Below, one piece after another: positions 1 to 64,000 of a DNA stretch of 64,000 nucleotides. Numbering within the stretch: position 1 is the first letter of the stretch; every line of letters begins with the position of its first letter. Position numbers and translations under genes: made by a program. Where the stretch lies: positions 1-64,000 of the forward strand of contig JAJCYO010000043.1 of NCBI GenBank assembly GCA_029262875.1, read 5' to 3'. The stretch is from Flavobacteriales bacterium. GTDB taxonomy: Bacteria; Bacteroidota; Bacteroidia; Flavobacteriales_E; Vicingaceae. Below the pieces are notes generated by a model, which made no database searches, had not been told where the DNA came from, and saw only the letters and a program-made list of their open reading frames with translations.

Positions 1-29
1 TATCCTTGCTTTAGCCCATCCAATCGACA

Positions 30-725
30 CTATCCTTTCTGTACTACAATAGGGGCTGCTGGTTGTTTTGATTTCATAGCAAATAGAGCTACCCCAACTA
101 ATGCTGCTGCTGCCAATCCTCCAAATAGTAATACATTAGAGTTTCCACCTTTTTTCTTAGCTGCATTTGCTTCTGCATCTCTCCTTCTGCGGTCTTCTTC
201 TTCTCTACGTCTGCTCTCAGCTTCCCTTCGTTCAGCAGCTCTCCGTTGTTGATCCAATTGCATTTGCCTCATTTTGGCATCCATATCGGCTTTCATTCGG
301 GCTGCTGCTGCCTGTTGTTGTGCTGCTATTGCTGCTGCTGCACCGCCTCCGCCTCCGCTTTTTTTCTTTTTACCAAAAAGTCCTGCAATACCACCAATCG
401 CCTTACCTGCTAATCCTGCTAATGCTCCCCATATTTCATCATATTCATAAGAATCGTAGTTGTCATCTAAAACAGCCATTTCACCGCCCTTACGTTCGAT
501 ATGAATTGAAATGAGTTTAGTCAAACTGTCATTGAATTTTTGATTGTTCTTAGAAAGCATTCTTACAACCTCATTTATTAATTGCCTATTACTCGGTGGG
601 GATGTAAAATGCGTATCAAATCTTGCTAATAATCTTCTTACTGCTTCTGGTTTTGTCAATATCAAATGGGTGATAAATTCCAGAGCATCATTGTATTGTC
701 CTTTTGTCAATCTTCGTTGTTTCAT
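30..725 (-). CDS. Coiled-coil membrane protein, possible virion protein
   Basis: A 231-aa protein I do not recognise by family. The N-terminal ~90 residues look helical. A Gly-rich hydrophobic stretch (about 102-118, with AGLAGKAIGG) follows, then a KKKKSGGGGG linker, an Ala/Gln-rich segment and a strongly charged Arg/Glu coiled coil (about 140-190). One clear transmembrane segment lies near the C-terminus (about 198-217), leaving a short tail. It is the most downstream of four minus-strand genes spaced by a few bases. Single-TM proteins with long charged helices are common among membrane-associated virion proteins of tailless phages and among conjugation proteins, so a structural role is inferred. 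The 29 bases beyond its stop are too few to identify the next gene. Confidence 0.6.
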   Translation of the reverse strand: MKQRRLTKGQYNDALEFITHLILTKPEAVRRLLARFDTHFTSPPSNRQLINEVVRMLSKNNQKFNDSLTKLISIHIERKGGEMAVLDDNYDSYEYDEIWGALAGLAGKAIGGIAGLFGKKKKSGGGGGAAAAIAAQQQAAAARMKADMDAKMRQMQLDQQRRAAERREAESRRREEEDRRRRDAEANAAKKKGGNSNVLLFGGLAAAALVGVALFAMKSKQPAAPIVVQKG

Positions 726-726
726 C

Positions 727-1353
727 TTATGTTGTTTTTAAACTTGAACCAATTAAAACACCTGCTGCAAAGACTAACCCGAGAATAACGAGTCCATTAT
801 TACAACAGCCGTGTTTTTTACTTTCTTTTTCAACTTTTTCAGGTTGATCTGTATCTTCTCCCTTGCGTTTTCTTAGTTCATTCCAAACCATTTGGACTTC
901 TTCAGACAAGTTGGAATCTTCAGGGTTATCATTGGATTTACGAACAGTACTTTCGTAATATTCTTCCAATTCTTTAGCACTCAAGTCAACCAACTGATCT
1001 AAAAACCCTTTCTGGTTTCCATTACCATCGTAGTGGGAATGCCCACATACTCCACAAAAATTATCGGCTGGTTGGTAAGAGAAACTGCTACAAGCACCGC
1101 AATAGTTATCTTCTTTTCCACGCTGAACTCTAAGAATTGCTTTTCGATCAGGGTGAATTTTGATTAAATCCTTAATTGCCTTTCTTCCGTTTTTTCTTAC
1201 CAATATCTTGGCAGCCTTCACTAAATCGTGTGGGCTTTTCGGTGCTTCATATCCATAGTCATGTACCAATTCGGATACACCTTTTGGATTTGCATAAGCA
1301 ATGTATTCTATGCGGTTTTGGGCAAATTTTGATCTTCTATTTTTACCTTTCAT
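727..1353 (-). CDS. Zinc-ribbon protein with C-terminal TM anchor
   Basis: A 208-aa unknown protein. The frame is open from a TTG at 1374 inside a T-run, but the ATG at 1353 is preferred because it follows an A-rich leader (ACGCAAAACC) and leaves the upstream terminator intact. The N-terminus is basic. A zinc ribbon is visible as CGAC...CGVCGH (about residues 85-111), followed by an acidic, Lys-rich linker. The protein ends with a CC pair and one hydrophobic helix (NGLVILGLVFAAGVLIGSS), giving a tail-anchored topology. It abuts the next coiled-coil/TM gene by one base. A membrane-bound nucleic-acid or protein-binding role is inferred only. Confidence 0.6.
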   Translation of the reverse strand: MKGKNRRSKFAQNRIEYIAYANPKGVSELVHDYGYEAPKSPHDLVKAAKILVRKNGRKAIKDLIKIHPDRKAILRVQRGKEDNYCGACSSFSYQPADNFCGVCGHSHYDGNGNQKGFLDQLVDLSAKELEEYYESTVRKSNDNPEDSNLSEEVQMVWNELRKRKGEDTDQPEKVEKESKKHGCCNNGLVILGLVFAAGVLIGSSLKTT

Positions 1354-1371
1354 GGTTTTGCGTGTATTATT

Positions 1372-1421
1372 CAAAAAAAAACAGCCAAAGTGAGCTTTTG
1401 AATTACCTCGACTTTGGCTGT
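1372..1421 (-). terminator. Intrinsic terminator (minus strand)
   Basis: ACAGCCAAAGT (1381-1391) and ACTTTGGCTGT (1411-1421) form a perfect 11-bp stem with a 19-nt loop. Read on the minus strand it is followed at once by nine T residues (complement of 1372-1380). It lies between the gene ending at 1472 and the ATG at 1353. It should therefore end or attenuate transcription of the upstream Arg-rich protein gene before the two distal membrane-protein genes. Confidence 0.8.
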
Positions 1422-1471
1422 CTTAAATTTCAGTTGAACAAAGCCTCAACAAGCAGTTTTTACCTTTGCTT

Positions 1472-2377
1472 TTAACGTCTTCTTCTCATCGAAAAGCCTC
1501 TACGAGGTCTGCTGAATCGTCTTACTGGTTTTCTTGTAGGTCTCCTACGAATGATTTTCCTTACTCTTGGTTTCGGTCTGATTCCAAAAGCAGTCGGCTT
1601 TCTTTTTCGTAATAAATCTAATTGTGGTAATCCAGTAGTTCTTGGGCTTCGAGAAAGTTCTGCAACATTTCTTCCTTTAAGTAAGTTACCCATATTCGCT
1701 CTCGCCTTAACGGTGAATGTGAATACAATCGTAACGCCATCTTTCACAAGTACTCTCAACGAATCTTGACCAGTAACATCCATTTCAAAGTTGTCATCGT
1801 CAATAAGTTGTTGAGTAAAATTTTGTGGTGATGTAGCGTTTCGAGGTTGGTAAACTCTAACCGTATTTGATCCTGCTGCTGTTCTTCTTGTAACTCGCAT
1901 TACATTATCAAACTGTAAAGGATCAGACACGCTCATTTTCATTCCCGCTATTTTGAACGGGTTTGACTTACTTTCTTCTCGAACTTCTTTATGTGAACTT
2001 TCTCCAACGGTTACGGTAACACCTGCTGGCTGTGCCGCTTCTTCGTTACCTCCGTAAACAATGGCTTCGGCATCCGCACCAGAAACATTGGTAACAACTA
2101 CGGTCAACGTTCTGTCATTCGGGTCAATTTTCCCGATAGAAGTTGTTTTGTAGCTATCATACATAGAATCGTATTGATCCTCGTATTCTCCCATTGCTGG
2201 TTGATATTCGACTTCTTCCTCCTCATAATCATCATCGTAGTACGAATCATCAGCTCCATCAAAGCCTTCATCGAAGCTATCTTCATCTCCGTATTGTTCG
2301 TCCTCATAATCATAGTCGTCATACCTGTCTTCGGCATCGCCCTCATAATCCATTAATTCATCATCATAATCTTTCAT
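1472..2377 (-). CDS. Acidic/Arg-tailed beta-rich protein, candidate capsid or structural protein
   Basis: A 301-aa protein starting at the ATG at 2377. The frame stays open to a GTG at 2473, but that extension overlaps the 59-aa gene upstream, whereas the ATG has a proper A-rich leader (GCAAAAATCTTGAAACC). It has three zones. Residues 1-80 are extremely acidic and Tyr-rich (runs of D, E and Y). Residues ~80-235 look like beta strands (SIGKIDPNDRTLTVVVTNVS, VTIVFTFTVKA). The last ~65 residues are a basic tail ending in RRGFSMRRRR. A folded core between an acidic arm and a DNA-binding-like Arg tail is reminiscent of virion proteins, but I cannot name a family. It sits among small membrane-protein genes and is followed by a strong terminator. 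Confidence 0.6.
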   Translation of the reverse strand: MKDYDDELMDYEGDAEDRYDDYDYEDEQYGDEDSFDEGFDGADDSYYDDDYEEEEVEYQPAMGEYEDQYDSMYDSYKTTSIGKIDPNDRTLTVVVTNVSGADAEAIVYGGNEEAAQPAGVTVTVGESSHKEVREESKSNPFKIAGMKMSVSDPLQFDNVMRVTRRTAAGSNTVRVYQPRNATSPQNFTQQLIDDDNFEMDVTGQDSLRVLVKDGVTIVFTFTVKARANMGNLLKGRNVAELSRSPRTTGLPQLDLLRKRKPTAFGIRPKPRVRKIIRRRPTRKPVRRFSRPRRGFSMRRRR

Positions 2378-2429
2378 GGTTTCAAGATTTTTGCGTATTA
2401 GTAAATAATTTTTTTGCCTCGAACCCCCT

Positions 2430-2609
2430 TTAAGCGGTCTTCTTAGCAGTACTTTCGGTTTTCTTAGCACCACCTTTTTTGGCTTTTTTCTCTGCCATCT
2501 TTTTCTGAACTATTGGTCCAAGTAAAAATGTTCCCGCTGCTAATCCAGCTATTCCTACTCCGATAAGTAATCCGTAAAATTTCCAAGCAGTATCTTTTCC
2601 GTCTGTCAT
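2430..2609 (-). CDS. Small single-TM protein (59 aa)
   Basis: A short complete frame read directly from the minus strand: ATG at 2607-2609, stop at 2430-2432. The product begins MTDGKDTAWKFYG, has one hydrophobic helix (LLIGVGIAGLAAGTFLLGPIV) and ends in a Lys/Ala-rich tail (KKAKKGGAKKTESTAKKTA). It is the first gene of the minus-strand set, preceded by an A-rich leader (TAAAAATACGAAA). Small one-helix proteins with basic tails are typical of membrane-containing phages and of holin- or pilus-type proteins, but the function is unknown. Its presence argues that the next gene starts at 2377 and not 2473. Confidence 0.65.
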   Translation of the reverse strand: MTDGKDTAWKFYGLLIGVGIAGLAAGTFLLGPIVQKKMAEKKAKKGGAKKTESTAKKTA

Positions 2610-3114
2610 TTTCGTATTTTTAAATGTGTTAAGACTGATTTTTTTAAGTTGGTCTTTAAACCGATTCGAGTGCTAAAGTCCTTTGATAAACAAGATTTTC
2701 CGAATACCGACTTTTAACATCTGTTAAATAATAAGGGGGGCTTACTACTATGAAAATGCCTAAAATCTGTTGAAAGATTTTTTGAGGTAAAAGAGGTAGA
2801 TTTGTGTTTAAGACAAATTTTTAACGAAACTCTGAATTATGAAAATGCCCAATAGACCTGACCACGGAAAAAGAGTATTGGTTAAAAACTGATATTGCTA
2901 TGTTTAATATTGTCAAGAATATTGAAGATGACGGTTCTATGCCTTTTTACTATGAGGATTAAAATGTAGCTTAGAAAGTGTTTAATTTATGGCTATACCC
3001 ATAATCTTATTAGTTCATTTTATTGCTATAACCATAATTTCATTTTTAAACAATTACCAATTTCTTTACTTTTTTGGCTAAAGTTTAAGATTAGTTCCTT
3101 TACCATCAAATACT
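2610..3114. other. Intergenic region with short peptide frames and a tandem repeat
   Basis: No convincing gene. On the plus strand, ATGAAAATGCC occurs twice (near 2750 and 2839). The second opens a 17-codon frame, and a 20-codon frame (MFNIVKNIEDDGSMPFYYED) follows close to 2900-2962. TAGATTTG at 2797-2804 matches the Bacteroidota -7 element TAnnTTTG. An imperfect ~26-bp direct repeat is present (2986-3011 and 3019-3044, sharing GCTATA and CCATAAT). The stretch separates the minus-strand structural-like genes from the AbiE operon and may hold promoters for both. Confidence 0.4.
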
Positions 3115-3331
3115 TTTTATGTAATGAAGTAATAGTATTTTATAGATACTATACTACATAAAACAAATTTAAGTTATCTTTTATTTATAGAAGTAATGAT
3201 AAAATAGTATTACTTCATTACATAAAACATAATATTTTCAAACTAATTTCTTGGAAAAACAAATTGAAAAGCATAATTTTGTTATGTTTTATGAATCAAA
3301 GTAAATATTAAACAGGGATACTTCATTACAT
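3115..3331 (+). promoter_or_regulatory. AbiE operator: long inverted repeats and a start-codon half-site
   Basis: 3115-3143 and 3199-3227 are inverted repeats of each other, identical at 28 of 29 positions; the shared arm contains TTTTATGTAATGAAGTAATA. A third, shorter copy (TACTTCATTACAT, 3319-3331) overlaps the AbiEi ATG at 3330. ATAGTAT/ATACTAT (3132-3138 and 3146-3152) form another small inverted repeat. AbiEi antitoxins are known to repress their own operon by binding inverted repeats upstream, so these are very likely the autoregulatory sites. Confidence 0.75.
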
Positions 3332-4151
3332 GAAGAATAAAGTTATTACTGAAAAGACTGCTAAGTGGCTAACCTATTTGAATGATGCAAAAAAGCAATT
3401 TTTTACATCAAAGGATACGGCTATGTTCTTAAATAACCCTTCCAAGCAAGTGGTAAATAAGTTTCTTGCTGATTTGATTGAAAGAGGTCTTGCTCTGAGA
3501 ATTAAAAGAGGTCTTTTTGTTCAAGTTCCTTATGATGTTCAGGCAAGTGATTTTTTCCCTAACTGGCACGCTACAGGTGCTTATCTTGCAGGGAATGATA
3601 ATTATTACATAGGCTATTATAGTGCTTTACAGATGCACAACTTAACAACCCAACCTTCTCTTATAGAGCAAGTCGTAGTCAATAAACGAATTTTACCAGC
3701 TTTACAAGAAATACATGATGTAAAGTTTCAATTCATTTACCATAATGAGCAACACTTTTTTGGTCTAAAGAAAAAATGGGCAGACAATTATAACAAAATA
3801 GTTTGCAGCGATTTGGAAAAAACGATAATAGATTGTCTTTACAAACCTGATTATGCAGCAGGCATTGTTGAAATAGCAAAAGCCATCCATAGAAGCTATG
3901 AAAAGATCAACTATGATCTACTTTTAAAATACATGAAGGATTTTGGTAGCCAAGCTGTAATTAAACGATTTGGCTATTTGGTAGAATTGTATGAACTGGA
4001 CTTACCAATTATCAATGAATTGCAAGCTATTATTACTCCATCATTAGTCGTGTTGGATACAGTTCACCCAAAAGAAGGGAAAATTAATAGCCGATGGCGA
4101 TTATATATTAATACTGATGTTGAAACGATATTACAAGCACCTTTTTCTTAA
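3330..4151 (+). CDS. abiEi: AbiEi-family antitoxin
   Basis: A 273-aa antitoxin and transcriptional autorepressor of a type IV AbiE toxin-antitoxin system. The N-terminal ~70 residues form a winged helix (FTSKDTAMFLNNPSKQVVNKFLADLIERG followed by a basic wing, LRIKRGLFVQVP). The rest is the AbiEi effector domain with the characteristic YYIGYYSALQMHNLTTQ and CSDLEKTIIDCLYKPDYAAG stretches. Five bases separate it from the toxin gene. The ATG is chosen because it begins right at the third operator copy, as expected for autorepression. The family gives abortive phage defence and stabilises mobile elements. Confidence 0.9.
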   Translation: MKNKVITEKTAKWLTYLNDAKKQFFTSKDTAMFLNNPSKQVVNKFLADLIERGLALRIKRGLFVQVPYDVQASDFFPNWHATGAYLAGNDNYYIGYYSALQMHNLTTQPSLIEQVVVNKRILPALQEIHDVKFQFIYHNEQHFFGLKKKWADNYNKIVCSDLEKTIIDCLYKPDYAAGIVEIAKAIHRSYEKINYDLLLKYMKDFGSQAVIKRFGYLVELYELDLPIINELQAIITPSLVVLDTVHPKEGKINSRWRLYINTDVETILQAPFS

Positions 4152-4156
4152 ATAAA

Positions 4157-4972
4157 ATGATTACAACAGGAGAAATAAATCAAATAGCAAAAAAGTATAA
4201 GGTGGGAGATCTTGCCATTGAAAAGGACTATGTTATTACTTGGGTACTTTTTGGGCTTTCACAAAATAGTATCTTAAAAGAGGCTCTTGCTTTCAAAGGG
4301 GGGACGGTATTAAAAAAGGCTTATTATGAAGACTATCGGTTTTCAGAAGACCTCGATTTTACTTTATTAGATGAAAACTTTTCTAATGAACAAGTATTAA
4401 GCGAATTTCAAAAAGTATTAGATTTTGTAATTGATGAGAGTGCAGGAATGAGTTTGCAAATTAATCAAGATAAAAGCAAGGAACATCAACCTTCGGGAAG
4501 TTTGAAGTTCTATATAGACTACGTTGCTCCTATGGGTGGAGCTATCGGCAACAAAAATTTAAAGGTTGATGTTACCAGGGGAGAAACCTTAGAATTTGAC
4601 TTAGAAGACCAACCAATTTTTTGTGAATACAGAGATATAGAGGATACATTTAAAGTGAATTGTTATACGCTTGGAGAAGTGTTAATTGAAAAAATGGCAG
4701 CTGTAATGGGAAGAACGATTCCCAGAGATATTTATGATTTGTGGTATCTGTTTGAATATGAAGGAATGGATTTAACCGATTATAATATTGAATTTGAAAG
4801 TAAAGCCAAAAATAAAGGGCATGACCCCTCTCAATTTAGAGAAAAATTGGACAATAAAATTTCTATTTACAAGCGAGATTGGCAGAACAGTCTAGGAAAC
4901 CAGATCAAAGAACTTCCCGACTTTAAAGATGTCATTAGAGAATTGAATAAGCATTTAAGAAAACACTATTAA
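4157..4972 (+). CDS. abiEii: AbiEii/AbiGii nucleotidyltransferase toxin
   Basis: A 271-aa toxin of the DNA polymerase beta-like nucleotidyltransferase superfamily. The defining motif is clear: FKGGTVLKKAYYEDYRFSEDLDFTL, holding the GG[T/S] turn and the Asp pair of SEDLDF that binds metal. A downstream Asp/Lys-containing core (LKVDVTRGE, VLIEKMAAVMGRTIPRDIYDLWYL) is also typical. Related toxins transfer nucleotides onto RNA (tRNA acceptor ends in characterised members) and stop growth. It is co-transcribed with the antitoxin gene upstream and followed after 11 bases by a small unknown gene. Confidence 0.9.
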   Translation: MITTGEINQIAKKYKVGDLAIEKDYVITWVLFGLSQNSILKEALAFKGGTVLKKAYYEDYRFSEDLDFTLLDENFSNEQVLSEFQKVLDFVIDESAGMSLQINQDKSKEHQPSGSLKFYIDYVAPMGGAIGNKNLKVDVTRGETLEFDLEDQPIFCEYRDIEDTFKVNCYTLGEVLIEKMAAVMGRTIPRDIYDLWYLFEYEGMDLTDYNIEFESKAKNKGHDPSQFREKLDNKISIYKRDWQNSLGNQIKELPDFKDVIRELNKHLRKHY

Positions 4973-4983
4973 ACTAAATAACT

Positions 4984-5250
4984 ATGAACACAAAAAACAA
5001 CCTATTTTCCGATCCCTCCTTTCAGGTTTGGCATTATGTTGATGCCGAAGAAAGCCTTTTTGTAGGGATTAAAAAGAATAATGAAAATGAAAATTTGGAG
5101 AGCTTAACCGAGAGAGTAAAACCCTCACTTAGTGAGATTCTTTGTAAGGAAGTAAAGGGAGATTTTGAGCCTAAAGATTCTTCTTTCAGTATGGATGAAA
5201 AATTTGTATTGGTGAACAATGAAAATGATGCTGCACTTTGTAATATTTAA
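4984..5250 (+). CDS. Hypothetical protein (88 aa)
   Basis: A small soluble acidic protein with no recognised motif. It begins MNTKNNLFSDPSFQVWHYVDAEESLFVGIKKN and contains a Glu/Ser-rich middle. It is 11 bases after the AbiEii toxin and 8 bases before the DUF2779 nuclease, so all four plus-strand genes are probably one operon. It could be a small partner of the nuclease; nothing in the sequence proves that. Confidence 0.55.
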   Translation: MNTKNNLFSDPSFQVWHYVDAEESLFVGIKKNNENENLESLTERVKPSLSEILCKEVKGDFEPKDSSFSMDEKFVLVNNENDAALCNI

Positions 5251-5258
5251 ACTGATTT

Positions 5259-7070
5259 ATGCCAAATATCAATTACAAAAAAATACTTTCAAAATCGGAT
5301 TTTAAAGTAGCTCAAAATTGTGCTACTAAACTTTATTATTTGAAAAACAAGTACCCTTCAGCTAATGATGGTAATGAGTACATGGAGTATTTAGCAGAAG
5401 GCGGTTATGCCGTTGGAGAGATGGCTACTTTGTTTTATCCGAGTGGTCATCGAATTGATAATAAGAAGGGAATTGAATCAGCAATTGCGGAAACAAAAGA
5501 ATTACTACAGCAAGACAACATAACACTTTTTGAAGCTGCTGTTTTATCGAACCATAAAATTGCTGCTATTGATATTCTCGAAAAAAAAGGAAATGTATTC
5601 AACTTGATTGAAGTAAAATCCAAAGGATATGATAGTGAGAAAGCTTCTTTAAAAGGGTGGGAAGAACATTTGGAGGATATTGCTTTTCAAAAATTAGTGT
5701 TATCAGAAGCTTATCCAGAAGCTAAAATCAATACTTTTTTGTTTGTTCCTGATAAAACTGCTAGAACCACTATAGAAGGTTTGAATGCGTTATTTGAACT
5801 CAAAGAATTTGAATTACATAATGGGTTTAAATTGCTCAACATTGAGTTTACAGGTGATCCCGAAACAATACGTAAAGATGAATTAATGACGTTGGTAGAT
5901 GTTTCGGAATACATTAACGGAATCGAGCGAAAAATACAACACAATGCAAAGTTGTTTATCGAAAGTTTAGTCGATGAAAAAAAGATAGTTATCCCACTAG
6001 ATAAGAACTGTTTTAAATGCGAGTATAGTGTAGCAGATGATTCAGGAGATTCAGGTTATCAGGAATGTTGGGCAAAGATAAAGGAAGTAGAGCCTCATGT
6101 AAAAGATTTATACCATATGGGTACAATAGGCGGAAACAAAGAACCAGTGATAAATTCGTTGATTGCTAACCGAAAAGTTTCTTTGTTCGATATGCCCTTA
6201 GATGAACTCAAAGGAAAACGAGGCGAACGACAATTGATACAAATTGAAAATACCCGAACCAATACTGAATGGGCTTCATCAGAATTGAAAGCTGAGATTG
6301 ATTCATGGCAATATCCTTTGCATTTTATCGACTTTGAAACGTGTACCACCGCATTGCCTTTTCATCGTAATATGCGACCTTATGAAATGAGTGCTTTTCA
6401 ATGGAGTTGTCATACCATTCAACAACCAGGAGCAGAACCAATACATAGTGAATGGTTAAATTTAGATCCTGCTTTCCCAAGTTTTGCTTTTGCAGAAAGT
6501 TTAATGCAACAAATAGGTTATTCAGGAACTGCCTTAATGTGGAGTCCACATGAAAATACTACATTGAGAAATATCTATTATCAAATGGAAGAATACAATC
6601 ATTCAAACCCTACATTAACAAAATGGTTAGAATACATTGTGAAATTTGATTCAAAAGGAACTGGTACTTTGGTTGATATGAATAAAATGGCATTGGATTA
6701 TTATTTTCATCCTGTGATGAAGGGAAGAACATCCATTAAAGTTACTTTGCCTGCTGTTCTCGCTGCTAATAAATCTAAACGGACAATCAACTGGTTAGAA
6801 AATTTTGAAAAGGAATTGAGTATCCTATCAAAAGATGAAAATGGAGTGATTGAGAATCCTTACAAGAATTTACCTCCCGTTGACCTATTAGAATCTGCCG
6901 AATCCGTAAATGAAGGTACTGGAGCAATGCGAGCTTATGAAGATATGCTTTTTGGCTTGAATAAAAACAAGGAAGAAATTAAACAAGCCTATGCTCAGGC
7001 ATTGCTTCGATATTGTAAGCTTGATACTTTGGCGATGGTGATTATTTGGGAGCATTGGAGAAGTAGATGA
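5259..7070 (+). CDS. DUF2779 protein: Cas4-like nuclease plus DEDDy exonuclease
   Basis: A 603-aa protein resembling the DUF2779 family. The N-terminal ~275 residues read like a Cas4/AddB-type nuclease: a first Cys near the N-terminus (C21), PD-(D/E)XK residues D105 and E118-V-K120 (LIEVKSKGY), then CFKC (C251, C254) and C270, the C...CxxC...C layout that holds a 4Fe-4S cluster. The C-terminal half starts with HFIDFET (D358, E360) and ends with YCKLD (about 590-594), consistent with a DEDDy RNase-H-fold 3'-5' exonuclease. It is convergent with the phosphorothioation operon, 31 bases apart. The role is unknown; DNA processing in defence or repair is inferred. Confidence 0.75.
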   Translation: MPNINYKKILSKSDFKVAQNCATKLYYLKNKYPSANDGNEYMEYLAEGGYAVGEMATLFYPSGHRIDNKKGIESAIAETKELLQQDNITLFEAAVLSNHKIAAIDILEKKGNVFNLIEVKSKGYDSEKASLKGWEEHLEDIAFQKLVLSEAYPEAKINTFLFVPDKTARTTIEGLNALFELKEFELHNGFKLLNIEFTGDPETIRKDELMTLVDVSEYINGIERKIQHNAKLFIESLVDEKKIVIPLDKNCFKCEYSVADDSGDSGYQECWAKIKEVEPHVKDLYHMGTIGGNKEPVINSLIANRKVSLFDMPLDELKGKRGERQLIQIENTRTNTEWASSELKAEIDSWQYPLHFIDFETCTTALPFHRNMRPYEMSAFQWSCHTIQQPGAEPIHSEWLNLDPAFPSFAFAESLMQQIGYSGTALMWSPHENTTLRNIYYQMEEYNHSNPTLTKWLEYIVKFDSKGTGTLVDMNKMALDYYFHPVMKGRTSIKVTLPAVLAANKSKRTINWLENFEKELSILSKDENGVIENPYKNLPPVDLLESAESVNEGTGAMRAYEDMLFGLNKNKEEIKQAYAQALLRYCKLDTLAMVIIWEHWRSR

Positions 7071-7101
7071 TTAAAGTAATTCAGGCAAAACCATTTGGCT
7101 C

Positions 7102-7623
7102 TTATATCTTTTCATCCTCCAAAATCATATTCAAGAATGATGTAGGTTGTAAAAAATAGTTTGGATTTTCTTCCAGTTTTTCTTTAACCAATACCAGTCC
7201 TCCATTGGTATAAGATTCCATAGTTTTAATTAGAAATTTTACTGCTTCATCTTCATCCAATTCTCCTTTTTCAAGTGCAACTAAATCTATGTCTGTTTTT
7301 GCTACAAGAGCAATAAAGATATTTTCTTGTATTTTGGTAAAGTCCTTACGAGTGGAAACAGTTGTTTTGCTACCCCAATGCTGAATATGATGACTAAAAT
7401 CTGTTTTCTTTACCCCATCAGGAATTGGTGCAAATTCATTATTGTATAAACCTAAGAAAAAGGCATAGATGTATAATTCATAATTAGTACTAAAGTGTTT
7501 ACCAAGATTGATTTTCTTTTCGCCTTCAGCACCAAACTTTTGAGAAAGAGAGGCGAATAAGTCTTTATGAACCTCACTGTATTTTGGAATTTTTTCTTTC
7601 CATTTATCAAATAAATTCTTCAT
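7102..7623 (-). CDS. Phosphorothioation-operon protein, possible DndE-like
   Basis: A 173-aa last gene of the Dnd-like operon, one base after the DndD-like ATPase gene. I do not recognise the family with certainty. Notable stretches are INLGKHFSTNYELYIYAFFLGLYNNEF and an acidic C-terminus (YTNGGLVLVKEKLEENPNYF). It looks all-helical. The position directly behind dndD is where dndE sits in classical dnd operons, but it is longer than DndE (about 110-130 aa) and no DndE motif is certain. It could be a DNA-binding or scaffold subunit of the modification complex. Confidence 0.6.
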   Translation of the reverse strand: MKNLFDKWKEKIPKYSEVHKDLFASLSQKFGAEGEKKINLGKHFSTNYELYIYAFFLGLYNNEFAPIPDGVKKTDFSHHIQHWGSKTTVSTRKDFTKIQENIFIALVAKTDIDLVALEKGELDEDEAVKFLIKTMESYTNGGLVLVKEKLEENPNYFLQPTSFLNMILEDEKI

Positions 7624-7624
7624 C

Positions 7625-9775
7625 TTATAATGTAATTACTTGTGTGTTTATAGTTTTTAAATTATTTGGGTCAAATGGTCTCTCTAATTTCACCCAAAAC
7701 GCTTTATCTCTTCTAATATTCTCAAATTCTTTTTTGATTGAAAGTGCTTTTGCTCCTTTATCTGTTTGAAGAAAATCTTTGATAAGCAGTATTTTTTGGT
7801 TTTCTGTTTCATTAATCAGATTTAAGAATTGGGCTGTTTTGTTTTCACCAAATGATGATGTTGGAGCATCAAAAATCATAGGGAAATTTTCTTCTTGGAT
7901 TTCTGATGCTAATTCTGAAATTGCAAATAGAATTGAAATATGCTGTGAGGTTAACAATGATTGATTTGGCTTGTAAAATGTCCTTCCACCTTCTTGCAAC
8001 TCAATCTCTACAATTGTACTATTGACTTTATTTCGTCTTGTAAAAACGATTGTTCCAGTGAAAGCATCAATATTGATTGTTTTGAAAAAACTGTTTGATT
8101 TTGTTTGCAATTTTTCAATGAATTCATCAAACTTGTTCTCTTTAGTGTCTTTAAAGATTGTTTCAATGTCACGAAGAATGTTTCTTGTTTTTATCAAGAA
8201 TGAGTTAGCTGAATTAGTATCAATTTCATCTTTTTTCTCCTTCTTTGCCAGCAGCTCGGTTTCAAGATTCTTCAATTTTGTTGTATAGTCTAATTGAAAT
8301 TGGTTATGATTTTTTAAGTCTCTTTGCCAAGCATTATAATTTTTGAGTACATCTATTAATTTTTCTTCTACAATGCTTGAATTACCCAAAATTCGTTCTC
8401 TCTCCGTTATTTCTTTCTCTAATTGCTCATTGAGTTCTTCAATATCTTTTTTGCGGTCATCATTAAATTCAAAAAGCTCCTTGATTTTGGTTCTTATCAA
8501 TCTAAGATTCTTTAGGTTGTCTTCGTGACTAATACTCAAATTTTCGAGTCTATTGATGTAGTCAAACTTAAAAAGTGGTTCATCTTTTTCAAGTTCATTA
8601 TCTTCTACAACCTGACTTTCCAAGTAGGTTTTAAGTCTTTTCATCATAAACTCATAAGCCTCTGAGCCTTTTTCAGCTTCACGATTACATACTTTGCATA
8701 TTTCATCATTAAGCATTTCCTCCATATGAGATTTTGAAGGAACTCCAATTGGAAGAGGGACTGCGTTGTTGAGTAATTCTGCTTTTGCCTTTTTCTCACC
8801 TTCTTTAATCCCTTTTTGTTTGTCAAACTCAGATTGAAGTTCCCTACTTTTTTTGCTGTGTGCAGACACTTTCTCTGCAAATTCTTTATGGAATGATTCA
8901 AAATTGACTAAAATCCAATTTTCATCAAATAGGGAAGTAGTATAGTTTTCATCAATCCTTCCATTGAGATAGGAAATTCTTTCTTCAATTTCTTTAATTC
9001 GTTTGTTGAGAGTTTCTAAAGCATCTGCATTATTAACGTGACTTTCTGCTAATTGTAAATTCCCCTCAATCTTTCTGATCTCCTCTTCTGTGGAGTTTAA
9101 ATGAACGAGATACTTAGCCTTCTCATTTTTTAAAAAAAGTATTTCTCCTTCAAGCTTTTTATAAAGTGCCTCATTCTTCTTATCTAATTTAGAAGAGTCC
9201 TCAACTGCTTTTTCGGCTTTCTCTCTAAGGAAAGCTCCTTTTTCCGAGTATTTATCGTAATGCTTTGCCTCAGAAAAGAGATTAATAAGGTTTACCAATG
9301 CACTATCACTTTCAAAAATATTAAGTTCTGCTTCACCCTTAAACATTGAATATTTTTGAATTTGAAAAGGAAATATCCTGTCAAGAAGTAGCGTGCCATC
9401 AACTTGTGTTCTTTCTCCAGAACTATTTTCTTTAATACCTTCAATCATAAAACTTGAAGTCGAGCATTCATTTGCTTTTCCCTTTTTGGCTAGGAAAGAT
9501 TTCGTTATGATACTTTTCTCACCATATTGTTCAACCGACATTGATACTCTTATCCGAAAGCTATCTCCAATTTCTGTTTCTTCTAACTTTTTAGCAGAAA
9601 CAAGCATATCAAGATCTCTATTTTCTCCATTAAAAAGCCAATCAACCGATTCAAAAAATTTCGTTTTTCCTTCTCCGTTTTCACCAAGAATGATGTTCAA
9701 ACCTTCTGATAATTCAAAAGTATTGGTGTCGTAATAGCATAGATAGTTATCTATTTGTATTTTTCTTATGATCAT
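7625..9775 (-). CDS. dndD: DndD-like SMC/Rad50-type ATPase
   Basis: A 716-aa DNA sulfur modification ATPase, close to the usual DndD length. The Walker A is GENGEGKT (31-38), followed by long coiled coils interrupted by a CxxC zinc hook (CKVC, C360 and C363). A second coiled coil follows, then the C-terminal ABC signature region (LTSQHISILFAISELASE) and a Walker B-type FPMIFDAPTSSF. DndD supplies ATPase activity, probably opening or nicking DNA so that DndC can insert sulfur. It overlaps the 76-aa gene upstream by 4 bases and is followed one base later by the 173-aa gene. Rad50-type repair ATPases are the alternative, but the context favours DndD. Confidence 0.85.
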   Translation of the reverse strand: MIIRKIQIDNYLCYYDTNTFELSEGLNIILGENGEGKTKFFESVDWLFNGENRDLDMLVSAKKLEETEIGDSFRIRVSMSVEQYGEKSIITKSFLAKKGKANECSTSSFMIEGIKENSSGERTQVDGTLLLDRIFPFQIQKYSMFKGEAELNIFESDSALVNLINLFSEAKHYDKYSEKGAFLREKAEKAVEDSSKLDKKNEALYKKLEGEILFLKNEKAKYLVHLNSTEEEIRKIEGNLQLAESHVNNADALETLNKRIKEIEERISYLNGRIDENYTTSLFDENWILVNFESFHKEFAEKVSAHSKKSRELQSEFDKQKGIKEGEKKAKAELLNNAVPLPIGVPSKSHMEEMLNDEICKVCNREAEKGSEAYEFMMKRLKTYLESQVVEDNELEKDEPLFKFDYINRLENLSISHEDNLKNLRLIRTKIKELFEFNDDRKKDIEELNEQLEKEITERERILGNSSIVEEKLIDVLKNYNAWQRDLKNHNQFQLDYTTKLKNLETELLAKKEKKDEIDTNSANSFLIKTRNILRDIETIFKDTKENKFDEFIEKLQTKSNSFFKTINIDAFTGTIVFTRRNKVNSTIVEIELQEGGRTFYKPNQSLLTSQHISILFAISELASEIQEENFPMIFDAPTSSFGENKTAQFLNLINETENQKILLIKDFLQTDKGAKALSIKKEFENIRRDKAFWVKLERPFDPNNLKTINTQVITL

Positions 9776-10002
9776 AATGCCTCATTTAAAAATTGGGTAA
9801 CTTGGTTTCGTAGTACGGAGTCCGTAACGGGTGAAGTGGCATCCAATCCTTCCACTATCAAAGCAATAGCCTTCACAATTGACTTATCTGAATTTAATGC
9901 TTCCCTTACAGTGGAAGGTAGTTCTTCTTTTTTGAGTTCATACTTGACTTCAAGTAGCTCATGGGTTAAAAAACTTTTTAGTATATCATCTTTTCTTGCC
10001 AT
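9772..10002 (-). CDS. Small protein associated with the DNA modification operon
   Basis: A 76-aa helical protein, MARKDDILKSFLTHELL...NQVTQFLNEAL, with no catalytic motif. It overlaps the DndD-like gene by 4 bases (ATGA type) and lies 10 bases after the helicase gene, so it is translationally coupled within the operon. Small proteins of this size recur in DNA-modification operons, often next to an SMC-type ATPase. It may be a subunit or adaptor; a shortened DndE counterpart is possible but unproven. Confidence 0.6.
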   Translation of the reverse strand: MARKDDILKSFLTHELLEVKYELKKEELPSTVREALNSDKSIVKAIALIVEGLDATSPVTDSVLRNQVTQFLNEAL

Positions 10003-10012
10003 AATAATATTT

Positions 10013-12217
10013 TTATAAATCGTTTAGGTTCAAGTTATAGTAGTCCAAAATGTTTTTAAATATTCCGTAAGTATCGGTTTTATTCATTGCCAGATTGGCA
10101 AAGTCAACAACACGTTCAAGTTCTTTTCTTACTAAACCTCTCTCCATCTCATAAGTATTTTCTTTTAAACCAACTTCAGGGACTACTACTAAATCGTGAA
10201 TTACTGCGTGAATTTTATCCTTGTGTAAGCGTAATACTCTACCTCTTCTTTGAATAAATTGTCTTGGATTACCTGTACTCGCACAAAATATTGCTAATTC
10301 TGATCGTGGTACATCAACGCCTTCATCCAAACATTTCATTGAAGTTAAAACGTGAATTTTACCTTCTTCAAAGTCCTTTAAGATTTCCTCTCGATTTGTA
10401 GAATTAGCAGTAAACTGTTTAACCATCACGGAATCATCAGTATAACTGACCGCTTTTGTATATTCGTTTATCAATCTATTTTCATCATCCGTTTCTACGC
10501 TAAAATCTGTTTCGTTATAATTTGATTCTATTCCCTCAGGTACGTAAATCAATGTGTATTTCAAATTTTTTCGTTTATCAAACTCCGTCCTTAAAATACC
10601 TCTGAAAGCTTCTAATTTATTGGCTGCTTTGTGAATAATGCGTTTTCTTTCAAGGAGTTTTTTCTCAATTTCAGGTGTGCTTCTAAATGTGCCTGTGTCT
10701 TTGTCAAATAAGCCCATTCTCAACAATTGAAGCGAAAGTTCCTTATACCGCTCCATTTCTTGCTCTGTAAGCTTTACAATATGAGGTTGATACGTATATT
10801 TACATAACCAACCGATTTTCAACGCTTCTTCCATTGAATAAGAAACAATGTAAGGAGGTTCATCATTAAAAAACTCTTGAATAGCTTGATTTCCTTCTTC
10901 ATCAAATTTTCGATTTGGTGTGGCAGATAATCCTATACGTTTTTCAAGGTGGATATTTGGAAGCAACCTTAAAAGGCCTTGTGAGCCCAAATTGTGAGTT
11001 TCATCCGCAATTAAAATGGTGTCTTTTGGAAGTTGCGTGAAATAGCTTTGAAACTTTGGTTTTGGCAAAGAAGCGTAAGTAACAATCACAATATAAGAAG
11101 TGTCAATGAGTTTTGAAGCGGTATTAAAAAAAGCAAGATTCTTATCCCAGTTCTCTTTCGAACTTACCGTAATTATATTTTTTAAATTAAACTTAGTACA
11201 TTCTTTTTTCCATTGCTCTACCAAAGCCGTTGTTGGAACAGTAATTATTGCTCTGTAAATCTTTGTTTTATGGTATTCATTTAGCAAACAGTTTAAGGAA
11301 GTAATCGTTTTTCCAGTTCCCGTTGCCATTGCAAACATTCCTTTGTAATTATTTGTAACCCAACTGTTGTATGCGTTTACTTGATATTCTCTTGGCCCAT
11401 CTGAATATGGAAATCTAGGGGTTCTTCTGATTGCTTCAATATCATTGAAAAGCTTGGCAATTGTTTTTTTGAGTTTAGGATTTGAAATTAAACTCATTTT
11501 CTTTTTGAGTAGTTGTTCTTCCTGAACAAGCAATTCATTAATGTCTTTCTTACCAAATCTATCTTTTAAAACAACCTCAATTTCATTTATGGGGATGTAA
11601 TCTACATCTTCATCTTTCTCGGTAAAATAATCATCAATGAGTTTTAGTTGCTTTTTGATTAGTTTGTTCGACCTGCCATTTTCCCAACTCAAAAAGGCTT
11701 CTAATTCTTCTAAATTTTCAGACAAACCATAAAGCGTGAAATTGCAAGATGCTTTGTACCCCACAGAATCTTGACCATCACTAAAAACGCCTGATTTGTA
11801 ATGAGCTATCCCTTTTCCGTTTTTTGGTTTGATAACTTTTATCTCAATTCTTTTTTCAGCAATAAGATAAGCTAAACATTCAAAAAAGTGGGTGTCATAT
11901 TCATCTAAAACTCTTCCAAGCGAAACAACATCTGTTAAATCAAAAACCTTATTGATAAGCTCTTCATTCGCTTTTTCAATCGCTTCTTTGTCTTTGGAGG
12001 AAAGTAAATGGTTGATAACCATTTTCATTTTACCCCCCTTACTTATAAATGTTGCAAAGCCAACAGATAACAGGTTGATAGCTGATGAACTGAAATAACC
12101 CAACAATAAATTAAACTCATTGCTATTTGCTAATCCATCTAAATAGAATTGTAAAGGTTCATTTTCTGAACTTGTTTTATAATCTCTATCTATTGACCAG
12201 TCGCAATCTTTAAGCAT
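10013..12217 (-). CDS. PLD-nuclease/DEAD-box helicase (phosphorothioation-linked restriction)
   Basis: A 734-aa fusion. The N-terminal ~220 residues resemble a phospholipase-D-type nuclease, with the HxK motif in IAHYKSGVF and a downstream ASCNFT. A superfamily 2 helicase follows: Walker A MATGTGKTIT, DEAH-box variant DETH (LIADETHNLG), motif III LSATPNR, and motif VI QRRGRVLR. This architecture occurs in DNA-sensing restriction enzymes, including helicases described as restriction components linked to dnd. Here it probably cuts unmodified DNA, with phosphorothioation protecting self. It overlaps the cysteine desulfurase gene by 8 bases. Confidence 0.8.
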   Translation of the reverse strand: MLKDCDWSIDRDYKTSSENEPLQFYLDGLANSNEFNLLLGYFSSSAINLLSVGFATFISKGGKMKMVINHLLSSKDKEAIEKANEELINKVFDLTDVVSLGRVLDEYDTHFFECLAYLIAEKRIEIKVIKPKNGKGIAHYKSGVFSDGQDSVGYKASCNFTLYGLSENLEELEAFLSWENGRSNKLIKKQLKLIDDYFTEKDEDVDYIPINEIEVVLKDRFGKKDINELLVQEEQLLKKKMSLISNPKLKKTIAKLFNDIEAIRRTPRFPYSDGPREYQVNAYNSWVTNNYKGMFAMATGTGKTITSLNCLLNEYHKTKIYRAIITVPTTALVEQWKKECTKFNLKNIITVSSKENWDKNLAFFNTASKLIDTSYIVIVTYASLPKPKFQSYFTQLPKDTILIADETHNLGSQGLLRLLPNIHLEKRIGLSATPNRKFDEEGNQAIQEFFNDEPPYIVSYSMEEALKIGWLCKYTYQPHIVKLTEQEMERYKELSLQLLRMGLFDKDTGTFRSTPEIEKKLLERKRIIHKAANKLEAFRGILRTEFDKRKNLKYTLIYVPEGIESNYNETDFSVETDDENRLINEYTKAVSYTDDSVMVKQFTANSTNREEILKDFEEGKIHVLTSMKCLDEGVDVPRSELAIFCASTGNPRQFIQRRGRVLRLHKDKIHAVIHDLVVVPEVGLKENTYEMERGLVRKELERVVDFANLAMNKTDTYGIFKNILDYYNLNLNDL

Positions 12218-13367
12218 ATTTATAATTTGGTTGGGTTAGTTCTTTAATTTTCTTTACTACAGCTTCAATGTCTTCAATGGTATTGAACTTACCAAGTGAA
12301 AAACGCAATGATGCAAATGCATCATCATCATTTAATCCCATAGCTTCTAAAACGTGAGAAGGTTCAACAACAGCGGAGGAACAAGCCGAGCCATTAGAAA
12401 CAGCTATATCTTTCATTCTGCCAATCAAAACATTGGCATCTTGATCTTGAAAACAGATGTTGGCTGTGTTGTAAATCCTGTTTTCCTTATCACCATTTAG
12501 AAAAGTATTAGGCAGATTTAATAATTCAGATTCCAACTTATCTCGTAATTCTGATATTTTTGCTTGATTCTGCATCATTTCTTGACTGGCAATTTCACAA
12601 GCTTTGGCTAAGGCAATAATTCCAGGAACATTCAAAGTGCCACTTCTTAATCCTTTCTCGTGACCACCTCCGTGAATTTGGGGCGTGAGTTTTACTTTAT
12701 TGTCTCTTTGGCTTACGAATAATGCACCGATTCCTTTTTGGGCATACATTTTATGACCGCTGAAACATAGCAAGTCAACTCCTAAATCATTAACATCAAT
12801 TTCAATTTTGCCAACCACTTGTGTGGCATCGGTCATAAACAAAGCTCCTTTTTCGTGGGCTATGGAAGCAATTTCTTTGATGGATTGAATCACTCCTGTT
12901 TCGTTATTGACATACATCACAGTAACCAGAATAGTATCTGTTCTAATGGCTTTTTTAAGCTCAGCTAAATCAATCAATCCATTTTCCTGAACAGGTAAAA
13001 AGGTTATTTCAAAACCTTTTCTTTCTAAATCTTTACAGGTATCTAAAACGGCTTTGTGTTCAGTTGCAACGGTGATTATGTGTTTACCTTTGCTCAAATA
13101 ACTTTCCGCAACACCTTTAATGGCAATATTGATGGCTTCTGTTGCACCACTTGTAAAAATCAGTTCATTGGGTTCTGCATTTACCAAATCAGCTATTTGT
13201 TTTCGGGCTTCTTTTACTTTTTCGTTAATACTTTGACCAAAATGGTGGGTGCTGCTTGGATTGGCAAAGTTGTCCTTTAGAAAAGGCAACATGGCATCAA
13301 GCACCCTTGGGTCGGTAGGGGTGGTTGAGTTGTAGTCGAGATATTTGTATTTATTTTTGAAAGTCAT
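12210..13367 (-). CDS. dndA: Cysteine desulfurase (DndA/IscS type)
   Basis: A 385-aa PLP enzyme that takes sulfur from L-cysteine and carries it as a persulfide. Seen are the N-terminal YLDYNSTTPTDPRV, the PLP lysine in SGHKMYAQKG (K206), the active-site cysteine in NGSACSS (C329), and TATEHKA-type PLP contacts. Length and motifs fit NifS/IscS/DndA. It lies between the DndC-like gene (33 bases upstream) and the helicase gene (8-base overlap), so it most likely feeds sulfur to DndC for DNA phosphorothioation and is not a housekeeping IscS. The alternative is general Fe-S assembly, for example for the DndC cluster. Confidence 0.88.
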   Translation of the reverse strand: MTFKNKYKYLDYNSTTPTDPRVLDAMLPFLKDNFANPSSTHHFGQSINEKVKEARKQIADLVNAEPNELIFTSGATEAINIAIKGVAESYLSKGKHIITVATEHKAVLDTCKDLERKGFEITFLPVQENGLIDLAELKKAIRTDTILVTVMYVNNETGVIQSIKEIASIAHEKGALFMTDATQVVGKIEIDVNDLGVDLLCFSGHKMYAQKGIGALFVSQRDNKVKLTPQIHGGGHEKGLRSGTLNVPGIIALAKACEIASQEMMQNQAKISELRDKLESELLNLPNTFLNGDKENRIYNTANICFQDQDANVLIGRMKDIAVSNGSACSSAVVEPSHVLEAMGLNDDDAFASLRFSLGKFNTIEDIEAVVKKIKELTQPNYKYA

Positions 13368-13400
13368 TCTTTTTTTACAATGAGTTGTATATGCCTTTAA

Positions 13401-14504
13401 TTATATAAAACAAGATGCACAACCTTCATCATCGGAATCATCTAAGATATCCATTAGGTAAGGTGATTTTCCTTTTGATTTTCTTTCCATTCTTTTTATA
13501 TAATCTTCTTTGATTTGAGTTATTCTTTCAGGCTTAATCAATTCTTCCAGGCTTTCACTTTGCATCCAAGTATAGCCGTCTTTTTCATATTTTATTGCTT
13601 TTTTATACAAATCTGGATGTTGCTCATAGAGCCAAACCCATTCTATTTTTTGTTGGAAAAAGCAAAAGAAACAACCAGAACGGCTTCTAGCATATTGCCC
13701 TTTTTTTCCATTGATTTCAAAATCAATTTTGTTGTAATAAGCAGGCACACCAACACCACTTTCTTTTAGAATTCTAAAAACATCATCTCTTACTAAGACT
13801 TCATCATTTTCCAAAAGTGGAAATGTAGCCTCTGTTGCTAGAGGATATTCCGTTGTTTTCAAAAAATCAAAAACCAAATAATTGAAGGCCTTCACATTAG
13901 TGTCAAGTAAAATATTCAGTTTTTGGTCAAGCGTGAAGCTCGTATCAATTTTTCGTGAAATGGTTTGAATCGCTTTTTCCTGATTTTTACCAAAATCTAC
14001 ATTCTTTGATATTGCCAAGAGTTGCTCCATATTTTGATTTGCCAATAATTTTGATACAACATCCAAGCTCCAAATATTCTTACGAAATGGAAAAATGGAT
14101 TGAATATTCTTTTTTGTTGATATATATCCCTCTCGTTCTTCGTCCCCTCTGATTCCTACATAAGAAATTACAGGGTCTGTTCCAACATAGTTTTCAAAAG
14201 GTACTAATTTCAACTTTTTTGTACACCAGCGAGCATTGGATGAAGGCAGGAATCCGCCATACATTTTTAAAAAATGGTCAAATGGGTCTTCGGAGCTGTT
14301 CTCTGCACCTTGTAAAAGGTTAATCTTTATTCCAAGATATACTTCTAAATTTCGAATCAACTGATAGGTTTCTTCTAATTCTTTTCCAGTGTCGCAAGAA
14401 TAAAACTCTAAGTCAATGGAAGGGTATTTTGTCTTGACATAAATAGCCAAGGCAGCACTGTCTTTCCCCCCCGAGATACCCAATACGTGTCTTACTTTGC
14501 TCAT
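13401..14504 (-). CDS. dndC: DndC-like PAPS-reductase-family sulfurtransferase
   Basis: A 367-aa ATP-pyrophosphatase of the PAPS reductase family. The PP-loop SGGKDSA (11-17) activates the substrate with ATP. Cysteines in NARWCTKKLK and in SGCFFCFF (near the C-terminal third) could ligate an Fe-S cluster, as in DndC, and the protein ends in a Cys pair (EGCASC). It is shorter than classical DndC (about 500 aa). It would receive sulfur from the adjacent desulfurase and replace a non-bridging phosphate oxygen in DNA. It overlaps the big ATPase gene by 4 bases. A true sulfate-assimilation reductase is unlikely in this context. Confidence 0.82.
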   Translation of the reverse strand: MSKVRHVLGISGGKDSAALAIYVKTKYPSIDLEFYSCDTGKELEETYQLIRNLEVYLGIKINLLQGAENSSEDPFDHFLKMYGGFLPSSNARWCTKKLKLVPFENYVGTDPVISYVGIRGDEEREGYISTKKNIQSIFPFRKNIWSLDVVSKLLANQNMEQLLAISKNVDFGKNQEKAIQTISRKIDTSFTLDQKLNILLDTNVKAFNYLVFDFLKTTEYPLATEATFPLLENDEVLVRDDVFRILKESGVGVPAYYNKIDFEINGKKGQYARSRSGCFFCFFQQKIEWVWLYEQHPDLYKKAIKYEKDGYTWMQSESLEELIKPERITQIKEDYIKRMERKSKGKSPYLMDILDDSDDEGCASCFI

Positions 14505-17500
14505 TTTAATAGTTCTTTTAATAGGTTCAAGACGGCTGCAATGTTCGAAGTATTGTCTTTGCCTAATTTTTGTTTTAATTCGTTTTTCAATTGTTCTATT
14601 TCCTTGCTCTTGTTCTTAGGTACTCTAACCACTTTCGGGTCAATCTTGCTAAAGAATGAATCGATTTTTACACCAATCACTTCTTCTTTATTCTCGTCAA
14701 TATCCGTTTTTGAAATTTTAGTCAAGCTGTCTAACTCCAAAATCATTGACTTAAACCGCTCGTAAAGCAAGATTTCATCTTCATCCGAAAACATCTCAAG
14801 CGTTCTACCTGTAATGGCTTGAACTATGGAGTTTAACCAAGCTTTTTTGTCATCTAATGGAGAGTCAAGTCGTTGAACAAAAGTTTTTTGATTGCTCAAA
14901 AGCATATGCTTTTTTAATTTTGCAAACCGCTTTTGCAGGTATTCTTTGTAATCTTCAAAGTCAACCGATTTACCAACAAATTCACTGCAAATGAATTCCT
15001 CAAATCTTTTTAATAATTCATCATAAGAAGTTCTTAACTCCCTTACTGCATCTTGAAGATTCGTGGTATAACTCTGAAGTTTAGACTTATCCTTTTGTAA
15101 AGTTGATAGCGTTATTCCCAATGCACTTGGAAAAGCTTCAAAGAAAGTTTCTTCTGGGTCTTTACTTGTTGAAATGGCTAGACGAATCTTTAAAGCCGAA
15201 GGAGAAAGCCTTTGAGTGTTTTTGGTGTAATCAGGTAGTTGCTTGTAAAAAACTATAAACGGCTTAATGGTTTCAATAAATGAGTTGTTGTCAAATTTTT
15301 GCTCTGTTGATTGATTCAAGAAAGTTCGGTAACTATTGAAAATGTCCAGTTTCACACCTTCAATGTCAAAGGTTTTAATGGAATACTTATCTGGGTATTT
15401 GGCAATCAACTCCAAATTTTCTTCCGACAAGTTCGGGATATAACTATCATCATTAAAAATGGCAAAGTCATCTCGTTTCAAAAACAAGAATGTGGGAATC
15501 CAAAAATCAATCAAACCCTGCTTTAGTTTGAAAGGTCTTTTGCTTAGCATTTCGGATAACTCAGAAATCTTAAGTTGTTCAGATTTTGCACTTTCTAAAA
15601 AATCTTCCGATGCACTCCATAACTTATTGAAAGAGGAATTTTTGTCAATAGAAATTACACCCAACGAGTTTTCTCTGATTGGAGAAATACCGTTTTCTTT
15701 TAGAAGTGATAAATAAATTGTCTTTTCAGGTGGAAACTTGGAATCCTCAAACCCTAAATTATCCTTGTCCCAATTGTTGACTAAAGCCTTGAAGTAATTT
15801 CTTTTTGCTGTGTGAATAGATGAAGAAATCTTGTGTTTGTTCACCAATTCATTCTTGAACGAAGGTGTTGCATCATAAACAATACTACAAACCTGTGAAA
15901 GCAATTTATTGAAGTCTTTCTTGTTAGCTATTTTTTTTTCTTCACCGTTGAAATACCATTTCACTTCCTTACTTCCAGAATAAATACTATCAGTTATGTA
16001 GTGGTTTAACAAACGTATTTGAGATTCAACGATATTTTCCAGTTCCCTTTTAGCAACTTTATCGTCCTTGTTTTCTTCTATTACTTTTTGAATTTTTTCA
16101 ATCTCAAACAATAAGTTCTTTATCTCGCCAGAATTTCTGAAAAAACAATAAATGATTGCTTCCTCTTGTAATTTAGATTTGTTTTGAATGTCACTTTCTT
16201 TTAGCTTACTATTGAAGACGAGATTCACAAAACCATCTATTTCTCCTTCTGGAGTGTTTTGGATTGGGTAATCTGAAATTACAAAATCAAAATACCTTGG
16301 TGTTCCTGTGGCAAAAGAATATTGTTTGGCAAAAACAGGACGAAATTGAATGTGCTTATTCAGAAGTGTTGTAATATCAACCACTTCTGAAATTTTATTA
16401 CCTGCTTCAATCAATGCAGTTTGAATGTCCAAATCCGTTCCTTCAAAAAGAATAAATCTTTTAGAGTGCGAACGGTAGCGAATAATGTTCTTAGCTTCAA
16501 GAATTTTAATTACGTTTTTAGAATCTGAAACCCCACAAGCAATTATCAAGTAATCAATAAAGAAATTCAAATCTAAGATTGAGCCACTTGCTGAAAAAAT
16601 ATTCAAAAGTCCAATAGCCTTAACCGTCTTGATATAATCATTGATATTTGAATCAAATGCTCTTTCAACTTCTTCAATAGAAGAACGAATCGAACTCCAA
16701 GCAGAGAAATCGGGATTATATTTTGAAGTTAAAAATGAATAGAAATTGAAATTCAGGTAATCATAAACATTTGATAAATTGTAAAACGGATTTTCCTGTT
16801 TATTGAATTTCGCCAAACCTGTGTGGTCAGATGACTCAAGAAAGGAAAATAGAGATCGTTCATTTTGTCCGTATCGTTGTAATGATAGCGTGAGAATATT
16901 AGCAGAAAGAATATCAAGAGGGCATAACTTAGAAGCAATCTCTTTTAAGAAATCATTATTAAAGTTAAAGGCTTTTGTTTCGATTGTCAGCTTTAAGCAC
17001 TTTTCAATAGTTACACTAGAGGTCTTGCTTTCAAAATTCTCAGCAACGTATTCCGATGCCAAAAACAAAAGCTGTTCAACTGGCTCATTAAAAGTTATTT
17101 CACGGAAACGCCCTTTTACTTTTGTCCACTCTTGTTGTTGGGTTTTGCTTAGCGAATAAGCGTAAGATTCTAAATTTTGATGGACTGTTGTAATCAGAAC
17201 AATATTGTGTTTGGGATTATTACAAAATTCTGCCAATTGTTGTACGAAGTATAATTCTTTCTCTGGGTTGTGTTTACTAGCATACTCTAAAAACTTTCCA
17301 AACTCATCAATTAGAATAAACAAAACCTTGTTTTCTTTTCCAATAGAGTGGTATCTGTTGAATATTTCTGAAAGGATATTTTCCTGTTCATTTTTTTTTG
17401 TTTGAACTTCAAAAGCATCAGCAAATTGCTCCACAATGGAAGAGTAAGAGCCGATAATCTTTACAAAATCAAATTTAGGATTTGCAATAAAATTAGGATC

Positions 17501-17719
17501 AAAATAGCGTTTTGTTCCTTTAATACTTTGCTCAAATGCCAATAAAAAAGAGGACTTACCTGTGCCATACGTTCCAACCACATTAAAAGAGCGAATGCCT
17601 TTTTTAAAGTCATTGACTATTTGGCTAACTACTTGTTTTGCATTGGGTGTTGGGATATAATTAAAATCCCTATCAGTATCCCTGATAATATTTACCGATG
17701 TTGTGAAATTATTTGCCAT
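14501..17719 (-). CDS. Large P-loop ATPase of the DUF4007/phosphorothioation module
   Basis: A 1072-aa protein whose N-terminus is an AAA-type ATPase: Walker A GTYGTGKSS (49-57), Walker B KVLFILIDEFGKF (D138, E139), and a likely sensor in IVLITTVHQN. The remaining ~850 residues are helical, with no motif I can name. It overlaps the DUF4007 gene by 11 bases and the DndC-like gene by 4, so it belongs to this operon. It is reminiscent in size and P-loop position of BrxC/PglY-type ATPases of BREX and of DndF/DndH-type restriction ATPases; which one is closer cannot be settled by eye. Likely role: DNA sensing or restriction. Confidence 0.7.
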   Translation of the reverse strand: MANNFTTSVNIIRDTDRDFNYIPTPNAKQVVSQIVNDFKKGIRSFNVVGTYGTGKSSFLLAFEQSIKGTKRYFDPNFIANPKFDFVKIIGSYSSIVEQFADAFEVQTKKNEQENILSEIFNRYHSIGKENKVLFILIDEFGKFLEYASKHNPEKELYFVQQLAEFCNNPKHNIVLITTVHQNLESYAYSLSKTQQQEWTKVKGRFREITFNEPVEQLLFLASEYVAENFESKTSSVTIEKCLKLTIETKAFNFNNDFLKEIASKLCPLDILSANILTLSLQRYGQNERSLFSFLESSDHTGLAKFNKQENPFYNLSNVYDYLNFNFYSFLTSKYNPDFSAWSSIRSSIEEVERAFDSNINDYIKTVKAIGLLNIFSASGSILDLNFFIDYLIIACGVSDSKNVIKILEAKNIIRYRSHSKRFILFEGTDLDIQTALIEAGNKISEVVDITTLLNKHIQFRPVFAKQYSFATGTPRYFDFVISDYPIQNTPEGEIDGFVNLVFNSKLKESDIQNKSKLQEEAIIYCFFRNSGEIKNLLFEIEKIQKVIEENKDDKVAKRELENIVESQIRLLNHYITDSIYSGSKEVKWYFNGEEKKIANKKDFNKLLSQVCSIVYDATPSFKNELVNKHKISSSIHTAKRNYFKALVNNWDKDNLGFEDSKFPPEKTIYLSLLKENGISPIRENSLGVISIDKNSSFNKLWSASEDFLESAKSEQLKISELSEMLSKRPFKLKQGLIDFWIPTFLFLKRDDFAIFNDDSYIPNLSEENLELIAKYPDKYSIKTFDIEGVKLDIFNSYRTFLNQSTEQKFDNNSFIETIKPFIVFYKQLPDYTKNTQRLSPSALKIRLAISTSKDPEETFFEAFPSALGITLSTLQKDKSKLQSYTTNLQDAVRELRTSYDELLKRFEEFICSEFVGKSVDFEDYKEYLQKRFAKLKKHMLLSNQKTFVQRLDSPLDDKKAWLNSIVQAITGRTLEMFSDEDEILLYERFKSMILELDSLTKISKTDIDENKEEVIGVKIDSFFSKIDPKVVRVPKNKSKEIEQLKNELKQKLGKDNTSNIAAVLNLLKELLK

Positions 17720-18593
17720 AGTATTGATCTAAAATTGTGTAAGCGTCTACTTTATTCTTGAATTGCAACTCTTTAATTCCTGCTTGGTCAGTAAAAGTGA
17801 TGTCTTTAAAATCACCAACTAAATCAGAGATTTTATTCATCAAGCCGGAACGATTTAAGGCGAAAATTGAACCTGGACTATTTAAGTCAAACTCCAAAGA
17901 ATTTAAACTGATAGAGTTTCCATAACTTGGGTTATCAAGTATGGTATATAATAGAATAGATTCGGGTAGATTATCTCTTTCTGTATTTTCAATGTAAAAT
18001 TGCTCGTCTTTTCCCTTTCCTGTTGTCTTTAAAAGTTCAATTTCAGAAAGTATTCCTGAAAAACTATCTTCAACATCCTTACGTTCTGTGTCGTTTTTAA
18101 AAAGGTTGGCAAAAACAATAAAGTCTTTCGCAACAGTATTTTCATTGAAATTCAAATCGGGGTTACTTTCTCCAATTCTTTTAATATAGTTCACAAAGGT
18201 TTCTTTGTTAAAGAACAATTTTTCCTTCCTAAACTCATTAAAGATGATACTGTATATTGAAGCAAATCCACTTTTCACCAATTGATAATGTAAAAGCCAA
18301 AGGCTTGCTTCGTCCTCCAAAAATGGGTCATATCCATTTTCTTCGTCAAACATTCGTTTACCAAATTCAGTTGGAATGTCTTTGTTGCCAATAATATTGA
18401 AAGCCTTTAACCAAAAACGTATAGATGAAACCATATTTTTACCCACACCAAGTTGTACAACCGCATCTTCGTCATTGAAATTCTTTCCTTCTTGCACATA
18501 GTCATACCCCTTTTTTAACCAAAGTTGTCGGCACTGAAAGGAGTCGTGTCCTGAGAATGTGTATTTCGTTATATTTGATTGTTCTAATATCAT
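17709..18593 (-). CDS. DUF4007-family protein
   Basis: A 294-aa protein recognised by the family hallmarks near the N-terminus: TFSGHDSFQCRQLWLKKGYD and AVVQLGVGKNMVSSIRFW (residues ~13-65). DUF4007 proteins are typically encoded beside PAPS-reductase-type genes and large ATPases in DNA-modification and defence operons, and their activity is not known. The N-terminal part looks like a helix-turn-helix DNA-binding region, so recognition of the modified site or regulation is possible. It overlaps the ATPase gene by 11 bases and starts 41 bases after the XRE regulator gene. Confidence 0.82.
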   Translation of the reverse strand: MILEQSNITKYTFSGHDSFQCRQLWLKKGYDYVQEGKNFNDEDAVVQLGVGKNMVSSIRFWLKAFNIIGNKDIPTEFGKRMFDEENGYDPFLEDEASLWLLHYQLVKSGFASIYSIIFNEFRKEKLFFNKETFVNYIKRIGESNPDLNFNENTVAKDFIVFANLFKNDTERKDVEDSFSGILSEIELLKTTGKGKDEQFYIENTERDNLPESILLYTILDNPSYGNSISLNSLEFDLNSPGSIFALNRSGLMNKISDLVGDFKDITFTDQAGIKELQFKNKVDAYTILDQYYGK

Positions 18594-18634
18594 TTATTTC
18601 TTTATTTTCTTAAATCCGAAATATTTTTCCCAAT

Positions 18635-18844
18635 TTAATGCTGCATATCTTCTTTTTTCTCTTCGATTATCAGATCCTTTACTCCTACATCCAATAACTT
18701 GGCTATCTCAAAAAGGATTTCCAGTTTTGGTTGTCTTCGGTTTTTCACATAGCCGTTAACCATATTGTAACTTTTACCTAACTGATCAGCTAACCAGGTT
18801 TGTTTAATCCCTTTTTTGTCAAGAACTTCTTTAATTCTGTTCAT
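18635..18844 (-). CDS. XRE-family helix-turn-helix regulator
   Basis: A 69-aa DNA-binding protein consisting of one Cro/CI-type HTH (KGIKQTWLADQLGKSYNMVNGYVKNRRQPKLEILFEIAKLLDV) plus a short acidic/His tail. It is the first gene of the phosphorothioation operon and therefore its likely repressor. The inverted repeat at 18906-18924, 62 bases upstream of its start, is a plausible operator. Confidence 0.85.
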   Translation of the reverse strand: MNRIKEVLDKKGIKQTWLADQLGKSYNMVNGYVKNRRQPKLEILFEIAKLLDVGVKDLIIEEKKEDMQH

Positions 18845-19200
18845 ATTACTGTATCAAGAAAATAAAAAAATTTGAAGGTAGAAAGTTAGTAAAATGATTG
18901 AGAAGTATATCAAAAAATGATATAAAGAATCTAAAATAATTTTTATTACAGCTTTTGTAGTCAATTAGGACAATCCTATTCTTTATTTTCAAAAGAAATA
19001 TATGTCAACTTATCCATTTTGTCTCTATGGTTACTAATTTCTAAAGTAGATTATGGTAATTAGTAAGTACTTTTACTGATTGTGTGTTTGACAGAAATGG
19101 GATATATTTGTGTATAAATCAAAATAAAAAATTATAGGGTAAAGTAATTTTAGAGACATATTGATATAGCGTAGTCTATAATCATCGAAACGGAAAACTG
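18845..19200. promoter_or_regulatory. Promoter region of the phosphorothioation operon, with candidate operator
   Basis: No gene is seen here. TATATC (18906-18911) and GATATA (18919-18924) form a 6-bp inverted repeat with a 7-nt spacer in front of the XRE gene, fitting a small HTH dimer site. TATATTTG at 19103-19110 matches the plus-strand -7 element TAnnTTTG and could start the transcript that contains the first structured RNA copy about 140 bases further on. Confidence 0.45.
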
Positions 19201-19327
19201 GAAATTTTTAACAAAACGATATTATAAGCGAACGCTCATTCCTTTGGGGTGGGCTTTTCTTATTTCGTTTTGTGGGTATTCCAGTACCTCTGTTTCGGAT
19301 AAGTTAAAGTTTCACCCCTCTTTTTTG
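19200..19327 (+). ncRNA. Structured RNA/terminator, copy A
   Basis: The first of two related elements. Helix P1 pairs GGGGTGG (19246-19252) with TCACCCC (19312-19318). P2 pairs CTTT (19254-19257) with AAAG (19306-19309). P3 pairs CTTAT (19259-19263) with ATAAG (19299-19303). An apical hairpin GGTAT-TCCA-GTACC spans 19275-19288. The 3' side of P1 runs into TCTTTTTT (19319-19326), like an intrinsic terminator. Small asymmetric internal loops separate the helices at the same positions as in copy B. No named RNA family is recognised. Confidence 0.65.
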
Positions 19328-19439
19328 TTTGTAATTGTATCTTTACAGTGTTAAACTTTAAATTAAAAACATATAGAAAAATAATAATAAGATATATAAA
19401 TGAATGGCGTAATGCTGTAATTCTTGCTAGAGAAAATTC

Positions 19440-19567
19440 GGAACTTTCAAGTGCAACAAGATTTACAGGCAAGACGCTCACCGATTGGGGTGGGCTTTGC
19501 TTGTTTTGTTGTATGGGTATCCGAATACCTCTCTGGCAGACAAGTAAAAGTTCCACCCCTCTTTTTT
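19440..19567 (+). ncRNA. Structured RNA/terminator, copy B, leader of the response regulator
   Basis: The second copy, 241 bases after the first. P1 pairs GGGGTGG (19487-19493) with CCACCCC (19553-19559). P2 is CTTT/AAAG (19495-19498, 19547-19550). P3 is CTTGT/ACAAG (19500-19504, 19540-19544). The apical hairpin is GGTAT-CCGA-ATACC (19516-19529). P3 shows a full compensatory change from copy A (A-T to G-C); P1 and the apical hairpin each turn a wobble pair into a Watson-Crick pair. It ends in TCTTTTTT 31 bases before the response-regulator ATG, so it may act as an attenuator for that gene or make a separate small RNA. Confidence 0.68.
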
Positions 19568-19597
19568 GAGGGTAATATTAACCAAATAATACTACCT

Positions 19598-19972
19598 ATG
19601 ATTAAAGTATTGATTGTTGACGACAACCGTTTTATTAGAGAAGCACTAAAGACCTTGCTTTGCCACCACCCTCAAATTGAAATAATCGGAGAATGTACTG
19701 ATGGATGTGAAGTAGTTCCATTTTTGAATGACCAGGAAGTCGATGTAATAATAATGGATATAAGGATGAAAATAATGGATGGTTTAGAAGCAACTAAATT
19801 GGTTCACCAACAATTTCCTTTAGTGAAAATACTTGGATTTAGTTGTAATGATGAAGCTATGTTTAAGGATAAAATGCTCAGGTATGGAGCAACAGGATTT
19901 TTATCTAAATTTGATGCTAATATAAATTCAATTTATGATGAAATTGAAAGTTGTTATAATTCAACGGAGTAA
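19598..19972 (+). CDS. Stand-alone response-regulator receiver protein
   Basis: A 124-aa CheY-like receiver domain with no output domain. Seen are the acidic pair in LIVDDNRF (phosphorylation pocket), the phospho-acceptor Asp in VDVIIMDIRMKIMDGLEA, and a Lys-type position near FLSKFDANI in place of the usual KP motif. The frame is open upstream, but the ATG at 19598 is chosen because the receiver fold begins exactly there and the upstream codons lie inside the structured RNA. A single-domain receiver needs a partner kinase or protein target, and none is seen nearby. It is isolated between the minus-strand operons and followed by a terminator. Confidence 0.85.
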   Translation: MIKVLIVDDNRFIREALKTLLCHHPQIEIIGECTDGCEVVPFLNDQEVDVIIMDIRMKIMDGLEATKLVHQQFPLVKILGFSCNDEAMFKDKMLRYGATGFLSKFDANINSIYDEIESCYNSTE

Positions 19973-20014
19973 AGGTAAATAGATAGTTTAGTTTTAGTTA
20001 ATAGTTGCAAAGAT

Positions 20015-20050
20015 GAGGCTAAATTTTGAATAATTCAGCCTCTCTTTTTT
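20015..20050. terminator. Bidirectional terminator
   Basis: GAGGCT (20015-20020) pairs with AGCCTC (20037-20042), followed on the plus strand by TCTTTTTT. It ends the response-regulator transcript. Because the minus-strand block ends at 20053, it may also serve that block, though the T-run there is weak. Confidence 0.7.
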
Positions 20051-20052
20051 CC

Positions 20053-20424
20053 TTAAATCGCATCTATTTGAGCAAGTAATCTACCACTAATAATTTTGAA
20101 ACTTTGTTTATTATCATAGATTTTTACTTGACATTCATTCAATAGATTTAACAAATCTCGTTTCTTTTTCAAGTCCATTAAATCACTTACCCAATAGGAC
20201 TGTTGCTTTGGAATTTCCTTACGTCTATCTTGTTTGTGAGCGTTTAGAATCTCCTCATACTTAGTTTGGTGTTCTTCTGCATAAAACAATCCTTCAGGGA
20301 TGTAATCAATAAAGCTCTGAATACTCTGTTTTTTGCTTTGTTGTTTTTCGAGAAACTTTAATAGATTTTCCTCTGCCTCTATATCGTGAGGAGATTGCAC
20401 TTTTGCATTAGCTGTTTCATTCAT
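20053..20424 (-). CDS. Hypothetical protein (123 aa)
   Basis: The last gene of the 20-37.7 kb minus-strand block. It is a soluble, highly charged helical protein (EEHQTKYEEILNAHKQDRRK; LMDLKKKRDLLNLLNECQVK) and no family is recognised. It overlaps the 74-aa gene upstream by 8 bases, so the two are co-translated. The A-rich leader (AAAAAGTAAAAACT) before its ATG matches others in the block. Confidence 0.6.
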   Translation of the reverse strand: MNETANAKVQSPHDIEAEENLLKFLEKQQSKKQSIQSFIDYIPEGLFYAEEHQTKYEEILNAHKQDRRKEIPKQQSYWVSDLMDLKKKRDLLNLLNECQVKIYDNKQSFKIISGRLLAQIDAI

Positions 20425-20641
20425 AGTTTTTACTTTTTTGATTTTTCATTTCTGACCTTTCTATATTTCCCTTTTTGTTAAGGAAATAGAAATGACCTTT
20501 TATTTTTTTTATTCCTGGTGTTGCTACAACCATTTTTTCTTTCGTTGTTAAATTTATTTCCATCAAGTTTCCATCTGCATTTACATAATAGAGCCTTCCT
20601 TTCTCACGTTTAAAGTTCAATACTGCGACTTCTGTTGCCAT
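20417..20641 (-). CDS. Hypothetical protein (74 aa)
   Basis: A small basic protein with short beta-hairpin-like repeats (GRLYYVNADGNLMEI; GHFYFLNKKGNIERS), as in tyrosine- and glycine-rich strand-turn repeats. No family is recognised. It lies between two other small genes of the minus-strand element block, overlapping the downstream one. Confidence 0.55.
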   Translation of the reverse strand: MATEVAVLNFKREKGRLYYVNADGNLMEINLTTKEKMVVATPGIKKIKGHFYFLNKKGNIERSEMKNQKSKNYE

Positions 20642-20649
20642 ATTCCTTT

Positions 20650-20964
20650 TTAATATTTAAGGTTATTTCGCTCAAATTCCGAAGTCATGTGGTCCCGTAA
20701 TTCTTGCAATGTTTCGATCAAGGTATTGACCTTATGTAAAGCGTTTTTTCGACTTTTTAATTGGGAGTGGCTTCCGTGTAAGGTTATCTTCTCATTACAA
20801 TCGGCAATACGAATGAAATATCCATTCCATTTATCATTAGTCATTCTAACGGATACAAAAGCGTTACTTTCTTTGTCGGGTAGATTTAAAAATGCTCTTT
20901 TGTGAAATTCTTTGTGCCTAATCCTTTTCTTCTTTGGTTTCGGTTTTGTAACGGTTTCGCTCAT
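20650..20964 (-). CDS. Hypothetical basic protein (104 aa)
   Basis: A Lys/Arg-rich N-terminus (KPKPKKKRIRHKEFHKR) is followed by a small predicted alpha/beta region (NAFVSVRMTNDKWNGYFIRIADCNEKITLHG) and a helical end. Nucleic-acid binding is plausible from the charge alone. It sits 8 bases upstream of the 74-aa gene and 48 bases downstream of the packaging-type ATPase gene. Confidence 0.55.
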   Translation of the reverse strand: MSETVTKPKPKKKRIRHKEFHKRAFLNLPDKESNAFVSVRMTNDKWNGYFIRIADCNEKITLHGSHSQLKSRKNALHKVNTLIETLQELRDHMTSEFERNNLKY

Positions 20965-21012
20965 TGCTGGTATTTGTTGTATTATGTATTGGAATTAAAA
21001 TGCCTTGAAAAA

Positions 21013-21939
21013 CTATGCAACAGGTTCTTGATAAGGGCTTGCTGAAGTGGATTCGTGAAACCTCAGATAGTTGGTGATTAATTTTATAACTGCTGCATTA
21101 CGGTTTTTATAAATGAGTTCTTCGTTAAAATCTCGTTCCATTTGCATCATTTTGATTTTACGAGCTTCTTCCTGATCAATAAATGTTTTACAGGCTCGGA
21201 TATATGCAGCTCTACTGCAACCTCTAATCCGTTGCTTTCTAAGGTTTACATAAACAAAGTAGCTTGCACGCCTGTCAAATTCATCCTCTGTGATTTGACC
21301 ATTGGAAAACTTAGTATAGGCTAAGTCGTATTGTTCATCTACTATGAGCTGTGCAATTCGTACAATTGGATATTTCGGGATTCGTTCTTTGATATAAGTT
21401 ACATCATCGACCTGATGGTGTAATCTGAGCCAAGTGCAGTTTTGAAAGGCTGTTCGAGTTACCTTCCCGATTGATTGATGGGTAAAAACGATATCCACAC
21501 CTTTATGCCTCAAAGTACAAAGTGCGGAGATCATATCCTGACCTTTTTCACCAGTCATATAATCATCAATATCATCGAGTAAAATCAGTCCATTTCGGAA
21601 ATACTTCAGAATCTTTTTTACTACCTCCTTTTTTTCTTCCTTACCCATCGGAGAACCATCTTTGTTAAATGGTCTAATTCGTCTTGGGCGTTTTGCCATT
21701 AATTTATGAAGTTGGTCTGGAGAAACTGTTTTGTAAGCCGTGTAATCATCATCGTTCGTATCGAATGCTAATACTTTTCTCCCTGCTTTTCCAGTAGCAG
21801 AATTATCTTTTAGGTAAAGTCGAGCTTCGTTCCTGTTTCGATAAGTTTTACCAACACCCGTTTCTCCACAGACTATGGTTAGCATGGGTTGACGACTTTT
21901 TTTTAATCGAATACTATTTGATTGAGTTTGTGTAACCAT
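21013..21939 (-). CDS. FtsK/HerA-superfamily ATPase (packaging- or Zot-like)
   Basis: A 308-aa P-loop ATPase. Walker A GETGVGKT is at 25-32, Walker B is NGLILLDDIDDY (D122, D123), and a helix with TLRHKGVDIVFTHQSIG follows, where Gln155 is the sensor-like glutamine of HerA/FtsK ATPases. This order is typical of genome-packaging ATPases of tailless dsDNA phages and of Zot-type assembly ATPases of filamentous phages. Conjugation coupling proteins are larger and carry TM helices, which are absent here. The start overlaps the stop of the acidic protein gene (TAATG). The role inferred is DNA packaging or translocation for the element. Confidence 0.68.
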   Translation of the reverse strand: MVTQTQSNSIRLKKSRQPMLTIVCGETGVGKTYRNRNEARLYLKDNSATGKAGRKVLAFDTNDDDYTAYKTVSPDQLHKLMAKRPRRIRPFNKDGSPMGKEEKKEVVKKILKYFRNGLILLDDIDDYMTGEKGQDMISALCTLRHKGVDIVFTHQSIGKVTRTAFQNCTWLRLHHQVDDVTYIKERIPKYPIVRIAQLIVDEQYDLAYTKFSNGQITEDEFDRRASYFVYVNLRKQRIRGCSRAAYIRACKTFIDQEEARKIKMMQMERDFNEELIYKNRNAAVIKLITNYLRFHESTSASPYQEPVA

Positions 21940-22868
21940 TATTTTTCCTCCTTTACATCATTCGCTTTAGGTTCATCATCTTCAGCTACCTCTAACACAT
22001 CTTCAGGTTGTATTGATTGCGGTTCAACGTGCTCAACAATTACCTCCTCAATTATTTCTTCTTCAGGTTGATTTTCTTCGTGTTTAGGGGCTTCTTTTTT
22101 AGAGGTAGAGGAAGTAGTATTGTTTTGAGGTTGTTCTTCTTCTTCATAATCCTCATCCTGTTCAGAATAGCCTTTTTCTTCACGAACTATATCCAATATG
22201 CGTTCAACCAGAATTTCATTTTCGGCTTTAATCTCCATCACTACCTGACCCTTTTTCATCATAATGGAAATGAAAGCTCCCATAAGCTGTTGTTCAGGGG
22301 TAAGTTTCTTTGCTTTTCGTTTTAGGATTTGAATCAGTAAAGGGCGTAACAAGGCTTTGTCTTCGTCATCCAGTTTGATTCGATTGACATTCTTCGAGTT
22401 TTGTTTTTCAATGACTTGAATGATTTCCTCAAACTCATAGAACTCTTTGTGTTTCTTAATTTTCACAAAGAATCCACCTCCAACTTCAAGTACATTATTG
22501 GCTATTCCTAAAATAGAATCTGCAGCTTGCGTTGCGTGTCCTTTTGGGATCTCAAATTCTTCACCATCATCCTCTATCAAAATTGCTTCGCTGGCCCCCT
22601 CATTAATGTCTTGTTCAGGTGCATCGTCCACTTCTTCCGCCTCCATATATTCCGCATCTTCTTCGGCTTGATTAGAAGTAGTATCATCATTCACCTGTTC
22701 CTGATCAGAACTGGATGTATTTTGAGTAGATTCAGAATAGTTTGCACCATTATCTTTATCGACAACAGGCTGATTAAGGGGACTGCTTTCTTCATCGTGC
22801 AATTCCTCGAATTGTATTTCATCAGCGTTACTTAGAACCTGATGAACTTCCTCATTTGTATTTGACAT
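21939..22868 (-). CDS. Acidic disordered/coiled protein
   Basis: 309 aa, extremely rich in Glu and Asp, with Gln/Asn/Ser-rich linkers at both ends and a folded helical centre (about 100-225) that contains ADSILGIANNVLEVGGGFFVKIKKHKEFYEFEE and a second helical stretch. No family is recognised. It lies one base from the packaging-type ATPase start, so the products may act together; acidic scaffolding or DNA-mimic roles are possible but unproven. Confidence 0.6.
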   Translation of the reverse strand: MSNTNEEVHQVLSNADEIQFEELHDEESSPLNQPVVDKDNGANYSESTQNTSSSDQEQVNDDTTSNQAEEDAEYMEAEEVDDAPEQDINEGASEAILIEDDGEEFEIPKGHATQAADSILGIANNVLEVGGGFFVKIKKHKEFYEFEEIIQVIEKQNSKNVNRIKLDDEDKALLRPLLIQILKRKAKKLTPEQQLMGAFISIMMKKGQVVMEIKAENEILVERILDIVREEKGYSEQDEDYEEEEQPQNNTTSSTSKKEAPKHEENQPEEEIIEEVIVEHVEPQSIQPEDVLEVAEDDEPKANDVKEEK

Positions 22869-22875
22869 AAACCAT

Positions 22876-23370
22876 TCATTTTAGTTTTGAGATAAAATGG
22901 ATGGTACTACTTTCTAATCCATCGTACTTTTCTTTAAAAGCCCTATGGAATTGAGGTATGGAAAGAATGCTATTACACTTGTGAATAAAATAGAGAGCTG
23001 AGCCTCTTTTCTTATCGAAAGTTTCCGCTATTTTCGAGTGGCTGTTCTCGGTGTACTTGCTTAATAAGTGATAACAAGCCATTCGTGCTTCACGGTATTC
23101 TCTAATCTCACTATTGAAAAATTTCTTTTCGTCCAGGTCAAAGATGAGAATGGTCTCGGCAATAATGTAGTCCTTGATTAGCTTGAGTTTACGAATCTCC
23201 TTACGACCAATTCGGGTATTGTTGGAAAAGCTATTGATAATCTCAACAGATTTCTCCAATCCGAATTTTCCCACCAGCTCATCTACACAATTTTGCAGGT
23301 CGGCATAGTTCAATTTTCTATGGTCTTTATTGTTAATCAATGTGTTAATCATTACTACAAAGTTCCTCAT
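22876..23370 (-). CDS. DnaA domain IV-like DNA-binding protein
   Basis: 164 aa. The C-terminal half matches the helix-turn-helix of the DnaA DNA-binding domain in pattern: an ARMACYHLLSKYT helix, SHSKIAETFDKKRGSALYFIHKC (compare IG..FG.RDHSTV..A in DnaA), then a final helix. The AAA+ part of DnaA is absent. Proteins of this kind bind element origins or control transcription. A perfect 21-bp palindrome (23378-23398) sits 8 bases before its ATG, a probable binding site. A replication initiator or copy-control role is inferred. Confidence 0.65.
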   Translation of the reverse strand: MRNFVVMINTLINNKDHRKLNYADLQNCVDELVGKFGLEKSVEIINSFSNNTRIGRKEIRKLKLIKDYIIAETILIFDLDEKKFFNSEIREYREARMACYHLLSKYTENSHSKIAETFDKKRGSALYFIHKCNSILSIPQFHRAFKEKYDGLESSTIHFISKLK

Positions 23371-23377
23371 TTTTATT

Positions 23378-23398
23378 TTGTCTCAAATTTTGAGACAA
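23378..23398. promoter_or_regulatory. Perfect 21-bp palindrome, likely operator
   Basis: TTGTCTCAAA (23378-23387) and TTTGAGACAA (23389-23398) are exact reverse complements around one central T. It lies 8 bases upstream of the DnaA-domain-IV-like gene, so it is a strong candidate for autoregulation or for origin binding. Confidence 0.75.
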
Positions 23399-23462
23399 TC
23401 AAGGCAAAAAAAACCACACTTTTCAAGTGAACCTCCTTTTACGTAGTACCATATACATTTTG

Positions 23463-24164
23463 TTACATTTTTAGTTTTTCCAGATTGTACTTATAGCTGA
23501 ATATAGCAGCTCTATTCAAGACAAAATTGCCTATTTGAATCGTCCAACCAGTGATGTTGGTTTTAACTCCCTTCTCCTTTAAAAAAGACCTTCCCAACCC
23601 TTTGGTTTTCCTGTTTTTCCATAGTTCTTCTAAGATTTCTTCGTCCTTTGATTCTTTTTTGATTGCCTGAACGGATTTAGGCTTTTTTGAAGTCGGTTTA
23701 ACCATACCAACACCTAATAGACTTTTCCCATCAGGAAGTTCATTAGACTTAACCGTTACGCTTTCCTTGTCCTTGCCTGAAGCTGAATGATATTCAATTA
23801 CTTCAGCTATTACTCCGACATATTTAGGGTTACCTCCAGTAATTTCAATTGCATCCCCTTTGGTGTATGCTGGTTTAGGTTCTTCTTTCTTTTTTTCTGG
23901 TTTAGGCTCTGGCTTCTTCTCTTGCTCCTCGATCACTTCATTGTTTTCCAGCTGGTCTTCCAGTTCATTGAGCATATCTTCGTGTAGTTCGTGGTCAAGC
24001 TCTTTCAGTTGGTCAAGTAATTCTATTCGATCTTCGTCAACCATATCTTCCAATTTGGAATGCATCTTGTCGAAGATTCTAACCTTCTTTTGAACAGCTT
24101 CGGAAAATGCAGAGTTATCCAGCTTGTTGCTGCTCATAAACTCCTTGTGCTTCATTTTTTTCAT
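23463..24164 (-). CDS. Coiled-coil protein with SH3/KOW-like segment
   Basis: 233 aa from the ATG at 24164, chosen because the leader ACATAAAAACTAAGAAT matches other starts in the block; the frame remains open to 24200. A Glu-rich coiled coil (about 40-90) precedes a Pro/Lys linker and an SH3-like segment (KGDAIEITGGNPKYVGVIAEVIEYHS), as in KOW-type nucleic-acid-binding folds. The C-terminus (about 180-233) is basic with a possible small HTH. No family name can be given. It lies 19 bases downstream of the 477-aa coiled-coil gene. Confidence 0.55.
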   Translation of the reverse strand: MKKMKHKEFMSSNKLDNSAFSEAVQKKVRIFDKMHSKLEDMVDEDRIELLDQLKELDHELHEDMLNELEDQLENNEVIEEQEKKPEPKPEKKKEEPKPAYTKGDAIEITGGNPKYVGVIAEVIEYHSASGKDKESVTVKSNELPDGKSLLGVGMVKPTSKKPKSVQAIKKESKDEEILEELWKNRKTKGLGRSFLKEKGVKTNITGWTIQIGNFVLNRAAIFSYKYNLEKLKM

Positions 24165-24183
24165 ATTCTTAGTTTTTATGTAA

Positions 24184-25617
24184 TTATTTTTTAAATCCAA
24201 TCTCTTTTAGGTAAGTTGTAATATCTTCAGAGCTAATAATGTATTTAGCCAAATCTTCTTCAACTTTAGCCCTCTGTTCTTTTGAATCTTCTATCCAAGA
24301 TTTAACACGGTCTAAATCACGACTTAAAATGTAGGCAGCGTCATTGACAAGTTTGTCATTGCTCAACGACTTTAAATGCTTTATTATTTCTGTTTCAGTT
24401 GGTACTTCCACTTTCTTTTTCACTTCTTTCTTTTCCTCCAATGCGTCAAACTTTTCTTTAATAGCATCCGCACCTGGTTTTGCTTTTACCTTATCCATTC
24501 CCCAAGCACTAACCAGTTCCTTGTGAGCAGTCAATAAAATTTTCTCTGTCTTTTTCTGAACATCGAGATTTTCTTTTAAGTGTGGAGGAATAAGACCAGC
24601 TATTGACAAAAGCTTATTTTTGAGTTGTGTCAATCTCGTTTTCTTGGGCTTAGCTCCTTCAGCGTCTCTTTTCTTTTTATTCGCCTCACTTACAACAGCT
24701 CTACATCGATCCAATTCAGGTTTTAGCTCTTGCAATTCAGCTAATATCCGTTTAGAACGCTCTTTTTCCGATTCTTTTTGTTCTTTCCCATCGGCATTTA
24801 AAAGAGGCTCTCCAAGTGCATTGAACAATTTATTCATCGAAGTAATGGCTGCTTTTTTCGCTTTAGAATCATCAATATCCATTGCCCAATCTTTAAAACT
24901 CTCAACGGCTTTTTCTACTTTTTTATGGAGTTTAGATTGCTCTTTTTTCTCCAATGCTTCTTCCAATTCTAATCGAGTTGTTGCAATAATAGTTTCATCT
25001 TGACCTTCCAAATCAATCTCTATATCTGTCAACTCATCAATTACCTCTCTTACTAATTCGTTAGTCAGTATTGCTGTTTGCGATTTTTCGGATTCATCAC
25101 TTTTAGGCTTCGTTTCTTTAGGAGTAATAGATAGTTTGGCAATAATTACTTTTGCTTTCTTACTCGTTTTTGATTCTGAAATATTTGATTCAGCTTTTTC
25201 AAAACTGCGAATAGCCTTTGTTACTTGAGATTTGAATTTAGAATTATCTGCTTCACCCAATGTGTCTTCCAAATCGTGCCTAACAGTAGCAATAATCGTT
25301 TGGTCTTCCCCATCGAGGGTCATATCCAATTCAGTCAACTCCTCAATTACTTCTTTAACCAATTTTTTGGTTAGTACAGCCGTTTCAGAATTTTCCTTAT
25401 CCTTAGATTCTTTCTTTTCGGCTGCTTTGATTGCTTCAGGGGCATATTTCTTTGCCATCCCAAACAACTTATCAATGTTTTCTTGAGATTCTTTAGCGAA
25501 CAATTTCTTGTCTTCTTCCTTGTTGTAATCTTTAATCCAACTTTTTATTGCCTCCTTTAGAGGTGCTGAACCGATTTTATCTAAGTCCAGGTTTAATATG
25601 TCTTCAACTTTTATCAT
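24184..25617 (-). CDS. Coiled-coil protein with internal tandem duplication
   Basis: 477 aa, almost entirely helical and charged. Residues 79-163 and 181-265 are duplicated units (TAVLTKKLVKEVIEELTELD versus TAILTNELVREVIDELTDIE, each followed by TIIAT.R..LE), and residues ~20-56 resemble the end of the same unit (SWIKD...DKLFG). The middle (RSKRILAELQELKPELDRCR) is a coiled coil and the C-terminus is helical. No family is recognised. The position upstream of two other coiled-coil genes suggests a scaffold or structural set. Confidence 0.6.
   Translation of the reverse strand: MIKVEDILNLDLDKIGSAPLKEAIKSWIKDYNKEEDKKLFAKESQENIDKLFGMAKKYAPEAIKAAEKKESKDKENSETAVLTKKLVKEVIEELTELDMTLDGEDQTIIATVRHDLEDTLGEADNSKFKSQVTKAIRSFEKAESNISESKTSKKAKVIIAKLSITPKETKPKSDESEKSQTAILTNELVREVIDELTDIEIDLEGQDETIIATTRLELEEALEKKEQSKLHKKVEKAVESFKDWAMDIDDSKAKKAAITSMNKLFNALGEPLLNADGKEQKESEKERSKRILAELQELKPELDRCRAVVSEANKKKRDAEGAKPKKTRLTQLKNKLLSIAGLIPPHLKENLDVQKKTEKILLTAHKELVSAWGMDKVKAKPGADAIKEKFDALEEKKEVKKKVEVPTETEIIKHLKSLSNDKLVNDAAYILSRDLDRVKSWIEDSKEQRAKVEEDLAKYIISSEDITTYLKEIGFKK
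24823..25383 (-). repeat. Intragenic tandem duplication (two ~85-codon units)
   Basis: The two units cover about 25129-25383 and 24823-25077 within the 477-aa gene, separated by about 50 bases. They share the pattern TA[VI]LT..LV[KR]EVI[ED]ELT, an acidic run, then TIIAT.R..LE. Divergence at the residue level shows the duplication is old. Confidence 0.65.
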
Positions 25618-25628
25618 GTTTATCTATT

Positions 25629-25862
25629 TTATGCTATTGCTAATGTGGTTACTGGTACTGTTTTATTTTTAAGCATTTTTTCGATACCATTTGTAAGCAT
25701 AGCTGTTGCCAATGAAGTAACAATCACTATCCCTGCGGTTTGTACCAATTCTTTTGTGGGAGGTATTTTATAAGAAAATTTACCGTCCTTTTGCTTACCC
25801 ATATTATAGTAAATCAATGCTTCAGCTAATCCAATGACAAAACCTGCTCCTGTTATTATCAA
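25629..25862 (-). CDS. Small two-TM membrane protein (77 aa)
   Basis: It has two hydrophobic helices, IITGAGFVIGLAEALIYY and TAGIVIVTSLATAMLTNGI, separated by a polar loop with KQKDGKFSYKIPPTKE. The start is a TTG at 25862; no in-frame ATG exists between it and the upstream stop. It resembles small phage holin-like or virion membrane proteins in size only. It lies 11 bases upstream of the 477-aa gene. Confidence 0.55.
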   Translation of the reverse strand: MIITGAGFVIGLAEALIYYNMGKQKDGKFSYKIPPTKELVQTAGIVIVTSLATAMLTNGIEKMLKNKTVPVTTLAIA

Positions 25863-25895
25863 TATTTCTCATTTCATCTATTTCAGGTTTTAGAG

Positions 25896-26213
25896 TTAGG
25901 CAGCCAATTTTAATTCAAGCTCAAGTAAGTCTAATGACCTTGCTCGCTCTTGTTCTTTTAATCTGATATTATTGGTGCTTTTCTTGGGAGTACCGATCAC
26001 TTTAATCCCATTCTTTTTTAAGAGGTCGGCAAGTAAACGGTCAGCTTCTTCTGCCTTTTTATGCGATTTAGTAAAACCTCCTGAATCCTTTTTTATCACT
26101 TCAAAGGCTTCTACTGGATTCAATTTTTTACCAATCAACTGAATAATTTTTGGTTGATTTTTTACCTCAATTTTAGAAAGGTCTTCTGTTTTTACATTGC
26201 TGATACTATACAT
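25896..26213 (-). CDS. Hypothetical protein (105 aa)
   Basis: It starts at the ATG at 26213 (MYSISNVKTEDL), after the leader CATAAAAACTAAAATT shared with other genes of the block. The frame is open to 26291, but that part overlaps the gene upstream. A helical protein with a central QLIGKKLNPVEAFEVIKKDSGGFTKSHKK motif and a basic, Leu-rich C-terminus. No family is recognised. Confidence 0.55.
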   Translation of the reverse strand: MYSISNVKTEDLSKIEVKNQPKIIQLIGKKLNPVEAFEVIKKDSGGFTKSHKKAEEADRLLADLLKKNGIKVIGTPKKSTNNIRLKEQERARSLDLLELELKLAA

Positions 26214-26217
26214 AATT

Positions 26218-26541
26218 TTAGTTTTTATGGTCAATAGAAAATAGTTGTTTGTGTAATGTTTTAAGTGTGAAAAAGAACTCATTAGCTTCATCCTGATTAC
26301 TGTAATAAACAGAGCAATTCTGAGGCGTTCCGTCTAACTCAAAACATTGGTAATGGTAACATTGGATAGGATTGTCAATATTGCTCATATCAATAGTTGT
26401 CCATCTTAGTATTAACACCTTTGAACGCTCAGGTGATTCCATAATTCTAAAATCCCTGCATAGCTCTTTACATTCCATACCAATCTCAATGGCTTTATCC
26501 ATTATTTTATCAATCACCTCTTTTTTAAGCTGCTTTTCCAT
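26218..26541 (-). CDS. Hypothetical protein (107 aa)
   Basis: A small alpha/beta protein with Cys residues (GMECKELCRDF; YHYQCFELDGTPQNCSVYYS) and no recognised family. It overlaps the DUF7192-like gene upstream by 17 bases and is followed after 4 bases by the 105-aa gene, so it is part of the same co-transcribed string. Confidence 0.55.
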   Translation of the reverse strand: MEKQLKKEVIDKIMDKAIEIGMECKELCRDFRIMESPERSKVLILRWTTIDMSNIDNPIQCYHYQCFELDGTPQNCSVYYSNQDEANEFFFTLKTLHKQLFSIDHKN

Positions 26542-27541
26542 CCTTCAAATTTTGGTTATAGGTCTCGATAATATTACTTACCTCTTTAACTGCTGACTCT
26601 AAGGAATAGCTCTGTTCAAATACAAATCCTTTAGCGTTAATGGTATTCACAAAATCATAGCCCAATCCTTTAGTTAATGAGCCTAATCCTTTAGGAATAG
26701 TTAATCCGAAGTGGTTGGATAATGCTATTAATGCTTTGAAACCTCTGTATCGGAAATATCGGGGATCAGAAGTCATTAATAGCAATTGATTTTTATCCAA
26801 TTTGTCCTGGAAACGTTTTATTCTAATTACACCTATGCTTGCCTGACCAGAATGAGAAGTTCCCAATAGTACATTTACTTCAACTGGTACACCCCTGAGT
26901 TCTAAAAACTCCACCAATTCAGAACAAGCTAACCCAACATAAAGCATTTGATTTCCCTGCACATCGGCATTTGCTCCCGACATCAAGTAAAGCTGTAAAG
27001 AGGGGTAACTGGTCTCTTTATTTTCAAAATAGGCATACACGTTTTTTACTGCCGTTCGGTTTCCAAAATTCCCTAACTCTACATTTAATTGGCTAATAGT
27101 TGTGTTAACGGGTGTTTGTGTATTGACACGGTGTTGCTTGTACAAAGCCATTGCTGCTCTGTCAAAAGAGAACACACCTAAACCTCTATCGTTGTATGAT
27201 ACTTTAGGCTTAGGCATCACCACATTATCCAAGTGATCCATATATTGAACTAATTGGTCTTTTATCTTTGGTTGTATGGTTTTAAGTAATTGCATCCCTA
27301 AAAAAGTTCGGTGTTCGTTCAACTCATCTATATCTTTTGGCGTAGGAGTTCCATACCAAGCCGTCTGATTATGTAAGTTGTTTTTAGTGCTTGCATTTAC
27401 ACTCATCCATCGCTCCTTATTTTTTACTGAAAGCCCCTGCATTTCCATATCCACAAAAGCATTGAAATTCCATACGCTATCGAATAGCATATAATTATAC
27501 TTGGTATTTCCTTTAGCAATATGTTTCTGAGGTATTTTCAC
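26525..27541 (-). CDS. DUF7192-like (VWA-like) partner of the AAA+ ATPase
   Basis: 338 aa starting at a GTG that overlaps the stop of the AAA+ gene (TAGTG). The pattern resembles a phage family I associate with DUF7192: FDSVWNFNAFVDM at the N-terminus, TAWYGTPTPKDIDELNEH, KPKVSYNDRGLGVFSFDRA, then a conserved beta/alpha end (GVIRIKRFQDKLDKNQLLLMTSDPRYFRYRGF). Such proteins often follow CobS/MoxR-type ATPases in phages, recalling the MoxR-VWA and CobS-CobT chaperone pairs. Metal insertion or remodelling of a protein partner is a possible role; unproven. Confidence 0.6.
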   Translation of the reverse strand: MKIPQKHIAKGNTKYNYMLFDSVWNFNAFVDMEMQGLSVKNKERWMSVNASTKNNLHNQTAWYGTPTPKDIDELNEHRTFLGMQLLKTIQPKIKDQLVQYMDHLDNVVMPKPKVSYNDRGLGVFSFDRAAMALYKQHRVNTQTPVNTTISQLNVELGNFGNRTAVKNVYAYFENKETSYPSLQLYLMSGANADVQGNQMLYVGLACSELVEFLELRGVPVEVNVLLGTSHSGQASIGVIRIKRFQDKLDKNQLLLMTSDPRYFRYRGFKALIALSNHFGLTIPKGLGSLTKGLGYDFVNTINAKGFVFEQSYSLESAVKEVSNIIETYNQNLKDGKAA

Positions 27542-28491
27542 TATCCAATTCGTCTTTTAAATTCAGCCATAAATTGTTCTTTCATTCCTGCTCCTTTGTA
27601 AGAATTATAAAAGGCTTCTATGTTTGCATCGAGCTTAATTTTTTCGGCTTTCTCCCTGTTCATCGTATCAAAGTAGCTCTCCAACCCATCCCTCAAGGTC
27701 TTTCCATTGGGAACTCGCTTATATCTTTTGCCGTGTTCATTTTCTAATCCAAATTCACGCTTCATTTCCAGTACATAAGCTCTTTCCAAATTGAGCATTG
27801 TTCGTAAGGTCATAATGTCCTCTGTATCATCATCTCCATCATCTTTCCCTTCATAGCTCAAAATGGCTTTACGGATTAAAATACAGATGCTCGCTACTGC
27901 TGGATAAACCAATTGTCTTTCAAGAGCTTCATTAAATCCAATTCGATAAATACAACCACTAAATCGGTCTAATAAAGAAGCATCTTGCTTGTTGTTTCCC
28001 ACATAGTTGCCACTTGCTCCTTTACCAATAACATTGCCTGTTGCTATACATCCAAAATCAGGATGTTTTGTAATGGGTTCGTTCATCCCATTAAAAATGA
28101 TTGCTCCGTCTTTAGCACTTTTTGCTAAAGCATCGTTCAATAATCCTGCTGTATTGGCATCGAGTTTCGGCATTTCATCCAAAATCAATATTTTACCTTC
28201 CCGCCAAGCATCAATTAACCCTCCTTCTTTGTACCCCTCTATGGTTTGTCCTCCTTTAATATCTATTGGAGAAGTCCACTGGTTACAGTTGATAATGACA
28301 AAAGGAAGTGCCATTTTATCGTTTTCTGCTCTACCAAAAAGCGAATAGGCTACCTTTTCACCTAATGTTGTTTTTCCTGTTCCGGCACTTCCAACCAGGA
28401 ACACATTATTACCTGAACTCAAATCATCCAATACTTTCATAAAGTTGGGGATTTGGGTTACTTCGGGGATGTCTAATTTCATTGTTCTCAT
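27541..28491 (-). CDS. CobS/MoxR-like AAA+ ATPase
   Basis: 316 aa. Walker A is GSAGTGKTT (34-42), Walker B is GKILILDEMPKLD, and the sensor-1 region is DFGCIATGNVIGKG, an AAA_5 dynein-type arrangement like phage CobS-like proteins and MoxR. The ATG overlaps the stop of the helicase gene (ATGA), indicating coupled translation. MoxR/CobS proteins are chaperones working with a VWA partner, and the gene just downstream fits that role. No cobalamin genes are near, so the function is likely element-specific. Confidence 0.8.
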   Translation of the reverse strand: MRTMKLDIPEVTQIPNFMKVLDDLSSGNNVFLVGSAGTGKTTLGEKVAYSLFGRAENDKMALPFVIINCNQWTSPIDIKGGQTIEGYKEGGLIDAWREGKILILDEMPKLDANTAGLLNDALAKSAKDGAIIFNGMNEPITKHPDFGCIATGNVIGKGASGNYVGNNKQDASLLDRFSGCIYRIGFNEALERQLVYPAVASICILIRKAILSYEGKDDGDDDTEDIMTLRTMLNLERAYVLEMKREFGLENEHGKRYKRVPNGKTLRDGLESYFDTMNREKAEKIKLDANIEAFYNSYKGAGMKEQFMAEFKRRIG

Positions 28492-31400
28492 GCTGTCTCT
28501 AATTCAATGTTTAGTTGTATTATTAATTCATCTATTGGCGTAATTTGCTCAATCATATCCTCATAAAAAGCCCTTCCTAATACTTCAGGTGCGTATGTGC
28601 CAAACACAAATTCGGTATTGCCATCTTCGTGTGGATGGTTCGTAATGAAGTAACCCAATGTAGAGAAGGCATCATACAAGGATTCTTGCTTTGCTTTTTT
28701 TACCACATTTTCAAAGTCAGCTTTCAGTCCTGAACCCATAGTAACTGATTTCCACGCTTGATACGGTTCTTCTACCGTGTTGAATATTGGAATTAAAGAA
28801 TAGTTATATCTCTCTTTATCATTCAGCTTTCTATTGTAAATCACTATTCCAAAAGGATATTCTGCTGTGGGTTCTTTGTAGTTAATAAATCCTACGGTAG
28901 GGTTACTCCCTTGACCATAAGCTCTACCTAATTGATAGGTATAAGTAGTATTAGTGGTTGTAGTTTTACTTTTCCAATCTTCGGTATTTTCTATTTCCCA
29001 ATCTTCTAACTCTTTGGCTGCACCTTCGTATTTCAATCCAAATTCAGACAATCGGTCTAAGAAAGGTTGTAAGTTATTGATATGAAGAACTGCCGTCATA
29101 TCTCCAGCATTTTGTACAAAGTCAGGCAATTCATCTTCGCTTTGCCCTTGAGCTGGTTGAATCAATGACCTTAGTTTAGCATCTGTATATAATCGAAAGT
29201 GTTCTTTTTTGTGAATGAATAAGTTGTATTCATTTTGCCCTGTTCGTTTTAATTTAACGCCTGCTTGGTGGTCTGAAAAGATGGTATCAATGGCTAATTT
29301 GCTTACAATATTATAGCCTTCGGATATTGGAATTAAAGCGATTCTTCCCTCTCCGTCTTTTCCATATTCAGTATGCAGCAAAATACCGTTCTTAATCGTT
29401 CCCTGCTCAGTATTGTATTTAATCAGTTTATTTTGAGCACCAATATAAGTTGCTGCTGCAACAATGTTTTCTGTTAAAATATGTCGTTTTTGCCGTTTAG
29501 AGGATGCTTCTTGAATAAGGTTGTTCCAATCGGCATTCACCATCAACTTATCATCATCACTAATGTCTTTACTCTCTGTGTAAATCTTACTAATGGATTC
29601 TTGTTCATAATCTTGTAAGCTATGGCTTATCGTTTTTCGAGCATCAATTACAGCAAACTTTAAACTGATATTTCCTAACGTGTAAGGGTTATTGGTAACT
29701 TTCCCTACACTTACCCCCATAAACATTCCCCAAGATGGTTCTATCTCAGAAGCATAAAAAGGAACTTTTACTACATCTCCAATCAACCAAAAGTTGATGT
29801 ATTTGACAATTTGTTGTTTGACGTGTTCTAACTTCTTAATGTAGGAGGATAGACTTTGAGATTTTTCATTAATGAGTTCTTGAATATGCTCTTTTTGTTT
29901 TACTATTTTCTCATTTTCTTCTTCATTTTCACCACTTCCATTATCGGGCATTGCTTCCAACTCCTTTTGCAAATTGGCAATGGTTTCTAATCGGCTGCTT
30001 TTTCGTTCTTCTATCAGTTGAGGATAGTATTCATTGATTTCATTCACTAAATCAACTCGTACTTGTGATGCTTTTTTACCATCCAAAACGGTAGTAATTC
30101 TTTCATCTAATTCTTGTTTAGTAAATGGACGGTTCAAATTATTGACAATGGTTTCATCCCTTACGGTATCTTTTCCAAATGGAGTTTTACCACCAATTCC
30201 TTTTTGATGGAGGAATCGTTTTTTTACATCGGCATCTAATTTTAAGAACTCCGTTTCCAGATCATACGTTCCTTGTTGTTTCTCTAATTTAATTTGATGG
30301 TCATAACGCTCCAATAAATCATTATACAACGCTTCCTGGTCTTTTACCAATAAAAGCCCTGCACGTCCTGTTACTTGACTAATTGCTCCTTCGTTACTTT
30401 CATTTCTTTCATAAGAAACTCTACCTGTTTTTTTATCAGTTACTTTATGGTAAGTAGGGTGTCCCAACTTATCCATCATGTCCTGATTATCATCTATCCA
30501 TTTCCACGCTACTTTATCTCCATACTTATTCAAAAAGTCAGCACTTTTTAAGGAATCTTCGCTTGTTTTTTGAGAACCTGTTGTATTGGCATCTAATGAT
30601 TTTAGCTTGGCTTTGAGCATTGTCATTAAGCGTTTTTCTGCGGGAATATCACTTGTGATGTAGTAGTATTCAGGTTTTACTACTTGTCCTGTTCGGTTAA
30701 TCCTTCCTCTTTTTTGAATCTCGGTATTGATATCCAGTTCAAATTGATGGATAATCATAGCTCGTTGTCGTTGGTCCGAAAAATCTTTGGAGGCGTGAGC
30801 TGATGAACCAGTACTTCCACTTTGATTAATAAGCAGTACATCATATTCTCCACTATTGAATAATCGAAAAGATTTTTCAGTATTGGATTTAAAGGAATTG
30901 ACGATACCATCTCCACCTTCAAAGGTGATGCGTTGGTTTCTCCCTGTTACTTCGGCTACTTTAAATGTTTTGTCTGTATGACCTCCTAAACGCTCCCCTT
31001 TATTGGCTTTTTCAATGATATGGATCAATTGATCTATGGGTGATATACTCAATCCTGAGCTTTCCTGAAGCATTTTCTTTTTAATGTTATTGTACATATC
31101 TATACCACTTTGAGGTAAATCATCCAATGGCAATGTCATTCTTGATTTCTTCCCATCAATCTCTGTATAACTGTACTTAAATATCCCGTCTAAGCCCCTC
31201 ACTAATGTTCGGGTAAAATCCATTTTATCGGCAGCAATAACATCTCCACTTACTAAATCCATCTCTTTTAGAAATGCTCCCATTGTGGATTTAAAAGCAA
31301 TGACTACCTTTTTATTTTCATTCAATAATTTGATGGTATGGTTGGCTACATCCTCCACTTTTAAGGCAAAAAGCATTTGGTCAACAATATTGAATACTCT

Positions 31401-32756
31401 TGAAAAATAGGGCGATTGTTTAACACCCAATCCTTTTGGGCGTTCTTTCATCCCTTCTCCATGTCGTTTAGCCTCTGCGTGAATTATACCCAACGCTGGA
31501 GAAACATAATCCTGCTCAAATTGTACCACCTCGTTCATTAGCTTTACAATCCGATCAACACTTGCTCTGTTTTTACTTCTTTCAGGCTCTTGGTCAAGGG
31601 TAATGTAATCGACTTTTACCCCTTCATTGGAACGTTGTCGCCTAATTAATTGACCACTTTCTGCTAAATTCGACACCACAATTTCCTGTAATGCTAATCC
31701 ACCACTTATCATAGAGCGAACAAACGCTCCTTCTTCCATTTGAGCCTCTTGAATAGCAGTCTTTTTAGCATATAGGGGCGTAACTTCAGGTGTTTTAGCA
31801 AATGTGGCACTCAGGTAACAACACGCTTGTGTATGGGGGAGTATATTACGCATCCAATTACCTATGATGGAATCAAAACCACCTGCCATGTGCGATTCAT
31901 CCAAAATGAATACCACTTTTTTGAATTTCTTACTTCCTGCAATACCATTCTCGGTAATCTGACTAATGAAAAGTCGCTTATAAGGGTGAGCTGCTTGAAT
32001 TTGAGAATAGGTACAAAAAATCATATCGTACTCGATTGGTAGATGATCTTTAGTTTCTACAATCGTAACGGTTGGATGTTTTTCAGGGTCAGGTAATTGT
32101 TTTCCAATTTTTTTATACCATTCTATTCCTTCGGGGCTTTCGGTAGGAAACGTCTTTTCTACTGTTAGATAATTGTATTGACTTTTGCTATCCATTGGTG
32201 TATGAACAACACTACCATCTGCATCTTTTACACTTGCGTGTGAATCAGTATTGACAATAAACGGATGAATATCTTCTAAGCCAATGGCTTTTAAATCCCG
32301 ATACATATCCGAAAACAAATCGGGTTTCTTGGTAAAAAAGATGGGTAAATAATCGTTTTTAACAGCGTGACGAATAACGGCTGCTGCTTGCCGTCCTTTT
32401 CCTATTCCTGTTTGGTCGGCAATAATAATTCCTTCTTGCTTGTAAAACTGCTTCAAATAAAGTGCAACACCATCTACTTGTTCTGCTCCTAATCCTTTCC
32501 ACATTTCTTCAGTAGTGGTATATTTCAACTCATTTCTAATCAAGTTATCTATGTTGCCTTTCTCCTGGATAATACCATTCAGCGATTTTTGTACTTCAAA
32601 GGCTATATTTCTTGGAATAAGCGTATCCATCCGATAGGGTGCTTTAGATTTAGGCACATATTCAACCAGTTCGCTTTTTTGTTCAGCTATGGCAGCTAAT
32701 TGCTCCTTATCTTGGGTAAATTCAGCTTCTTGTATTTCGAGTTCGTTGTTATCCAT
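28488..32756 (-). CDS. Strawberry-notch family helicase
   Basis: A 1422-aa superfamily 2 helicase. Walker A is DQTGIGKGRQ (114-123), motif II is VVFILDESHMAGG (~285), motif III is LSATFAKTPE, and there is a C-terminal helicase block with NQSGSTGSSAHASK and QKRGRINRTGQVV (~680), the signature of the AAA_34/Helicase_C_4 pair in strawberry-notch proteins. The last ~600 residues are a large accessory region of unknown fold. These helicases are frequent in large phages and conjugative elements, usually beside a DNA methylase as here. It overlaps a 140-aa gene upstream by 8 bases. Likely role: remodelling DNA or displacing host proteins on element entry or replication. Confidence 0.85.
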   Translation of the reverse strand: MDNNELEIQEAEFTQDKEQLAAIAEQKSELVEYVPKSKAPYRMDTLIPRNIAFEVQKSLNGIIQEKGNIDNLIRNELKYTTTEEMWKGLGAEQVDGVALYLKQFYKQEGIIIADQTGIGKGRQAAAVIRHAVKNDYLPIFFTKKPDLFSDMYRDLKAIGLEDIHPFIVNTDSHASVKDADGSVVHTPMDSKSQYNYLTVEKTFPTESPEGIEWYKKIGKQLPDPEKHPTVTIVETKDHLPIEYDMIFCTYSQIQAAHPYKRLFISQITENGIAGSKKFKKVVFILDESHMAGGFDSIIGNWMRNILPHTQACCYLSATFAKTPEVTPLYAKKTAIQEAQMEEGAFVRSMISGGLALQEIVVSNLAESGQLIRRQRSNEGVKVDYITLDQEPERSKNRASVDRIVKLMNEVVQFEQDYVSPALGIIHAEAKRHGEGMKERPKGLGVKQSPYFSRVFNIVDQMLFALKVEDVANHTIKLLNENKKVVIAFKSTMGAFLKEMDLVSGDVIAADKMDFTRTLVRGLDGIFKYSYTEIDGKKSRMTLPLDDLPQSGIDMYNNIKKKMLQESSGLSISPIDQLIHIIEKANKGERLGGHTDKTFKVAEVTGRNQRITFEGGDGIVNSFKSNTEKSFRLFNSGEYDVLLINQSGSTGSSAHASKDFSDQRQRAMIIHQFELDINTEIQKRGRINRTGQVVKPEYYYITSDIPAEKRLMTMLKAKLKSLDANTTGSQKTSEDSLKSADFLNKYGDKVAWKWIDDNQDMMDKLGHPTYHKVTDKKTGRVSYERNESNEGAISQVTGRAGLLLVKDQEALYNDLLERYDHQIKLEKQQGTYDLETEFLKLDADVKKRFLHQKGIGGKTPFGKDTVRDETIVNNLNRPFTKQELDERITTVLDGKKASQVRVDLVNEINEYYPQLIEERKSSRLETIANLQKELEAMPDNGSGENEEENEKIVKQKEHIQELINEKSQSLSSYIKKLEHVKQQIVKYINFWLIGDVVKVPFYASEIEPSWGMFMGVSVGKVTNNPYTLGNISLKFAVIDARKTISHSLQDYEQESISKIYTESKDISDDDKLMVNADWNNLIQEASSKRQKRHILTENIVAAATYIGAQNKLIKYNTEQGTIKNGILLHTEYGKDGEGRIALIPISEGYNIVSKLAIDTIFSDHQAGVKLKRTGQNEYNLFIHKKEHFRLYTDAKLRSLIQPAQGQSEDELPDFVQNAGDMTAVLHINNLQPFLDRLSEFGLKYEGAAKELEDWEIENTEDWKSKTTTTNTTYTYQLGRAYGQGSNPTVGFINYKEPTAEYPFGIVIYNRKLNDKERYNYSLIPIFNTVEEPYQAWKSVTMGSGLKADFENVVKKAKQESLYDAFSTLGYFITNHPHEDGNTEFVFGTYAPEVLGRAFYEDMIEQITPIDELIIQLNIELETA

Positions 32757-33171
32757 TTTTTTCTTGTGATAAGGTTTCTAAATAGCTTCTTAAAGTGATT
32801 TCAGTATAAACTTGCCTTGCTTTATCTTTTCCCAATCCGCCATACATTAAAGAATCTTGAGGTAAGGTTTCATCCACTTGATCCCAACTCTCTTTGAGTG
32901 TCCACATTGCTGAAACCATTTTATCGGTATGAAAAATGAAACTGGCTATTTCATTGACTGTTTGCCCTCCTGTATAAGTGATATCCAAATAGCTCTCAAT
33001 TAGAGCTATGGGGTCTTCTTTTTCTTTTATAGCTCGTTCAACCAATTCGTGTAAATTGATATAAATAGCTGATTCGTGGTCTTCAAATCTTTTGAAAGCA
33101 ACAGGATTCGTAACCATGTATAACTTGGCTTCCGATTCGTTTTGCATTAATTGAGCGTTGTAGTATATCAT
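32749..33171 (-). CDS. Hypothetical protein between polyvalent protein and helicase (140 aa)
   Basis: A soluble acidic helical protein (ESAIYINLHELVERAIKEKEDPIALIESYLDIT...) with no recognised motif. It lies 18 bases downstream of the 1.5-kilo-residue gene and overlaps the helicase start by 8 bases, so it is translated with it. It may be a partner of one of the two giant proteins. Confidence 0.6.
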   Translation of the reverse strand: MIYYNAQLMQNESEAKLYMVTNPVAFKRFEDHESAIYINLHELVERAIKEKEDPIALIESYLDITYTGGQTVNEIASFIFHTDKMVSAMWTLKESWDQVDETLPQDSLMYGGLGKDKARQVYTEITLRSYLETLSQEKNG

Positions 33172-33189
33172 TCTTTCTTTTTTTGACTT

Positions 33190-36100
33190 TTAGTAATAAT
33201 TAATCATGTCTAAATCCCACTTTTCAAAATTCTGTTTCATCCAAGCTAAAGCCGAATCGTAGTTTTTGAAATCCTTTCTTGTCTTCTTAAAATTGTTTTT
33301 GGAATCTAAGAAGTCAATATAGCACTCCATATTATCTGTGCTTTTCTCTTTTTGAGGGACAATTAGTTTTCCTGTCAGTTCAATATTTAATTGTTGGATG
33401 ACTACATCTATATCATACTTGATATGAGATTTAACTCGTAACCATAGTTCAAAAAAACTATCTACCATATCGTACAAGTGGGGTGCTTCTTCTTGTGTTG
33501 GAGCTACATTTTCTGGTTCGGATTTTCTTCCACCAATAAGTATCAACATGGTCTTTTCAACTGCTCCTTGCTTGTTATAGAGTTTGAAGCTGTTCATATT
33601 AATTACATCATCAACTTGATAATTGCGATATAACCAGTTAAAGAAAGGGCGGTACTTTGCCAATAGTCCATCATCTCCAAAATACAAGTGTCCCATAATG
33701 ATAATGGCTGCTTTGCCTTTATCTTTCATCGTATGCAAGGCTAAACCTGACATTAGATGCTCCAAGCGGATGTGTTGGCTTAACCCTCTGTGATTGCTGA
33801 AATATTTACGGACAATATGGTCTTTGCTAAATTTTTCTTCTTCCCATCTGGCAAATGGAGGATTGGTTACTACCACATCAAACTTTTTTGCCATTTCTTC
33901 AGGAAAAGGTTGTGCTGCATTGAAATGGGTTATTTTCTTAAATCCTTGAAATGTTAAAGACTTTGTTCGAGTGGTATCAATTTCATTCACATGAACTTTT
34001 TGCGGATCCGCACCTACGAGCAACAATCCATTTCCTGCACTTGGTTCAAAAATGGCATCAGCTTCATCCATACCTGTATATTGAGCAATGATAGCTCCAA
34101 TAGGGCAAGGGGTGGAATACTGCTTATAAATCTCTTTACTGCTATCGGAATAGGCATAAGTGGGCTGTCCTTTATCCCAAAAGTCTATCATAGCCAATAA
34201 GCGATTTTCAAAGCTTGAAGTATCTCTATACATCATTTTGTACCACAACAACCAGCTTAGTTCTGTGGCTTCCCACATCATTCCCATATTTTGTACTCCA
34301 ATTTCTTCGGCTATTTTCTTTATCTGCCCTTTGGTTGGGCGTTCTCCTTTTGCATATTTGTCGTGCATATAGGCAATTACCTTGTCCTGGTAATCGGATG
34401 ATTTGGATGATTTCTCTTTTGCTTTGGGTTTAAGCTCTGAGATTACATCTGTTGATTTAACATCAAATTCAGCTAAATATCCCTTAAAGACATCGTGTAC
34501 TTCGCTAAAATTGGCAGCTATTAAGTCATCCAATAAATCGCTAATTGTCGCAGAAGTAGATATATAATAGGATTCCTTTCTCGGCTTTTTCGTGTACAAA
34601 TCTATTTCAGCACCTAAATCACCGTTGAGCCAACTCCAATCATCATTAGTTTCTGTTTCCAACTGTTGTACAAATTCAGCTATTGGAGCATTAATTTGTT
34701 TTAGAATAATCTGTAACCCAAGAAAAGGGGTGTAATTCCATCCTTGATAGCCTTTACCCAAAACCATCACATTGACACAACTGAACATAGTAGCATCTCC
34801 AGCTTGATTTTCCCCCTCACAATCTTTCATTTTTTGTTTAGGAATATCTTTATCCGAAGTAAACAGTGATTTGTTCTTTACTTCTTCGTTTCCTTCTCTG
34901 GATTCAGGAAGTAATTTATTGATGTGTATGTTATTGTAAGCATTAGTAAAAATGTCTCTAAAAGACATTTTATCTGCTTTTTCTGTGGATGTGTATTTTC
35001 CTTTTCCTTTCCCATAATCATAAGGAATGGCATAGCCCAATTCAATCGCTTCTTCCATAACCTGCTTAGCTATTCTAACCACGTTAGGTTTATAAGCTGA
35101 AAGTTTGTCAAACCCTATTGTTCCGTATTCAATAAATTCCTCTAAGGACAACCTGCTTCTAATACCCTTTGATTCAGATTTGTTTGGTTTGGTAGTTTCT
35201 CCTTGAGGCTCACTCTTGTTTGGATTCGCTTTCAAATAGTCTTCTATTTGTTCTTTACCGAATGATAACTGTTCAATGTCCCAAGTGATTTTTCGGTAAT
35301 GCTCTTTTTCCGCTGCTTTTGGTTTATTTGTTTTGGGGTTAATCGTTTCGGAAAGAGCGTCTTTTAAACTTGCTATCCGTTGTTGGATATAATCAATTGC
35401 TTTGTTCATTTTGGCTATTGGTCGATGATTTTCCACTACTGACCACCATTTATTTCCATCATCTCCAAGAACCCTTGAGAGCGGATAGACGCTATTATAC
35501 CCTGTATTGGTATTGACATAAGGATAATCCATATCCGTAGGAAAACCCAATTCCTGAAACGCTGTTTCTCCTCTTTTTTGCCACTCTTTGAGTAATGCTG
35601 ACCGACTTACGTTGATCCCATATTCATTAGGGTGAGGCATCTGAGAAAGTTCAAACAACTCTACGGCTGTGGTTTTGGGTAAATTATCGTCAGTTATTTG
35701 CAATAAATTCGGGGAAGCATCCTGTACTTTTTGTGCATCTTGAATATAAATTGAACCTGAAATAAAAGGTTCTTTACTTGCTTTTGGAACAAGTACATTA
35801 GGAACTTCTTTATCTCTTGACGTGATGTCAACAGCTATTGCTTTGGCATCCTTTTTTGATATTTTCTCTTGTGGTTCTTTTTTAGTTTTGACTTCCTTAT
35901 CAACCAAAAATTCAGGTTCAAGATTATTGTCAATAGCAAATTGTTCAACAGATTCTAATGCTGTTTGGAGCATTTTGTCCTTTCTAAAGTCATTGTTTAG
36001 GATAGAATCATGCTTTTGTATTTGGTCTTGAATCCTTATGTAAATAAGATTAATAGCAACTTCAAGAGCATCTTCTTTAGTTTTGTACTGTTTACTATTA

Positions 36101-37710
36101 TTACTTACTGGGGAACTACTTCCACTGGCATCTCCAAATTGTTTTGCTGTACTGGTCGTCATCCGATAAAGCCCTTCTTCATCTTTAACTATGGATACAC
36201 TTGCCTTGTATTTTGCAGTTGCAGGAATTGGTATTTCAATCTTTTCATAATTATTCCCTGCGGTCTCTTTAGTATAAACTCCGTGTTCATTGGTAAGTTT
36301 CTCTTGAGGATTTGCAACTAAAATTCCTTTTACCAAAATTTCTCTTGCTAAGTCCCTTGCATCAACTGGGGTTAGATTTTTGTTTGTATCAAATTTCTTT
36401 CTGATTAGTTTAACAGCTCTCGGTCTGTCCGTAACTTTTACCTGTATTTGAGAAACAGTTAAATTGCTTAGTTCTGCTAATTGGTATATAACATCACCTG
36501 AAAAATCTGCCAAATATTTATAAATGTAGTCATTGCCCCATTCAGAAATAACAGAATATCTTTTTTCAGGTTTCTTTGTTTCCTCCTTGTTTTCAGCTTT
36601 AACCTTTGGTATTACTTCTTTATAAATGATTTGTGATACATCAAAAACAATCCAATCATAGCGTTGCTCATTTGACCATTCAATTTCATTCATATAATGA
36701 ATGCTATCAATCCCCATTGGTCGTAGCACTTCATTCAAGTAACGAATGGTTAGAATTTCGTAGTTGATGATCCGTTTACCCTTATTTTCCCATTTCTCGG
36801 AGTTAAGCGTATTAAAAATAGTCGCTTGACTACTCCCTTTAGGATCATAATAAGGGAGCTGCAGTACTTTTAATAATTCTTCTGGTCTTTCAGTTATGAT
36901 GTTTTGCTCAACTCCCCAACGCAATACTTTTTTCACCAATGTTGATTCGGTAGTTCTTAATGTCTTCTTCACTTTTATTCCGACATTATAAACACGGCAA
37001 TCTTCATAGCTATCCTTATAGGGTTCATTCGCAAATAGTTGTTCAGATAACTCTTTACTGGGAGTAAAGTGATAGCCAAATTGTGAGGGTATATCTCCCG
37101 TAACTGTTCCTATGAACTGTTTTTCAAATCGTTTAAATGGAATACAAGTTCCATGATAAAGCGGTGAAACTTCTTGGCTTTTTTCTATGATTTCAAAATC
37201 ATCATCTTTGGGTTCTTTAGGTGTGTTGTCGGCAATAACTTTTCCCTCTTGTAGTAATTTTCTTGCTTTTCGTTTGTAATTTCTTGGTGAAACATCAACA
37301 TCCAAAAAAGCAACTCCATATTTATTTTTTCCAAACCGTTTTGATATGGCCGTTGCAATTGTTTTATAAGAATCGAATAGAACATAACTGTCTTGTTCTT
37401 TATTTTTGTCTTTGTTAAAGGAGATCGTTACATAACTAAATTTGTTGTGGTCGATGTTTTCTTCAGACGGATCAAATGAGGGTTGGATGTGAATACTTAA
37501 AAAAGCCTCGTCCTTAAGAAGTGCTTCTTTTAGTTCTTTGGCATAATTAATAAAAGCAGGATGTTGTGGAGCGTACCACTTTAAGGGTTCTTTAAAGCCT
37601 TGCTTGAAACCGACCTCCTTTAAACGATTAGCTAACCCTTTAGGAAGCTCCTCACTAAAGAGAAGTTCCACACCTCGTTTCGCATCGTTTAAAATTACTT
37701 CGACCTTCAT
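33190..37710 (-). CDS. Polyvalent protein: ART-like domain plus N6-type DNA methylase
   Basis: About 1506 aa from the ATG at 37710 (MKVEVILND); the frame is open 11 codons further. In order: a small N-terminal domain (GVELLFSEELP...LKEVGFK...KWYAP); an ADP-ribosyltransferase-like domain (~185-370) with YHGTCIPFKRF, FGYHFTPSKELSEQLF and EIEWSNEQRYDWIVFDVSQI, as in ART domains of polyvalent proteins; a long middle of unidentified helical domains; and near 1220-1430 a Rossmann methylase with EPSAGNG (motif I) and VTNPPF (motif IV, ~1280). Polyvalent proteins are delivered with phage or plasmid DNA to blunt host defence and modify DNA. It is the first gene of the block. Confidence 0.78.
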   Translation of the reverse strand: MKVEVILNDAKRGVELLFSEELPKGLANRLKEVGFKQGFKEPLKWYAPQHPAFINYAKELKEALLKDEAFLSIHIQPSFDPSEENIDHNKFSYVTISFNKDKNKEQDSYVLFDSYKTIATAISKRFGKNKYGVAFLDVDVSPRNYKRKARKLLQEGKVIADNTPKEPKDDDFEIIEKSQEVSPLYHGTCIPFKRFEKQFIGTVTGDIPSQFGYHFTPSKELSEQLFANEPYKDSYEDCRVYNVGIKVKKTLRTTESTLVKKVLRWGVEQNIITERPEELLKVLQLPYYDPKGSSQATIFNTLNSEKWENKGKRIINYEILTIRYLNEVLRPMGIDSIHYMNEIEWSNEQRYDWIVFDVSQIIYKEVIPKVKAENKEETKKPEKRYSVISEWGNDYIYKYLADFSGDVIYQLAELSNLTVSQIQVKVTDRPRAVKLIRKKFDTNKNLTPVDARDLAREILVKGILVANPQEKLTNEHGVYTKETAGNNYEKIEIPIPATAKYKASVSIVKDEEGLYRMTTSTAKQFGDASGSSSPVSNNSKQYKTKEDALEVAINLIYIRIQDQIQKHDSILNNDFRKDKMLQTALESVEQFAIDNNLEPEFLVDKEVKTKKEPQEKISKKDAKAIAVDITSRDKEVPNVLVPKASKEPFISGSIYIQDAQKVQDASPNLLQITDDNLPKTTAVELFELSQMPHPNEYGINVSRSALLKEWQKRGETAFQELGFPTDMDYPYVNTNTGYNSVYPLSRVLGDDGNKWWSVVENHRPIAKMNKAIDYIQQRIASLKDALSETINPKTNKPKAAEKEHYRKITWDIEQLSFGKEQIEDYLKANPNKSEPQGETTKPNKSESKGIRSRLSLEEFIEYGTIGFDKLSAYKPNVVRIAKQVMEEAIELGYAIPYDYGKGKGKYTSTEKADKMSFRDIFTNAYNNIHINKLLPESREGNEEVKNKSLFTSDKDIPKQKMKDCEGENQAGDATMFSCVNVMVLGKGYQGWNYTPFLGLQIILKQINAPIAEFVQQLETETNDDWSWLNGDLGAEIDLYTKKPRKESYYISTSATISDLLDDLIAANFSEVHDVFKGYLAEFDVKSTDVISELKPKAKEKSSKSSDYQDKVIAYMHDKYAKGERPTKGQIKKIAEEIGVQNMGMMWEATELSWLLWYKMMYRDTSSFENRLLAMIDFWDKGQPTYAYSDSSKEIYKQYSTPCPIGAIIAQYTGMDEADAIFEPSAGNGLLLVGADPQKVHVNEIDTTRTKSLTFQGFKKITHFNAAQPFPEEMAKKFDVVVTNPPFARWEEEKFSKDHIVRKYFSNHRGLSQHIRLEHLMSGLALHTMKDKGKAAIIIMGHLYFGDDGLLAKYRPFFNWLYRNYQVDDVINMNSFKLYNKQGAVEKTMLILIGGRKSEPENVAPTQEEAPHLYDMVDSFFELWLRVKSHIKYDIDVVIQQLNIELTGKLIVPQKEKSTDNMECYIDFLDSKNNFKKTRKDFKNYDSALAWMKQNFEKWDLDMINYY

Positions 37711-37742
37711 ATAAGCACCCTGTTTTATTTGATAAAAAACCA

Positions 37743-38025
37743 CTCCTTATAGGAGATAGTTTCTGGACTTTTATAGCTCTCTCTTTAAAGGAGCTTGTTT
37801 CTAAAAGAATGGGAGGTAAAAGTATGGTGGCTTTCCTATAGGGAATAGTAGCGACTTGCCACACCTGTCGAATGATGGTAAAATAAAACGAAATGATAAA
37901 AAGAGTATGCCCTTTAGGAACTAAGGCTTTATAGATAATCTTCTATGTAAAGGAGCTGTAAAAGTTTTGTTGAATCATTTTTTGGAAAGAAAAAGCTATT
38001 CCTTTAAAGAAAGTGCTTTTGTAAT
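37743..38025. promoter_or_regulatory. Intergenic region with a cluster of short palindromes
   Basis: No gene is seen. Several short palindromes recur: CTCCT-TAT-AGGAG (37743-37755); AGCTC-N11-GAGCT (37775-37795, around CTTTAAAG); and GTGGC/GCCAC (37827-37831, 37858-37862) enclosing TTCC-TATAG-GGAA. Variants of CTTTAAAGGAG or CCTTTAGGAA appear again up to ~38015. This is the promoter side of the whole minus-strand block, so the sites may be operators, an origin, or processing hairpins in the leader. Confidence 0.45.
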
Positions 38026-38082
38026 ATTATTTAAGTGTTTGCTTAAATAATAAAATTATTATTCTTACGTTTGTATTTAAGC
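38026..38082 (+). promoter_or_regulatory. Operator/promoter of the mercury operon
   Basis: ATTATTTAAG (38026-38035) and CTTAAATAAT (38042-38051) form a perfect 10-bp inverted repeat with a 6-nt spacer, the usual form of an ArsR/SmtB site. TACGTTTG (38066-38073) matches the Bacteroidota -7 element TAnnTTTG, and a third half-site (TATTTAAGC, 38074-38082) follows it. Repressor binding here would block transcription of the regulator and the genes behind it. Confidence 0.75.
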
Positions 38083-38103
38083 AATTACTAAAACAATTGA
38101 ATA

Positions 38104-38484
38104 ATGGAAAAAACAGAAGAAAATTGTATCAGAGGATGTGCCAATGTAAACCTTATTAATAGAGGAATCCAAGAAGTAAGTAATTTGTCTGAACAAATTG
38201 AAAAGACAGCCAAAATATTGAATTTAGTTGGCAATGAAACTCGCCTAAAACTTTTACTACTCATTAAAAATGAACAAAAAGTATGTGTGTGTGATTTGAG
38301 CGATATTTTAGGGATTTCTGTTTCTGCAATTTCTCAACAATTACGAAAACTAAAAGACAGTCAGTTGTTAAGAAGTAATAAAGAAGGACAAACTATTTAT
38401 TACCAAATTCATCCTGAATCACAAGAAATATTGGAACATATATTTGAAATATTTGAACATCAATCAATAAAAAAAGTAGCCTAA
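38104..38484 (+). CDS. ArsR/SmtB-family metal-sensing repressor
   Basis: 126 aa with a winged-helix fold: KILNLVGNETRLKLLLLI, then VCVCDLSDILGISVSAISQQLRKLKDSQLL, and a wing with SNKEGQTIYYQIH. The CVC motif in the recognition-helix region plus N-terminal cysteines (C8, C12) match the metal-binding arrangement of CadC/ArsR-type sensors. It heads the mer operon and overlaps the next gene by one base (TAATG). It replaces the usual MerR regulator: it should leave the operator when Hg(II), or another thiophilic metal, binds. Confidence 0.88.
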   Translation: MEKTEENCIRGCANVNLINRGIQEVSNLSEQIEKTAKILNLVGNETRLKLLLLIKNEQKVCVCDLSDILGISVSAISQQLRKLKDSQLLRSNKEGQTIYYQIHPESQEILEHIFEIFEHQSIKKVA

Positions 38485-39101
38485 TGGAAACAAAAGACAA
38501 AAATTCAAAAGGAGCTGTTGCAACGGGAATTATTGCAGCTATAGCAGCATCATCTTGTTGTATTCCACCAGTAATTGCTGCAATAGCAGGTGTTGGAGGA
38601 GCAGCAGGAAGTTTATCATGGATGGAACCATTTCGTCCGTATTTAATAGGATTAGCCGTAGTTGCTATCGGTTACGCTTGGTACAATCATCTAAAACCAA
38701 AAAAAGCCGATGACTGTGGTTGCGATATTGAAAAACCTAAATGGTATCAAACCAGAGGGTTTTTAATTGGAATAACATTATTTGCTGCTATCGCAATCAC
38801 TTTTCCATATTATTCGGGTATCTTTTTTTCTGATAATAGTGCGAATAAAACCATCATTGTAAAAGAAAGTGATGTTGTTGAAGCTAGCATATCCATTGAA
38901 GGTATGACATGTGCGAGCTGCGAGCATAGTGTTAATAGTGCTTTAACCGGAAGTAAAGGTGTGCTAGAAGCTTCTTCCTCATACGCAACAGGAAAAGCAT
39001 CCGTAAAATTTGATAAAACAAAGGTTTCTATTGACGAGCTGGCAGATGCAGTTGAAAAGGAAACAGGTTATAAAGTAACAGACAAAAAAATTAATAATTA
39101 A
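38484..39101 (+). CDS. merTP: MerTP-type mercuric transporter with fused HMA domain
   Basis: 205 aa. A MerT-like membrane part has Cys pair C25-C26 in SSCCIPPVIAAIAG, TM helices around 16-40, 52-68 and 92-112, and a cytoplasmic loop pair (DDCGC). A C-terminal periplasmic heavy-metal-associated domain has GMTCASC (140-146). The MerP domain would collect Hg(II) and pass it through the membrane cysteines to MerA in the cytoplasm. Such fusions are usual in Bacteroidota. It lies between the regulator and another HMA protein. Confidence 0.88.
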   Translation: METKDKNSKGAVATGIIAAIAASSCCIPPVIAAIAGVGGAAGSLSWMEPFRPYLIGLAVVAIGYAWYNHLKPKKADDCGCDIEKPKWYQTRGFLIGITLFAAIAITFPYYSGIFFSDNSANKTIIVKESDVVEASISIEGMTCASCEHSVNSALTGSKGVLEASSSYATGKASVKFDKTKVSIDELADAVEKETGYKVTDKKINN

Positions 39102-39122
39102 GAGACCTTAAATTTAACAATT

Positions 39123-39494
39123 ATGAAAAATATAATTCTCATTTCCAGTATGGGTTTGCTCTTTACAGTATCACAAATTTGTGGATGTGGAAGTTGTGAA
39201 GCAAATGCAACTAACACAGAGACAACTACTTCAATTAACAAAGAAGAAGTGAAAACTATAAAACTAAAAATTACAGGGATGACCTGTGCAGGTTGTTCAA
39301 GTCATGTTATGGAAACATTAAAAAGTATAAAAGGCGTTTCAAAAGTAGATTTAGAATATCCTGGCGATGTGGCAACAGTTGAATTTGATGCTTCAAAAAC
39401 CAACAAAGAAGCATTAATTGCTGCCGTTGTAAAAATAAACTACAAAGCGGAAGAAGTAAAAAGTACTAAAACAGCAACTTCTACTAAAAAATAA
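39123..39494 (+). CDS. MerP-like periplasmic HMA protein
   Basis: 123 aa with an N-terminal hydrophobic export signal ending in a Cys-rich stretch (CGCGSCEAN), so it may be a lipoprotein. A heavy-metal-associated domain follows with GMTCAGC (about 56-62) and a Lys/Thr-rich tail. It should bind Hg(II), or Cu(I), outside the membrane. It gives the operon a second metal-binding domain besides the fused one in MerTP. It lies 21 bases after merTP. Confidence 0.85.
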   Translation: MKNIILISSMGLLFTVSQICGCGSCEANATNTETTTSINKEEVKTIKLKITGMTCAGCSSHVMETLKSIKGVSKVDLEYPGDVATVEFDASKTNKEALIAAVVKINYKAEEVKSTKTATSTKK

Positions 39495-39537
39495 TGTACT
39501 GCACGTTATGGCCATTAATAACTTTAAAACTAAAAAT

Positions 39538-39903
39538 ATGAAAACCAAAATTTGTCCTACTTGTGGGTGTTCATTGGTTCGGTTAGGAATATCAGAAAAA
39601 TCAGCTACTAAAATCAACCATAACGAACAAGCTTATTTTTTCTGTTGTTCTGGATGTGCCATACTATTTGAAAAAGATGCTGAAAAGTACATTAAAGAAA
39701 TAGAAGATGTAGTGGTTTGTCCAGTATGTTTAGCTGAAAAACAAATAGAACAGACGGTTATGATAAAATATAATGATATGGAGATTCCCTTTTGTAGATG
39801 TCCTCATTGTGCCTCTACCTTTGAAGATAAGCCTAAATATTACTTAGACAGATTAACAGGTAAAGTAGCTTACGCAGGTTTATTCAATGACTTGTGTTGT
39901 TAA
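39538..39903 (+). CDS. Cys-rich TRASH/YHS-like metal-binding protein
   Basis: 121 aa starting at the ATG at 39538, which follows the A-rich leader TTTAAAACTAAAAAT; the frame is open 10 codons earlier. It carries repeated cysteine motifs: CPTCGC at the start, FFCCSGCAILFEKDAEKYI (a YHS/TRASH-type treble clef), CPVC, CRCPHC, and a terminal CC. This suggests a soluble metal chaperone or sensor for Hg(II). It sits between the HMA protein and MerA and is not one of the classical mer proteins. Confidence 0.75.
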   Translation: MKTKICPTCGCSLVRLGISEKSATKINHNEQAYFFCCSGCAILFEKDAEKYIKEIEDVVVCPVCLAEKQIEQTVMIKYNDMEIPFCRCPHCASTFEDKPKYYLDRLTGKVAYAGLFNDLCC

Positions 39904-39923
39904 AATAATTTAAAAATAGAAAA

Positions 39924-41666
39924 ATGTTAAAAAACATATTTGGAAAGAAAGGGGAAACTCCCCAAGATACAGAAACAATTTCATTAGAAATTGAAGGAAT
40001 GACTTGTTCAAGTTGCTCTGCTCATATTGAAAAAGATATGAAGGGAACAACAGGAGTTGTAAGTTGCTCAGTAAATCACGAAACAGGAAAAGGAGAATTT
40101 ACTTTTGACAAAGGTGAATTAGATAAATCAGCAGTTGTTGATGTTGTTAACAATATTGGAAATTACAAAGTAAAAAACGGAGTAGAAACAGCCGATTGTT
40201 GTGCTACTGATTCGGGCAGCTCTGAACCAAAAGAAGTAACCAACAACAAAGGGAATAATGATTACAATTTAATTATTATTGGTGGAGGTTCAGCAGCTTT
40301 TTCAGCTATGACAACCGCCAATGGATTAGGATTATCGGTAATGTTAGTGAATGGAGGATTAGACATTGGTGGAACTTGTGTTAATGTTGGTTGTGTACCA
40401 TCCAAACACTTAATTCGGGCAGGAGAAAGTATTCATAAAGCCTCACACTCTCCGTTTGCAGGAATTACACCAATTGCCCCTAAAGTAGATTACGGACAAA
40501 TTATCCGTGATAAAAAGGAGTTGGTTTTAGCTATGCGAGAAAAGAAATATTTAAAAGTGGCTAAATCCGTAGAGAATGTAACTATTGTTGAAGGATGGGC
40601 AAACTTTTTGGATAACAAAACCATAGAAGTTAATGGTGCAACTTATACAGCTACCAAATTCTTAATTGCAACAGGAGCTACTACGAATATTCCAAATATT
40701 GAAGGATTAAAAGAAGTTGGATATTTAACCAATGTTTCCTTATTTGATTTAGAAGAAAAGCCTGAAAGTTTAACCATTTTAGGTGCTGGATACATTGGTT
40801 TAGAAATTGCCCAAGCGTTTTCAAGATTAGGAGTAAAAGTGAGAATTTTAGAGTTTACAGATCGAGTGTTAAGAACTCAAACTGAAGATGTAAGTGCTGA
40901 AATTCAAAAACAGTTTGAAACTGAAGGAATAAAAGTTTATCCTAATTATCGTATTGAAAGAATAACAAGAGACGAAAGCAAAATTATTATTTCAGGAAAA
41001 GATGCCACAACAGGAAAACCTTTTCAATTCTTTGAACCTGGACACATCGTTGTTGCTACTGGTACTGTTCCTAACACTTCAAAAATGAATATTGAAAATG
41101 CTGGAATTGAAATCACTGAAAAAGGATACATTAAAGTAAATAACCAACAAGAAACCAATATGGCTAATATTTATGCTGCGGGAGATTGTACCAATACCCC
41201 TGCTTTTGTTTATACCGCAGCAGTTGAAGGTAAAAATGCCGTTTTAAATGGCTTTAATGGAGAAAACAAGAAAGCCGACTATTCTGCATTGCCATGGGTC
41301 GTTTTTACAGACCCACAAATTGCGGGAGTTGGTTTAGACGAAAAAGAAGCGGAAGCACAAGGCATTCCTTTTCAAGTAACTTCCTTACCAGTTGAAGAAA
41401 TACCAAGAGCCGCAGCAGCATTAGATACACGAGGTTTTGTGAAACTGATTAGAAACACGGATAATGATAAAATTATTGGTGCAAGAGTGGTTGCTCCCGA
41501 AGGTGGTGAATTAATTATGGAAGCTGCATTAGCCGTAAAATACGGCATTACCGCAACAGAATTAGCTGAAACCTTTCACCCTTATTTAACAATGAGTGAA
41601 GGAATAAAAATAGCAGCCATCACTTTTACTAAAGATGTTGCAGAATTAAGTTGTTGTGCAACCTAA
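39924..41666 (+). CDS. merA: Mercuric reductase MerA
   Basis: 580 aa; reduces Hg(II) to volatile Hg(0) with NADPH. The N-terminal HMA domain has GMTCSSC (25-31), FAD binding is IIIGGGSAAFSA (~117-128), the redox-active disulfide is GGTCVNVGC (C152, C157), the NAD(P) motif is ILGAGYIGLE, and the C-terminal Cys pair (C577, C578 in SCCAT) passes Hg to the active site. It is full length and intact. It is the main enzyme of the operon and the last mer gene; a T9SS protein gene starts 9 bases later. Confidence 0.95.
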   Translation: MLKNIFGKKGETPQDTETISLEIEGMTCSSCSAHIEKDMKGTTGVVSCSVNHETGKGEFTFDKGELDKSAVVDVVNNIGNYKVKNGVETADCCATDSGSSEPKEVTNNKGNNDYNLIIIGGGSAAFSAMTTANGLGLSVMLVNGGLDIGGTCVNVGCVPSKHLIRAGESIHKASHSPFAGITPIAPKVDYGQIIRDKKELVLAMREKKYLKVAKSVENVTIVEGWANFLDNKTIEVNGATYTATKFLIATGATTNIPNIEGLKEVGYLTNVSLFDLEEKPESLTILGAGYIGLEIAQAFSRLGVKVRILEFTDRVLRTQTEDVSAEIQKQFETEGIKVYPNYRIERITRDESKIIISGKDATTGKPFQFFEPGHIVVATGTVPNTSKMNIENAGIEITEKGYIKVNNQQETNMANIYAAGDCTNTPAFVYTAAVEGKNAVLNGFNGENKKADYSALPWVVFTDPQIAGVGLDEKEAEAQGIPFQVTSLPVEEIPRAAAALDTRGFVKLIRNTDNDKIIGARVVAPEGGELIMEAALAVKYGITATELAETFHPYLTMSEGIKIAAITFTKDVAELSCCAT

Positions 41667-41675
41667 ATATTAATT

Positions 41676-42398
41676 ATGAAGAAAATAATAATTGCAGTAT
41701 TTTTTACATGGATCAGTAGTTTGGGATTTAGCCAAATTGCTTTCAATATATCTTTTGATAGAACGATTGATACGGTTGAAGTCCAGACGGATTGGGCTTA
41801 TTTTAATGCTATAATTACGAATCCTTCAACTATTGATTCAGTAAATATTAAGGCTACTATTATAAATAAAAATATTTTATTTGGTTGGTCAATTTACCTT
41901 TGTCCATCGACAGGATGTTTAACATACATTGACACAACAGCATCAGTTTTAATACCCCCTCTTCAAACAGATACTTTTTTAATAAAATTATGGACGGATG
42001 TTATGGCTATTGGCAACGGAGACTTTACCGTTCGATTTGAAAATGAAGCAGACTCAACAGATTTTATTAATACAACACTCTTTGTAAAATATGTTCCTTT
42101 TGTTGTTGGGGTGGAAGAAGTCAAATCTCAAAACAATTATTTATCACAAAACTACCCGAATCCTTTTAACCAAAGTACAACCATTAATTATAAACTACAA
42201 ATGGCAGGTGGAACACTTATTATTTCAGATATTTTTGGCAGGAAAATTAATCAACATTTCCTTCAAGGTAAAGAAGGAAAAATAATCATTAATGAAAATC
42301 TTTCATCTGGCATTTATTTTTATTCTCTTATACATCAGAATAAAATAATCAAAACAAGAAAATTTATTGTTCAAAATAGCGTTAAAAACAAACCTTAA
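41676..42398 (+). CDS. Secreted protein with T9SS type A sorting domain
   Basis: 240 aa with a Sec signal peptide (MKKIIIAVFFTWISSLGFSQ) and a small beta-rich domain. The C-terminal ~75-residue type IX secretion sorting domain is recognised from NYLSQNYPNPFNQSTTINYKL and the final GIYFYSLIHQNKIIKTRKFIVQ. The product should be exported through the outer membrane. It has no known activity. It directly follows merA, but its link to mercury is unclear; read-through from the mer operon is possible. Confidence 0.75.
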   Translation: MKKIIIAVFFTWISSLGFSQIAFNISFDRTIDTVEVQTDWAYFNAIITNPSTIDSVNIKATIINKNILFGWSIYLCPSTGCLTYIDTTASVLIPPLQTDTFLIKLWTDVMAIGNGDFTVRFENEADSTDFINTTLFVKYVPFVVGVEEVKSQNNYLSQNYPNPFNQSTTINYKLQMAGGTLIISDIFGRKINQHFLQGKEGKIIINENLSSGIYFYSLIHQNKIIKTRKFIVQNSVKNKP

Positions 42399-42410
42399 CC
42401 TTTAAATTAA

Positions 42411-43079
42411 TTGCAGTATTCTAAATACATAGTTACTCTTTTTGCTTGTTATATATTGGCTTTTGATATTTCTTTTGCTCAAACTCACCTCGAACCCGAT
42501 AATGGAGCCAATGGTATATCGGGTCCTGTTACCAATTCATTTATCATCACATGGGCATCTGTGGATAGTGCTGCATCTTATGAATATATAGTGAGTGATA
42601 ATCCTTTATGTTTTGTAGGCTGTCCTGGTGATACTCGTCAACAAAATGTACCAGATACTACTGCAACGGAGTACAACTTGCAAGAAGGTAAAATGTATTA
42701 TTGGATAACAAGAGTACATCTTCTTAACGGAGATACAAGCTATTGGACTGGAGTACCCTCTTCATTTTTAGCGAAATGGACAGAGAAAGAAAAAGATGAA
42801 ATCATCAAAGTTGCTCCTAACCCTTGCATCAATAAAGAAGTGGTTATAAATATTGATTGGGCAATAAATCCAAAGGCAGAAGAAATTAGCATTGAGTTGT
42901 TTTCTGTATTTGGAATTAAAGTAAAAGAAGCTGTTGTTCAAAAAGAAAGCACACGTTTTCAAGAAGTAAAAATTTATCTACCTGCAATCAAAAAAGGTAT
43001 TTACATTGCTCAATTTGTAATTGATGATAACCCAAATAACCCTAACAATAGAATTGTAGAAAAAGTTATTATTCAATAA
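42411..43079 (+). CDS. Secreted fibronectin-like protein with T9SS sorting domain
   Basis: 222 aa beginning at a TTG at 42411, with a signal peptide (YIVTLFACYILAFDISFAQ). A short beta-sandwich-like domain (ITWASVDSAASYEYIVSDNP...YWITRVH) is followed by a sorting domain (VAPNPCINKEVVINIDW...GIYIAQFV). It is likely surface-displayed or released. It lies 12 bases after the previous T9SS gene and one base before an outer-membrane protein gene, giving a three-gene secretion unit of unknown purpose. Confidence 0.7.
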   Translation: MQYSKYIVTLFACYILAFDISFAQTHLEPDNGANGISGPVTNSFIITWASVDSAASYEYIVSDNPLCFVGCPGDTRQQNVPDTTATEYNLQEGKMYYWITRVHLLNGDTSYWTGVPSSFLAKWTEKEKDEIIKVAPNPCINKEVVINIDWAINPKAEEISIELFSVFGIKVKEAVVQKESTRFQEVKIYLPAIKKGIYIAQFVIDDNPNNPNNRIVEKVIIQ

Positions 43080-43080
43080 T

Positions 43081-44067
43081 ATGACACTAAATAAGCTACT
43101 CTTATTGTTTTTTGTGTTGTTGCTTTCTTATAGTAATGGAGTTTCTCAATGTTGCTCCCCTGGCAACCCAGTAGGTGGTTCAGGTAACCTTGGAACTTTA
43201 AACGAAAAATCACTAAAAATAATTTTGACTCATAGGTATAGTTATTCAGGGAAATATATGGATGGAGACAAACCTTTTGATCCTTATTTTGTAGAAACAG
43301 GTAAATTTAATTACACTGGAATTTTAATTGCTTATGCCCTGAATAAAAGACTTACAGTAGAATTAGAAAGTGGTTATTTTTCGAATAAAAGTCAAACTTA
43401 TATAGACGGAGTGCTTCCTTCAAAAAAATCTGGAAATGGAATAAACAGCATTACCCTAACTCCTAAAATTAATCTACTAAAAAAGAAAGGCTGGGAAATA
43501 ACAACAGGATTTGGATTAAAATTTCCTGTTGGAGCTTATAATAAAGAGTTTAATGGAGCAATAGCTGAATTAGACATCCAACCATCAACAGGAGCAACCG
43601 ATTACATTAACACTATTTTTATAGCAAAAGAATACTTAGAAAAGAAAATACGCTTCTTCTTTTACAATAGAGTTGAGTTAAAAACAACTAACCCACTGCA
43701 ATATAAATATGGCAATTTATACGCAACCAGTTTTTTTGTTTCATATAGTGCTTCTGTTAGATGGGATTTTATCGCTCAATTAAGAAACGAATTTAGAGAA
43801 AAAGATGAACGACCTGCTCAAGTAAAACCCTATGATTTGGTGAAAATACCTATAAGTGGTTCTGAAAAAATGTTTTTTAGTCCTCAAGTAAACTATAATT
43901 TCAATCCTACATTGAGTATATTTGTTTTGGCAGATATTCCTATATATCAATACTATAATGAGCAACAGTTAGCGAACAGTTATGCTGTTTCGTTGAGTGT
44001 TATGAAAACATTTGTACCTAAGCCAAAGAATAAAATTCAAATACTCAAAACTCTAACTTCCGAATAA
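43081..44067 (+). CDS. Outer-membrane beta-barrel protein
   Basis: 328 aa with a signal peptide (LLLFFVLLLSYSNGVSQ) followed by CCSPG, and then alternating hydrophobic/polar beta strands with aromatic ends (YNFNPTLSIFVLADIPIYQYYNEQQ) as in an outer-membrane porin or transporter-family barrel. No substrate can be inferred. It is the third of three adjacent export-related genes after merA. Confidence 0.6.
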   Translation: MTLNKLLLLFFVLLLSYSNGVSQCCSPGNPVGGSGNLGTLNEKSLKIILTHRYSYSGKYMDGDKPFDPYFVETGKFNYTGILIAYALNKRLTVELESGYFSNKSQTYIDGVLPSKKSGNGINSITLTPKINLLKKKGWEITTGFGLKFPVGAYNKEFNGAIAELDIQPSTGATDYINTIFIAKEYLEKKIRFFFYNRVELKTTNPLQYKYGNLYATSFFVSYSASVRWDFIAQLRNEFREKDERPAQVKPYDLVKIPISGSEKMFFSPQVNYNFNPTLSIFVLADIPIYQYYNEQQLANSYAVSLSVMKTFVPKPKNKIQILKTLTSE

Positions 44068-44183
44068 TCCGCAACTTAATCAATCTGTAATCTTGTCCCA
44101 TTTTTTGTAGGAATTCCAGACATCCTTTGTCTTCCTGTATTTCCAAATTTACATGTTTTACTTGCTTAGCTACGACAGGTGCA

Positions 44184-44222
44184 AAATACCTCTTTTAAGG
44201 TATTGTTTAGAATGATTCTAAA
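44184..44222 (+). promoter_or_regulatory. Fur-family-type box upstream of the FecA-like receptor
   Basis: TTTAGAAT-G-ATTCTAAA (44206-44222) is a perfect 8-1-8 palindrome, the layout of Fur/PerR/Zur boxes (compare the PerR consensus TTATAATNATTATAA). It is 42 bases before the receptor ATG. Just upstream, AATACCT-CTTTTA-AGGTATT forms a 7-bp inverted repeat (44185-44204). Both are likely control sites for metal- or peroxide-responsive expression. Confidence 0.65.
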
Positions 44223-44264
44223 TAGGATATTTGCCTCGGATTAATCTTAAATCAATCATCTAAA

Positions 44265-46724
44265 ATGAAGAGAATTATTATAACAACAGTAATTGCGACA
44301 ATAAGTTATATAGGTGCTTTCGCCCAAAACGCAAGCATTGAAGGGAGTATAAAAAACACAGATAGTACAAGTGCCTTGGCAAATGTCTCAGTTTACTTGG
44401 ACAAAACCAATATTGGTACTTCAACTAATGCAAGCGGTAATTATGAAATAAAAAATGTGCCAGAAGGAAGCTATACATTGGTAGTTTCAAGTATCGGTTA
44501 TATTACTATTAAAAAAGAAATAAACGTTGGAAAAAGTGGGGTCACGAAACAGGATTTTATAATGACAGAAACCATATCTACTCTACTAGAAGTAACTATA
44601 ACTGGTGGTAGTACTGGCATACGAGATATTCCAGGTTCAGTACATTATATTTCACCAAAAGAAATTCAAAAATTCAACTATACAGATATTAACCGCACTT
44701 TACGAGCTGTACCAGGAGTAAATGTACAAGAAGAAGATGGATTTGGACTCTTTCCAAGTATCGGATTAAGAGGTACAGGAGTTGAACGGAATACAAAAAT
44801 AACGGTAATGGAGGATGGTATATTAATGGCTCCTGCTCCTTATGCAGCACCAGCCGCTTACTATTTTCCTACAATGGGAAGAATACAAGGTGTGGAAATT
44901 ATAAAAGGTAGCAGCCAGATAAAATATGGCCCTTATACAACAGGGGGAGCAATCAACCTAATATCTACACAAATTCCTACTGAATTTTCAGGAAAAATAA
45001 GTTTGCTGGGAGGTAGCTTTGGAGGAAGAAACGTTCACGCAGTTGTAGGGAACTCGCATAAAAATTTTGCATATGTTGTGGAAACATACCAACAGGGTTC
45101 TAATGGATTTAAAAAATTGGATGAAGTAGATGGTAGAGGTTTTGACAGAGATTCTGGTTTTAATAAGCAAGATTATCTTGCGAAATTTCGTATTAATACC
45201 AATGCTGATGCAAAAATTTACCAATCTCTTACTTTTAAAATTGGTCAGTCAATCGGAAAGATTAATGAGACCTATCTTGGCTTGACTCAAGAAGATTTCG
45301 ATATCAATCCAATCCGTAGATATGCTGGTTCGCAAGTTGACCAAATAAACACCACACAATCACAATTTTCTTTAACCCATAAAGCTAAATTCTCAAAATC
45401 ATTTAATATTACTACGGTAGCTTACCGTACCAACTTCAGCAGAAATTGGTACAAGCTAAACAAAGTGAAAGACAGCACTGGAACCAAAACCAAAATTGCT
45501 GAATTACTTGAAAATCCAACAGAATTTGATGATGCCTTCGACATATTAACAGGAACTAGCAGCACCCTTAATGATGCCCTGTTTGTAAAAGCAAATAACA
45601 GATCTTATTATTCACAAGGTGTTCAAACAACATTTAACTTCAATTTTCAAACCAACAAAATTACACACAATATTGATTTAGGTATAAGGGTGCATCAGGA
45701 TCAAATCGACCGTTTCCAATGGGTGGATGAATATGCAATGGATAATGGTGTGATGGAACTTACTAAAGCTGGAATACACGGGACCGAAAGTAATAGAGTT
45801 GAAACAGCCAATGCCATAGCAACCTATTTACAGTATAAATTGAAGGTTGGAAAATTTACTGCAACTCCTGGCATTCGTTATGAAAACATTATTCAAGACA
45901 GGAAGGATTTTGGGAAAACAGATACTGAAAGAACAGGCTCAAGCCTATCAAAGAGAAGTAATACGGTAGATGTTTTTATTCCTGGTATTGGTCTTGATTA
46001 TCGATTCAATAATTACATAAGCACTTTTATGGGGATTCACAAAGGTTTTTCTCCTCCTGGCTCTAAAGATGAACTTGAACCAGAAGAAAGTATCAACTAC
46101 GAATTGGGTACCAGGTATAAAAAAAATGGACTCTCAGGTCAGACCGTACTGTTTTTTAACAATTATGAGAATCTACTTGGTGCTGATCTGGAAGCTGCTG
46201 GTGGTGGTGGAACAAACGAACAGTTTAACGGTGGAGCGGTAAAAACAAAAGGATTAGAATTTAACTTGACATACGACCTATTTTATTCAAAAAGTAAAAG
46301 TGCCTTTAGTATGCCAATTACCGTGGTTTATACTTATACAGATGCCAAGTTTCAAAACAATTTTGATAGCGATTTTGAAGGTTGGGGGGAAGTATCGGCA
46401 GGTGACCAGTTTCCATATATGGCAAATCATCAGTTCACATTGATACTTGGTTTGGAACACCATAAGTTTGGATTAAATATAAGTGGTAAGTATATGGACG
46501 AGATGCGTACTGCTCCAGGACAAGGAAAAATACTTTCCAACGAAAAAACCGATTCGTATTTTGTGATAGATGCCAGTGTAAATTATAAACTGCATAAAAA
46601 TGTTTCCCTTTTTGCCAATGCCACCAATCTAACCGATAAGGTATATGTGGTAGCAAGAAGACCAGCAGGTTTACGTCCCGGAATGCCAAGAGCATTTAAT
46701 CTTGGACTAAAAGCGAATTTTTAA
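44265..46724 (+). CDS. TonB-dependent receptor, FecA-like
   Basis: 819 aa with a signal peptide and a CarboxypepD_reg-like domain (~25-100; TNIGTSTNASGNYEIKNVPEGSYTLVV). The plug has the FecA hallmarks (TVMEDGILMAPAPYAAPAA, YYFPTMGRIQGVEIIKG, YGPYTTGGAINLIST), and the 22-strand barrel ends in F (NLGLKANF). FecA imports ferric citrate; a similar siderophore or metal chelate is expected here. No FecR/FecI pair is adjacent, so it is probably controlled by the Fur-type box upstream and not by the sigma-factor route. Confidence 0.88.
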   Translation: MKRIIITTVIATISYIGAFAQNASIEGSIKNTDSTSALANVSVYLDKTNIGTSTNASGNYEIKNVPEGSYTLVVSSIGYITIKKEINVGKSGVTKQDFIMTETISTLLEVTITGGSTGIRDIPGSVHYISPKEIQKFNYTDINRTLRAVPGVNVQEEDGFGLFPSIGLRGTGVERNTKITVMEDGILMAPAPYAAPAAYYFPTMGRIQGVEIIKGSSQIKYGPYTTGGAINLISTQIPTEFSGKISLLGGSFGGRNVHAVVGNSHKNFAYVVETYQQGSNGFKKLDEVDGRGFDRDSGFNKQDYLAKFRINTNADAKIYQSLTFKIGQSIGKINETYLGLTQEDFDINPIRRYAGSQVDQINTTQSQFSLTHKAKFSKSFNITTVAYRTNFSRNWYKLNKVKDSTGTKTKIAELLENPTEFDDAFDILTGTSSTLNDALFVKANNRSYYSQGVQTTFNFNFQTNKITHNIDLGIRVHQDQIDRFQWVDEYAMDNGVMELTKAGIHGTESNRVETANAIATYLQYKLKVGKFTATPGIRYENIIQDRKDFGKTDTERTGSSLSKRSNTVDVFIPGIGLDYRFNNYISTFMGIHKGFSPPGSKDELEPEESINYELGTRYKKNGLSGQTVLFFNNYENLLGADLEAAGGGGTNEQFNGGAVKTKGLEFNLTYDLFYSKSKSAFSMPITVVYTYTDAKFQNNFDSDFEGWGEVSAGDQFPYMANHQFTLILGLEHHKFGLNISGKYMDEMRTAPGQGKILSNEKTDSYFVIDASVNYKLHKNVSLFANATNLTDKVYVVARRPAGLRPGMPRAFNLGLKANF

Positions 46725-46863
46725 TATATATTCTGGAAATTAACACAAAAAGACAGGCATATATACAATTCGCTATAAACACACAAGGAAAAATTGTCAA
46801 ACCGTATAATGTTTGCTAATATTACCATACCGATCAATTCAACAAAACAAATGCTGCTAACAA

Positions 46864-48114
46864 TCAAAAATAAGTGCTGAATCCAAATAACCAAGCAGCT
46901 GTCAATGATGGTGGATTATTTAAAATATCTTTTTGCCATTGATACCTGTAATTTAATCTGAAAACAGTTTGTGAAGTTGGTCTAAAGCTTATAGCAGGTG
47001 ATATAGCCCATAAATCTTCTCCTATATTTGTTCCAGTTTCTTTAAACGTTCCTACGTTCCAATCAACGTAATCTAACCTAGCTGCAAAATTGAAACTTGC
47101 ACTTTCCCAATCTAATATTTTTCTTTTAAAAATGGTTTGAACTACATCAACAAAAAATCCTTGCTGTTTATTACCAAATTGTTGAGTATATGTTTCAGGG
47201 ACATCAATAGTTGCCACTACATATTCTCCAACGATGTAAGTAGCAGTTTTTTTAATAGTGGTGTTAAAATCAATAGCAAATACGTCTAATCTTCTTTTCT
47301 CGTCAAGCTTGAGACCATCTTCTTCAAACTTATTATATACGCCTCCCATGTACGAAAGCCCTATTTCACCTATTTTTCGGTTTTTAATAGCAAGCTTTCC
47401 AGTAACAAGAGCTTTACCATTGTTACTTTCCTCAAATCGCTCTTTATTTTCTTTAGCTGCTGGCAGAAATGTTTTGTTATCTTCATTGTCAACTATGCTA
47501 TTATCAAACCCATTTGTCAGGTAAACTTCATACCCAAACACCCAATTTTTTTTGTGCGTTTTACCAAATAAACCAAAACCAGCATTAGACCATGTTGCAG
47601 GTAACATATTTACAGCTACATCTGGACGTTCAACAAATTCCCATTTTGGACCATCATGATTTTGATTAAATGCCCCAATAGGATTCATAATGATTCCTCC
47701 TCTAAAATTAAAAACTGGATGAAACGTAACATCCATTGCTGCAAATTCTATCCCTATTTCTTTTGTTCCGTCCTCAAATTCTATTTCGGATAAAAATTTA
47801 ATCCGTTTGCTAATAGATGCAGACATAAACACAGTTAACCTTCTTGCTTGAAATGATAACCCTTCTGAAACTCCATCTTCAGAACTATAAAAAGAATTGG
47901 CTTCAAGATAGCCCCCTAATGCAACGGGCAATTTATCGGTAGTAAGAAAAGGGCGATTGTAAACAGCATCCATATTCAATAAGGATTTTGTTGTATCGAC
48001 AGGAACACGGGTAATAACCGAGTCCATAATTTGTGCTTTTATGTTACCTGCTGTAACATAAAATAAACAAGCAATTAAGATTTGTTTAGGAGATATGGAT
48101 GTAAATATTTTCAT
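46864..48114 (-). CDS. Outer-membrane porin (porin O/P type)
   Basis: 416 aa with a signal peptide (FYVTAGNIKAQ), then repeated beta strands with FLSEIEFEDG and FNFAARLDYVDWNVG, ending in a terminal aromatic residue (WLFGFSTYF), as in phosphate-selective porin O/P-like barrels. It is convergent with the FecA-like gene and co-directional with the Rieske and di-haem genes; its start overlaps the Rieske gene by 29 bases. It may pass a small anion or metal complex needed by the same system. Confidence 0.72.
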   Translation of the reverse strand: MKIFTSISPKQILIACLFYVTAGNIKAQIMDSVITRVPVDTTKSLLNMDAVYNRPFLTTDKLPVALGGYLEANSFYSSEDGVSEGLSFQARRLTVFMSASISKRIKFLSEIEFEDGTKEIGIEFAAMDVTFHPVFNFRGGIIMNPIGAFNQNHDGPKWEFVERPDVAVNMLPATWSNAGFGLFGKTHKKNWVFGYEVYLTNGFDNSIVDNEDNKTFLPAAKENKERFEESNNGKALVTGKLAIKNRKIGEIGLSYMGGVYNKFEEDGLKLDEKRRLDVFAIDFNTTIKKTATYIVGEYVVATIDVPETYTQQFGNKQQGFFVDVVQTIFKRKILDWESASFNFAARLDYVDWNVGTFKETGTNIGEDLWAISPAISFRPTSQTVFRLNYRYQWQKDILNNPPSLTAAWLFGFSTYF

Positions 48115-48526
48115 TGTCTGTTTCTGTTTTATATGTCATTAAGTTTTTATCAGCTGGTCCTTCTAATACTTTTCCGGCAATAGAAAATTCACTCCCGTGA
48201 CAGGGACATGTATAGATACCGCCACCCACATTTAGTTCACAACCTCTGTGAGTACATTTAAGCAATGAAGAAGAATAAGTATTCTCTCCTATATTGTAAA
48301 TGCAAATAGGAAAGTCAAGTCCTTCTGTTTTTACAAGAACAAATTTTCGATTGATTTTCTTATCTTTTTTTAGTTGGATGAATTCTGATTTTGAAATAAC
48401 CAATTTTCCTTTCTTATTATTTGCAATAGCATAATAAATTCCTCCACACGATTGCAAGAGTGTAGCAGCTATTGGTATTCCAATAGCTGAATAACAACAA
48501 GTTTTGATAAACTTTCTACGTTCCAT
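48086..48526 (-). CDS. Rieske [2Fe-2S] protein with Tat-like signal
   Basis: 146 aa. Cluster ligands are C91 and H93 (CTHRGC) and C107 and H110 (CPCHGS); C96 and C109 would form the stabilising disulfide of high-potential Rieske proteins. The N-terminus (ERRKFIKTCC) has a twin-Arg-like motif, and a lipobox-type LLQSC follows, so it is a periplasmic membrane-tethered electron carrier. It lies 4 bases after the di-haem oxidase gene, its likely redox partner. Confidence 0.85.
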   Translation of the reverse strand: MERRKFIKTCCYSAIGIPIAATLLQSCGGIYYAIANNKKGKLVISKSEFIQLKKDKKINRKFVLVKTEGLDFPICIYNIGENTYSSSLLKCTHRGCELNVGGGIYTCPCHGSEFSIAGKVLEGPADKNLMTYKTETDNENIYIHIS

Positions 48527-48530
48527 ATTA

Positions 48531-49724
48531 CTATAGTGATTCTAAGAACTTGATTAACTGTTGTTTTTCAGTTTCCGAGAGTTGGGTGTACATAGTTTTG
48601 GATTGCTCTGCTTCACCACCATGCAGCAAAATAGCTTCTTCAATGCTCATTGCACGTCCATCATGTAATAAAAAATAAGTTCCTCCCTGAGCATCTTTGG
48701 ATAATCCTAATCCCCATAATGCGGGTGTTTTCCACTCTGAAGTCAAGGCGAACCCTTCGGTATAACCATCATCTAATCCTGACCCCATATCATGTAACAA
48801 TAAATCAGTATATGGATGAAATACTTTATTTGATAACGCTTCAATGGGTGAATTTGAAGTTTGCAATGTTGGTGTATGACACTTGGCACAATCAGCTTGA
48901 GAAAAGAGTTGTTCACCGACAATCACATCAGAATCGTCTTGATCTCTACGAAGAGGTGCTTTTAAGGTTTTTAAATAAAAAACTACATCATGAACAGTTT
49001 GTGTACTAACTTCAGGGTCAACCTCTAAACCAGAAAAGGGGTCGATGGGTTCAAATAGCGAAGTAATTCCCATATCTTGATTATATGCTCCTGATGTTTG
49101 ATGAAGTAAGTCGTAAGCTCCCCCCTTTTTCCCAAACCTAGAAATGTATTTGCCATTTTGTGAAATGGAATTTGGTCTTAATTGAACATAGCCTGGAATA
49201 TTGTTCCAATGAGGTCTTCCGCTTATCCCATCGCCATTTGCATCATTTTCATCAGACATTGAAATTATGTCTGCATCGCTCACTGCATCAAGAAATCCAA
49301 GCCCAGATACAGCAGGAGCTATTAAATCTGTTGATGTTGCACCAAAAGGAAGTTGCTCTGGCTGGTAGCCAGGAATTGCTTTGTGTTGAAGCTGTGGTCC
49401 TCCAAAACTTAGAAATTGATTACCTAAAGTATCAGGCTGTCCAAATCGGGTAAACTTTACAAAGGGAGAACCTTTTCCATCTCCAGCATGACAACTGGCA
49501 CATTGGTTAGCAACAAAGACTGGTCCTAACCCTTCTTCAATAGTAAATACATCTCCAAATGCTTCATCCCCTTTAAGAAATTGAATTTGTTCAGCAGTTG
49601 ACAGTCCTTCAACTGGACCATCTAACAACTCATTCTCTTCTGGGGCAAATGGCATTGTCTTTTCACATCCCATGAAGAAGAATGAAAGTATGATCATTAT
49701 AATAAATAAGCACGAATTTTTCAT
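48531..49724 (-). CDS. Di-haem oxidoreductase lipoprotein (DHOR/DUF1111)
   Basis: 397 aa with a lipoprotein signal (IIMIILSFFFMGCEK, C20). Two c-type haem sites are present: CASCH (75-79) and CAKCH (279-283). Other conserved parts of the family are the NDANGDGISGRPHW block and the AFALTSEWKTPALWGLG stretch. Relatives act as periplasmic peroxidases or thiol oxidoreductases and often sit with iron-uptake genes. With the adjacent Rieske protein it forms a probable redox pair, perhaps for Fe oxidation/reduction in uptake. Confidence 0.85.
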   Translation of the reverse strand: MKNSCLFIIMIILSFFFMGCEKTMPFAPEENELLDGPVEGLSTAEQIQFLKGDEAFGDVFTIEEGLGPVFVANQCASCHAGDGKGSPFVKFTRFGQPDTLGNQFLSFGGPQLQHKAIPGYQPEQLPFGATSTDLIAPAVSGLGFLDAVSDADIISMSDENDANGDGISGRPHWNNIPGYVQLRPNSISQNGKYISRFGKKGGAYDLLHQTSGAYNQDMGITSLFEPIDPFSGLEVDPEVSTQTVHDVVFYLKTLKAPLRRDQDDSDVIVGEQLFSQADCAKCHTPTLQTSNSPIEALSNKVFHPYTDLLLHDMGSGLDDGYTEGFALTSEWKTPALWGLGLSKDAQGGTYFLLHDGRAMSIEEAILLHGGEAEQSKTMYTQLSETEKQQLIKFLESL

Positions 49725-49778
49725 AGTTCAATAATTTTTCACAAATCTATACATTATTTTTAGGGTTATCTAAAAATA

Positions 49779-49964
49779 ATGTTAGAAAAGACTAATTTGA
49801 TATGTTCTCTTTATTTAATTACAATAAAAACTTGGGGATTATGTTATAAAAACAATATGTTTGAAGTCAAATACTTAGGTATCGAAAAAATGGCTAAAAA
49901 AAGTAACCCAAATGGAAAGGTATTAACATTAGAGGGATTTTTGAATCTGATAAAATACGAATAA
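49779..49964 (+). CDS. Small hypothetical protein (35-61 aa)
   Basis: A short open frame ending two bases before the small lipoprotein gene. The ATG at 49779 gives 61 aa; the ATG at 49857 gives 35 aa (MFEVKYLGIEKMAKK...NGKVLTLEGFLNLIKYE). It is basic, with no signal. Proximity to the next frame suggests it is real and coupled, but evidence for translation is weak. Confidence 0.35.
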   Translation: MLEKTNLICSLYLITIKTWGLCYKNNMFEVKYLGIEKMAKKSNPNGKVLTLEGFLNLIKYE

Positions 49965-49965
49965 T

Positions 49966-50091
49966 GTGTTGTCAAAAAAGAGTGTTTATCTATTTCTAAC
50001 ATTATTGTTTTTAATAATAATGATACAATCTTGTAAATCATCAAAAGGTTGTTGCAGGGCAAAAAACAATACTACAAAAACAATTAATTAG
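49966..50091 (+). CDS. Small lipoprotein (41 aa)
   Basis: A frame shorter than usual cut-offs, starting at a GTG at 49966 (or the TTG at 49969). It has a basic N-terminus (LSKKS), a hydrophobic stretch (VYLFLTLLFLIIMI), a lipobox QSC (C23), then a polar, Cys-containing tail (KSSKGCCRAKNN) and a stop at 50089-50091. It lies 2 bases after the preceding small frame. The CC pair suggests metal binding, in keeping with the neighbouring metal genes. Confidence 0.55.
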   Translation: MLSKKSVYLFLTLLFLIIMIQSCKSSKGCCRAKNNTTKTIN

Positions 50092-50136
50092 AACTTAAAA
50101 TATACCTTTATAAAAAATTGAAATACTTACTCAAAA

Positions 50137-50589
50137 ATGAAGAAATCGAACTATAAAATACTCTCAATAGTTAGTCTATTATTTATTCTCATGTCAAGCA
50201 TTTTATTTTCCTGTCAAAGTGAAGATAAAGTTGAAAAAGCAAGAAAAGAAGTTTTTGCAATTCATGATGAAATTATGCCAGAAATGGGTAGCCTAATGAA
50301 ATTGAAACGAGAAACTAAGAACAAAATCCAGCTATTAGATAGTTTAGGAGTTAATACAGATGTAAGTAACCTAAATACAATAATTCAAGAACTTGATGAA
50401 GCTGACGAGGCGATGATGAAATGGATGAGAAAGTTCAAAAATCCAACAGAAGAAACAAGCGAAACAGAGGCTTTAAAATATTTAGAAGGAGAATTGAAAA
50501 AAATCAAAGAAGTGAGGTCAAAGTTCAATATTAGTATGGAAAAAGCAACAAAAGAGCTTTTAATAAAAACCACCACTGATGAATATTAA
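50137..50589 (+). CDS. Lipoprotein with helical domain
   Basis: 150 aa with a lipoprotein signal (LLFILMSSILFSCQSEDK). Then it is entirely helical and charged, with a Met-rich middle (IHDEIMPEMGSLMKLK, EADEAMMKWMRKF). No family name is certain; Met/His residues may bind metal such as copper. It overlaps the SCO1-like gene by 11 bases, so the two are translated together, consistent with copper handling. Confidence 0.6.
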   Translation: MKKSNYKILSIVSLLFILMSSILFSCQSEDKVEKARKEVFAIHDEIMPEMGSLMKLKRETKNKIQLLDSLGVNTDVSNLNTIIQELDEADEAMMKWMRKFKNPTEETSETEALKYLEGELKKIKEVRSKFNISMEKATKELLIKTTTDEY

Positions 50590-51211
50590 TTTTGTAAAAA
50601 TATTCATCTTTTTTATCGTGCTTTTTTTTGTTAGTTGCCAACAAGAAGAGAAATCATTACCTATACTTGGAGCAAAAACAACTGAAACAAATGGAAGTAT
50701 TTTGGACACTATATATAAAACTATTCCTGACTTTTTATTTATAGATCAAGATAGGAATGAAATATCTCAAGCAACGTTTCAAAATAAGATATATATAGCT
50801 GATTTCTTTTTTACCACTTGCCCTACTATTTGCCCTATTATGAAAAATCAAATGTTTCGAGTTTATGAGAAATACAAAGAAAATGAGCGAATTGCCTTTT
50901 TATCTCATACCATTGACCCACAACATGATACAGTTGCCGTTTTAAAAAGTTATGCCAATAGTTTAGGAATAAATAGTAATCAGTGGCATTTTGTAACTGG
51001 CGACCGTGAAACAATATATAATATTGCTCAAAACCATTATATGGTAAGTGCTGTTGAAGACGAATCAGCACCTGGAGGGGCGGTTCACAGTGGGGCATTT
51101 ATCTTAATTGATAAAGAGAAAAGAATTAGAGGTTATTATGATGGTACTGATGAAAAAGCGGTTACCCAGTTGATACAGGACATCTCCCTTTTGCTCAATG
51201 AAAATAAATAG
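50579..51211 (+). CDS. SCO1/SenC-family copper protein
   Basis: A 210-aa thioredoxin-fold lipoprotein (lipobox FFVSC). Copper ligands are CPTIC (in FFFTTCPTICPIM) and the His in GGAVHSGAF. SCO1 proteins deliver copper to cytochrome oxidase CuA or reduce its cysteines; Bacteroidota versions also act in thiol redox. It is the second gene after the helical lipoprotein and 3 bases before a hydrolase gene. Confidence 0.88.
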   Translation: MNINFVKIFIFFIVLFFVSCQQEEKSLPILGAKTTETNGSILDTIYKTIPDFLFIDQDRNEISQATFQNKIYIADFFFTTCPTICPIMKNQMFRVYEKYKENERIAFLSHTIDPQHDTVAVLKSYANSLGINSNQWHFVTGDRETIYNIAQNHYMVSAVEDESAPGGAVHSGAFILIDKEKRIRGYYDGTDEKAVTQLIQDISLLLNENK

Positions 51212-51213
51212 AA

Positions 51214-52029
51214 GTGACAAACAATTTTATTCAAGAATCTAGTAATTTCTTAAAAGAATATCCTTTAAAAAAGGTATTCATTAATAGCCATAAAGAATGG
51301 AGTTATATTGATACTGAAACAAAAGATAAACCGGTTTTATTAATGTTACACGGTACTAGAGGAAATCCTTATGTGTTTTGGAATCAATTTAATCAATTAA
51401 AATCAACATTCAGATTAATTTCAGTTAAGCTTCCATTGTCCCATAATGCCAAATTAATTTGTGATGAGCTGTCGCAACTAATGGAGCAACTCTCTATAAA
51501 TAAATTTAACTTATTAGGAACATCAATAGGTGGATACCTTGCTCAATGGTTCGCTTACTATTACCCTGAAAAAACTAATAAACTTTTTATTTGTAATTCT
51601 ATTATTAACGGAGAGCATATAAATAATCCGTCTTTATTTTTGAGTAGATATATTCTACCTATAATTCCTTATTCTTTTTTAAAAAAGAAATTTTTAAAAG
51701 AGATGAGAAAAAGTGACGAATTTTATCAAAACCTAAATGCTTATTTATATCAAAATATTATAACAGGACTTTCATCAAAAGAATTAGCTGAAAGAGCACT
51801 TACTTTTCACTATAATAAGGAGGTTCCTATTTTAAAACTAAACGAAAGCGATATTGTAATAATTGATTGTAAAGATGATCCATATATTCCTGAAAATGCT
51901 CAAAATAAACTTCTAAATAGATATTCAAAGGCTTTTCATTATCAATTCAAAAGGGGACATCACTTTCCTTATATTCTTGAATCACAGAAATTTAATGACA
52001 TTATTTTGAAAAAAATCGCTGAAAACTGA
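51214..52029 (+). CDS. Alpha/beta hydrolase
   Basis: A 271-aa protein with the alpha/beta hydrolase fold: oxyanion motif MLHGTRGNPYVFW, nucleophile elbow GTSIGG (Ser in LLGTSIGGYLAQW), acid in IIDCKDDPYIP, and His in RGHHFPYI. The start is a GTG at 51214, 3 bases after the SCO1 stop. No substrate can be named. It lacks a signal, so it is cytoplasmic. Its presence in a metal operon is unexplained. Confidence 0.82.
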   Translation: MTNNFIQESSNFLKEYPLKKVFINSHKEWSYIDTETKDKPVLLMLHGTRGNPYVFWNQFNQLKSTFRLISVKLPLSHNAKLICDELSQLMEQLSINKFNLLGTSIGGYLAQWFAYYYPEKTNKLFICNSIINGEHINNPSLFLSRYILPIIPYSFLKKKFLKEMRKSDEFYQNLNAYLYQNIITGLSSKELAERALTFHYNKEVPILKLNESDIVIIDCKDDPYIPENAQNKLLNRYSKAFHYQFKRGHHFPYILESQKFNDIILKKIAEN

Positions 52030-52049
52030 AAAAGTAAAACAAAATAACT

Positions 52050-52562
52050 TTGGAATACTATTGCACAAAATCTTTCGTTATATTTGCTGTAGTGAATTTT
52101 TATAAATCTATCATATCAATTATGTTGTTGCTCACCTATTCATTTGGGTTTGCACACAATTTGGTGCCTCACTGCAATGATTCTGCTGAAGAAAACCATA
52201 CACATTCTACTCATGAACATCACCAACACATAGAGGGAGAAGAAGATAACACAGAGCATGATCATATTTCTCATAGTAACCATTTTGATGAGGGAGTTTA
52301 TGATTTTATTATTTGTTTAGTACAGGAAACAGGTGACCCTGAATCAACCTGTTCTATTGAACATTGTTTTACCATCAATTCCAATGATTTTTCTTTAAAG
52401 GATATAAGTAAACTGCAAACAGTAATTGTTTTATATGCTGTTCTAAATATAGAAGTACAAAGTAATCCTATTTCCAAATACATCAAGAATATAGGAAGAA
52501 CTTACTCATCACCACTTATAAATGATAGCCCTTTTAGAGGGCCTCCAGTTTTTTCTTGTTAA
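52050..52562 (+). CDS. His-rich periplasmic metal-binding protein
   Basis: 170 aa. An N-terminal hydrophobic segment with a signal-like cleavage (MLLLTYSFGFA) precedes a strongly His/Glu-rich run (HTHSTHEHHQHIEGEE, TEHDHISHSNH), then a domain with two Cys (ICLVQETG..STCSIEHC). The start could be TTG 52050 or ATG 52122. It resembles the small His-rich proteins that precede CzcCBA-type systems and probably binds Zn, Co or Cu in the periplasm. It lies ~100 bases before the RND pump gene. Confidence 0.7.
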   Translation: MEYYCTKSFVIFAVVNFYKSIISIMLLLTYSFGFAHNLVPHCNDSAEENHTHSTHEHHQHIEGEEDNTEHDHISHSNHFDEGVYDFIICLVQETGDPESTCSIEHCFTINSNDFSLKDISKLQTVIVLYAVLNIEVQSNPISKYIKNIGRTYSSPLINDSPFRGPPVFSC

Positions 52563-52564
52563 AC

Positions 52565-52630
52565 GATTGTTTCCGATAATTATCGGGATAACAATCAGTT
52601 ATTTTCCTTTTCGGATTCTCCGAAGAAGGA
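52565..52630 (+). promoter_or_regulatory. Two strong hairpins in the leader of the RND pump gene
   Basis: The first hairpin pairs GATTGTT with AACAATC and, inside, CCGATAA with TTATCGG (52565-52596). The second pairs TCCTTTTCGGA with TCCGAAGAAGGA around TTC (52605-52630), with one bulge. They fill the gap between the His-rich protein gene and the pump. A 5' part of a T-rich tail is missing, so a classical terminator is not proven; a processing or regulatory leader is possible. Confidence 0.55.
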
Positions 52631-52664
52631 TTGTTGTATTCTATTAACAAGAAAATATTTGGTT

Positions 52665-55600
52665 ATGATTAATAAAATAATTTTATTCTCAATAAAAAAC
52701 AAACTCATTATTGGAATAATGATGATAGCTTGGATTGGTGTCGGCATCTTTTCCATGAAAGAAGTACCAGTAGATGCCGTTCCTGACATCACCAACAATC
52801 AGGTTCAAGTAATTACTACATCCCCCAATTTAGGAACAGAGGACATTGAAAAGTTTGTAACCTATCCCGTAGAATTGGCAATGGCAAATCTTCCAGGAGT
52901 AATAGAAATTCGTTCTATTTCCCGTTTTGGTCTTTCGGTTGTAACCATTGTTTTTGAAGATGACATGGAAACTTACCTACCAAGGCAATTGGTTTCTGAA
53001 AAATTGGCTGCTGTAAAAGACCAAATCCCTCAAAAATTTGGAGAACCTTTTATGGGACCAATAACAACAGGTCTTGGAGAAATTTATCAATATACCTTAG
53101 AAGTTACTCCCGAATTTAAAGATAAATACACCGATACTGATTTAAGAACCTATCAGGATTGGATTGTAAAAAGACAAATGGCAATGCTCCCAGGAGTGGT
53201 AGAAGTAAATAGTTTTGGAGGAAGAGTGAAGCAATACGAAGTAGCTGTTGATCCTGACAGATTGAAAAGTATGGGGATTACGATTGCTGATATTTTTACC
53301 GCTCTTGAAATGAACAACGAAAACACAGGAGGAGCATATATCGTCAAAAACCACAAAGCCAATTTTATTAGAGGAGAAGGGCTTGCTCGATCCATTAAAG
53401 ACCTCAATAATATTGTAGTAAAAACGGAAAATGATGTCCCTGTTCTTATTAAAGATGTTGCTACTGTTCGTTTTGGAAACGCTGTACGTTTTGGTTCGTT
53501 TACCAAGAATGGTGAAGGTGATGCTGTTGGTGGAATGATATTAATGTTGAAAGGTGAAAATTCTAATGATGTTATTGCTAGAGTAAAAGACAGAGTGATC
53601 GAGATAGAAAAATCTTTGCCTGAAGGAATTACCATTAAACCATTTATTGACCGAGCAACATTAATTGCAAAAACTACGAGTACTGTTTCTTCCAACTTAT
53701 TAGAAGGAGGATTAATTGTAATTTTTGTATTGGTATTGTTTCTTGGAAACTTTAGAGGTGGGTTAATAGTTGCTTCTACCATTCCCCTTTCTCTTCTTTT
53801 TGCCTACATTATGATGAATGTTTTTGGTGTATGGTCAAACTTAATGAGTTTAGGAGCTATTGATTTTGGGATTATAGTAGATGGTGCGGTTATCATTGTG
53901 GAGAGTGTCGTTTTTTATAACCACCAGCGAGTTAAGAAAATTACTAGCGGAAAATTATCTCAGCAAGATTTGGATGAAATTTCAAATAATTCTTCCAGTA
54001 AAATGATGAACGCTGCATTTTTTGGGCAGCTCATTATTCTAATCGTTTTCATTCCAATATTAACCTTACAAGGGGTAGAAGGGAAAATGTTTACACCAAT
54101 GGCAATGACATTTAGTTTTGCTGTAATTGGGGCAATGGTATTGTGTTTAACCTATGTGCCAATGATTTCCGCTTTGTTTATGAGTAAGAAGCCTTCTCAG
54201 AAAGAAATGTGGGGTGACAAATTCATTCATTGGATGGCGAGTAAATACGAACCTATCTTACAAAGAGCTTTAAAAAGCAAAAAGATAATACTTTCTGTAG
54301 CGGTCATTCTTTTAGCAGCAGCAGTTTATACTTTTTCAACAATGGGAGGTGAATTTGTGCCAAAATTAGATGAAGGAGATATAGCAATGCAAGCCTTATT
54401 AAAACCAGGTAGTTCATTAGAAGAAACCGAAAAAGTATCTTCTTTAATTGAAAAAACCATTTTAGATAATTTTCCTGAAGTAACCGAAATGGTTTCAAGA
54501 ATTGGGGTTGCAGAATTACCTACCGATCCAATGCCAATGGATATTGCAGATATGTTTATTATGCTGAAACCAGAAAGTGAATGGGTTTCTGCTACAAGCA
54601 AAGAAGAATTAATAGATAAAATCAAAGACAAATTAACGTTTATTCCAGGAGTAAATTATGAGTTTTCTCAACCGCTCGAACTTCGGTTTAATGAATTAAT
54701 GACGGGAGTTAGGCAAGATGTTGCTATTAAATTATTTGGCGATGATTTGGATCTATTAGCAATGTACGCTCAAAAAATGGCAAAAATAATTGGTACAGTT
54801 GAAGGAGTGGCAGACATTAAAGCAGAAGCAACCAAAGGGCTTCCTCAAATGACGGTTCAATACGAACGAGAAAAGCTGGCTCAATATGGTTTAAATGTTC
54901 AGGAATTAAATACCATTGTTAGAACTGCTTTTAGTGGCGAAACTGCTGGAGTTATTTTTGAAGGAGAAAAGCGATTTGACCTTGTTGTTCGGCTTAAAGA
55001 TGAGCATAAAACAAGTATAGAAGACCTGAAAAACATCTATGTTTCTTTACCTAGTGGAGAACAAATACCCATAAAAGAAGTAGCCAATGTGAGCTACCAA
55101 GCTGGGCCGATGCAAATTTCTCGTGAAGGAACTAATCGTAGAACCTACGTAGGAATTAATGTAAGGGGTCGAGATGTAGAATCAGTGGTAAATGAAATTC
55201 AGGAAAAATTGGATGCTGAACTGGATTTACCCCCTGGTTATTATTTAAAATATGGTGGTTCTTTTGAGAACTTACAACGAGCAAAAGCAAGGTTAACGAT
55301 TGTTGTCCCTATTGCTCTCGCTTTAATTTTTGTCCTACTTTATTTTGCTTTACAATCATTTAGCCAAACAATAATGATTTATATGGCAATACCACTTTCC
55401 GCTATTGGTGGAATATTTTCATTGTGGTTAAGAGATATGCCTTTTAGTATCTCTGCTGGAGTTGGATTTATTGTGCTGTTTGGAGTTGCGGTCTTAAACG
55501 GTCTCGTCCTCATTACCAGTATGAACGATCTTAAAAAGGAAGGTATGGGATTAAAAGAGCGAATAATAAAAGGAACAAAAGAAAGAATTCGTCCTATTTT

Positions 55601-57080
55601 CCTTACCGCATCAACAGATATTTTGGGCTTTTTACCAATGGCTATTTCAACTTCATCAGGAGCGGAAGTACAACGACCATTAGCAACTGTTGTAATTGGA
55701 GGAATGTTAACAGCATCATTACTTACGCTTATTGTTATTCCAATTTTGTATGACATTATAGAATCAAGAGCTGAAAAAAAGCTGTTGAATAAAGGGAGCG
55801 ATACAGGGCTTAATTTAGGAGGAGTGAGTATGGCTTCTTTTTTAATTGTACCATTAATTGGTGCATTTTTATTGTTCGGACAAACAAGCCAAGCTCAAAC
55901 CAATAATGCAAATCAACTTACATTAGAAGAAGCCATTACTTATGGATTGAGTAATAATGGGAATGTAAAATCTGCCAGCATAGAAATTGAACGGTTAAAA
56001 TCAATGAAAAGGACATCATTTGATTTGGGTAAAACCGATGTTGGTATGCAGTATGGAAACTACAACAGTTTTGAAAATGATTTTGCTTTTTCAATAGACC
56101 AAAATTTTCAATTTCCTACCGTTTATACAAGCAAAAGCGGTTTGGCAAAAGCAAATATAAAAGCTGGGGAATTTGAAAAAGCAATTACTGAAAATGAGTT
56201 GGTTAAAGAAATAAAACTGACTTGGTATCAACTGGCTTATTTAATGGATAAAAACAAGTTGCTTATCTATCAAGACAGTATGTATGTAAAGTTCTTAAAA
56301 GCTACTCAATTAAGGTATCAAACAGAAGCAGGAACTTTATTGGAGAAAGTTACGGCTGAATCTAAAGTTACGGCTATAAAAGCGGTAATAGTTCAGAATG
56401 AATCCGATATAAAAAGCTATCAAAAAAGACTTCAAACACTTTTAAATAGTCCTACTCCAGTTGACATAATTGCCAGTTTTAATCCTAAAAAAGAATTAAA
56501 ATTGACATTGGATACAGCCATTGTTGCAAACAACCCGAACTTAGGCTTACTAACCAATTTGATTACGGTTAGGGAAAAAGAAAAATCGGTGAATAAAGCA
56601 CAATTTTTACCTGATTTTTCCATTGGTTATTTTAATCAATCCTTAATAGGAACCTATAATGTAAATGGTAGTGATCAATTTTTTGGGAGTAGCCAACGAT
56701 TTACTGGTGTGCAAGCCACTATTTCAATTCCAATTTTTGCTGGGGCTGATTTAGCTCGAATAAAAGCAGCAAAACTCAACCAGCAAAGAGCAGAAACAGA
56801 AGCCAGTTATTATCAAACTGCTTTGTTGGGAGAATACGAACGAGTAGTTCAAGATTACTTGAAGTATAAATATTCCATTGAAACATACGAAACTAATGCT
56901 TTACCGCAAGCAGAGTTAATCTTATCGAACGCTACCAAAAGTTTTGAAGGTGGTGCAATTGATTATGTGGAGTACATTCAAGGATTAAACAATGGACTTG
57001 AAATCAAAAACAATTACTTAAATATCCTTAATCAATACAATCAGTCAATTATAGCTATAGAATATTTAGCTGGTAAGTAG
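52665..57080 (+). CDS. czcA: CzcA-type HME-RND efflux pump fused to TolC
   Basis: About 1471 aa from the ATG at 52665; a TTG lies two codons upstream. Residues 1-1060 are the RND pump with VPVDAVPDITNNQVQV, four-helix periplasmic porter domains and, in TM4, AIDFGIIVDGAVIIVE, the DFG...DGA motif of Zn/Co/Cd-specific HME1 pumps. After a hydrophobic linker (LIVPLIGAFLLFGQTSQAQ) an outer-membrane TolC-type domain occupies the last ~380 residues (LTLEEAITYGLSNN). This CzcA-TolC fusion is common in Bacteroidota. It exports divalent metals from the periplasm with the adaptor encoded 42 bases downstream. Confidence 0.92.
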   Translation: MINKIILFSIKNKLIIGIMMIAWIGVGIFSMKEVPVDAVPDITNNQVQVITTSPNLGTEDIEKFVTYPVELAMANLPGVIEIRSISRFGLSVVTIVFEDDMETYLPRQLVSEKLAAVKDQIPQKFGEPFMGPITTGLGEIYQYTLEVTPEFKDKYTDTDLRTYQDWIVKRQMAMLPGVVEVNSFGGRVKQYEVAVDPDRLKSMGITIADIFTALEMNNENTGGAYIVKNHKANFIRGEGLARSIKDLNNIVVKTENDVPVLIKDVATVRFGNAVRFGSFTKNGEGDAVGGMILMLKGENSNDVIARVKDRVIEIEKSLPEGITIKPFIDRATLIAKTTSTVSSNLLEGGLIVIFVLVLFLGNFRGGLIVASTIPLSLLFAYIMMNVFGVWSNLMSLGAIDFGIIVDGAVIIVESVVFYNHQRVKKITSGKLSQQDLDEISNNSSSKMMNAAFFGQLIILIVFIPILTLQGVEGKMFTPMAMTFSFAVIGAMVLCLTYVPMISALFMSKKPSQKEMWGDKFIHWMASKYEPILQRALKSKKIILSVAVILLAAAVYTFSTMGGEFVPKLDEGDIAMQALLKPGSSLEETEKVSSLIEKTILDNFPEVTEMVSRIGVAELPTDPMPMDIADMFIMLKPESEWVSATSKEELIDKIKDKLTFIPGVNYEFSQPLELRFNELMTGVRQDVAIKLFGDDLDLLAMYAQKMAKIIGTVEGVADIKAEATKGLPQMTVQYEREKLAQYGLNVQELNTIVRTAFSGETAGVIFEGEKRFDLVVRLKDEHKTSIEDLKNIYVSLPSGEQIPIKEVANVSYQAGPMQISREGTNRRTYVGINVRGRDVESVVNEIQEKLDAELDLPPGYYLKYGGSFENLQRAKARLTIVVPIALALIFVLLYFALQSFSQTIMIYMAIPLSAIGGIFSLWLRDMPFSISAGVGFIVLFGVAVLNGLVLITSMNDLKKEGMGLKERIIKGTKERIRPIFLTASTDILGFLPMAISTSSGAEVQRPLATVVIGGMLTASLLTLIVIPILYDIIESRAEKKLLNKGSDTGLNLGGVSMASFLIVPLIGAFLLFGQTSQAQTNNANQLTLEEAITYGLSNNGNVKSASIEIERLKSMKRTSFDLGKTDVGMQYGNYNSFENDFAFSIDQNFQFPTVYTSKSGLAKANIKAGEFEKAITENELVKEIKLTWYQLAYLMDKNKLLIYQDSMYVKFLKATQLRYQTEAGTLLEKVTAESKVTAIKAVIVQNESDIKSYQKRLQTLLNSPTPVDIIASFNPKKELKLTLDTAIVANNPNLGLLTNLITVREKEKSVNKAQFLPDFSIGYFNQSLIGTYNVNGSDQFFGSSQRFTGVQATISIPIFAGADLARIKAAKLNQQRAETEASYYQTALLGEYERVVQDYLKYKYSIETYETNALPQAELILSNATKSFEGGAIDYVEYIQGLNNGLEIKNNYLNILNQYNQSIIAIEYLAGK

Positions 57081-57121
57081 TCAATTAACAAAAAATTCAA
57101 ATTAGTATAAAAACATAAATT

Positions 57122-58426
57122 ATGAAAACGAGCATAAAATTAATCATCGGAATAGGTACAATAGCAGTATTAATGTCTGCCTGTGGTTCTTCTTCGACCG
57201 GAGAAAAAGAAGGGCATGGAGAACATGAAGAAGAAGGGCATGGAGAAGAAGGTGTGGTCTCTTTAACAGAACAACAAATGGATGCGATAGGATTAAAAAT
57301 AGTACGCATTGAAAATCGTAATCTGACCACAGGCATTCAAGCATCAGGAAAATTAGAATTAGCTCCACAAGATAAAGCAGATATTAGCCCTGTATTGGGT
57401 GGAATAATTAAAGAGTTAAGAGTTTTTGAAGGAGATAAAGTGACCAAAGGACAAGTGTTAGCAACCTTAGAACATCCTGATTTTATTCAATTACAACAAG
57501 ATTACATCAATACAGTTAATAATCTGACATACCTTGAAAAAGAATATGAAAGACAAAAAAAATTATATGAAGAAAAAGTAGGCTCTGGTAAGGATTTTCA
57601 GAAAATTACTGCCGAATACAACAATAGTAAGTCTACTGTGCAGGGATTAAAAATTAAACTACGAATGTTAGGGCTTAATGAATCTGCGGTTGCTAAAGGG
57701 AAAGTGTTCCCAACAGTATCTATTACTGCCCCGTTAAGCGGGATAGTTAGTCTTGTCGAAACAAATATTGGAGCATTTGTAGAACCTTTAACGAAAGTAT
57801 TTGAGATAGTAGATAATGATAAAATTCATGCTGATTTGATGGTGTATGAAAAAGACATCAGTAAAATTAAAGTAGGGCAAAAAATTCATTTCAGTACATC
57901 AAGCCTTATGGGACAAGAATTGGAGGGCGAAATATATGCGATAAGCCCAGCTTTTGAAAACGACCCAAAAGCAATTCACGTTCATGCCAATATCACTACA
58001 AAAGAAGTGAAGCTAATATCAGGAATGTATATTAAAGGCAGAATAGTTGCCGAAAACATAATGACAGCAGTACTTCCTGAACAAGCAATTGTTACCGAAG
58101 AAGGAAAAACTTACATTTTTGTTAAAAAGGGAGGTAAAGCACACGATCATGGCCATGAAAAAGAAAAAACTGCTACCAAAGAACACGACCATGATGAGCA
58201 TGCAGAAGAAAAATCAACAGGCAAAAAAGATGAACATGGACATGCAGAACATGAAGAAGGTAAATGGGAATTTGAAATGGTAGAAGTAATTACTGGCATT
58301 ACCAGTAGCGGATACATTGAAATAAAATTGCTAAAACCTTTACCTAAAGGTGCAGAAATTGCAGGGAATGGAGCATATTATTTATTGGCAGAAATGGGTA
58401 AAGGAGAAACCGAACACAGTCATTAA
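57122..58426 (+). CDS. czcB: CzcB-type periplasmic adaptor with His-rich loops
   Basis: 434 aa with a lipoprotein signal (IAVLMSACGSSS). A His/Glu run near the N-terminus (GEHEEEGHGEEG), a lipoyl-type hairpin with coiled coil (TLEHPDFIQLQQDYINTVN), a barrel domain, and a long His-rich insert near the C-terminus (HDHGHEKEK, HDHDEHAEE). It links the pump to its fused TolC domain, and the His runs may bind Zn or Co. It is co-transcribed with the pump and a PII protein. Confidence 0.9.
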   Translation: MKTSIKLIIGIGTIAVLMSACGSSSTGEKEGHGEHEEEGHGEEGVVSLTEQQMDAIGLKIVRIENRNLTTGIQASGKLELAPQDKADISPVLGGIIKELRVFEGDKVTKGQVLATLEHPDFIQLQQDYINTVNNLTYLEKEYERQKKLYEEKVGSGKDFQKITAEYNNSKSTVQGLKIKLRMLGLNESAVAKGKVFPTVSITAPLSGIVSLVETNIGAFVEPLTKVFEIVDNDKIHADLMVYEKDISKIKVGQKIHFSTSSLMGQELEGEIYAISPAFENDPKAIHVHANITTKEVKLISGMYIKGRIVAENIMTAVLPEQAIVTEEGKTYIFVKKGGKAHDHGHEKEKTATKEHDHDEHAEEKSTGKKDEHGHAEHEEGKWEFEMVEVITGITSSGYIEIKLLKPLPKGAEIAGNGAYYLLAEMGKGETEHSH

Positions 58427-58452
58427 TTCCTAATCAAGTTATAAAAAAAATT

Positions 58453-58809
58453 ATGAAAGAAATAAAAGCATTTATAAGAAGCCGAAAAGTGCAAGAAATT
58501 GTACCAGAACTTAAAAAATCAGGATACCTTAATGTCTCTTTTAGTTTGTGTGAAGGAACGGGTAGTTTTAAAGACAATGATGCATCACCATCACTCCTTT
58601 TTCATGTTACTGATAGTCAAATTGCCAAGTTAGAATTAGTATGTGCAAATGATAATGTAGATGAGATAATAGGCATCATTACTAAATATGGTAGAACCCA
58701 TGAAGATGGAGATGGTATTGTGTATGTAACTCCTATAGAAAAAGCCATCAAGGTAAAAAATGGAGAAGATGCGAGTTTAAATTTTATTAAAAATAAAAAC
58801 ACGGATTAA
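58453..58809 (+). CDS. PII-family regulator next to metal efflux genes
   Basis: 118 aa with the ferredoxin-like PII fold: KEIKAFIRSRKVQEIVPEL and NVDEIIGIITKYGRTHEDGDGIVYVTPIEKA, a B-loop and C-terminal part like GlnB. The T-loop Tyr typical of GlnB is not evident, so it belongs with the PII subgroup encoded beside heavy-metal RND pumps. It probably senses a nucleotide or metal-linked signal and modulates the pump. It overlaps the next gene by one base. Confidence 0.85.
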   Translation: MKEIKAFIRSRKVQEIVPELKKSGYLNVSFSLCEGTGSFKDNDASPSLLFHVTDSQIAKLELVCANDNVDEIIGIITKYGRTHEDGDGIVYVTPIEKAIKVKNGEDASLNFIKNKNTD

Positions 58810-60005
58810 TGGAAAATAAAAAAATCATACTCTTGTTTTTTTCCATACTAATGACTTTAGTTGGAAAAGCACAAAATCCAATTGTTCTAAACATTCTGAA
58901 TGATGTTAACATGGATTCTTTAACCTTTTTTGTGAAGCAGCTAACAGGTGAAGAACAGGTTATTATCAATGGTTTACCCGATACTATATTTTCACGCCAT
59001 AAAGACCAACCAGGCAATGAAAAGGCATTTCAGTTTGTAAAGCAAAAATTCGCAGGTTATGGATTACAGGTTGATTCTTTACAATTTAGTGCAACTGGAA
59101 AAAATTTACTGGGGATCAAAATAGGAACCACATATCCGAACAAAAAATTTATTTTAGGAGCACATTACGACAATATCGGTTCTACAGTTGCTCCCGGTGC
59201 AGATGATAATGCCAGTGGATCAGCAGCCGTTATAGAGGCTTCAAGAGTGTTTTCAGGGTATACATTTCCTTTTACCATCATTTTTGCCTTATGGGATGAA
59301 GAAGAACAAGGGTTAATAGGAAGTAACGCTTATGCTTCACTAGCAGCTTCTAATAACGACACCATACTGGGCTACATCAATATGGATATGCTTGGGTGGG
59401 ATGGTAATAATGACAGTATTGCCGACCTGCATGTACGCCCTGTCGCTTCATCACTTCAGTTAGCTGATAAAGCAATGGCTGCCGATACCGTTTACAATAT
59501 CAACTTAGGACTGCATGTAGTAAATCCGGGAACAGGAGCTACTGACCATGCAGCTTTTTGGAACAGCGGATTTACTGCAATTGGAATTAATGAAGAATAT
59601 GACGGTGATTTTAATCCATTTTGGCATTCACCAGCAGATTCTTTGGGTCAGTTCAATCTTCCCTTTTATGAAAAATGTGCTAAACTGGCTTATGCTACCT
59701 TGGGTGATTGTGCCCTTGACAGCATGACCACCGTGAGTATTGATGAATCTCTAATTACAAATGGTAATATCAAACTTTATCCAAATCCGACCACCAACGG
59801 GATAACAGTAGATTTGGGCACAATCTTTTTCAAGAACATAACAATAAGTGTCTTCAATATGAAGGGGGAATTATTACAAATGGTTTCAACTGATTCGTCA
59901 TCAAAAATTGAAATAAACACTGAAGGGTTACCTTCTGGTATTTATTACATGGGTGTTGTGCAAGATCAAACAATGATGGGCATGAAGCGCTGGATCAAAC
60001 TATAA
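58809..60005 (+). CDS. M28-family zinc peptidase with T9SS sorting domain
   Basis: 398 aa with a signal peptide (LLFFSILMTLVGKAQ). An M28 aminopeptidase core has metal ligands in GAHYDNIG, ADDNASGSAAV, WDEEEQGLIGS and YINMDMLGWDG, and a final His in TDHAAFW. A C-terminal T9SS sorting domain (IKLYPNPTTNGITVDLG...GIYYMGVV) exports it to the surface. It lies in the metal operon without an obvious link; it may use Zn. Confidence 0.88.
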   Translation: MENKKIILLFFSILMTLVGKAQNPIVLNILNDVNMDSLTFFVKQLTGEEQVIINGLPDTIFSRHKDQPGNEKAFQFVKQKFAGYGLQVDSLQFSATGKNLLGIKIGTTYPNKKFILGAHYDNIGSTVAPGADDNASGSAAVIEASRVFSGYTFPFTIIFALWDEEEQGLIGSNAYASLAASNNDTILGYINMDMLGWDGNNDSIADLHVRPVASSLQLADKAMAADTVYNINLGLHVVNPGTGATDHAAFWNSGFTAIGINEEYDGDFNPFWHSPADSLGQFNLPFYEKCAKLAYATLGDCALDSMTTVSIDESLITNGNIKLYPNPTTNGITVDLGTIFFKNITISVFNMKGELLQMVSTDSSSKIEINTEGLPSGIYYMGVVQDQTMMGMKRWIKL

Positions 60006-60018
60006 AAATGAAAGCATA

Positions 60019-60255
60019 ATGGAAAATTTTAAACAAAAATTTGATACTCTCCTGATGAATACATTATGTATCAATCAAGAGGACATTAAACCAGAGACAC
60101 ATTTCATCAATGACTTAGGAGCAGATTCACTCGATTTGGTAGAGTTTACTATGGCATTGGAGAAAGAATTTAATATAACTATTCCTGATGACGATATAGA
60201 ACAACTCATTACGATTGGTGATGCCATGAAATACATTAAAGCGAAAATAGCTTAA
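60019..60255 (+). CDS. Acyl carrier protein
   Basis: 78 aa with the 4'-phosphopantetheine Ser in LGADSLDLVEFTMALE and the typical helix IPDDDIEQLITIGDAMKYI. No fatty-acid genes are adjacent, so it is an accessory copy. It lies 13 bases after the peptidase gene and 1 base before the SRPBCC gene; perhaps it serves lipid modification connected with the envelope genes. Confidence 0.9.
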   Translation: MENFKQKFDTLLMNTLCINQEDIKPETHFINDLGADSLDLVEFTMALEKEFNITIPDDDIEQLITIGDAMKYIKAKIA

Positions 60256-60256
60256 T

Positions 60257-60751
60257 ATGTTTGAGGTTAACCCATCCATACTAATTGAAGCTCCCATAGA
60301 AAAAATATGGGCTTATATGTTAGATATTGAAAATTGGTGGTTACGTTCCAATCCAGAACATATTTATTTGGAATTATTATCTGGTGATAAGCAATTACAA
60401 CTGGGTTCCAAAATAACAATAAAAGAAAAGGTTGGCGGAATTCCGTGTACAGCAGTTGGCTGTATTAGCAAGTTTGAAAAATATAAACAAGTTACTTGGG
60501 AGGCGGAAGCAGTTTATAAATATATGGGGATGGCTGTCCCAGTACAAGAAGGAGTTAATTGGTTACTTAATCCTAAAGATGATGGTTATGAGTTAGAAGC
60601 TCATGTTTGGGCAATTTTCCCAAAAGGATTTAAGGGAAGATTGTTGGAATGGTATGCCAAAACTTTTCTAAAGATTGTAAAAAAAGATGACCAACATGCA
60701 ATGAGTGAGCTTGAATACATTAAAACAGAAGTAGAAAAACTAAACTGGTGA
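60257..60751 (+). CDS. SRPBCC-superfamily protein
   Basis: 164 aa of the START/Bet v 1-like fold, with PSILIEAPIEKIWAYMLDIENWWLRSNPEH at the N-terminus, a central beta sheet (KITIKEKVGGIPCTAVGCIS), and a long C-terminal helix (AMSELEYIKTEVEKL). Such proteins bind hydrophobic ligands. It is one base after the acyl carrier protein gene, suggesting a joint role with an acyl chain or lipid. No active site is evident. Confidence 0.75.
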   Translation: MFEVNPSILIEAPIEKIWAYMLDIENWWLRSNPEHIYLELLSGDKQLQLGSKITIKEKVGGIPCTAVGCISKFEKYKQVTWEAEAVYKYMGMAVPVQEGVNWLLNPKDDGYELEAHVWAIFPKGFKGRLLEWYAKTFLKIVKKDDQHAMSELEYIKTEVEKLNW

Positions 60752-60755
60752 AACT

Positions 60756-60965
60756 ATGAAAGAACTATCAAAATTTTTAGCAGGCTTTATGGCTTTTCTA
60801 GCCATAGACCATACCTCTCTTTTTTTCTGTGATGAACTACCACTTTCCTTTTGTGGTACAACCATTACTGAAACTTCAAATACAATTTTAATGATTGTTC
60901 CTGCAGTTATCTCTTTGCTGCTGATATACTATGCTTGGATTAGAAAAGCAAATAACATTGATTAA
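60756..60965 (+). CDS. Small membrane protein (69 aa)
   Basis: Two hydrophobic helices (FLAGFMAFLAIDHTSLFF and NTILMIVPAVISLLLIYYAWI) with two Cys in the loop (FFCDELPLSFCGT). No family is recognised. It lies 4 bases after the SRPBCC gene and is part of the same string. Confidence 0.55.
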   Translation: MKELSKFLAGFMAFLAIDHTSLFFCDELPLSFCGTTITETSNTILMIVPAVISLLLIYYAWIRKANNID

Positions 60966-60972
60966 AATTTAG

Positions 60973-61356
60973 ATGGGAACAACTATAAAAGGAACCATAC
61001 AAGAAATGCAATTATTGGCTAAATTCAGAGGCGGTATATGTTGGTCTAAAGTTTATGTCAACTGCGAAACAAAACTATCATGGGAGTGTAGAAAGGGTCA
61101 CCGATGGATCGCTACTCCATTGAGTGTAAAGAATAGAAACAGTTGGTGTCCCATTTGTGCAAGAAATCAGCCTTTAGGCTTAGAGAAAATGCAACGACTT
61201 GCATCAGAAAAATCTGGAAAATGCTTATCAACCGAATACATTAACGTTAAAACCAACTTATTGTGGCAATGTAGTAATGGTCATCAGTTTTTGAGAACTC
61301 CTGAAAGTATTAGGAATGGAGGGTGGTGTTCGTATTGCAAAGCAAGCAATAATTAA
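60973..61356 (+). CDS. Protein with two treble-clef zinc domains
   Basis: 127 aa with a tandem repeat of W.C..GH.W...P.........CP.C: LSWECRKGHRWIATPLSV...WCPIC and LLWQCSNGHQFLRTPESI...WCSYC. This is the zinc-ribbon repeat of DUF4379-type (probable zinc-ribbon) proteins. The role is unknown; nucleic acid or metal binding. It is followed 11 bases later by the PAP2 gene. Confidence 0.75.
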   Translation: MGTTIKGTIQEMQLLAKFRGGICWSKVYVNCETKLSWECRKGHRWIATPLSVKNRNSWCPICARNQPLGLEKMQRLASEKSGKCLSTEYINVKTNLLWQCSNGHQFLRTPESIRNGGWCSYCKASNN

Positions 61357-61367
61357 AAGAGTAAGTT

Positions 61368-62288
61368 ATGAGAAATTATAAAAATAAAACAACCTTGATA
61401 TTAAGCTTAATGTCTGCTGTTGCTTTTCTAAAGAATAAAAAGTATCATTCAGAAAACTTATTTAATCAAAACAAAATTCCACTAATTATTATACACTTGG
61501 TCTTAATCATTTTAATGATGTCCACATTTCAAAATGTAAAAGGACAAAGCCAACAGAATCGTTACGAAGTAAATAATAATAAAACTTGGACAACTCTTGG
61601 AACAGGTGCAGGTCTATTTTTGACAGGAACTTATCTCACATTGCAAAATGAACCGCTCACTACTAATAAAATAATGTCACTTGATCATCAAAACTTACCA
61701 ACATTTGATCACCCAGCAGCTCATCGCTATTCTACATCGAGTAAGGACATTAGTGATGTTCTGCAAGTAGGATCATTACTGCTCCCCGCAACTTTGTTGC
61801 TTAATCGCGAAATTAGAAAAGAGTATGCCGCTATTGGTATTATGACATCTGAATTATTATTAATAAATACTGGGCTTAATATGTTGGCAAAAAACATCAT
61901 CAGCAGACCTAGACCTTTTGCGTACAATTCAGAAGTAAATTTTGATGTTAAAACAACCAGGAATGCAAAGCTTTCTTTTTATTCAGGTCATGTTGCCAAT
62001 GCAGCAGCATTATCTTTTTTTTCAGCCCAGATATTAACTGATTTTACCGACAGTAGAACTGTGAAGATAATAAGCTGGACTGCTGCTGCCAGTCTCCCCG
62101 CTGTCATGGGATATTTACGATTTGATGCAGGGAAACATTTTTTGTCGGACATTGTAGTGGGTTATGCTGTGGGTGGACTGTTGGGTTATTTTATACCCGT
62201 TTGGCATAGAAATAAATCTTTAGCTACCAATAGAGTAGATATTCAGCCTTTAGGAATGGGCCTTCGACTAACCTATCATATAAGATAA
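61368..62288 (+). CDS. PAP2-superfamily membrane phosphatase
   Basis: 306 aa with several TM helices and the phosphatase signature in three parts: KNIISRPRPF, SFYSGHVANAAALSF (the catalytic His pair region), and RFDAGKHFLSDIVVGY. It likely removes phosphate from a lipid such as undecaprenyl pyrophosphate or phosphatidate, in the periplasm. The N-terminal ~60 residues are poorly conserved, and an internal start (ATG at ~61515) would also fit. It is between the zinc-domain gene and the P-type ATPase remnant. Confidence 0.82.
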   Translation: MRNYKNKTTLILSLMSAVAFLKNKKYHSENLFNQNKIPLIIIHLVLIILMMSTFQNVKGQSQQNRYEVNNNKTWTTLGTGAGLFLTGTYLTLQNEPLTTNKIMSLDHQNLPTFDHPAAHRYSTSSKDISDVLQVGSLLLPATLLLNREIRKEYAAIGIMTSELLLINTGLNMLAKNIISRPRPFAYNSEVNFDVKTTRNAKLSFYSGHVANAAALSFFSAQILTDFTDSRTVKIISWTAAASLPAVMGYLRFDAGKHFLSDIVVGYAVGGLLGYFIPVWHRNKSLATNRVDIQPLGMGLRLTYHIR

Positions 62289-62291
62289 ATT

Positions 62292-62825
62292 ATGAATAAG
62301 AGTTGCTGTAATGAAGTATTGAATAACGAACAGGAAAAGACCTCTTGGTTAGATAATTATCGAGAATATTTTCCAGCAGTTTTCAGTTTTATATTGTTAA
62401 TCACAGGCTTAATATTAAATCAGGTTAATCCTGAACTGTTTAAACAGGAATTGCAAATATTGGTTTATGGCATTGCTTACTTTATAGTTGGTAAGTATGC
62501 CGAAGGTGTAGCTGTAATGTTATTTTATGCTGTAGGTGAATTGTTTCAGGAAGCTGCCCTAAATAAAGCGAAGCGATCCATAGAATCACTTCTTAGTCTA
62601 CAAGCTGAGGAGGTTGCAGTTTTTGAAAGGGCTAAAACACATATAAAACATCCAAAGGAAGTTGAAGTAGGACGGGTTATTCATGTTAAGCCTAGAGAGA
62701 AAGTACCACTAGATGGAACATTAATGTTAGAAATGGCTACTATGTGGGAAGCCGTTTTTGCAGATGTGGGAGTGGCATTGTTAGCGATATTAAATGCAAT
62801 GAGAATTCAAAAAATGAAATTTTAA
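62292..62825 (+). pseudogene. Heavy-metal P-type ATPase remnant with large in-frame deletion
   Basis: 177 residues carry the start and the end of a Zn/Cd-type P1B ATPase. The first ~145 residues cover the N-terminal TM helices and part of the A-domain (EVEVGRVIHVKPREKVPLDGTL). This joins directly to the conserved end of such enzymes (MATMWEAVFADVGVALLAILNAMRIQKMKF). The phosphorylation DKTG, TGES, ATP-binding GDGIND, and most TM helices are missing, so it cannot pump ions. About 430 residues appear deleted while the frame was kept. It may be pseudogenic, or translated as a short membrane protein. Confidence 0.8.
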
Positions 62826-62832
62826 GATGCAT

Positions 62833-62860
62833 CTTTAATCCTTATGAATAAGGATTAAAG
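62833..62860 (+). terminator. 13-bp perfect hairpin after the ATPase remnant
   Basis: CTTTAATCCTTAT (62833-62845) and ATAAGGATTAAAG (62848-62860) are exact reverse complements with a 2-nt loop. No long T-run follows, so it may be a terminator of weak form or a processing site between the remnant and the next gene. Confidence 0.6.
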
Positions 62861-62893
62861 GTTCTGTTACATTAACTAAAAAATAATTAATTT

Positions 62894-63376
62894 ATGAAAC
62901 AATTAAATAGAAATATTGTATTGCTCACCGTAATACTTTATTCAATTAATGCCTATTCTCAACATGACCATGGCAGCCATGGATCAGCTCATGCAACGCA
63001 TATTGAACAACCACCCCATGGAGGAATAATTAAAGAAGTAGGTAAATATAAAATTGAAATGGTTGCTGAATTATTTCTTAAAAAAGATCAGCTAAGGTTT
63101 TACTTGTTTAAAGGAAATTTCAAGACTGTTTTAAATGAAGGGATTACTGGGACACTAACTTTTAAAGATAGCGAGGGGAAAACGACTACCCAAACCTTAC
63201 AAGCTAAAGGCGATGATTTTTTTGCTGCTCAACTCAATAAGCTAGATTCATTTCAAGTTATAGTAAAATTCAATATAAAGGGGAAAACAATTTCTAGCGT
63301 ATTTGCAATTAATGGTTATGGAAATAATGATAAAGAAAAGAAAAAACAAGATGCCCATAAAGGGCATCAACATTAG
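62894..63376 (+). CDS. Periplasmic His-rich metal-linked protein (160 aa)
   Basis: A signal peptide (NIVLLTVILYSINAYSQ) is followed by His runs HDHGSHGSAHATHIEQPPHGGIIKEVGKYKIEMV, a beta-rich core (GTLTFKDSEGKTTTQTLQAKGDD) and a His/Lys C-terminus (DAHKGHQH). It belongs to the small proteins with an HGG...K/YKIEMV pattern often beside CusA/CzcA systems in Bacteroidota. It likely buffers Zn, Co or Cu in the periplasm. Confidence 0.75.
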   Translation: MKQLNRNIVLLTVILYSINAYSQHDHGSHGSAHATHIEQPPHGGIIKEVGKYKIEMVAELFLKKDQLRFYLFKGNFKTVLNEGITGTLTFKDSEGKTTTQTLQAKGDDFFAAQLNKLDSFQVIVKFNIKGKTISSVFAINGYGNNDKEKKKQDAHKGHQH

Positions 63377-63474
63377 TAAATAGTCATAGAAGGAAATGTG
63401 ATTCCAAAAAGGTTAATAAAGTTGATAGGTTATTGATTAATCACATTTTCTTCGAATGACACTTAAAATGAATA

Positions 63475-64000
63475 ATGATGAAAACTATTAGTAAAATTTG
63501 TTTACTCCTTTTTAGTTTGATTGTACTAACCCAAGGAAAAGCTCAAGATGTGTATCGTACACAAAATGGGAGTATGCTAATAACAACTATTTCAGCCGAT
63601 ACCATTTTAAAAATTACCACTAAAGAATTATTGGTGCTATTAAATTACGAAGATGCTAAGTTTCAAATGAAGATGGATAAATCTACATTTTATACAGGGA
63701 ATGATTCTTTAGACAAAAAATTAGCTTTAATGAAGTATGATATTATTGAGTTTAATGGAAAATTAGATGTAGAATACATTAACACCAATGGTCATCCTCC
63801 GTTAGAATTTGAAGTAAAAGGAATCTTGTCAACAAATCAAAATGAAATAATAGGAACAGGGCGGTTAGAGCATATTTCTAGTAGAGGAACATTTTCGTGT
63901 TTACTCACCCTTAAATTTAATTTAAAATTAAAAGACTTAGGGTTAAAAGTCAAAGAACTGAATTTGAAAGAAGATATTCAAATTGAAATCGTGCAAATTG
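63475..64000 (+). CDS. YceI-like periplasmic protein (cut by window end)
   Basis: Read from ATG 63475 (or 63478), the frame runs off the right edge, about 175 residues. A signal peptide (ISKICLLLFSLIVLTQGKAQ) is followed by an all-beta sequence with NGSMLITTISADTILKITTKELLVLL, FTYF-like strands and GTGRLEHISSRGTFSCLLTLKF, in the manner of YceI lipocalin-like isoprenoid-binding proteins. Only part of the gene is seen, so the identity is tentative. Confidence 0.55.
   Translation, partial: MMKTISKICLLLFSLIVLTQGKAQDVYRTQNGSMLITTISADTILKITTKELLVLLNYEDAKFQMKMDKSTFYTGNDSLDKKLALMKYDIIEFNGKLDVEYINTNGHPPLEFEVKGILSTNQNEIIGTGRLEHISSRGTFSCLLTLKFNLKLKDLGLKVKELNLKEDIQIEIVQI

Follow-up and report, generated by a model that had tools for sequence, protein, structure and literature searches.

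Post-transcriptional control is poorly known in Bacteroidota. Among the systems closest to the RNA element studied here, transcription-terminating riboswitches lie in the 5' leader, carry a conserved unpaired core between variable helices together with a pseudoknot, and use competing terminator and antiterminator pairings, all of which resemble our element. Our element differs from them in that its downstream genes share no pathway and no Rfam riboswitch model matches it. Leader-peptide attenuators of the trp and his type resemble it in their mutually exclusive hairpins ahead of a U-run. The paralogous sRNAs FopS and GibS of Bacteroides are likewise multi-copy Bacteroidota RNAs linked to SusC genes (PMC11697453). 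FopS are stand-alone sRNAs of Bacteroidaceae which use the R1 seed for repression of susC mRNAs in trans (PMC11697453), whereas the present element is a long leader acting in cis, has a structure of its own and is set apart from FopS/GibS by their description (PMC11697453). In CTnDOT-like elements, the new RNA is found between primase/helicase and dihydrofolate-reductase-family genes; the rteR sRNA (RF04181) occurs in the same loci a few hundred bases away, but it is a different RNA on the other strand. It was located at 4762-4835 of locus L278, 4765-4844 of L279 and 2248-2328 of L088, and adjoins the dihydrofolate-reductase-family gene that comes after the new RNA.

Flavo-1, 6S-Flavo, Bacteroidales-1 and other Bacteroidota motifs (PMC2864571) are structured RNAs like our element; those having Rfam models were scanned and gave no match to it. 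The sequence-only reading of this locus had recognised no named family, and this agrees with our scan of the window and the homologous loci, in which none of the 4227 families of Rfam 15 matched over the element at the gathering threshold and the permissive scans gave only chance-level matches there. A description of the element was also not found in the main-text passages of five surveys (PMC2864571, PMC6429828, PMC8040213, PMC8632094 and PMC11109978) or in those of two transcriptome papers (PMC9723704 and PMC7366714). As a kind, structured attenuators or riboswitch-like leaders are known; this family appears undescribed.

The window, which is the whole stretch of 64,000 nucleotides that was analysed, carries two copies of the element in series ahead of a response regulator gene. 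The features are as follows:

18635..18844, minus strand: divergent XRE-type HTH gene (HTH_3), 310 nt upstream of copy 1, which may or may not belong to the RNA cassette
19103..19110, plus strand: -7 promoter motif of copy 1, TATATTTG, Bacteroidota-type, 51 nt before the model start
19154..19330, plus strand: copy 1 of the RNA element, full model (covariance model R1, 161.5 bits; in its training set)
19165..19180, plus strand: copy 1, P0 hairpin TATAGC/CTATA
19186..19297, plus strand: copy 1, long arm (fold A), from RNAfold and family covariation; P1 19186-19193/19290-19297, P2 19197-19202/19280-19285, P3 19213-19219/19265-19272, P4 19224-19228/19259-19263, P5 19234-19241/19248-19254
19246..19318, plus strand: copy 1, predicted fold B (the rod of the sequence-only reading), from the own-versus-swapped partner test on 92 homologues; centre 19246-19256 with tail 19302-19318, CTTAT 19259-19263 with ATAAG
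19275-19277/19286-19288, plus strand: copy 1, P6
19319..19326, plus strand: copy 1, T-run TCTTTTTT after the tail
19338..19345, plus strand: possible -7 motif for copy 2, TATCTTTA, weaker than the TTTG form
19393..19571, plus strand: copy 2 of the RNA element, full model (R1, 185 bits; in its training set)
19403..19538, plus strand: copy 2, fold A; P0 19403-19408/19414-19419, P1 19425-19432/19531-19538, P2 19436-19441/19521-19526, P3 19452-19459/19506-19513, P4 19465-19469/19500-19504, P5 19476-19482/19489-19495
19487..19567, plus strand: copy 2, predicted fold B; centre GGGGTG 19487-19492 with tail CACCCC 19554-19559
19516-19518/19527-19529, plus strand: copy 2, P6
19560-19567, plus strand: copy 2, T-run
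19598..19972, plus strand: receiver-only response regulator of 124 aa (PF00072, E 3.4e-21), its ATG 26 nt after the end of the copy 2 model

Most of what the sequence-only reading had described at this place is present. Two elements stand 241 bases apart (GGGGTG at 19246-19251 and 19487-19492), both end in CACCCC-TCTTTTTT (19313-19326 and 19554-19567), the apical hairpin GGT..ACC is conserved in both, and CTTAT/ATAAG changes to CTTGT/ACAAG between them. The upstream sequence is alignable too, the copies aligning across ~265 bases, and the -7-like motifs are found at 19103 and 19338. The length of ~130 nt was an underestimate, the element being ~175 nt and beginning ~80-90 bases 5' of the rod. 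Both copies fold better than dinucleotide shuffles (copy 1, z -5.6; copy 2, z -3.1; 0 of 200 shuffles as low for each). Minimum energy and family support both favour a longer arm (P0 and then P1 to P5), which takes its 5' half from sequence upstream of the rod. The rod of three helices, proposed as the structure of the element, is real as the alternative fold B but is neither the most stable nor the sole structure, and was rejected as the latter.

The neighbourhood of the RNA cassette was also annotated. SspABCD-PbeA type phosphorothioation defence genes (SspB, SspC, SspD, SspA/DndA and PbeA) occupy 10013-18593 on the minus strand, directly upstream of it. A mobile-element-like block with a Zot-like ATPase, a Strawberry-notch helicase, an Eco57I-type methylase and a MoxR-like AAA protein extends over 20053-37743 on the minus strand, with heavy-metal and efflux cargo beyond it.

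The covariance model search of Bacteroidota genomes and the survey of downstream genes, which the sequence-only reading had proposed as a check, upheld a selected RNA structure. Model R1 was built from 12 sequences of close relatives in the family, including both window copies. The RNAalifold consensus of these 12 had 48 pairs, 16 of them with two-sided changes. Among 102 aligned members, 44 of the 45 pairs of fold A (P0 and P1-P5) plus P6 change on both sides, and none of 500 shuffles scored as high. In the same alignment 94.4% of cells pair for fold A plus P6, falling to 38-43% once the partners are slid by 1-3 columns; the members were aligned by means of a model that itself includes fold A, towards which these percentages lean, but this bias is unimportant in view of how large the effect is and of an independent G-test ranking, in which the strongest covarying columns are those of P1, P2 and P3. 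P2 is strictly Watson-Crick, with no G-U in 550 cells, and P6 is supported by the own-versus-swapped partner test (z 9.5). The most conserved unpaired positions are AAAA after P1, AAUUU after P2, GG before the 3' strand of P2 and CCUC before the 3' strand of P1. Diversifying selection on the hypervariable helices is not claimed, since the rapid drop in stem identity, which saturates near 0.42, also fits an ordinary structural RNA. Chance resemblance of two diverged repeats, a doubt natural enough when only two copies were visible to the sequence-only reading, is refuted by these homologues and carries a negligible probability.

Over all helices, the non-Watson-Crick pairs on the plus strand comprise 247 G-U against 27 A-C, and the plus strand is therefore the functional RNA. 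The same counts bear on a DNA-level element, such as an integron attC-like site, a transposon end or a recombination hairpin. The multiple copies, diverse neighbours, frequent location in mobile elements and long inverted repeats seen here would suit such an element, but attC sites and DNA hairpins would show no preference for G-U; moreover, the promoter motif and U-run stand at fixed positions and the element lies nearly always 5' of the next gene. We regard a DNA-level function as very improbable.

The 3' tail that follows P1 is similar to the 5' arm of P5/P4 and so can pair with the same centre strand. This pairing was examined in 92 homologues by comparing own with swapped partners, a test in which the pairing itself needs no column alignment and phylogeny is not modelled. 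A tail and a centre from one sequence pair better than do a tail and a centre from different members (z 11.3; P4 centre with tail, z 8.4), whereas the 5' arm against the tail, which controls for relatedness, gave z 0.3 and -0.6 and no covariation. The value of -0.6 gives no support to a pairing of the tail with the P4 5' arm, which had been suspected from two sequences. The centre-tail pairing recurs in the Lentisphaerae-side set (z 3.7; control 0.6), as in GGCGCGGCTC/GAGTCGCGCC followed by TCTCTTTT, whose sequences are unlike those of the other members. The test also supports a helix that joins the strand immediately 5' of P1 to the P3/P4 bulge (z 13.1) and competes with P1 and P3.

These pairings make the rod a terminator-like alternative, predicted to be mutually exclusive with fold A. 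At least 6 T within 10 nt follow the tail segment in 86 of the 92 homologues, in comparison to 9% at random positions, and in these 86 a stable hairpin followed directly by a U-run, as in intrinsic terminators, would form; the centre-tail helix encloses ~50-60 nt, which is large for such a terminator. At the level of covariation, two exclusive folds couple the core to an expression platform, as in riboswitches. In 89 of the 92 sequences, forcing fold B gives a structure of lower stability than fold A, the median difference being 11.7 kcal/mol. Fold B would thus need kinetics or a factor: either fold A is the default and termination needs help, or termination is transient during synthesis.

The motif TAnnTTTG occurs at most 95 nt upstream in 144 of 187 homologues (77%), in comparison to 7.5% in shuffled sequence. 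In 160 of 177 cases the next downstream gene has the same orientation as the element, compared with 70 of 170 for the upstream gene, and the downstream gene starts at a median of 41 nt after the element. From the promoter motifs upstream and the same-strand gene next downstream, the element is placed in the 5' leader of genes, as riboswitches are. In the window, the regulator starts so close to copy 2 that little room is left for a separate promoter; at some loci of the SusC type the gene is 180-370 nt away and a second promoter could be present. Leader-peptide attenuation is disfavoured: in contrast to the trp and his type, no leader peptide is conserved, and upstream open reading frames of 8 codons or more are depleted (present in 36%, compared with 76% in shuffled sequence). 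In Chryseobacterium, a second conserved non-coding stretch (GGGGTGTACAATCCATTGCGGC) lies ~60-100 nt past the element (L156, L160, L177, L187 and L229).

These placements also weigh on the twin small RNA that the sequence-only reading had offered beside an attenuator or riboswitch-like leader. Such a stand-alone sRNA, the main rival reading, would end at the T-run through the centre-tail terminator, refold after its release to the more stable long arm and act in trans by its free tail. It would agree with fold A as the equilibrium fold, with the promoter motif of copy 1 and the possible one of copy 2, with the dispersed copies (up to six per genome, 12 in one MAG) and with the 17 of 177 loci where the next gene is on the other strand. 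Against this stand the prevailing same-strand gene and its short gap; the own-family regulator, which lies within ~30 nt at most loci and would need readthrough; and the covariation of the tail with the centre, an unexpected trait in a seed directed at other targets. The sRNA is hence rated unlikely, and the leader with a terminator-like 3' end is the part of the functional proposal that stands.

The downstream proteins are diverse and include SusC/RagA receptors, receiver domains, RibD_C, sigma-70, type III methyltransferases, lipoproteins and others. PF00072 is matched at E 0.001 in 11 of 132, so that a leader specific to response regulators was rejected as a general rule. The link does hold in the own family, where RNA and receiver-only regulator travel as a unit at most loci. 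A mobile element common to the own-family copies was rejected, as most loci share the RNA and regulator alone. The host genome has a second such locus (contig C12), with two tandem RNA copies followed by another receiver-only regulator (L030, 9695-10057, minus strand). The acidic pocket of that regulator reads VEKN in place of the VDDN of the window regulator, and it may not be phosphorylated.

An XRE-type ORF was found near 48 elements and is divergent and upstream in 47 of them, most starting ~105-130 nt before the element. This arrangement would suit a leader whose binding partner is a protein and not a small molecule, for example an RNA-binding antiterminator or the HTH product of the divergent gene. 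A recognised HTH neighbour is however present at only about one quarter of the elements, many loci being without one, and the proteins, which are diverse, may be no more than repressors that bind the promoter; a protein-binding leader is accordingly held to be quite improbable. In Flavobacteriia, divergent XRE/HTH genes of many subfamilies are frequent ~105-130 nt upstream (L160, L177, L208, L217, L084 and others), and SusC or sigma genes are often downstream of the element at these loci.

R1 detected full-length members in 13 of 46 genomes of the own family. In the search of the host's class it did so in 97 of 395 genomes, which span 59 of 196 genera, and a single genome carried up to six dispersed copies. 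In a phylum-wide draw, the element was present in 59 of 395 genomes, fifteen of them from other Bacteroidota classes. Carriers found by exact-pattern search include Flavobacterium, Chryseobacterium, Elizabethkingia, Mucilaginibacter, Bacteroides and Parabacteroides, a named example being the Bacteroides ovatus BFG-107 plasmid NZ_CP081918.1 (44224-44408). When three member sequences and the window copy were compared with plasmids and phages, the only matches were four distant ones to plasmids, from the Bacteroides member. In the Verrucomicrobiota/Lentisphaerae-side phylum, reached through a Lentisphaerae-labelled MAG, 10 of 96 genomes carry the element, with the same architecture and different helix sequences. 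That label is borne by a MAG with 12 copies (G762, L289-L293). In the class of a Firmicutes-labelled MAG, 1 of 113 genomes matched, and this was the entry MAG alone; false positives are therefore rare, and the lone match is probably contamination or transfer. Two loci of one genome (L051 and L058) have near-identical flanks and different P1-P3 helices, each self-complementary.

Taken together, it is fairly probable that the conserved 5' leader RNA is a conditional transcription attenuator of a riboswitch-like kind. Every copy would have a promoter of its own. Fold A would pair the 5' half with the centre into the long arm P1-P5, with P6 forming a small pseudoknot about the P2 strand and the conserved unpaired AAAA, AAUUU, GG and CCUC resembling a putative binding pocket; the 3' tail would remain free and transcription would proceed into the gene. 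In fold B, the tail would take the centre strand and form a hairpin followed by U's, at which transcription would stop, and the helix of the pre-P1 strand with the P3/P4 bulge would also compete with fold A. A signal, which may be a small molecule, a protein or an RNA, would set the balance between the folds, and in the window two leaders in series would gate the receiver-only response regulator. That transcription terminates, that the folds switch, that an effector acts and that the regulator gene responds are inferences from the covariation, and an attenuator and a ligand-binding riboswitch are not separable from sequence. Tentatively, the element may represent a new class of ligand-binding riboswitch in Bacteroidota and the Verrucomicrobiota/Lentisphaerae-side phylum, used in tandem here, which would sense a general cellular signal and thereby control genes for surface receptors, regulators, defence and conjugative elements.

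The leader is present in roughly 15-25% of the sampled Bacteroidota and host-class genomes, yet it is absent from Rfam 15, and it would rank among the commoner unassigned cis-regulatory RNAs of Bacteroidota. The covariance model and the named examples make ligand and termination assays possible now. An attenuator of this kind would place SusC-type nutrient receptors, type III restriction-modification genes, CTnDOT-like conjugative elements and orphan receivers under a further level of regulation.
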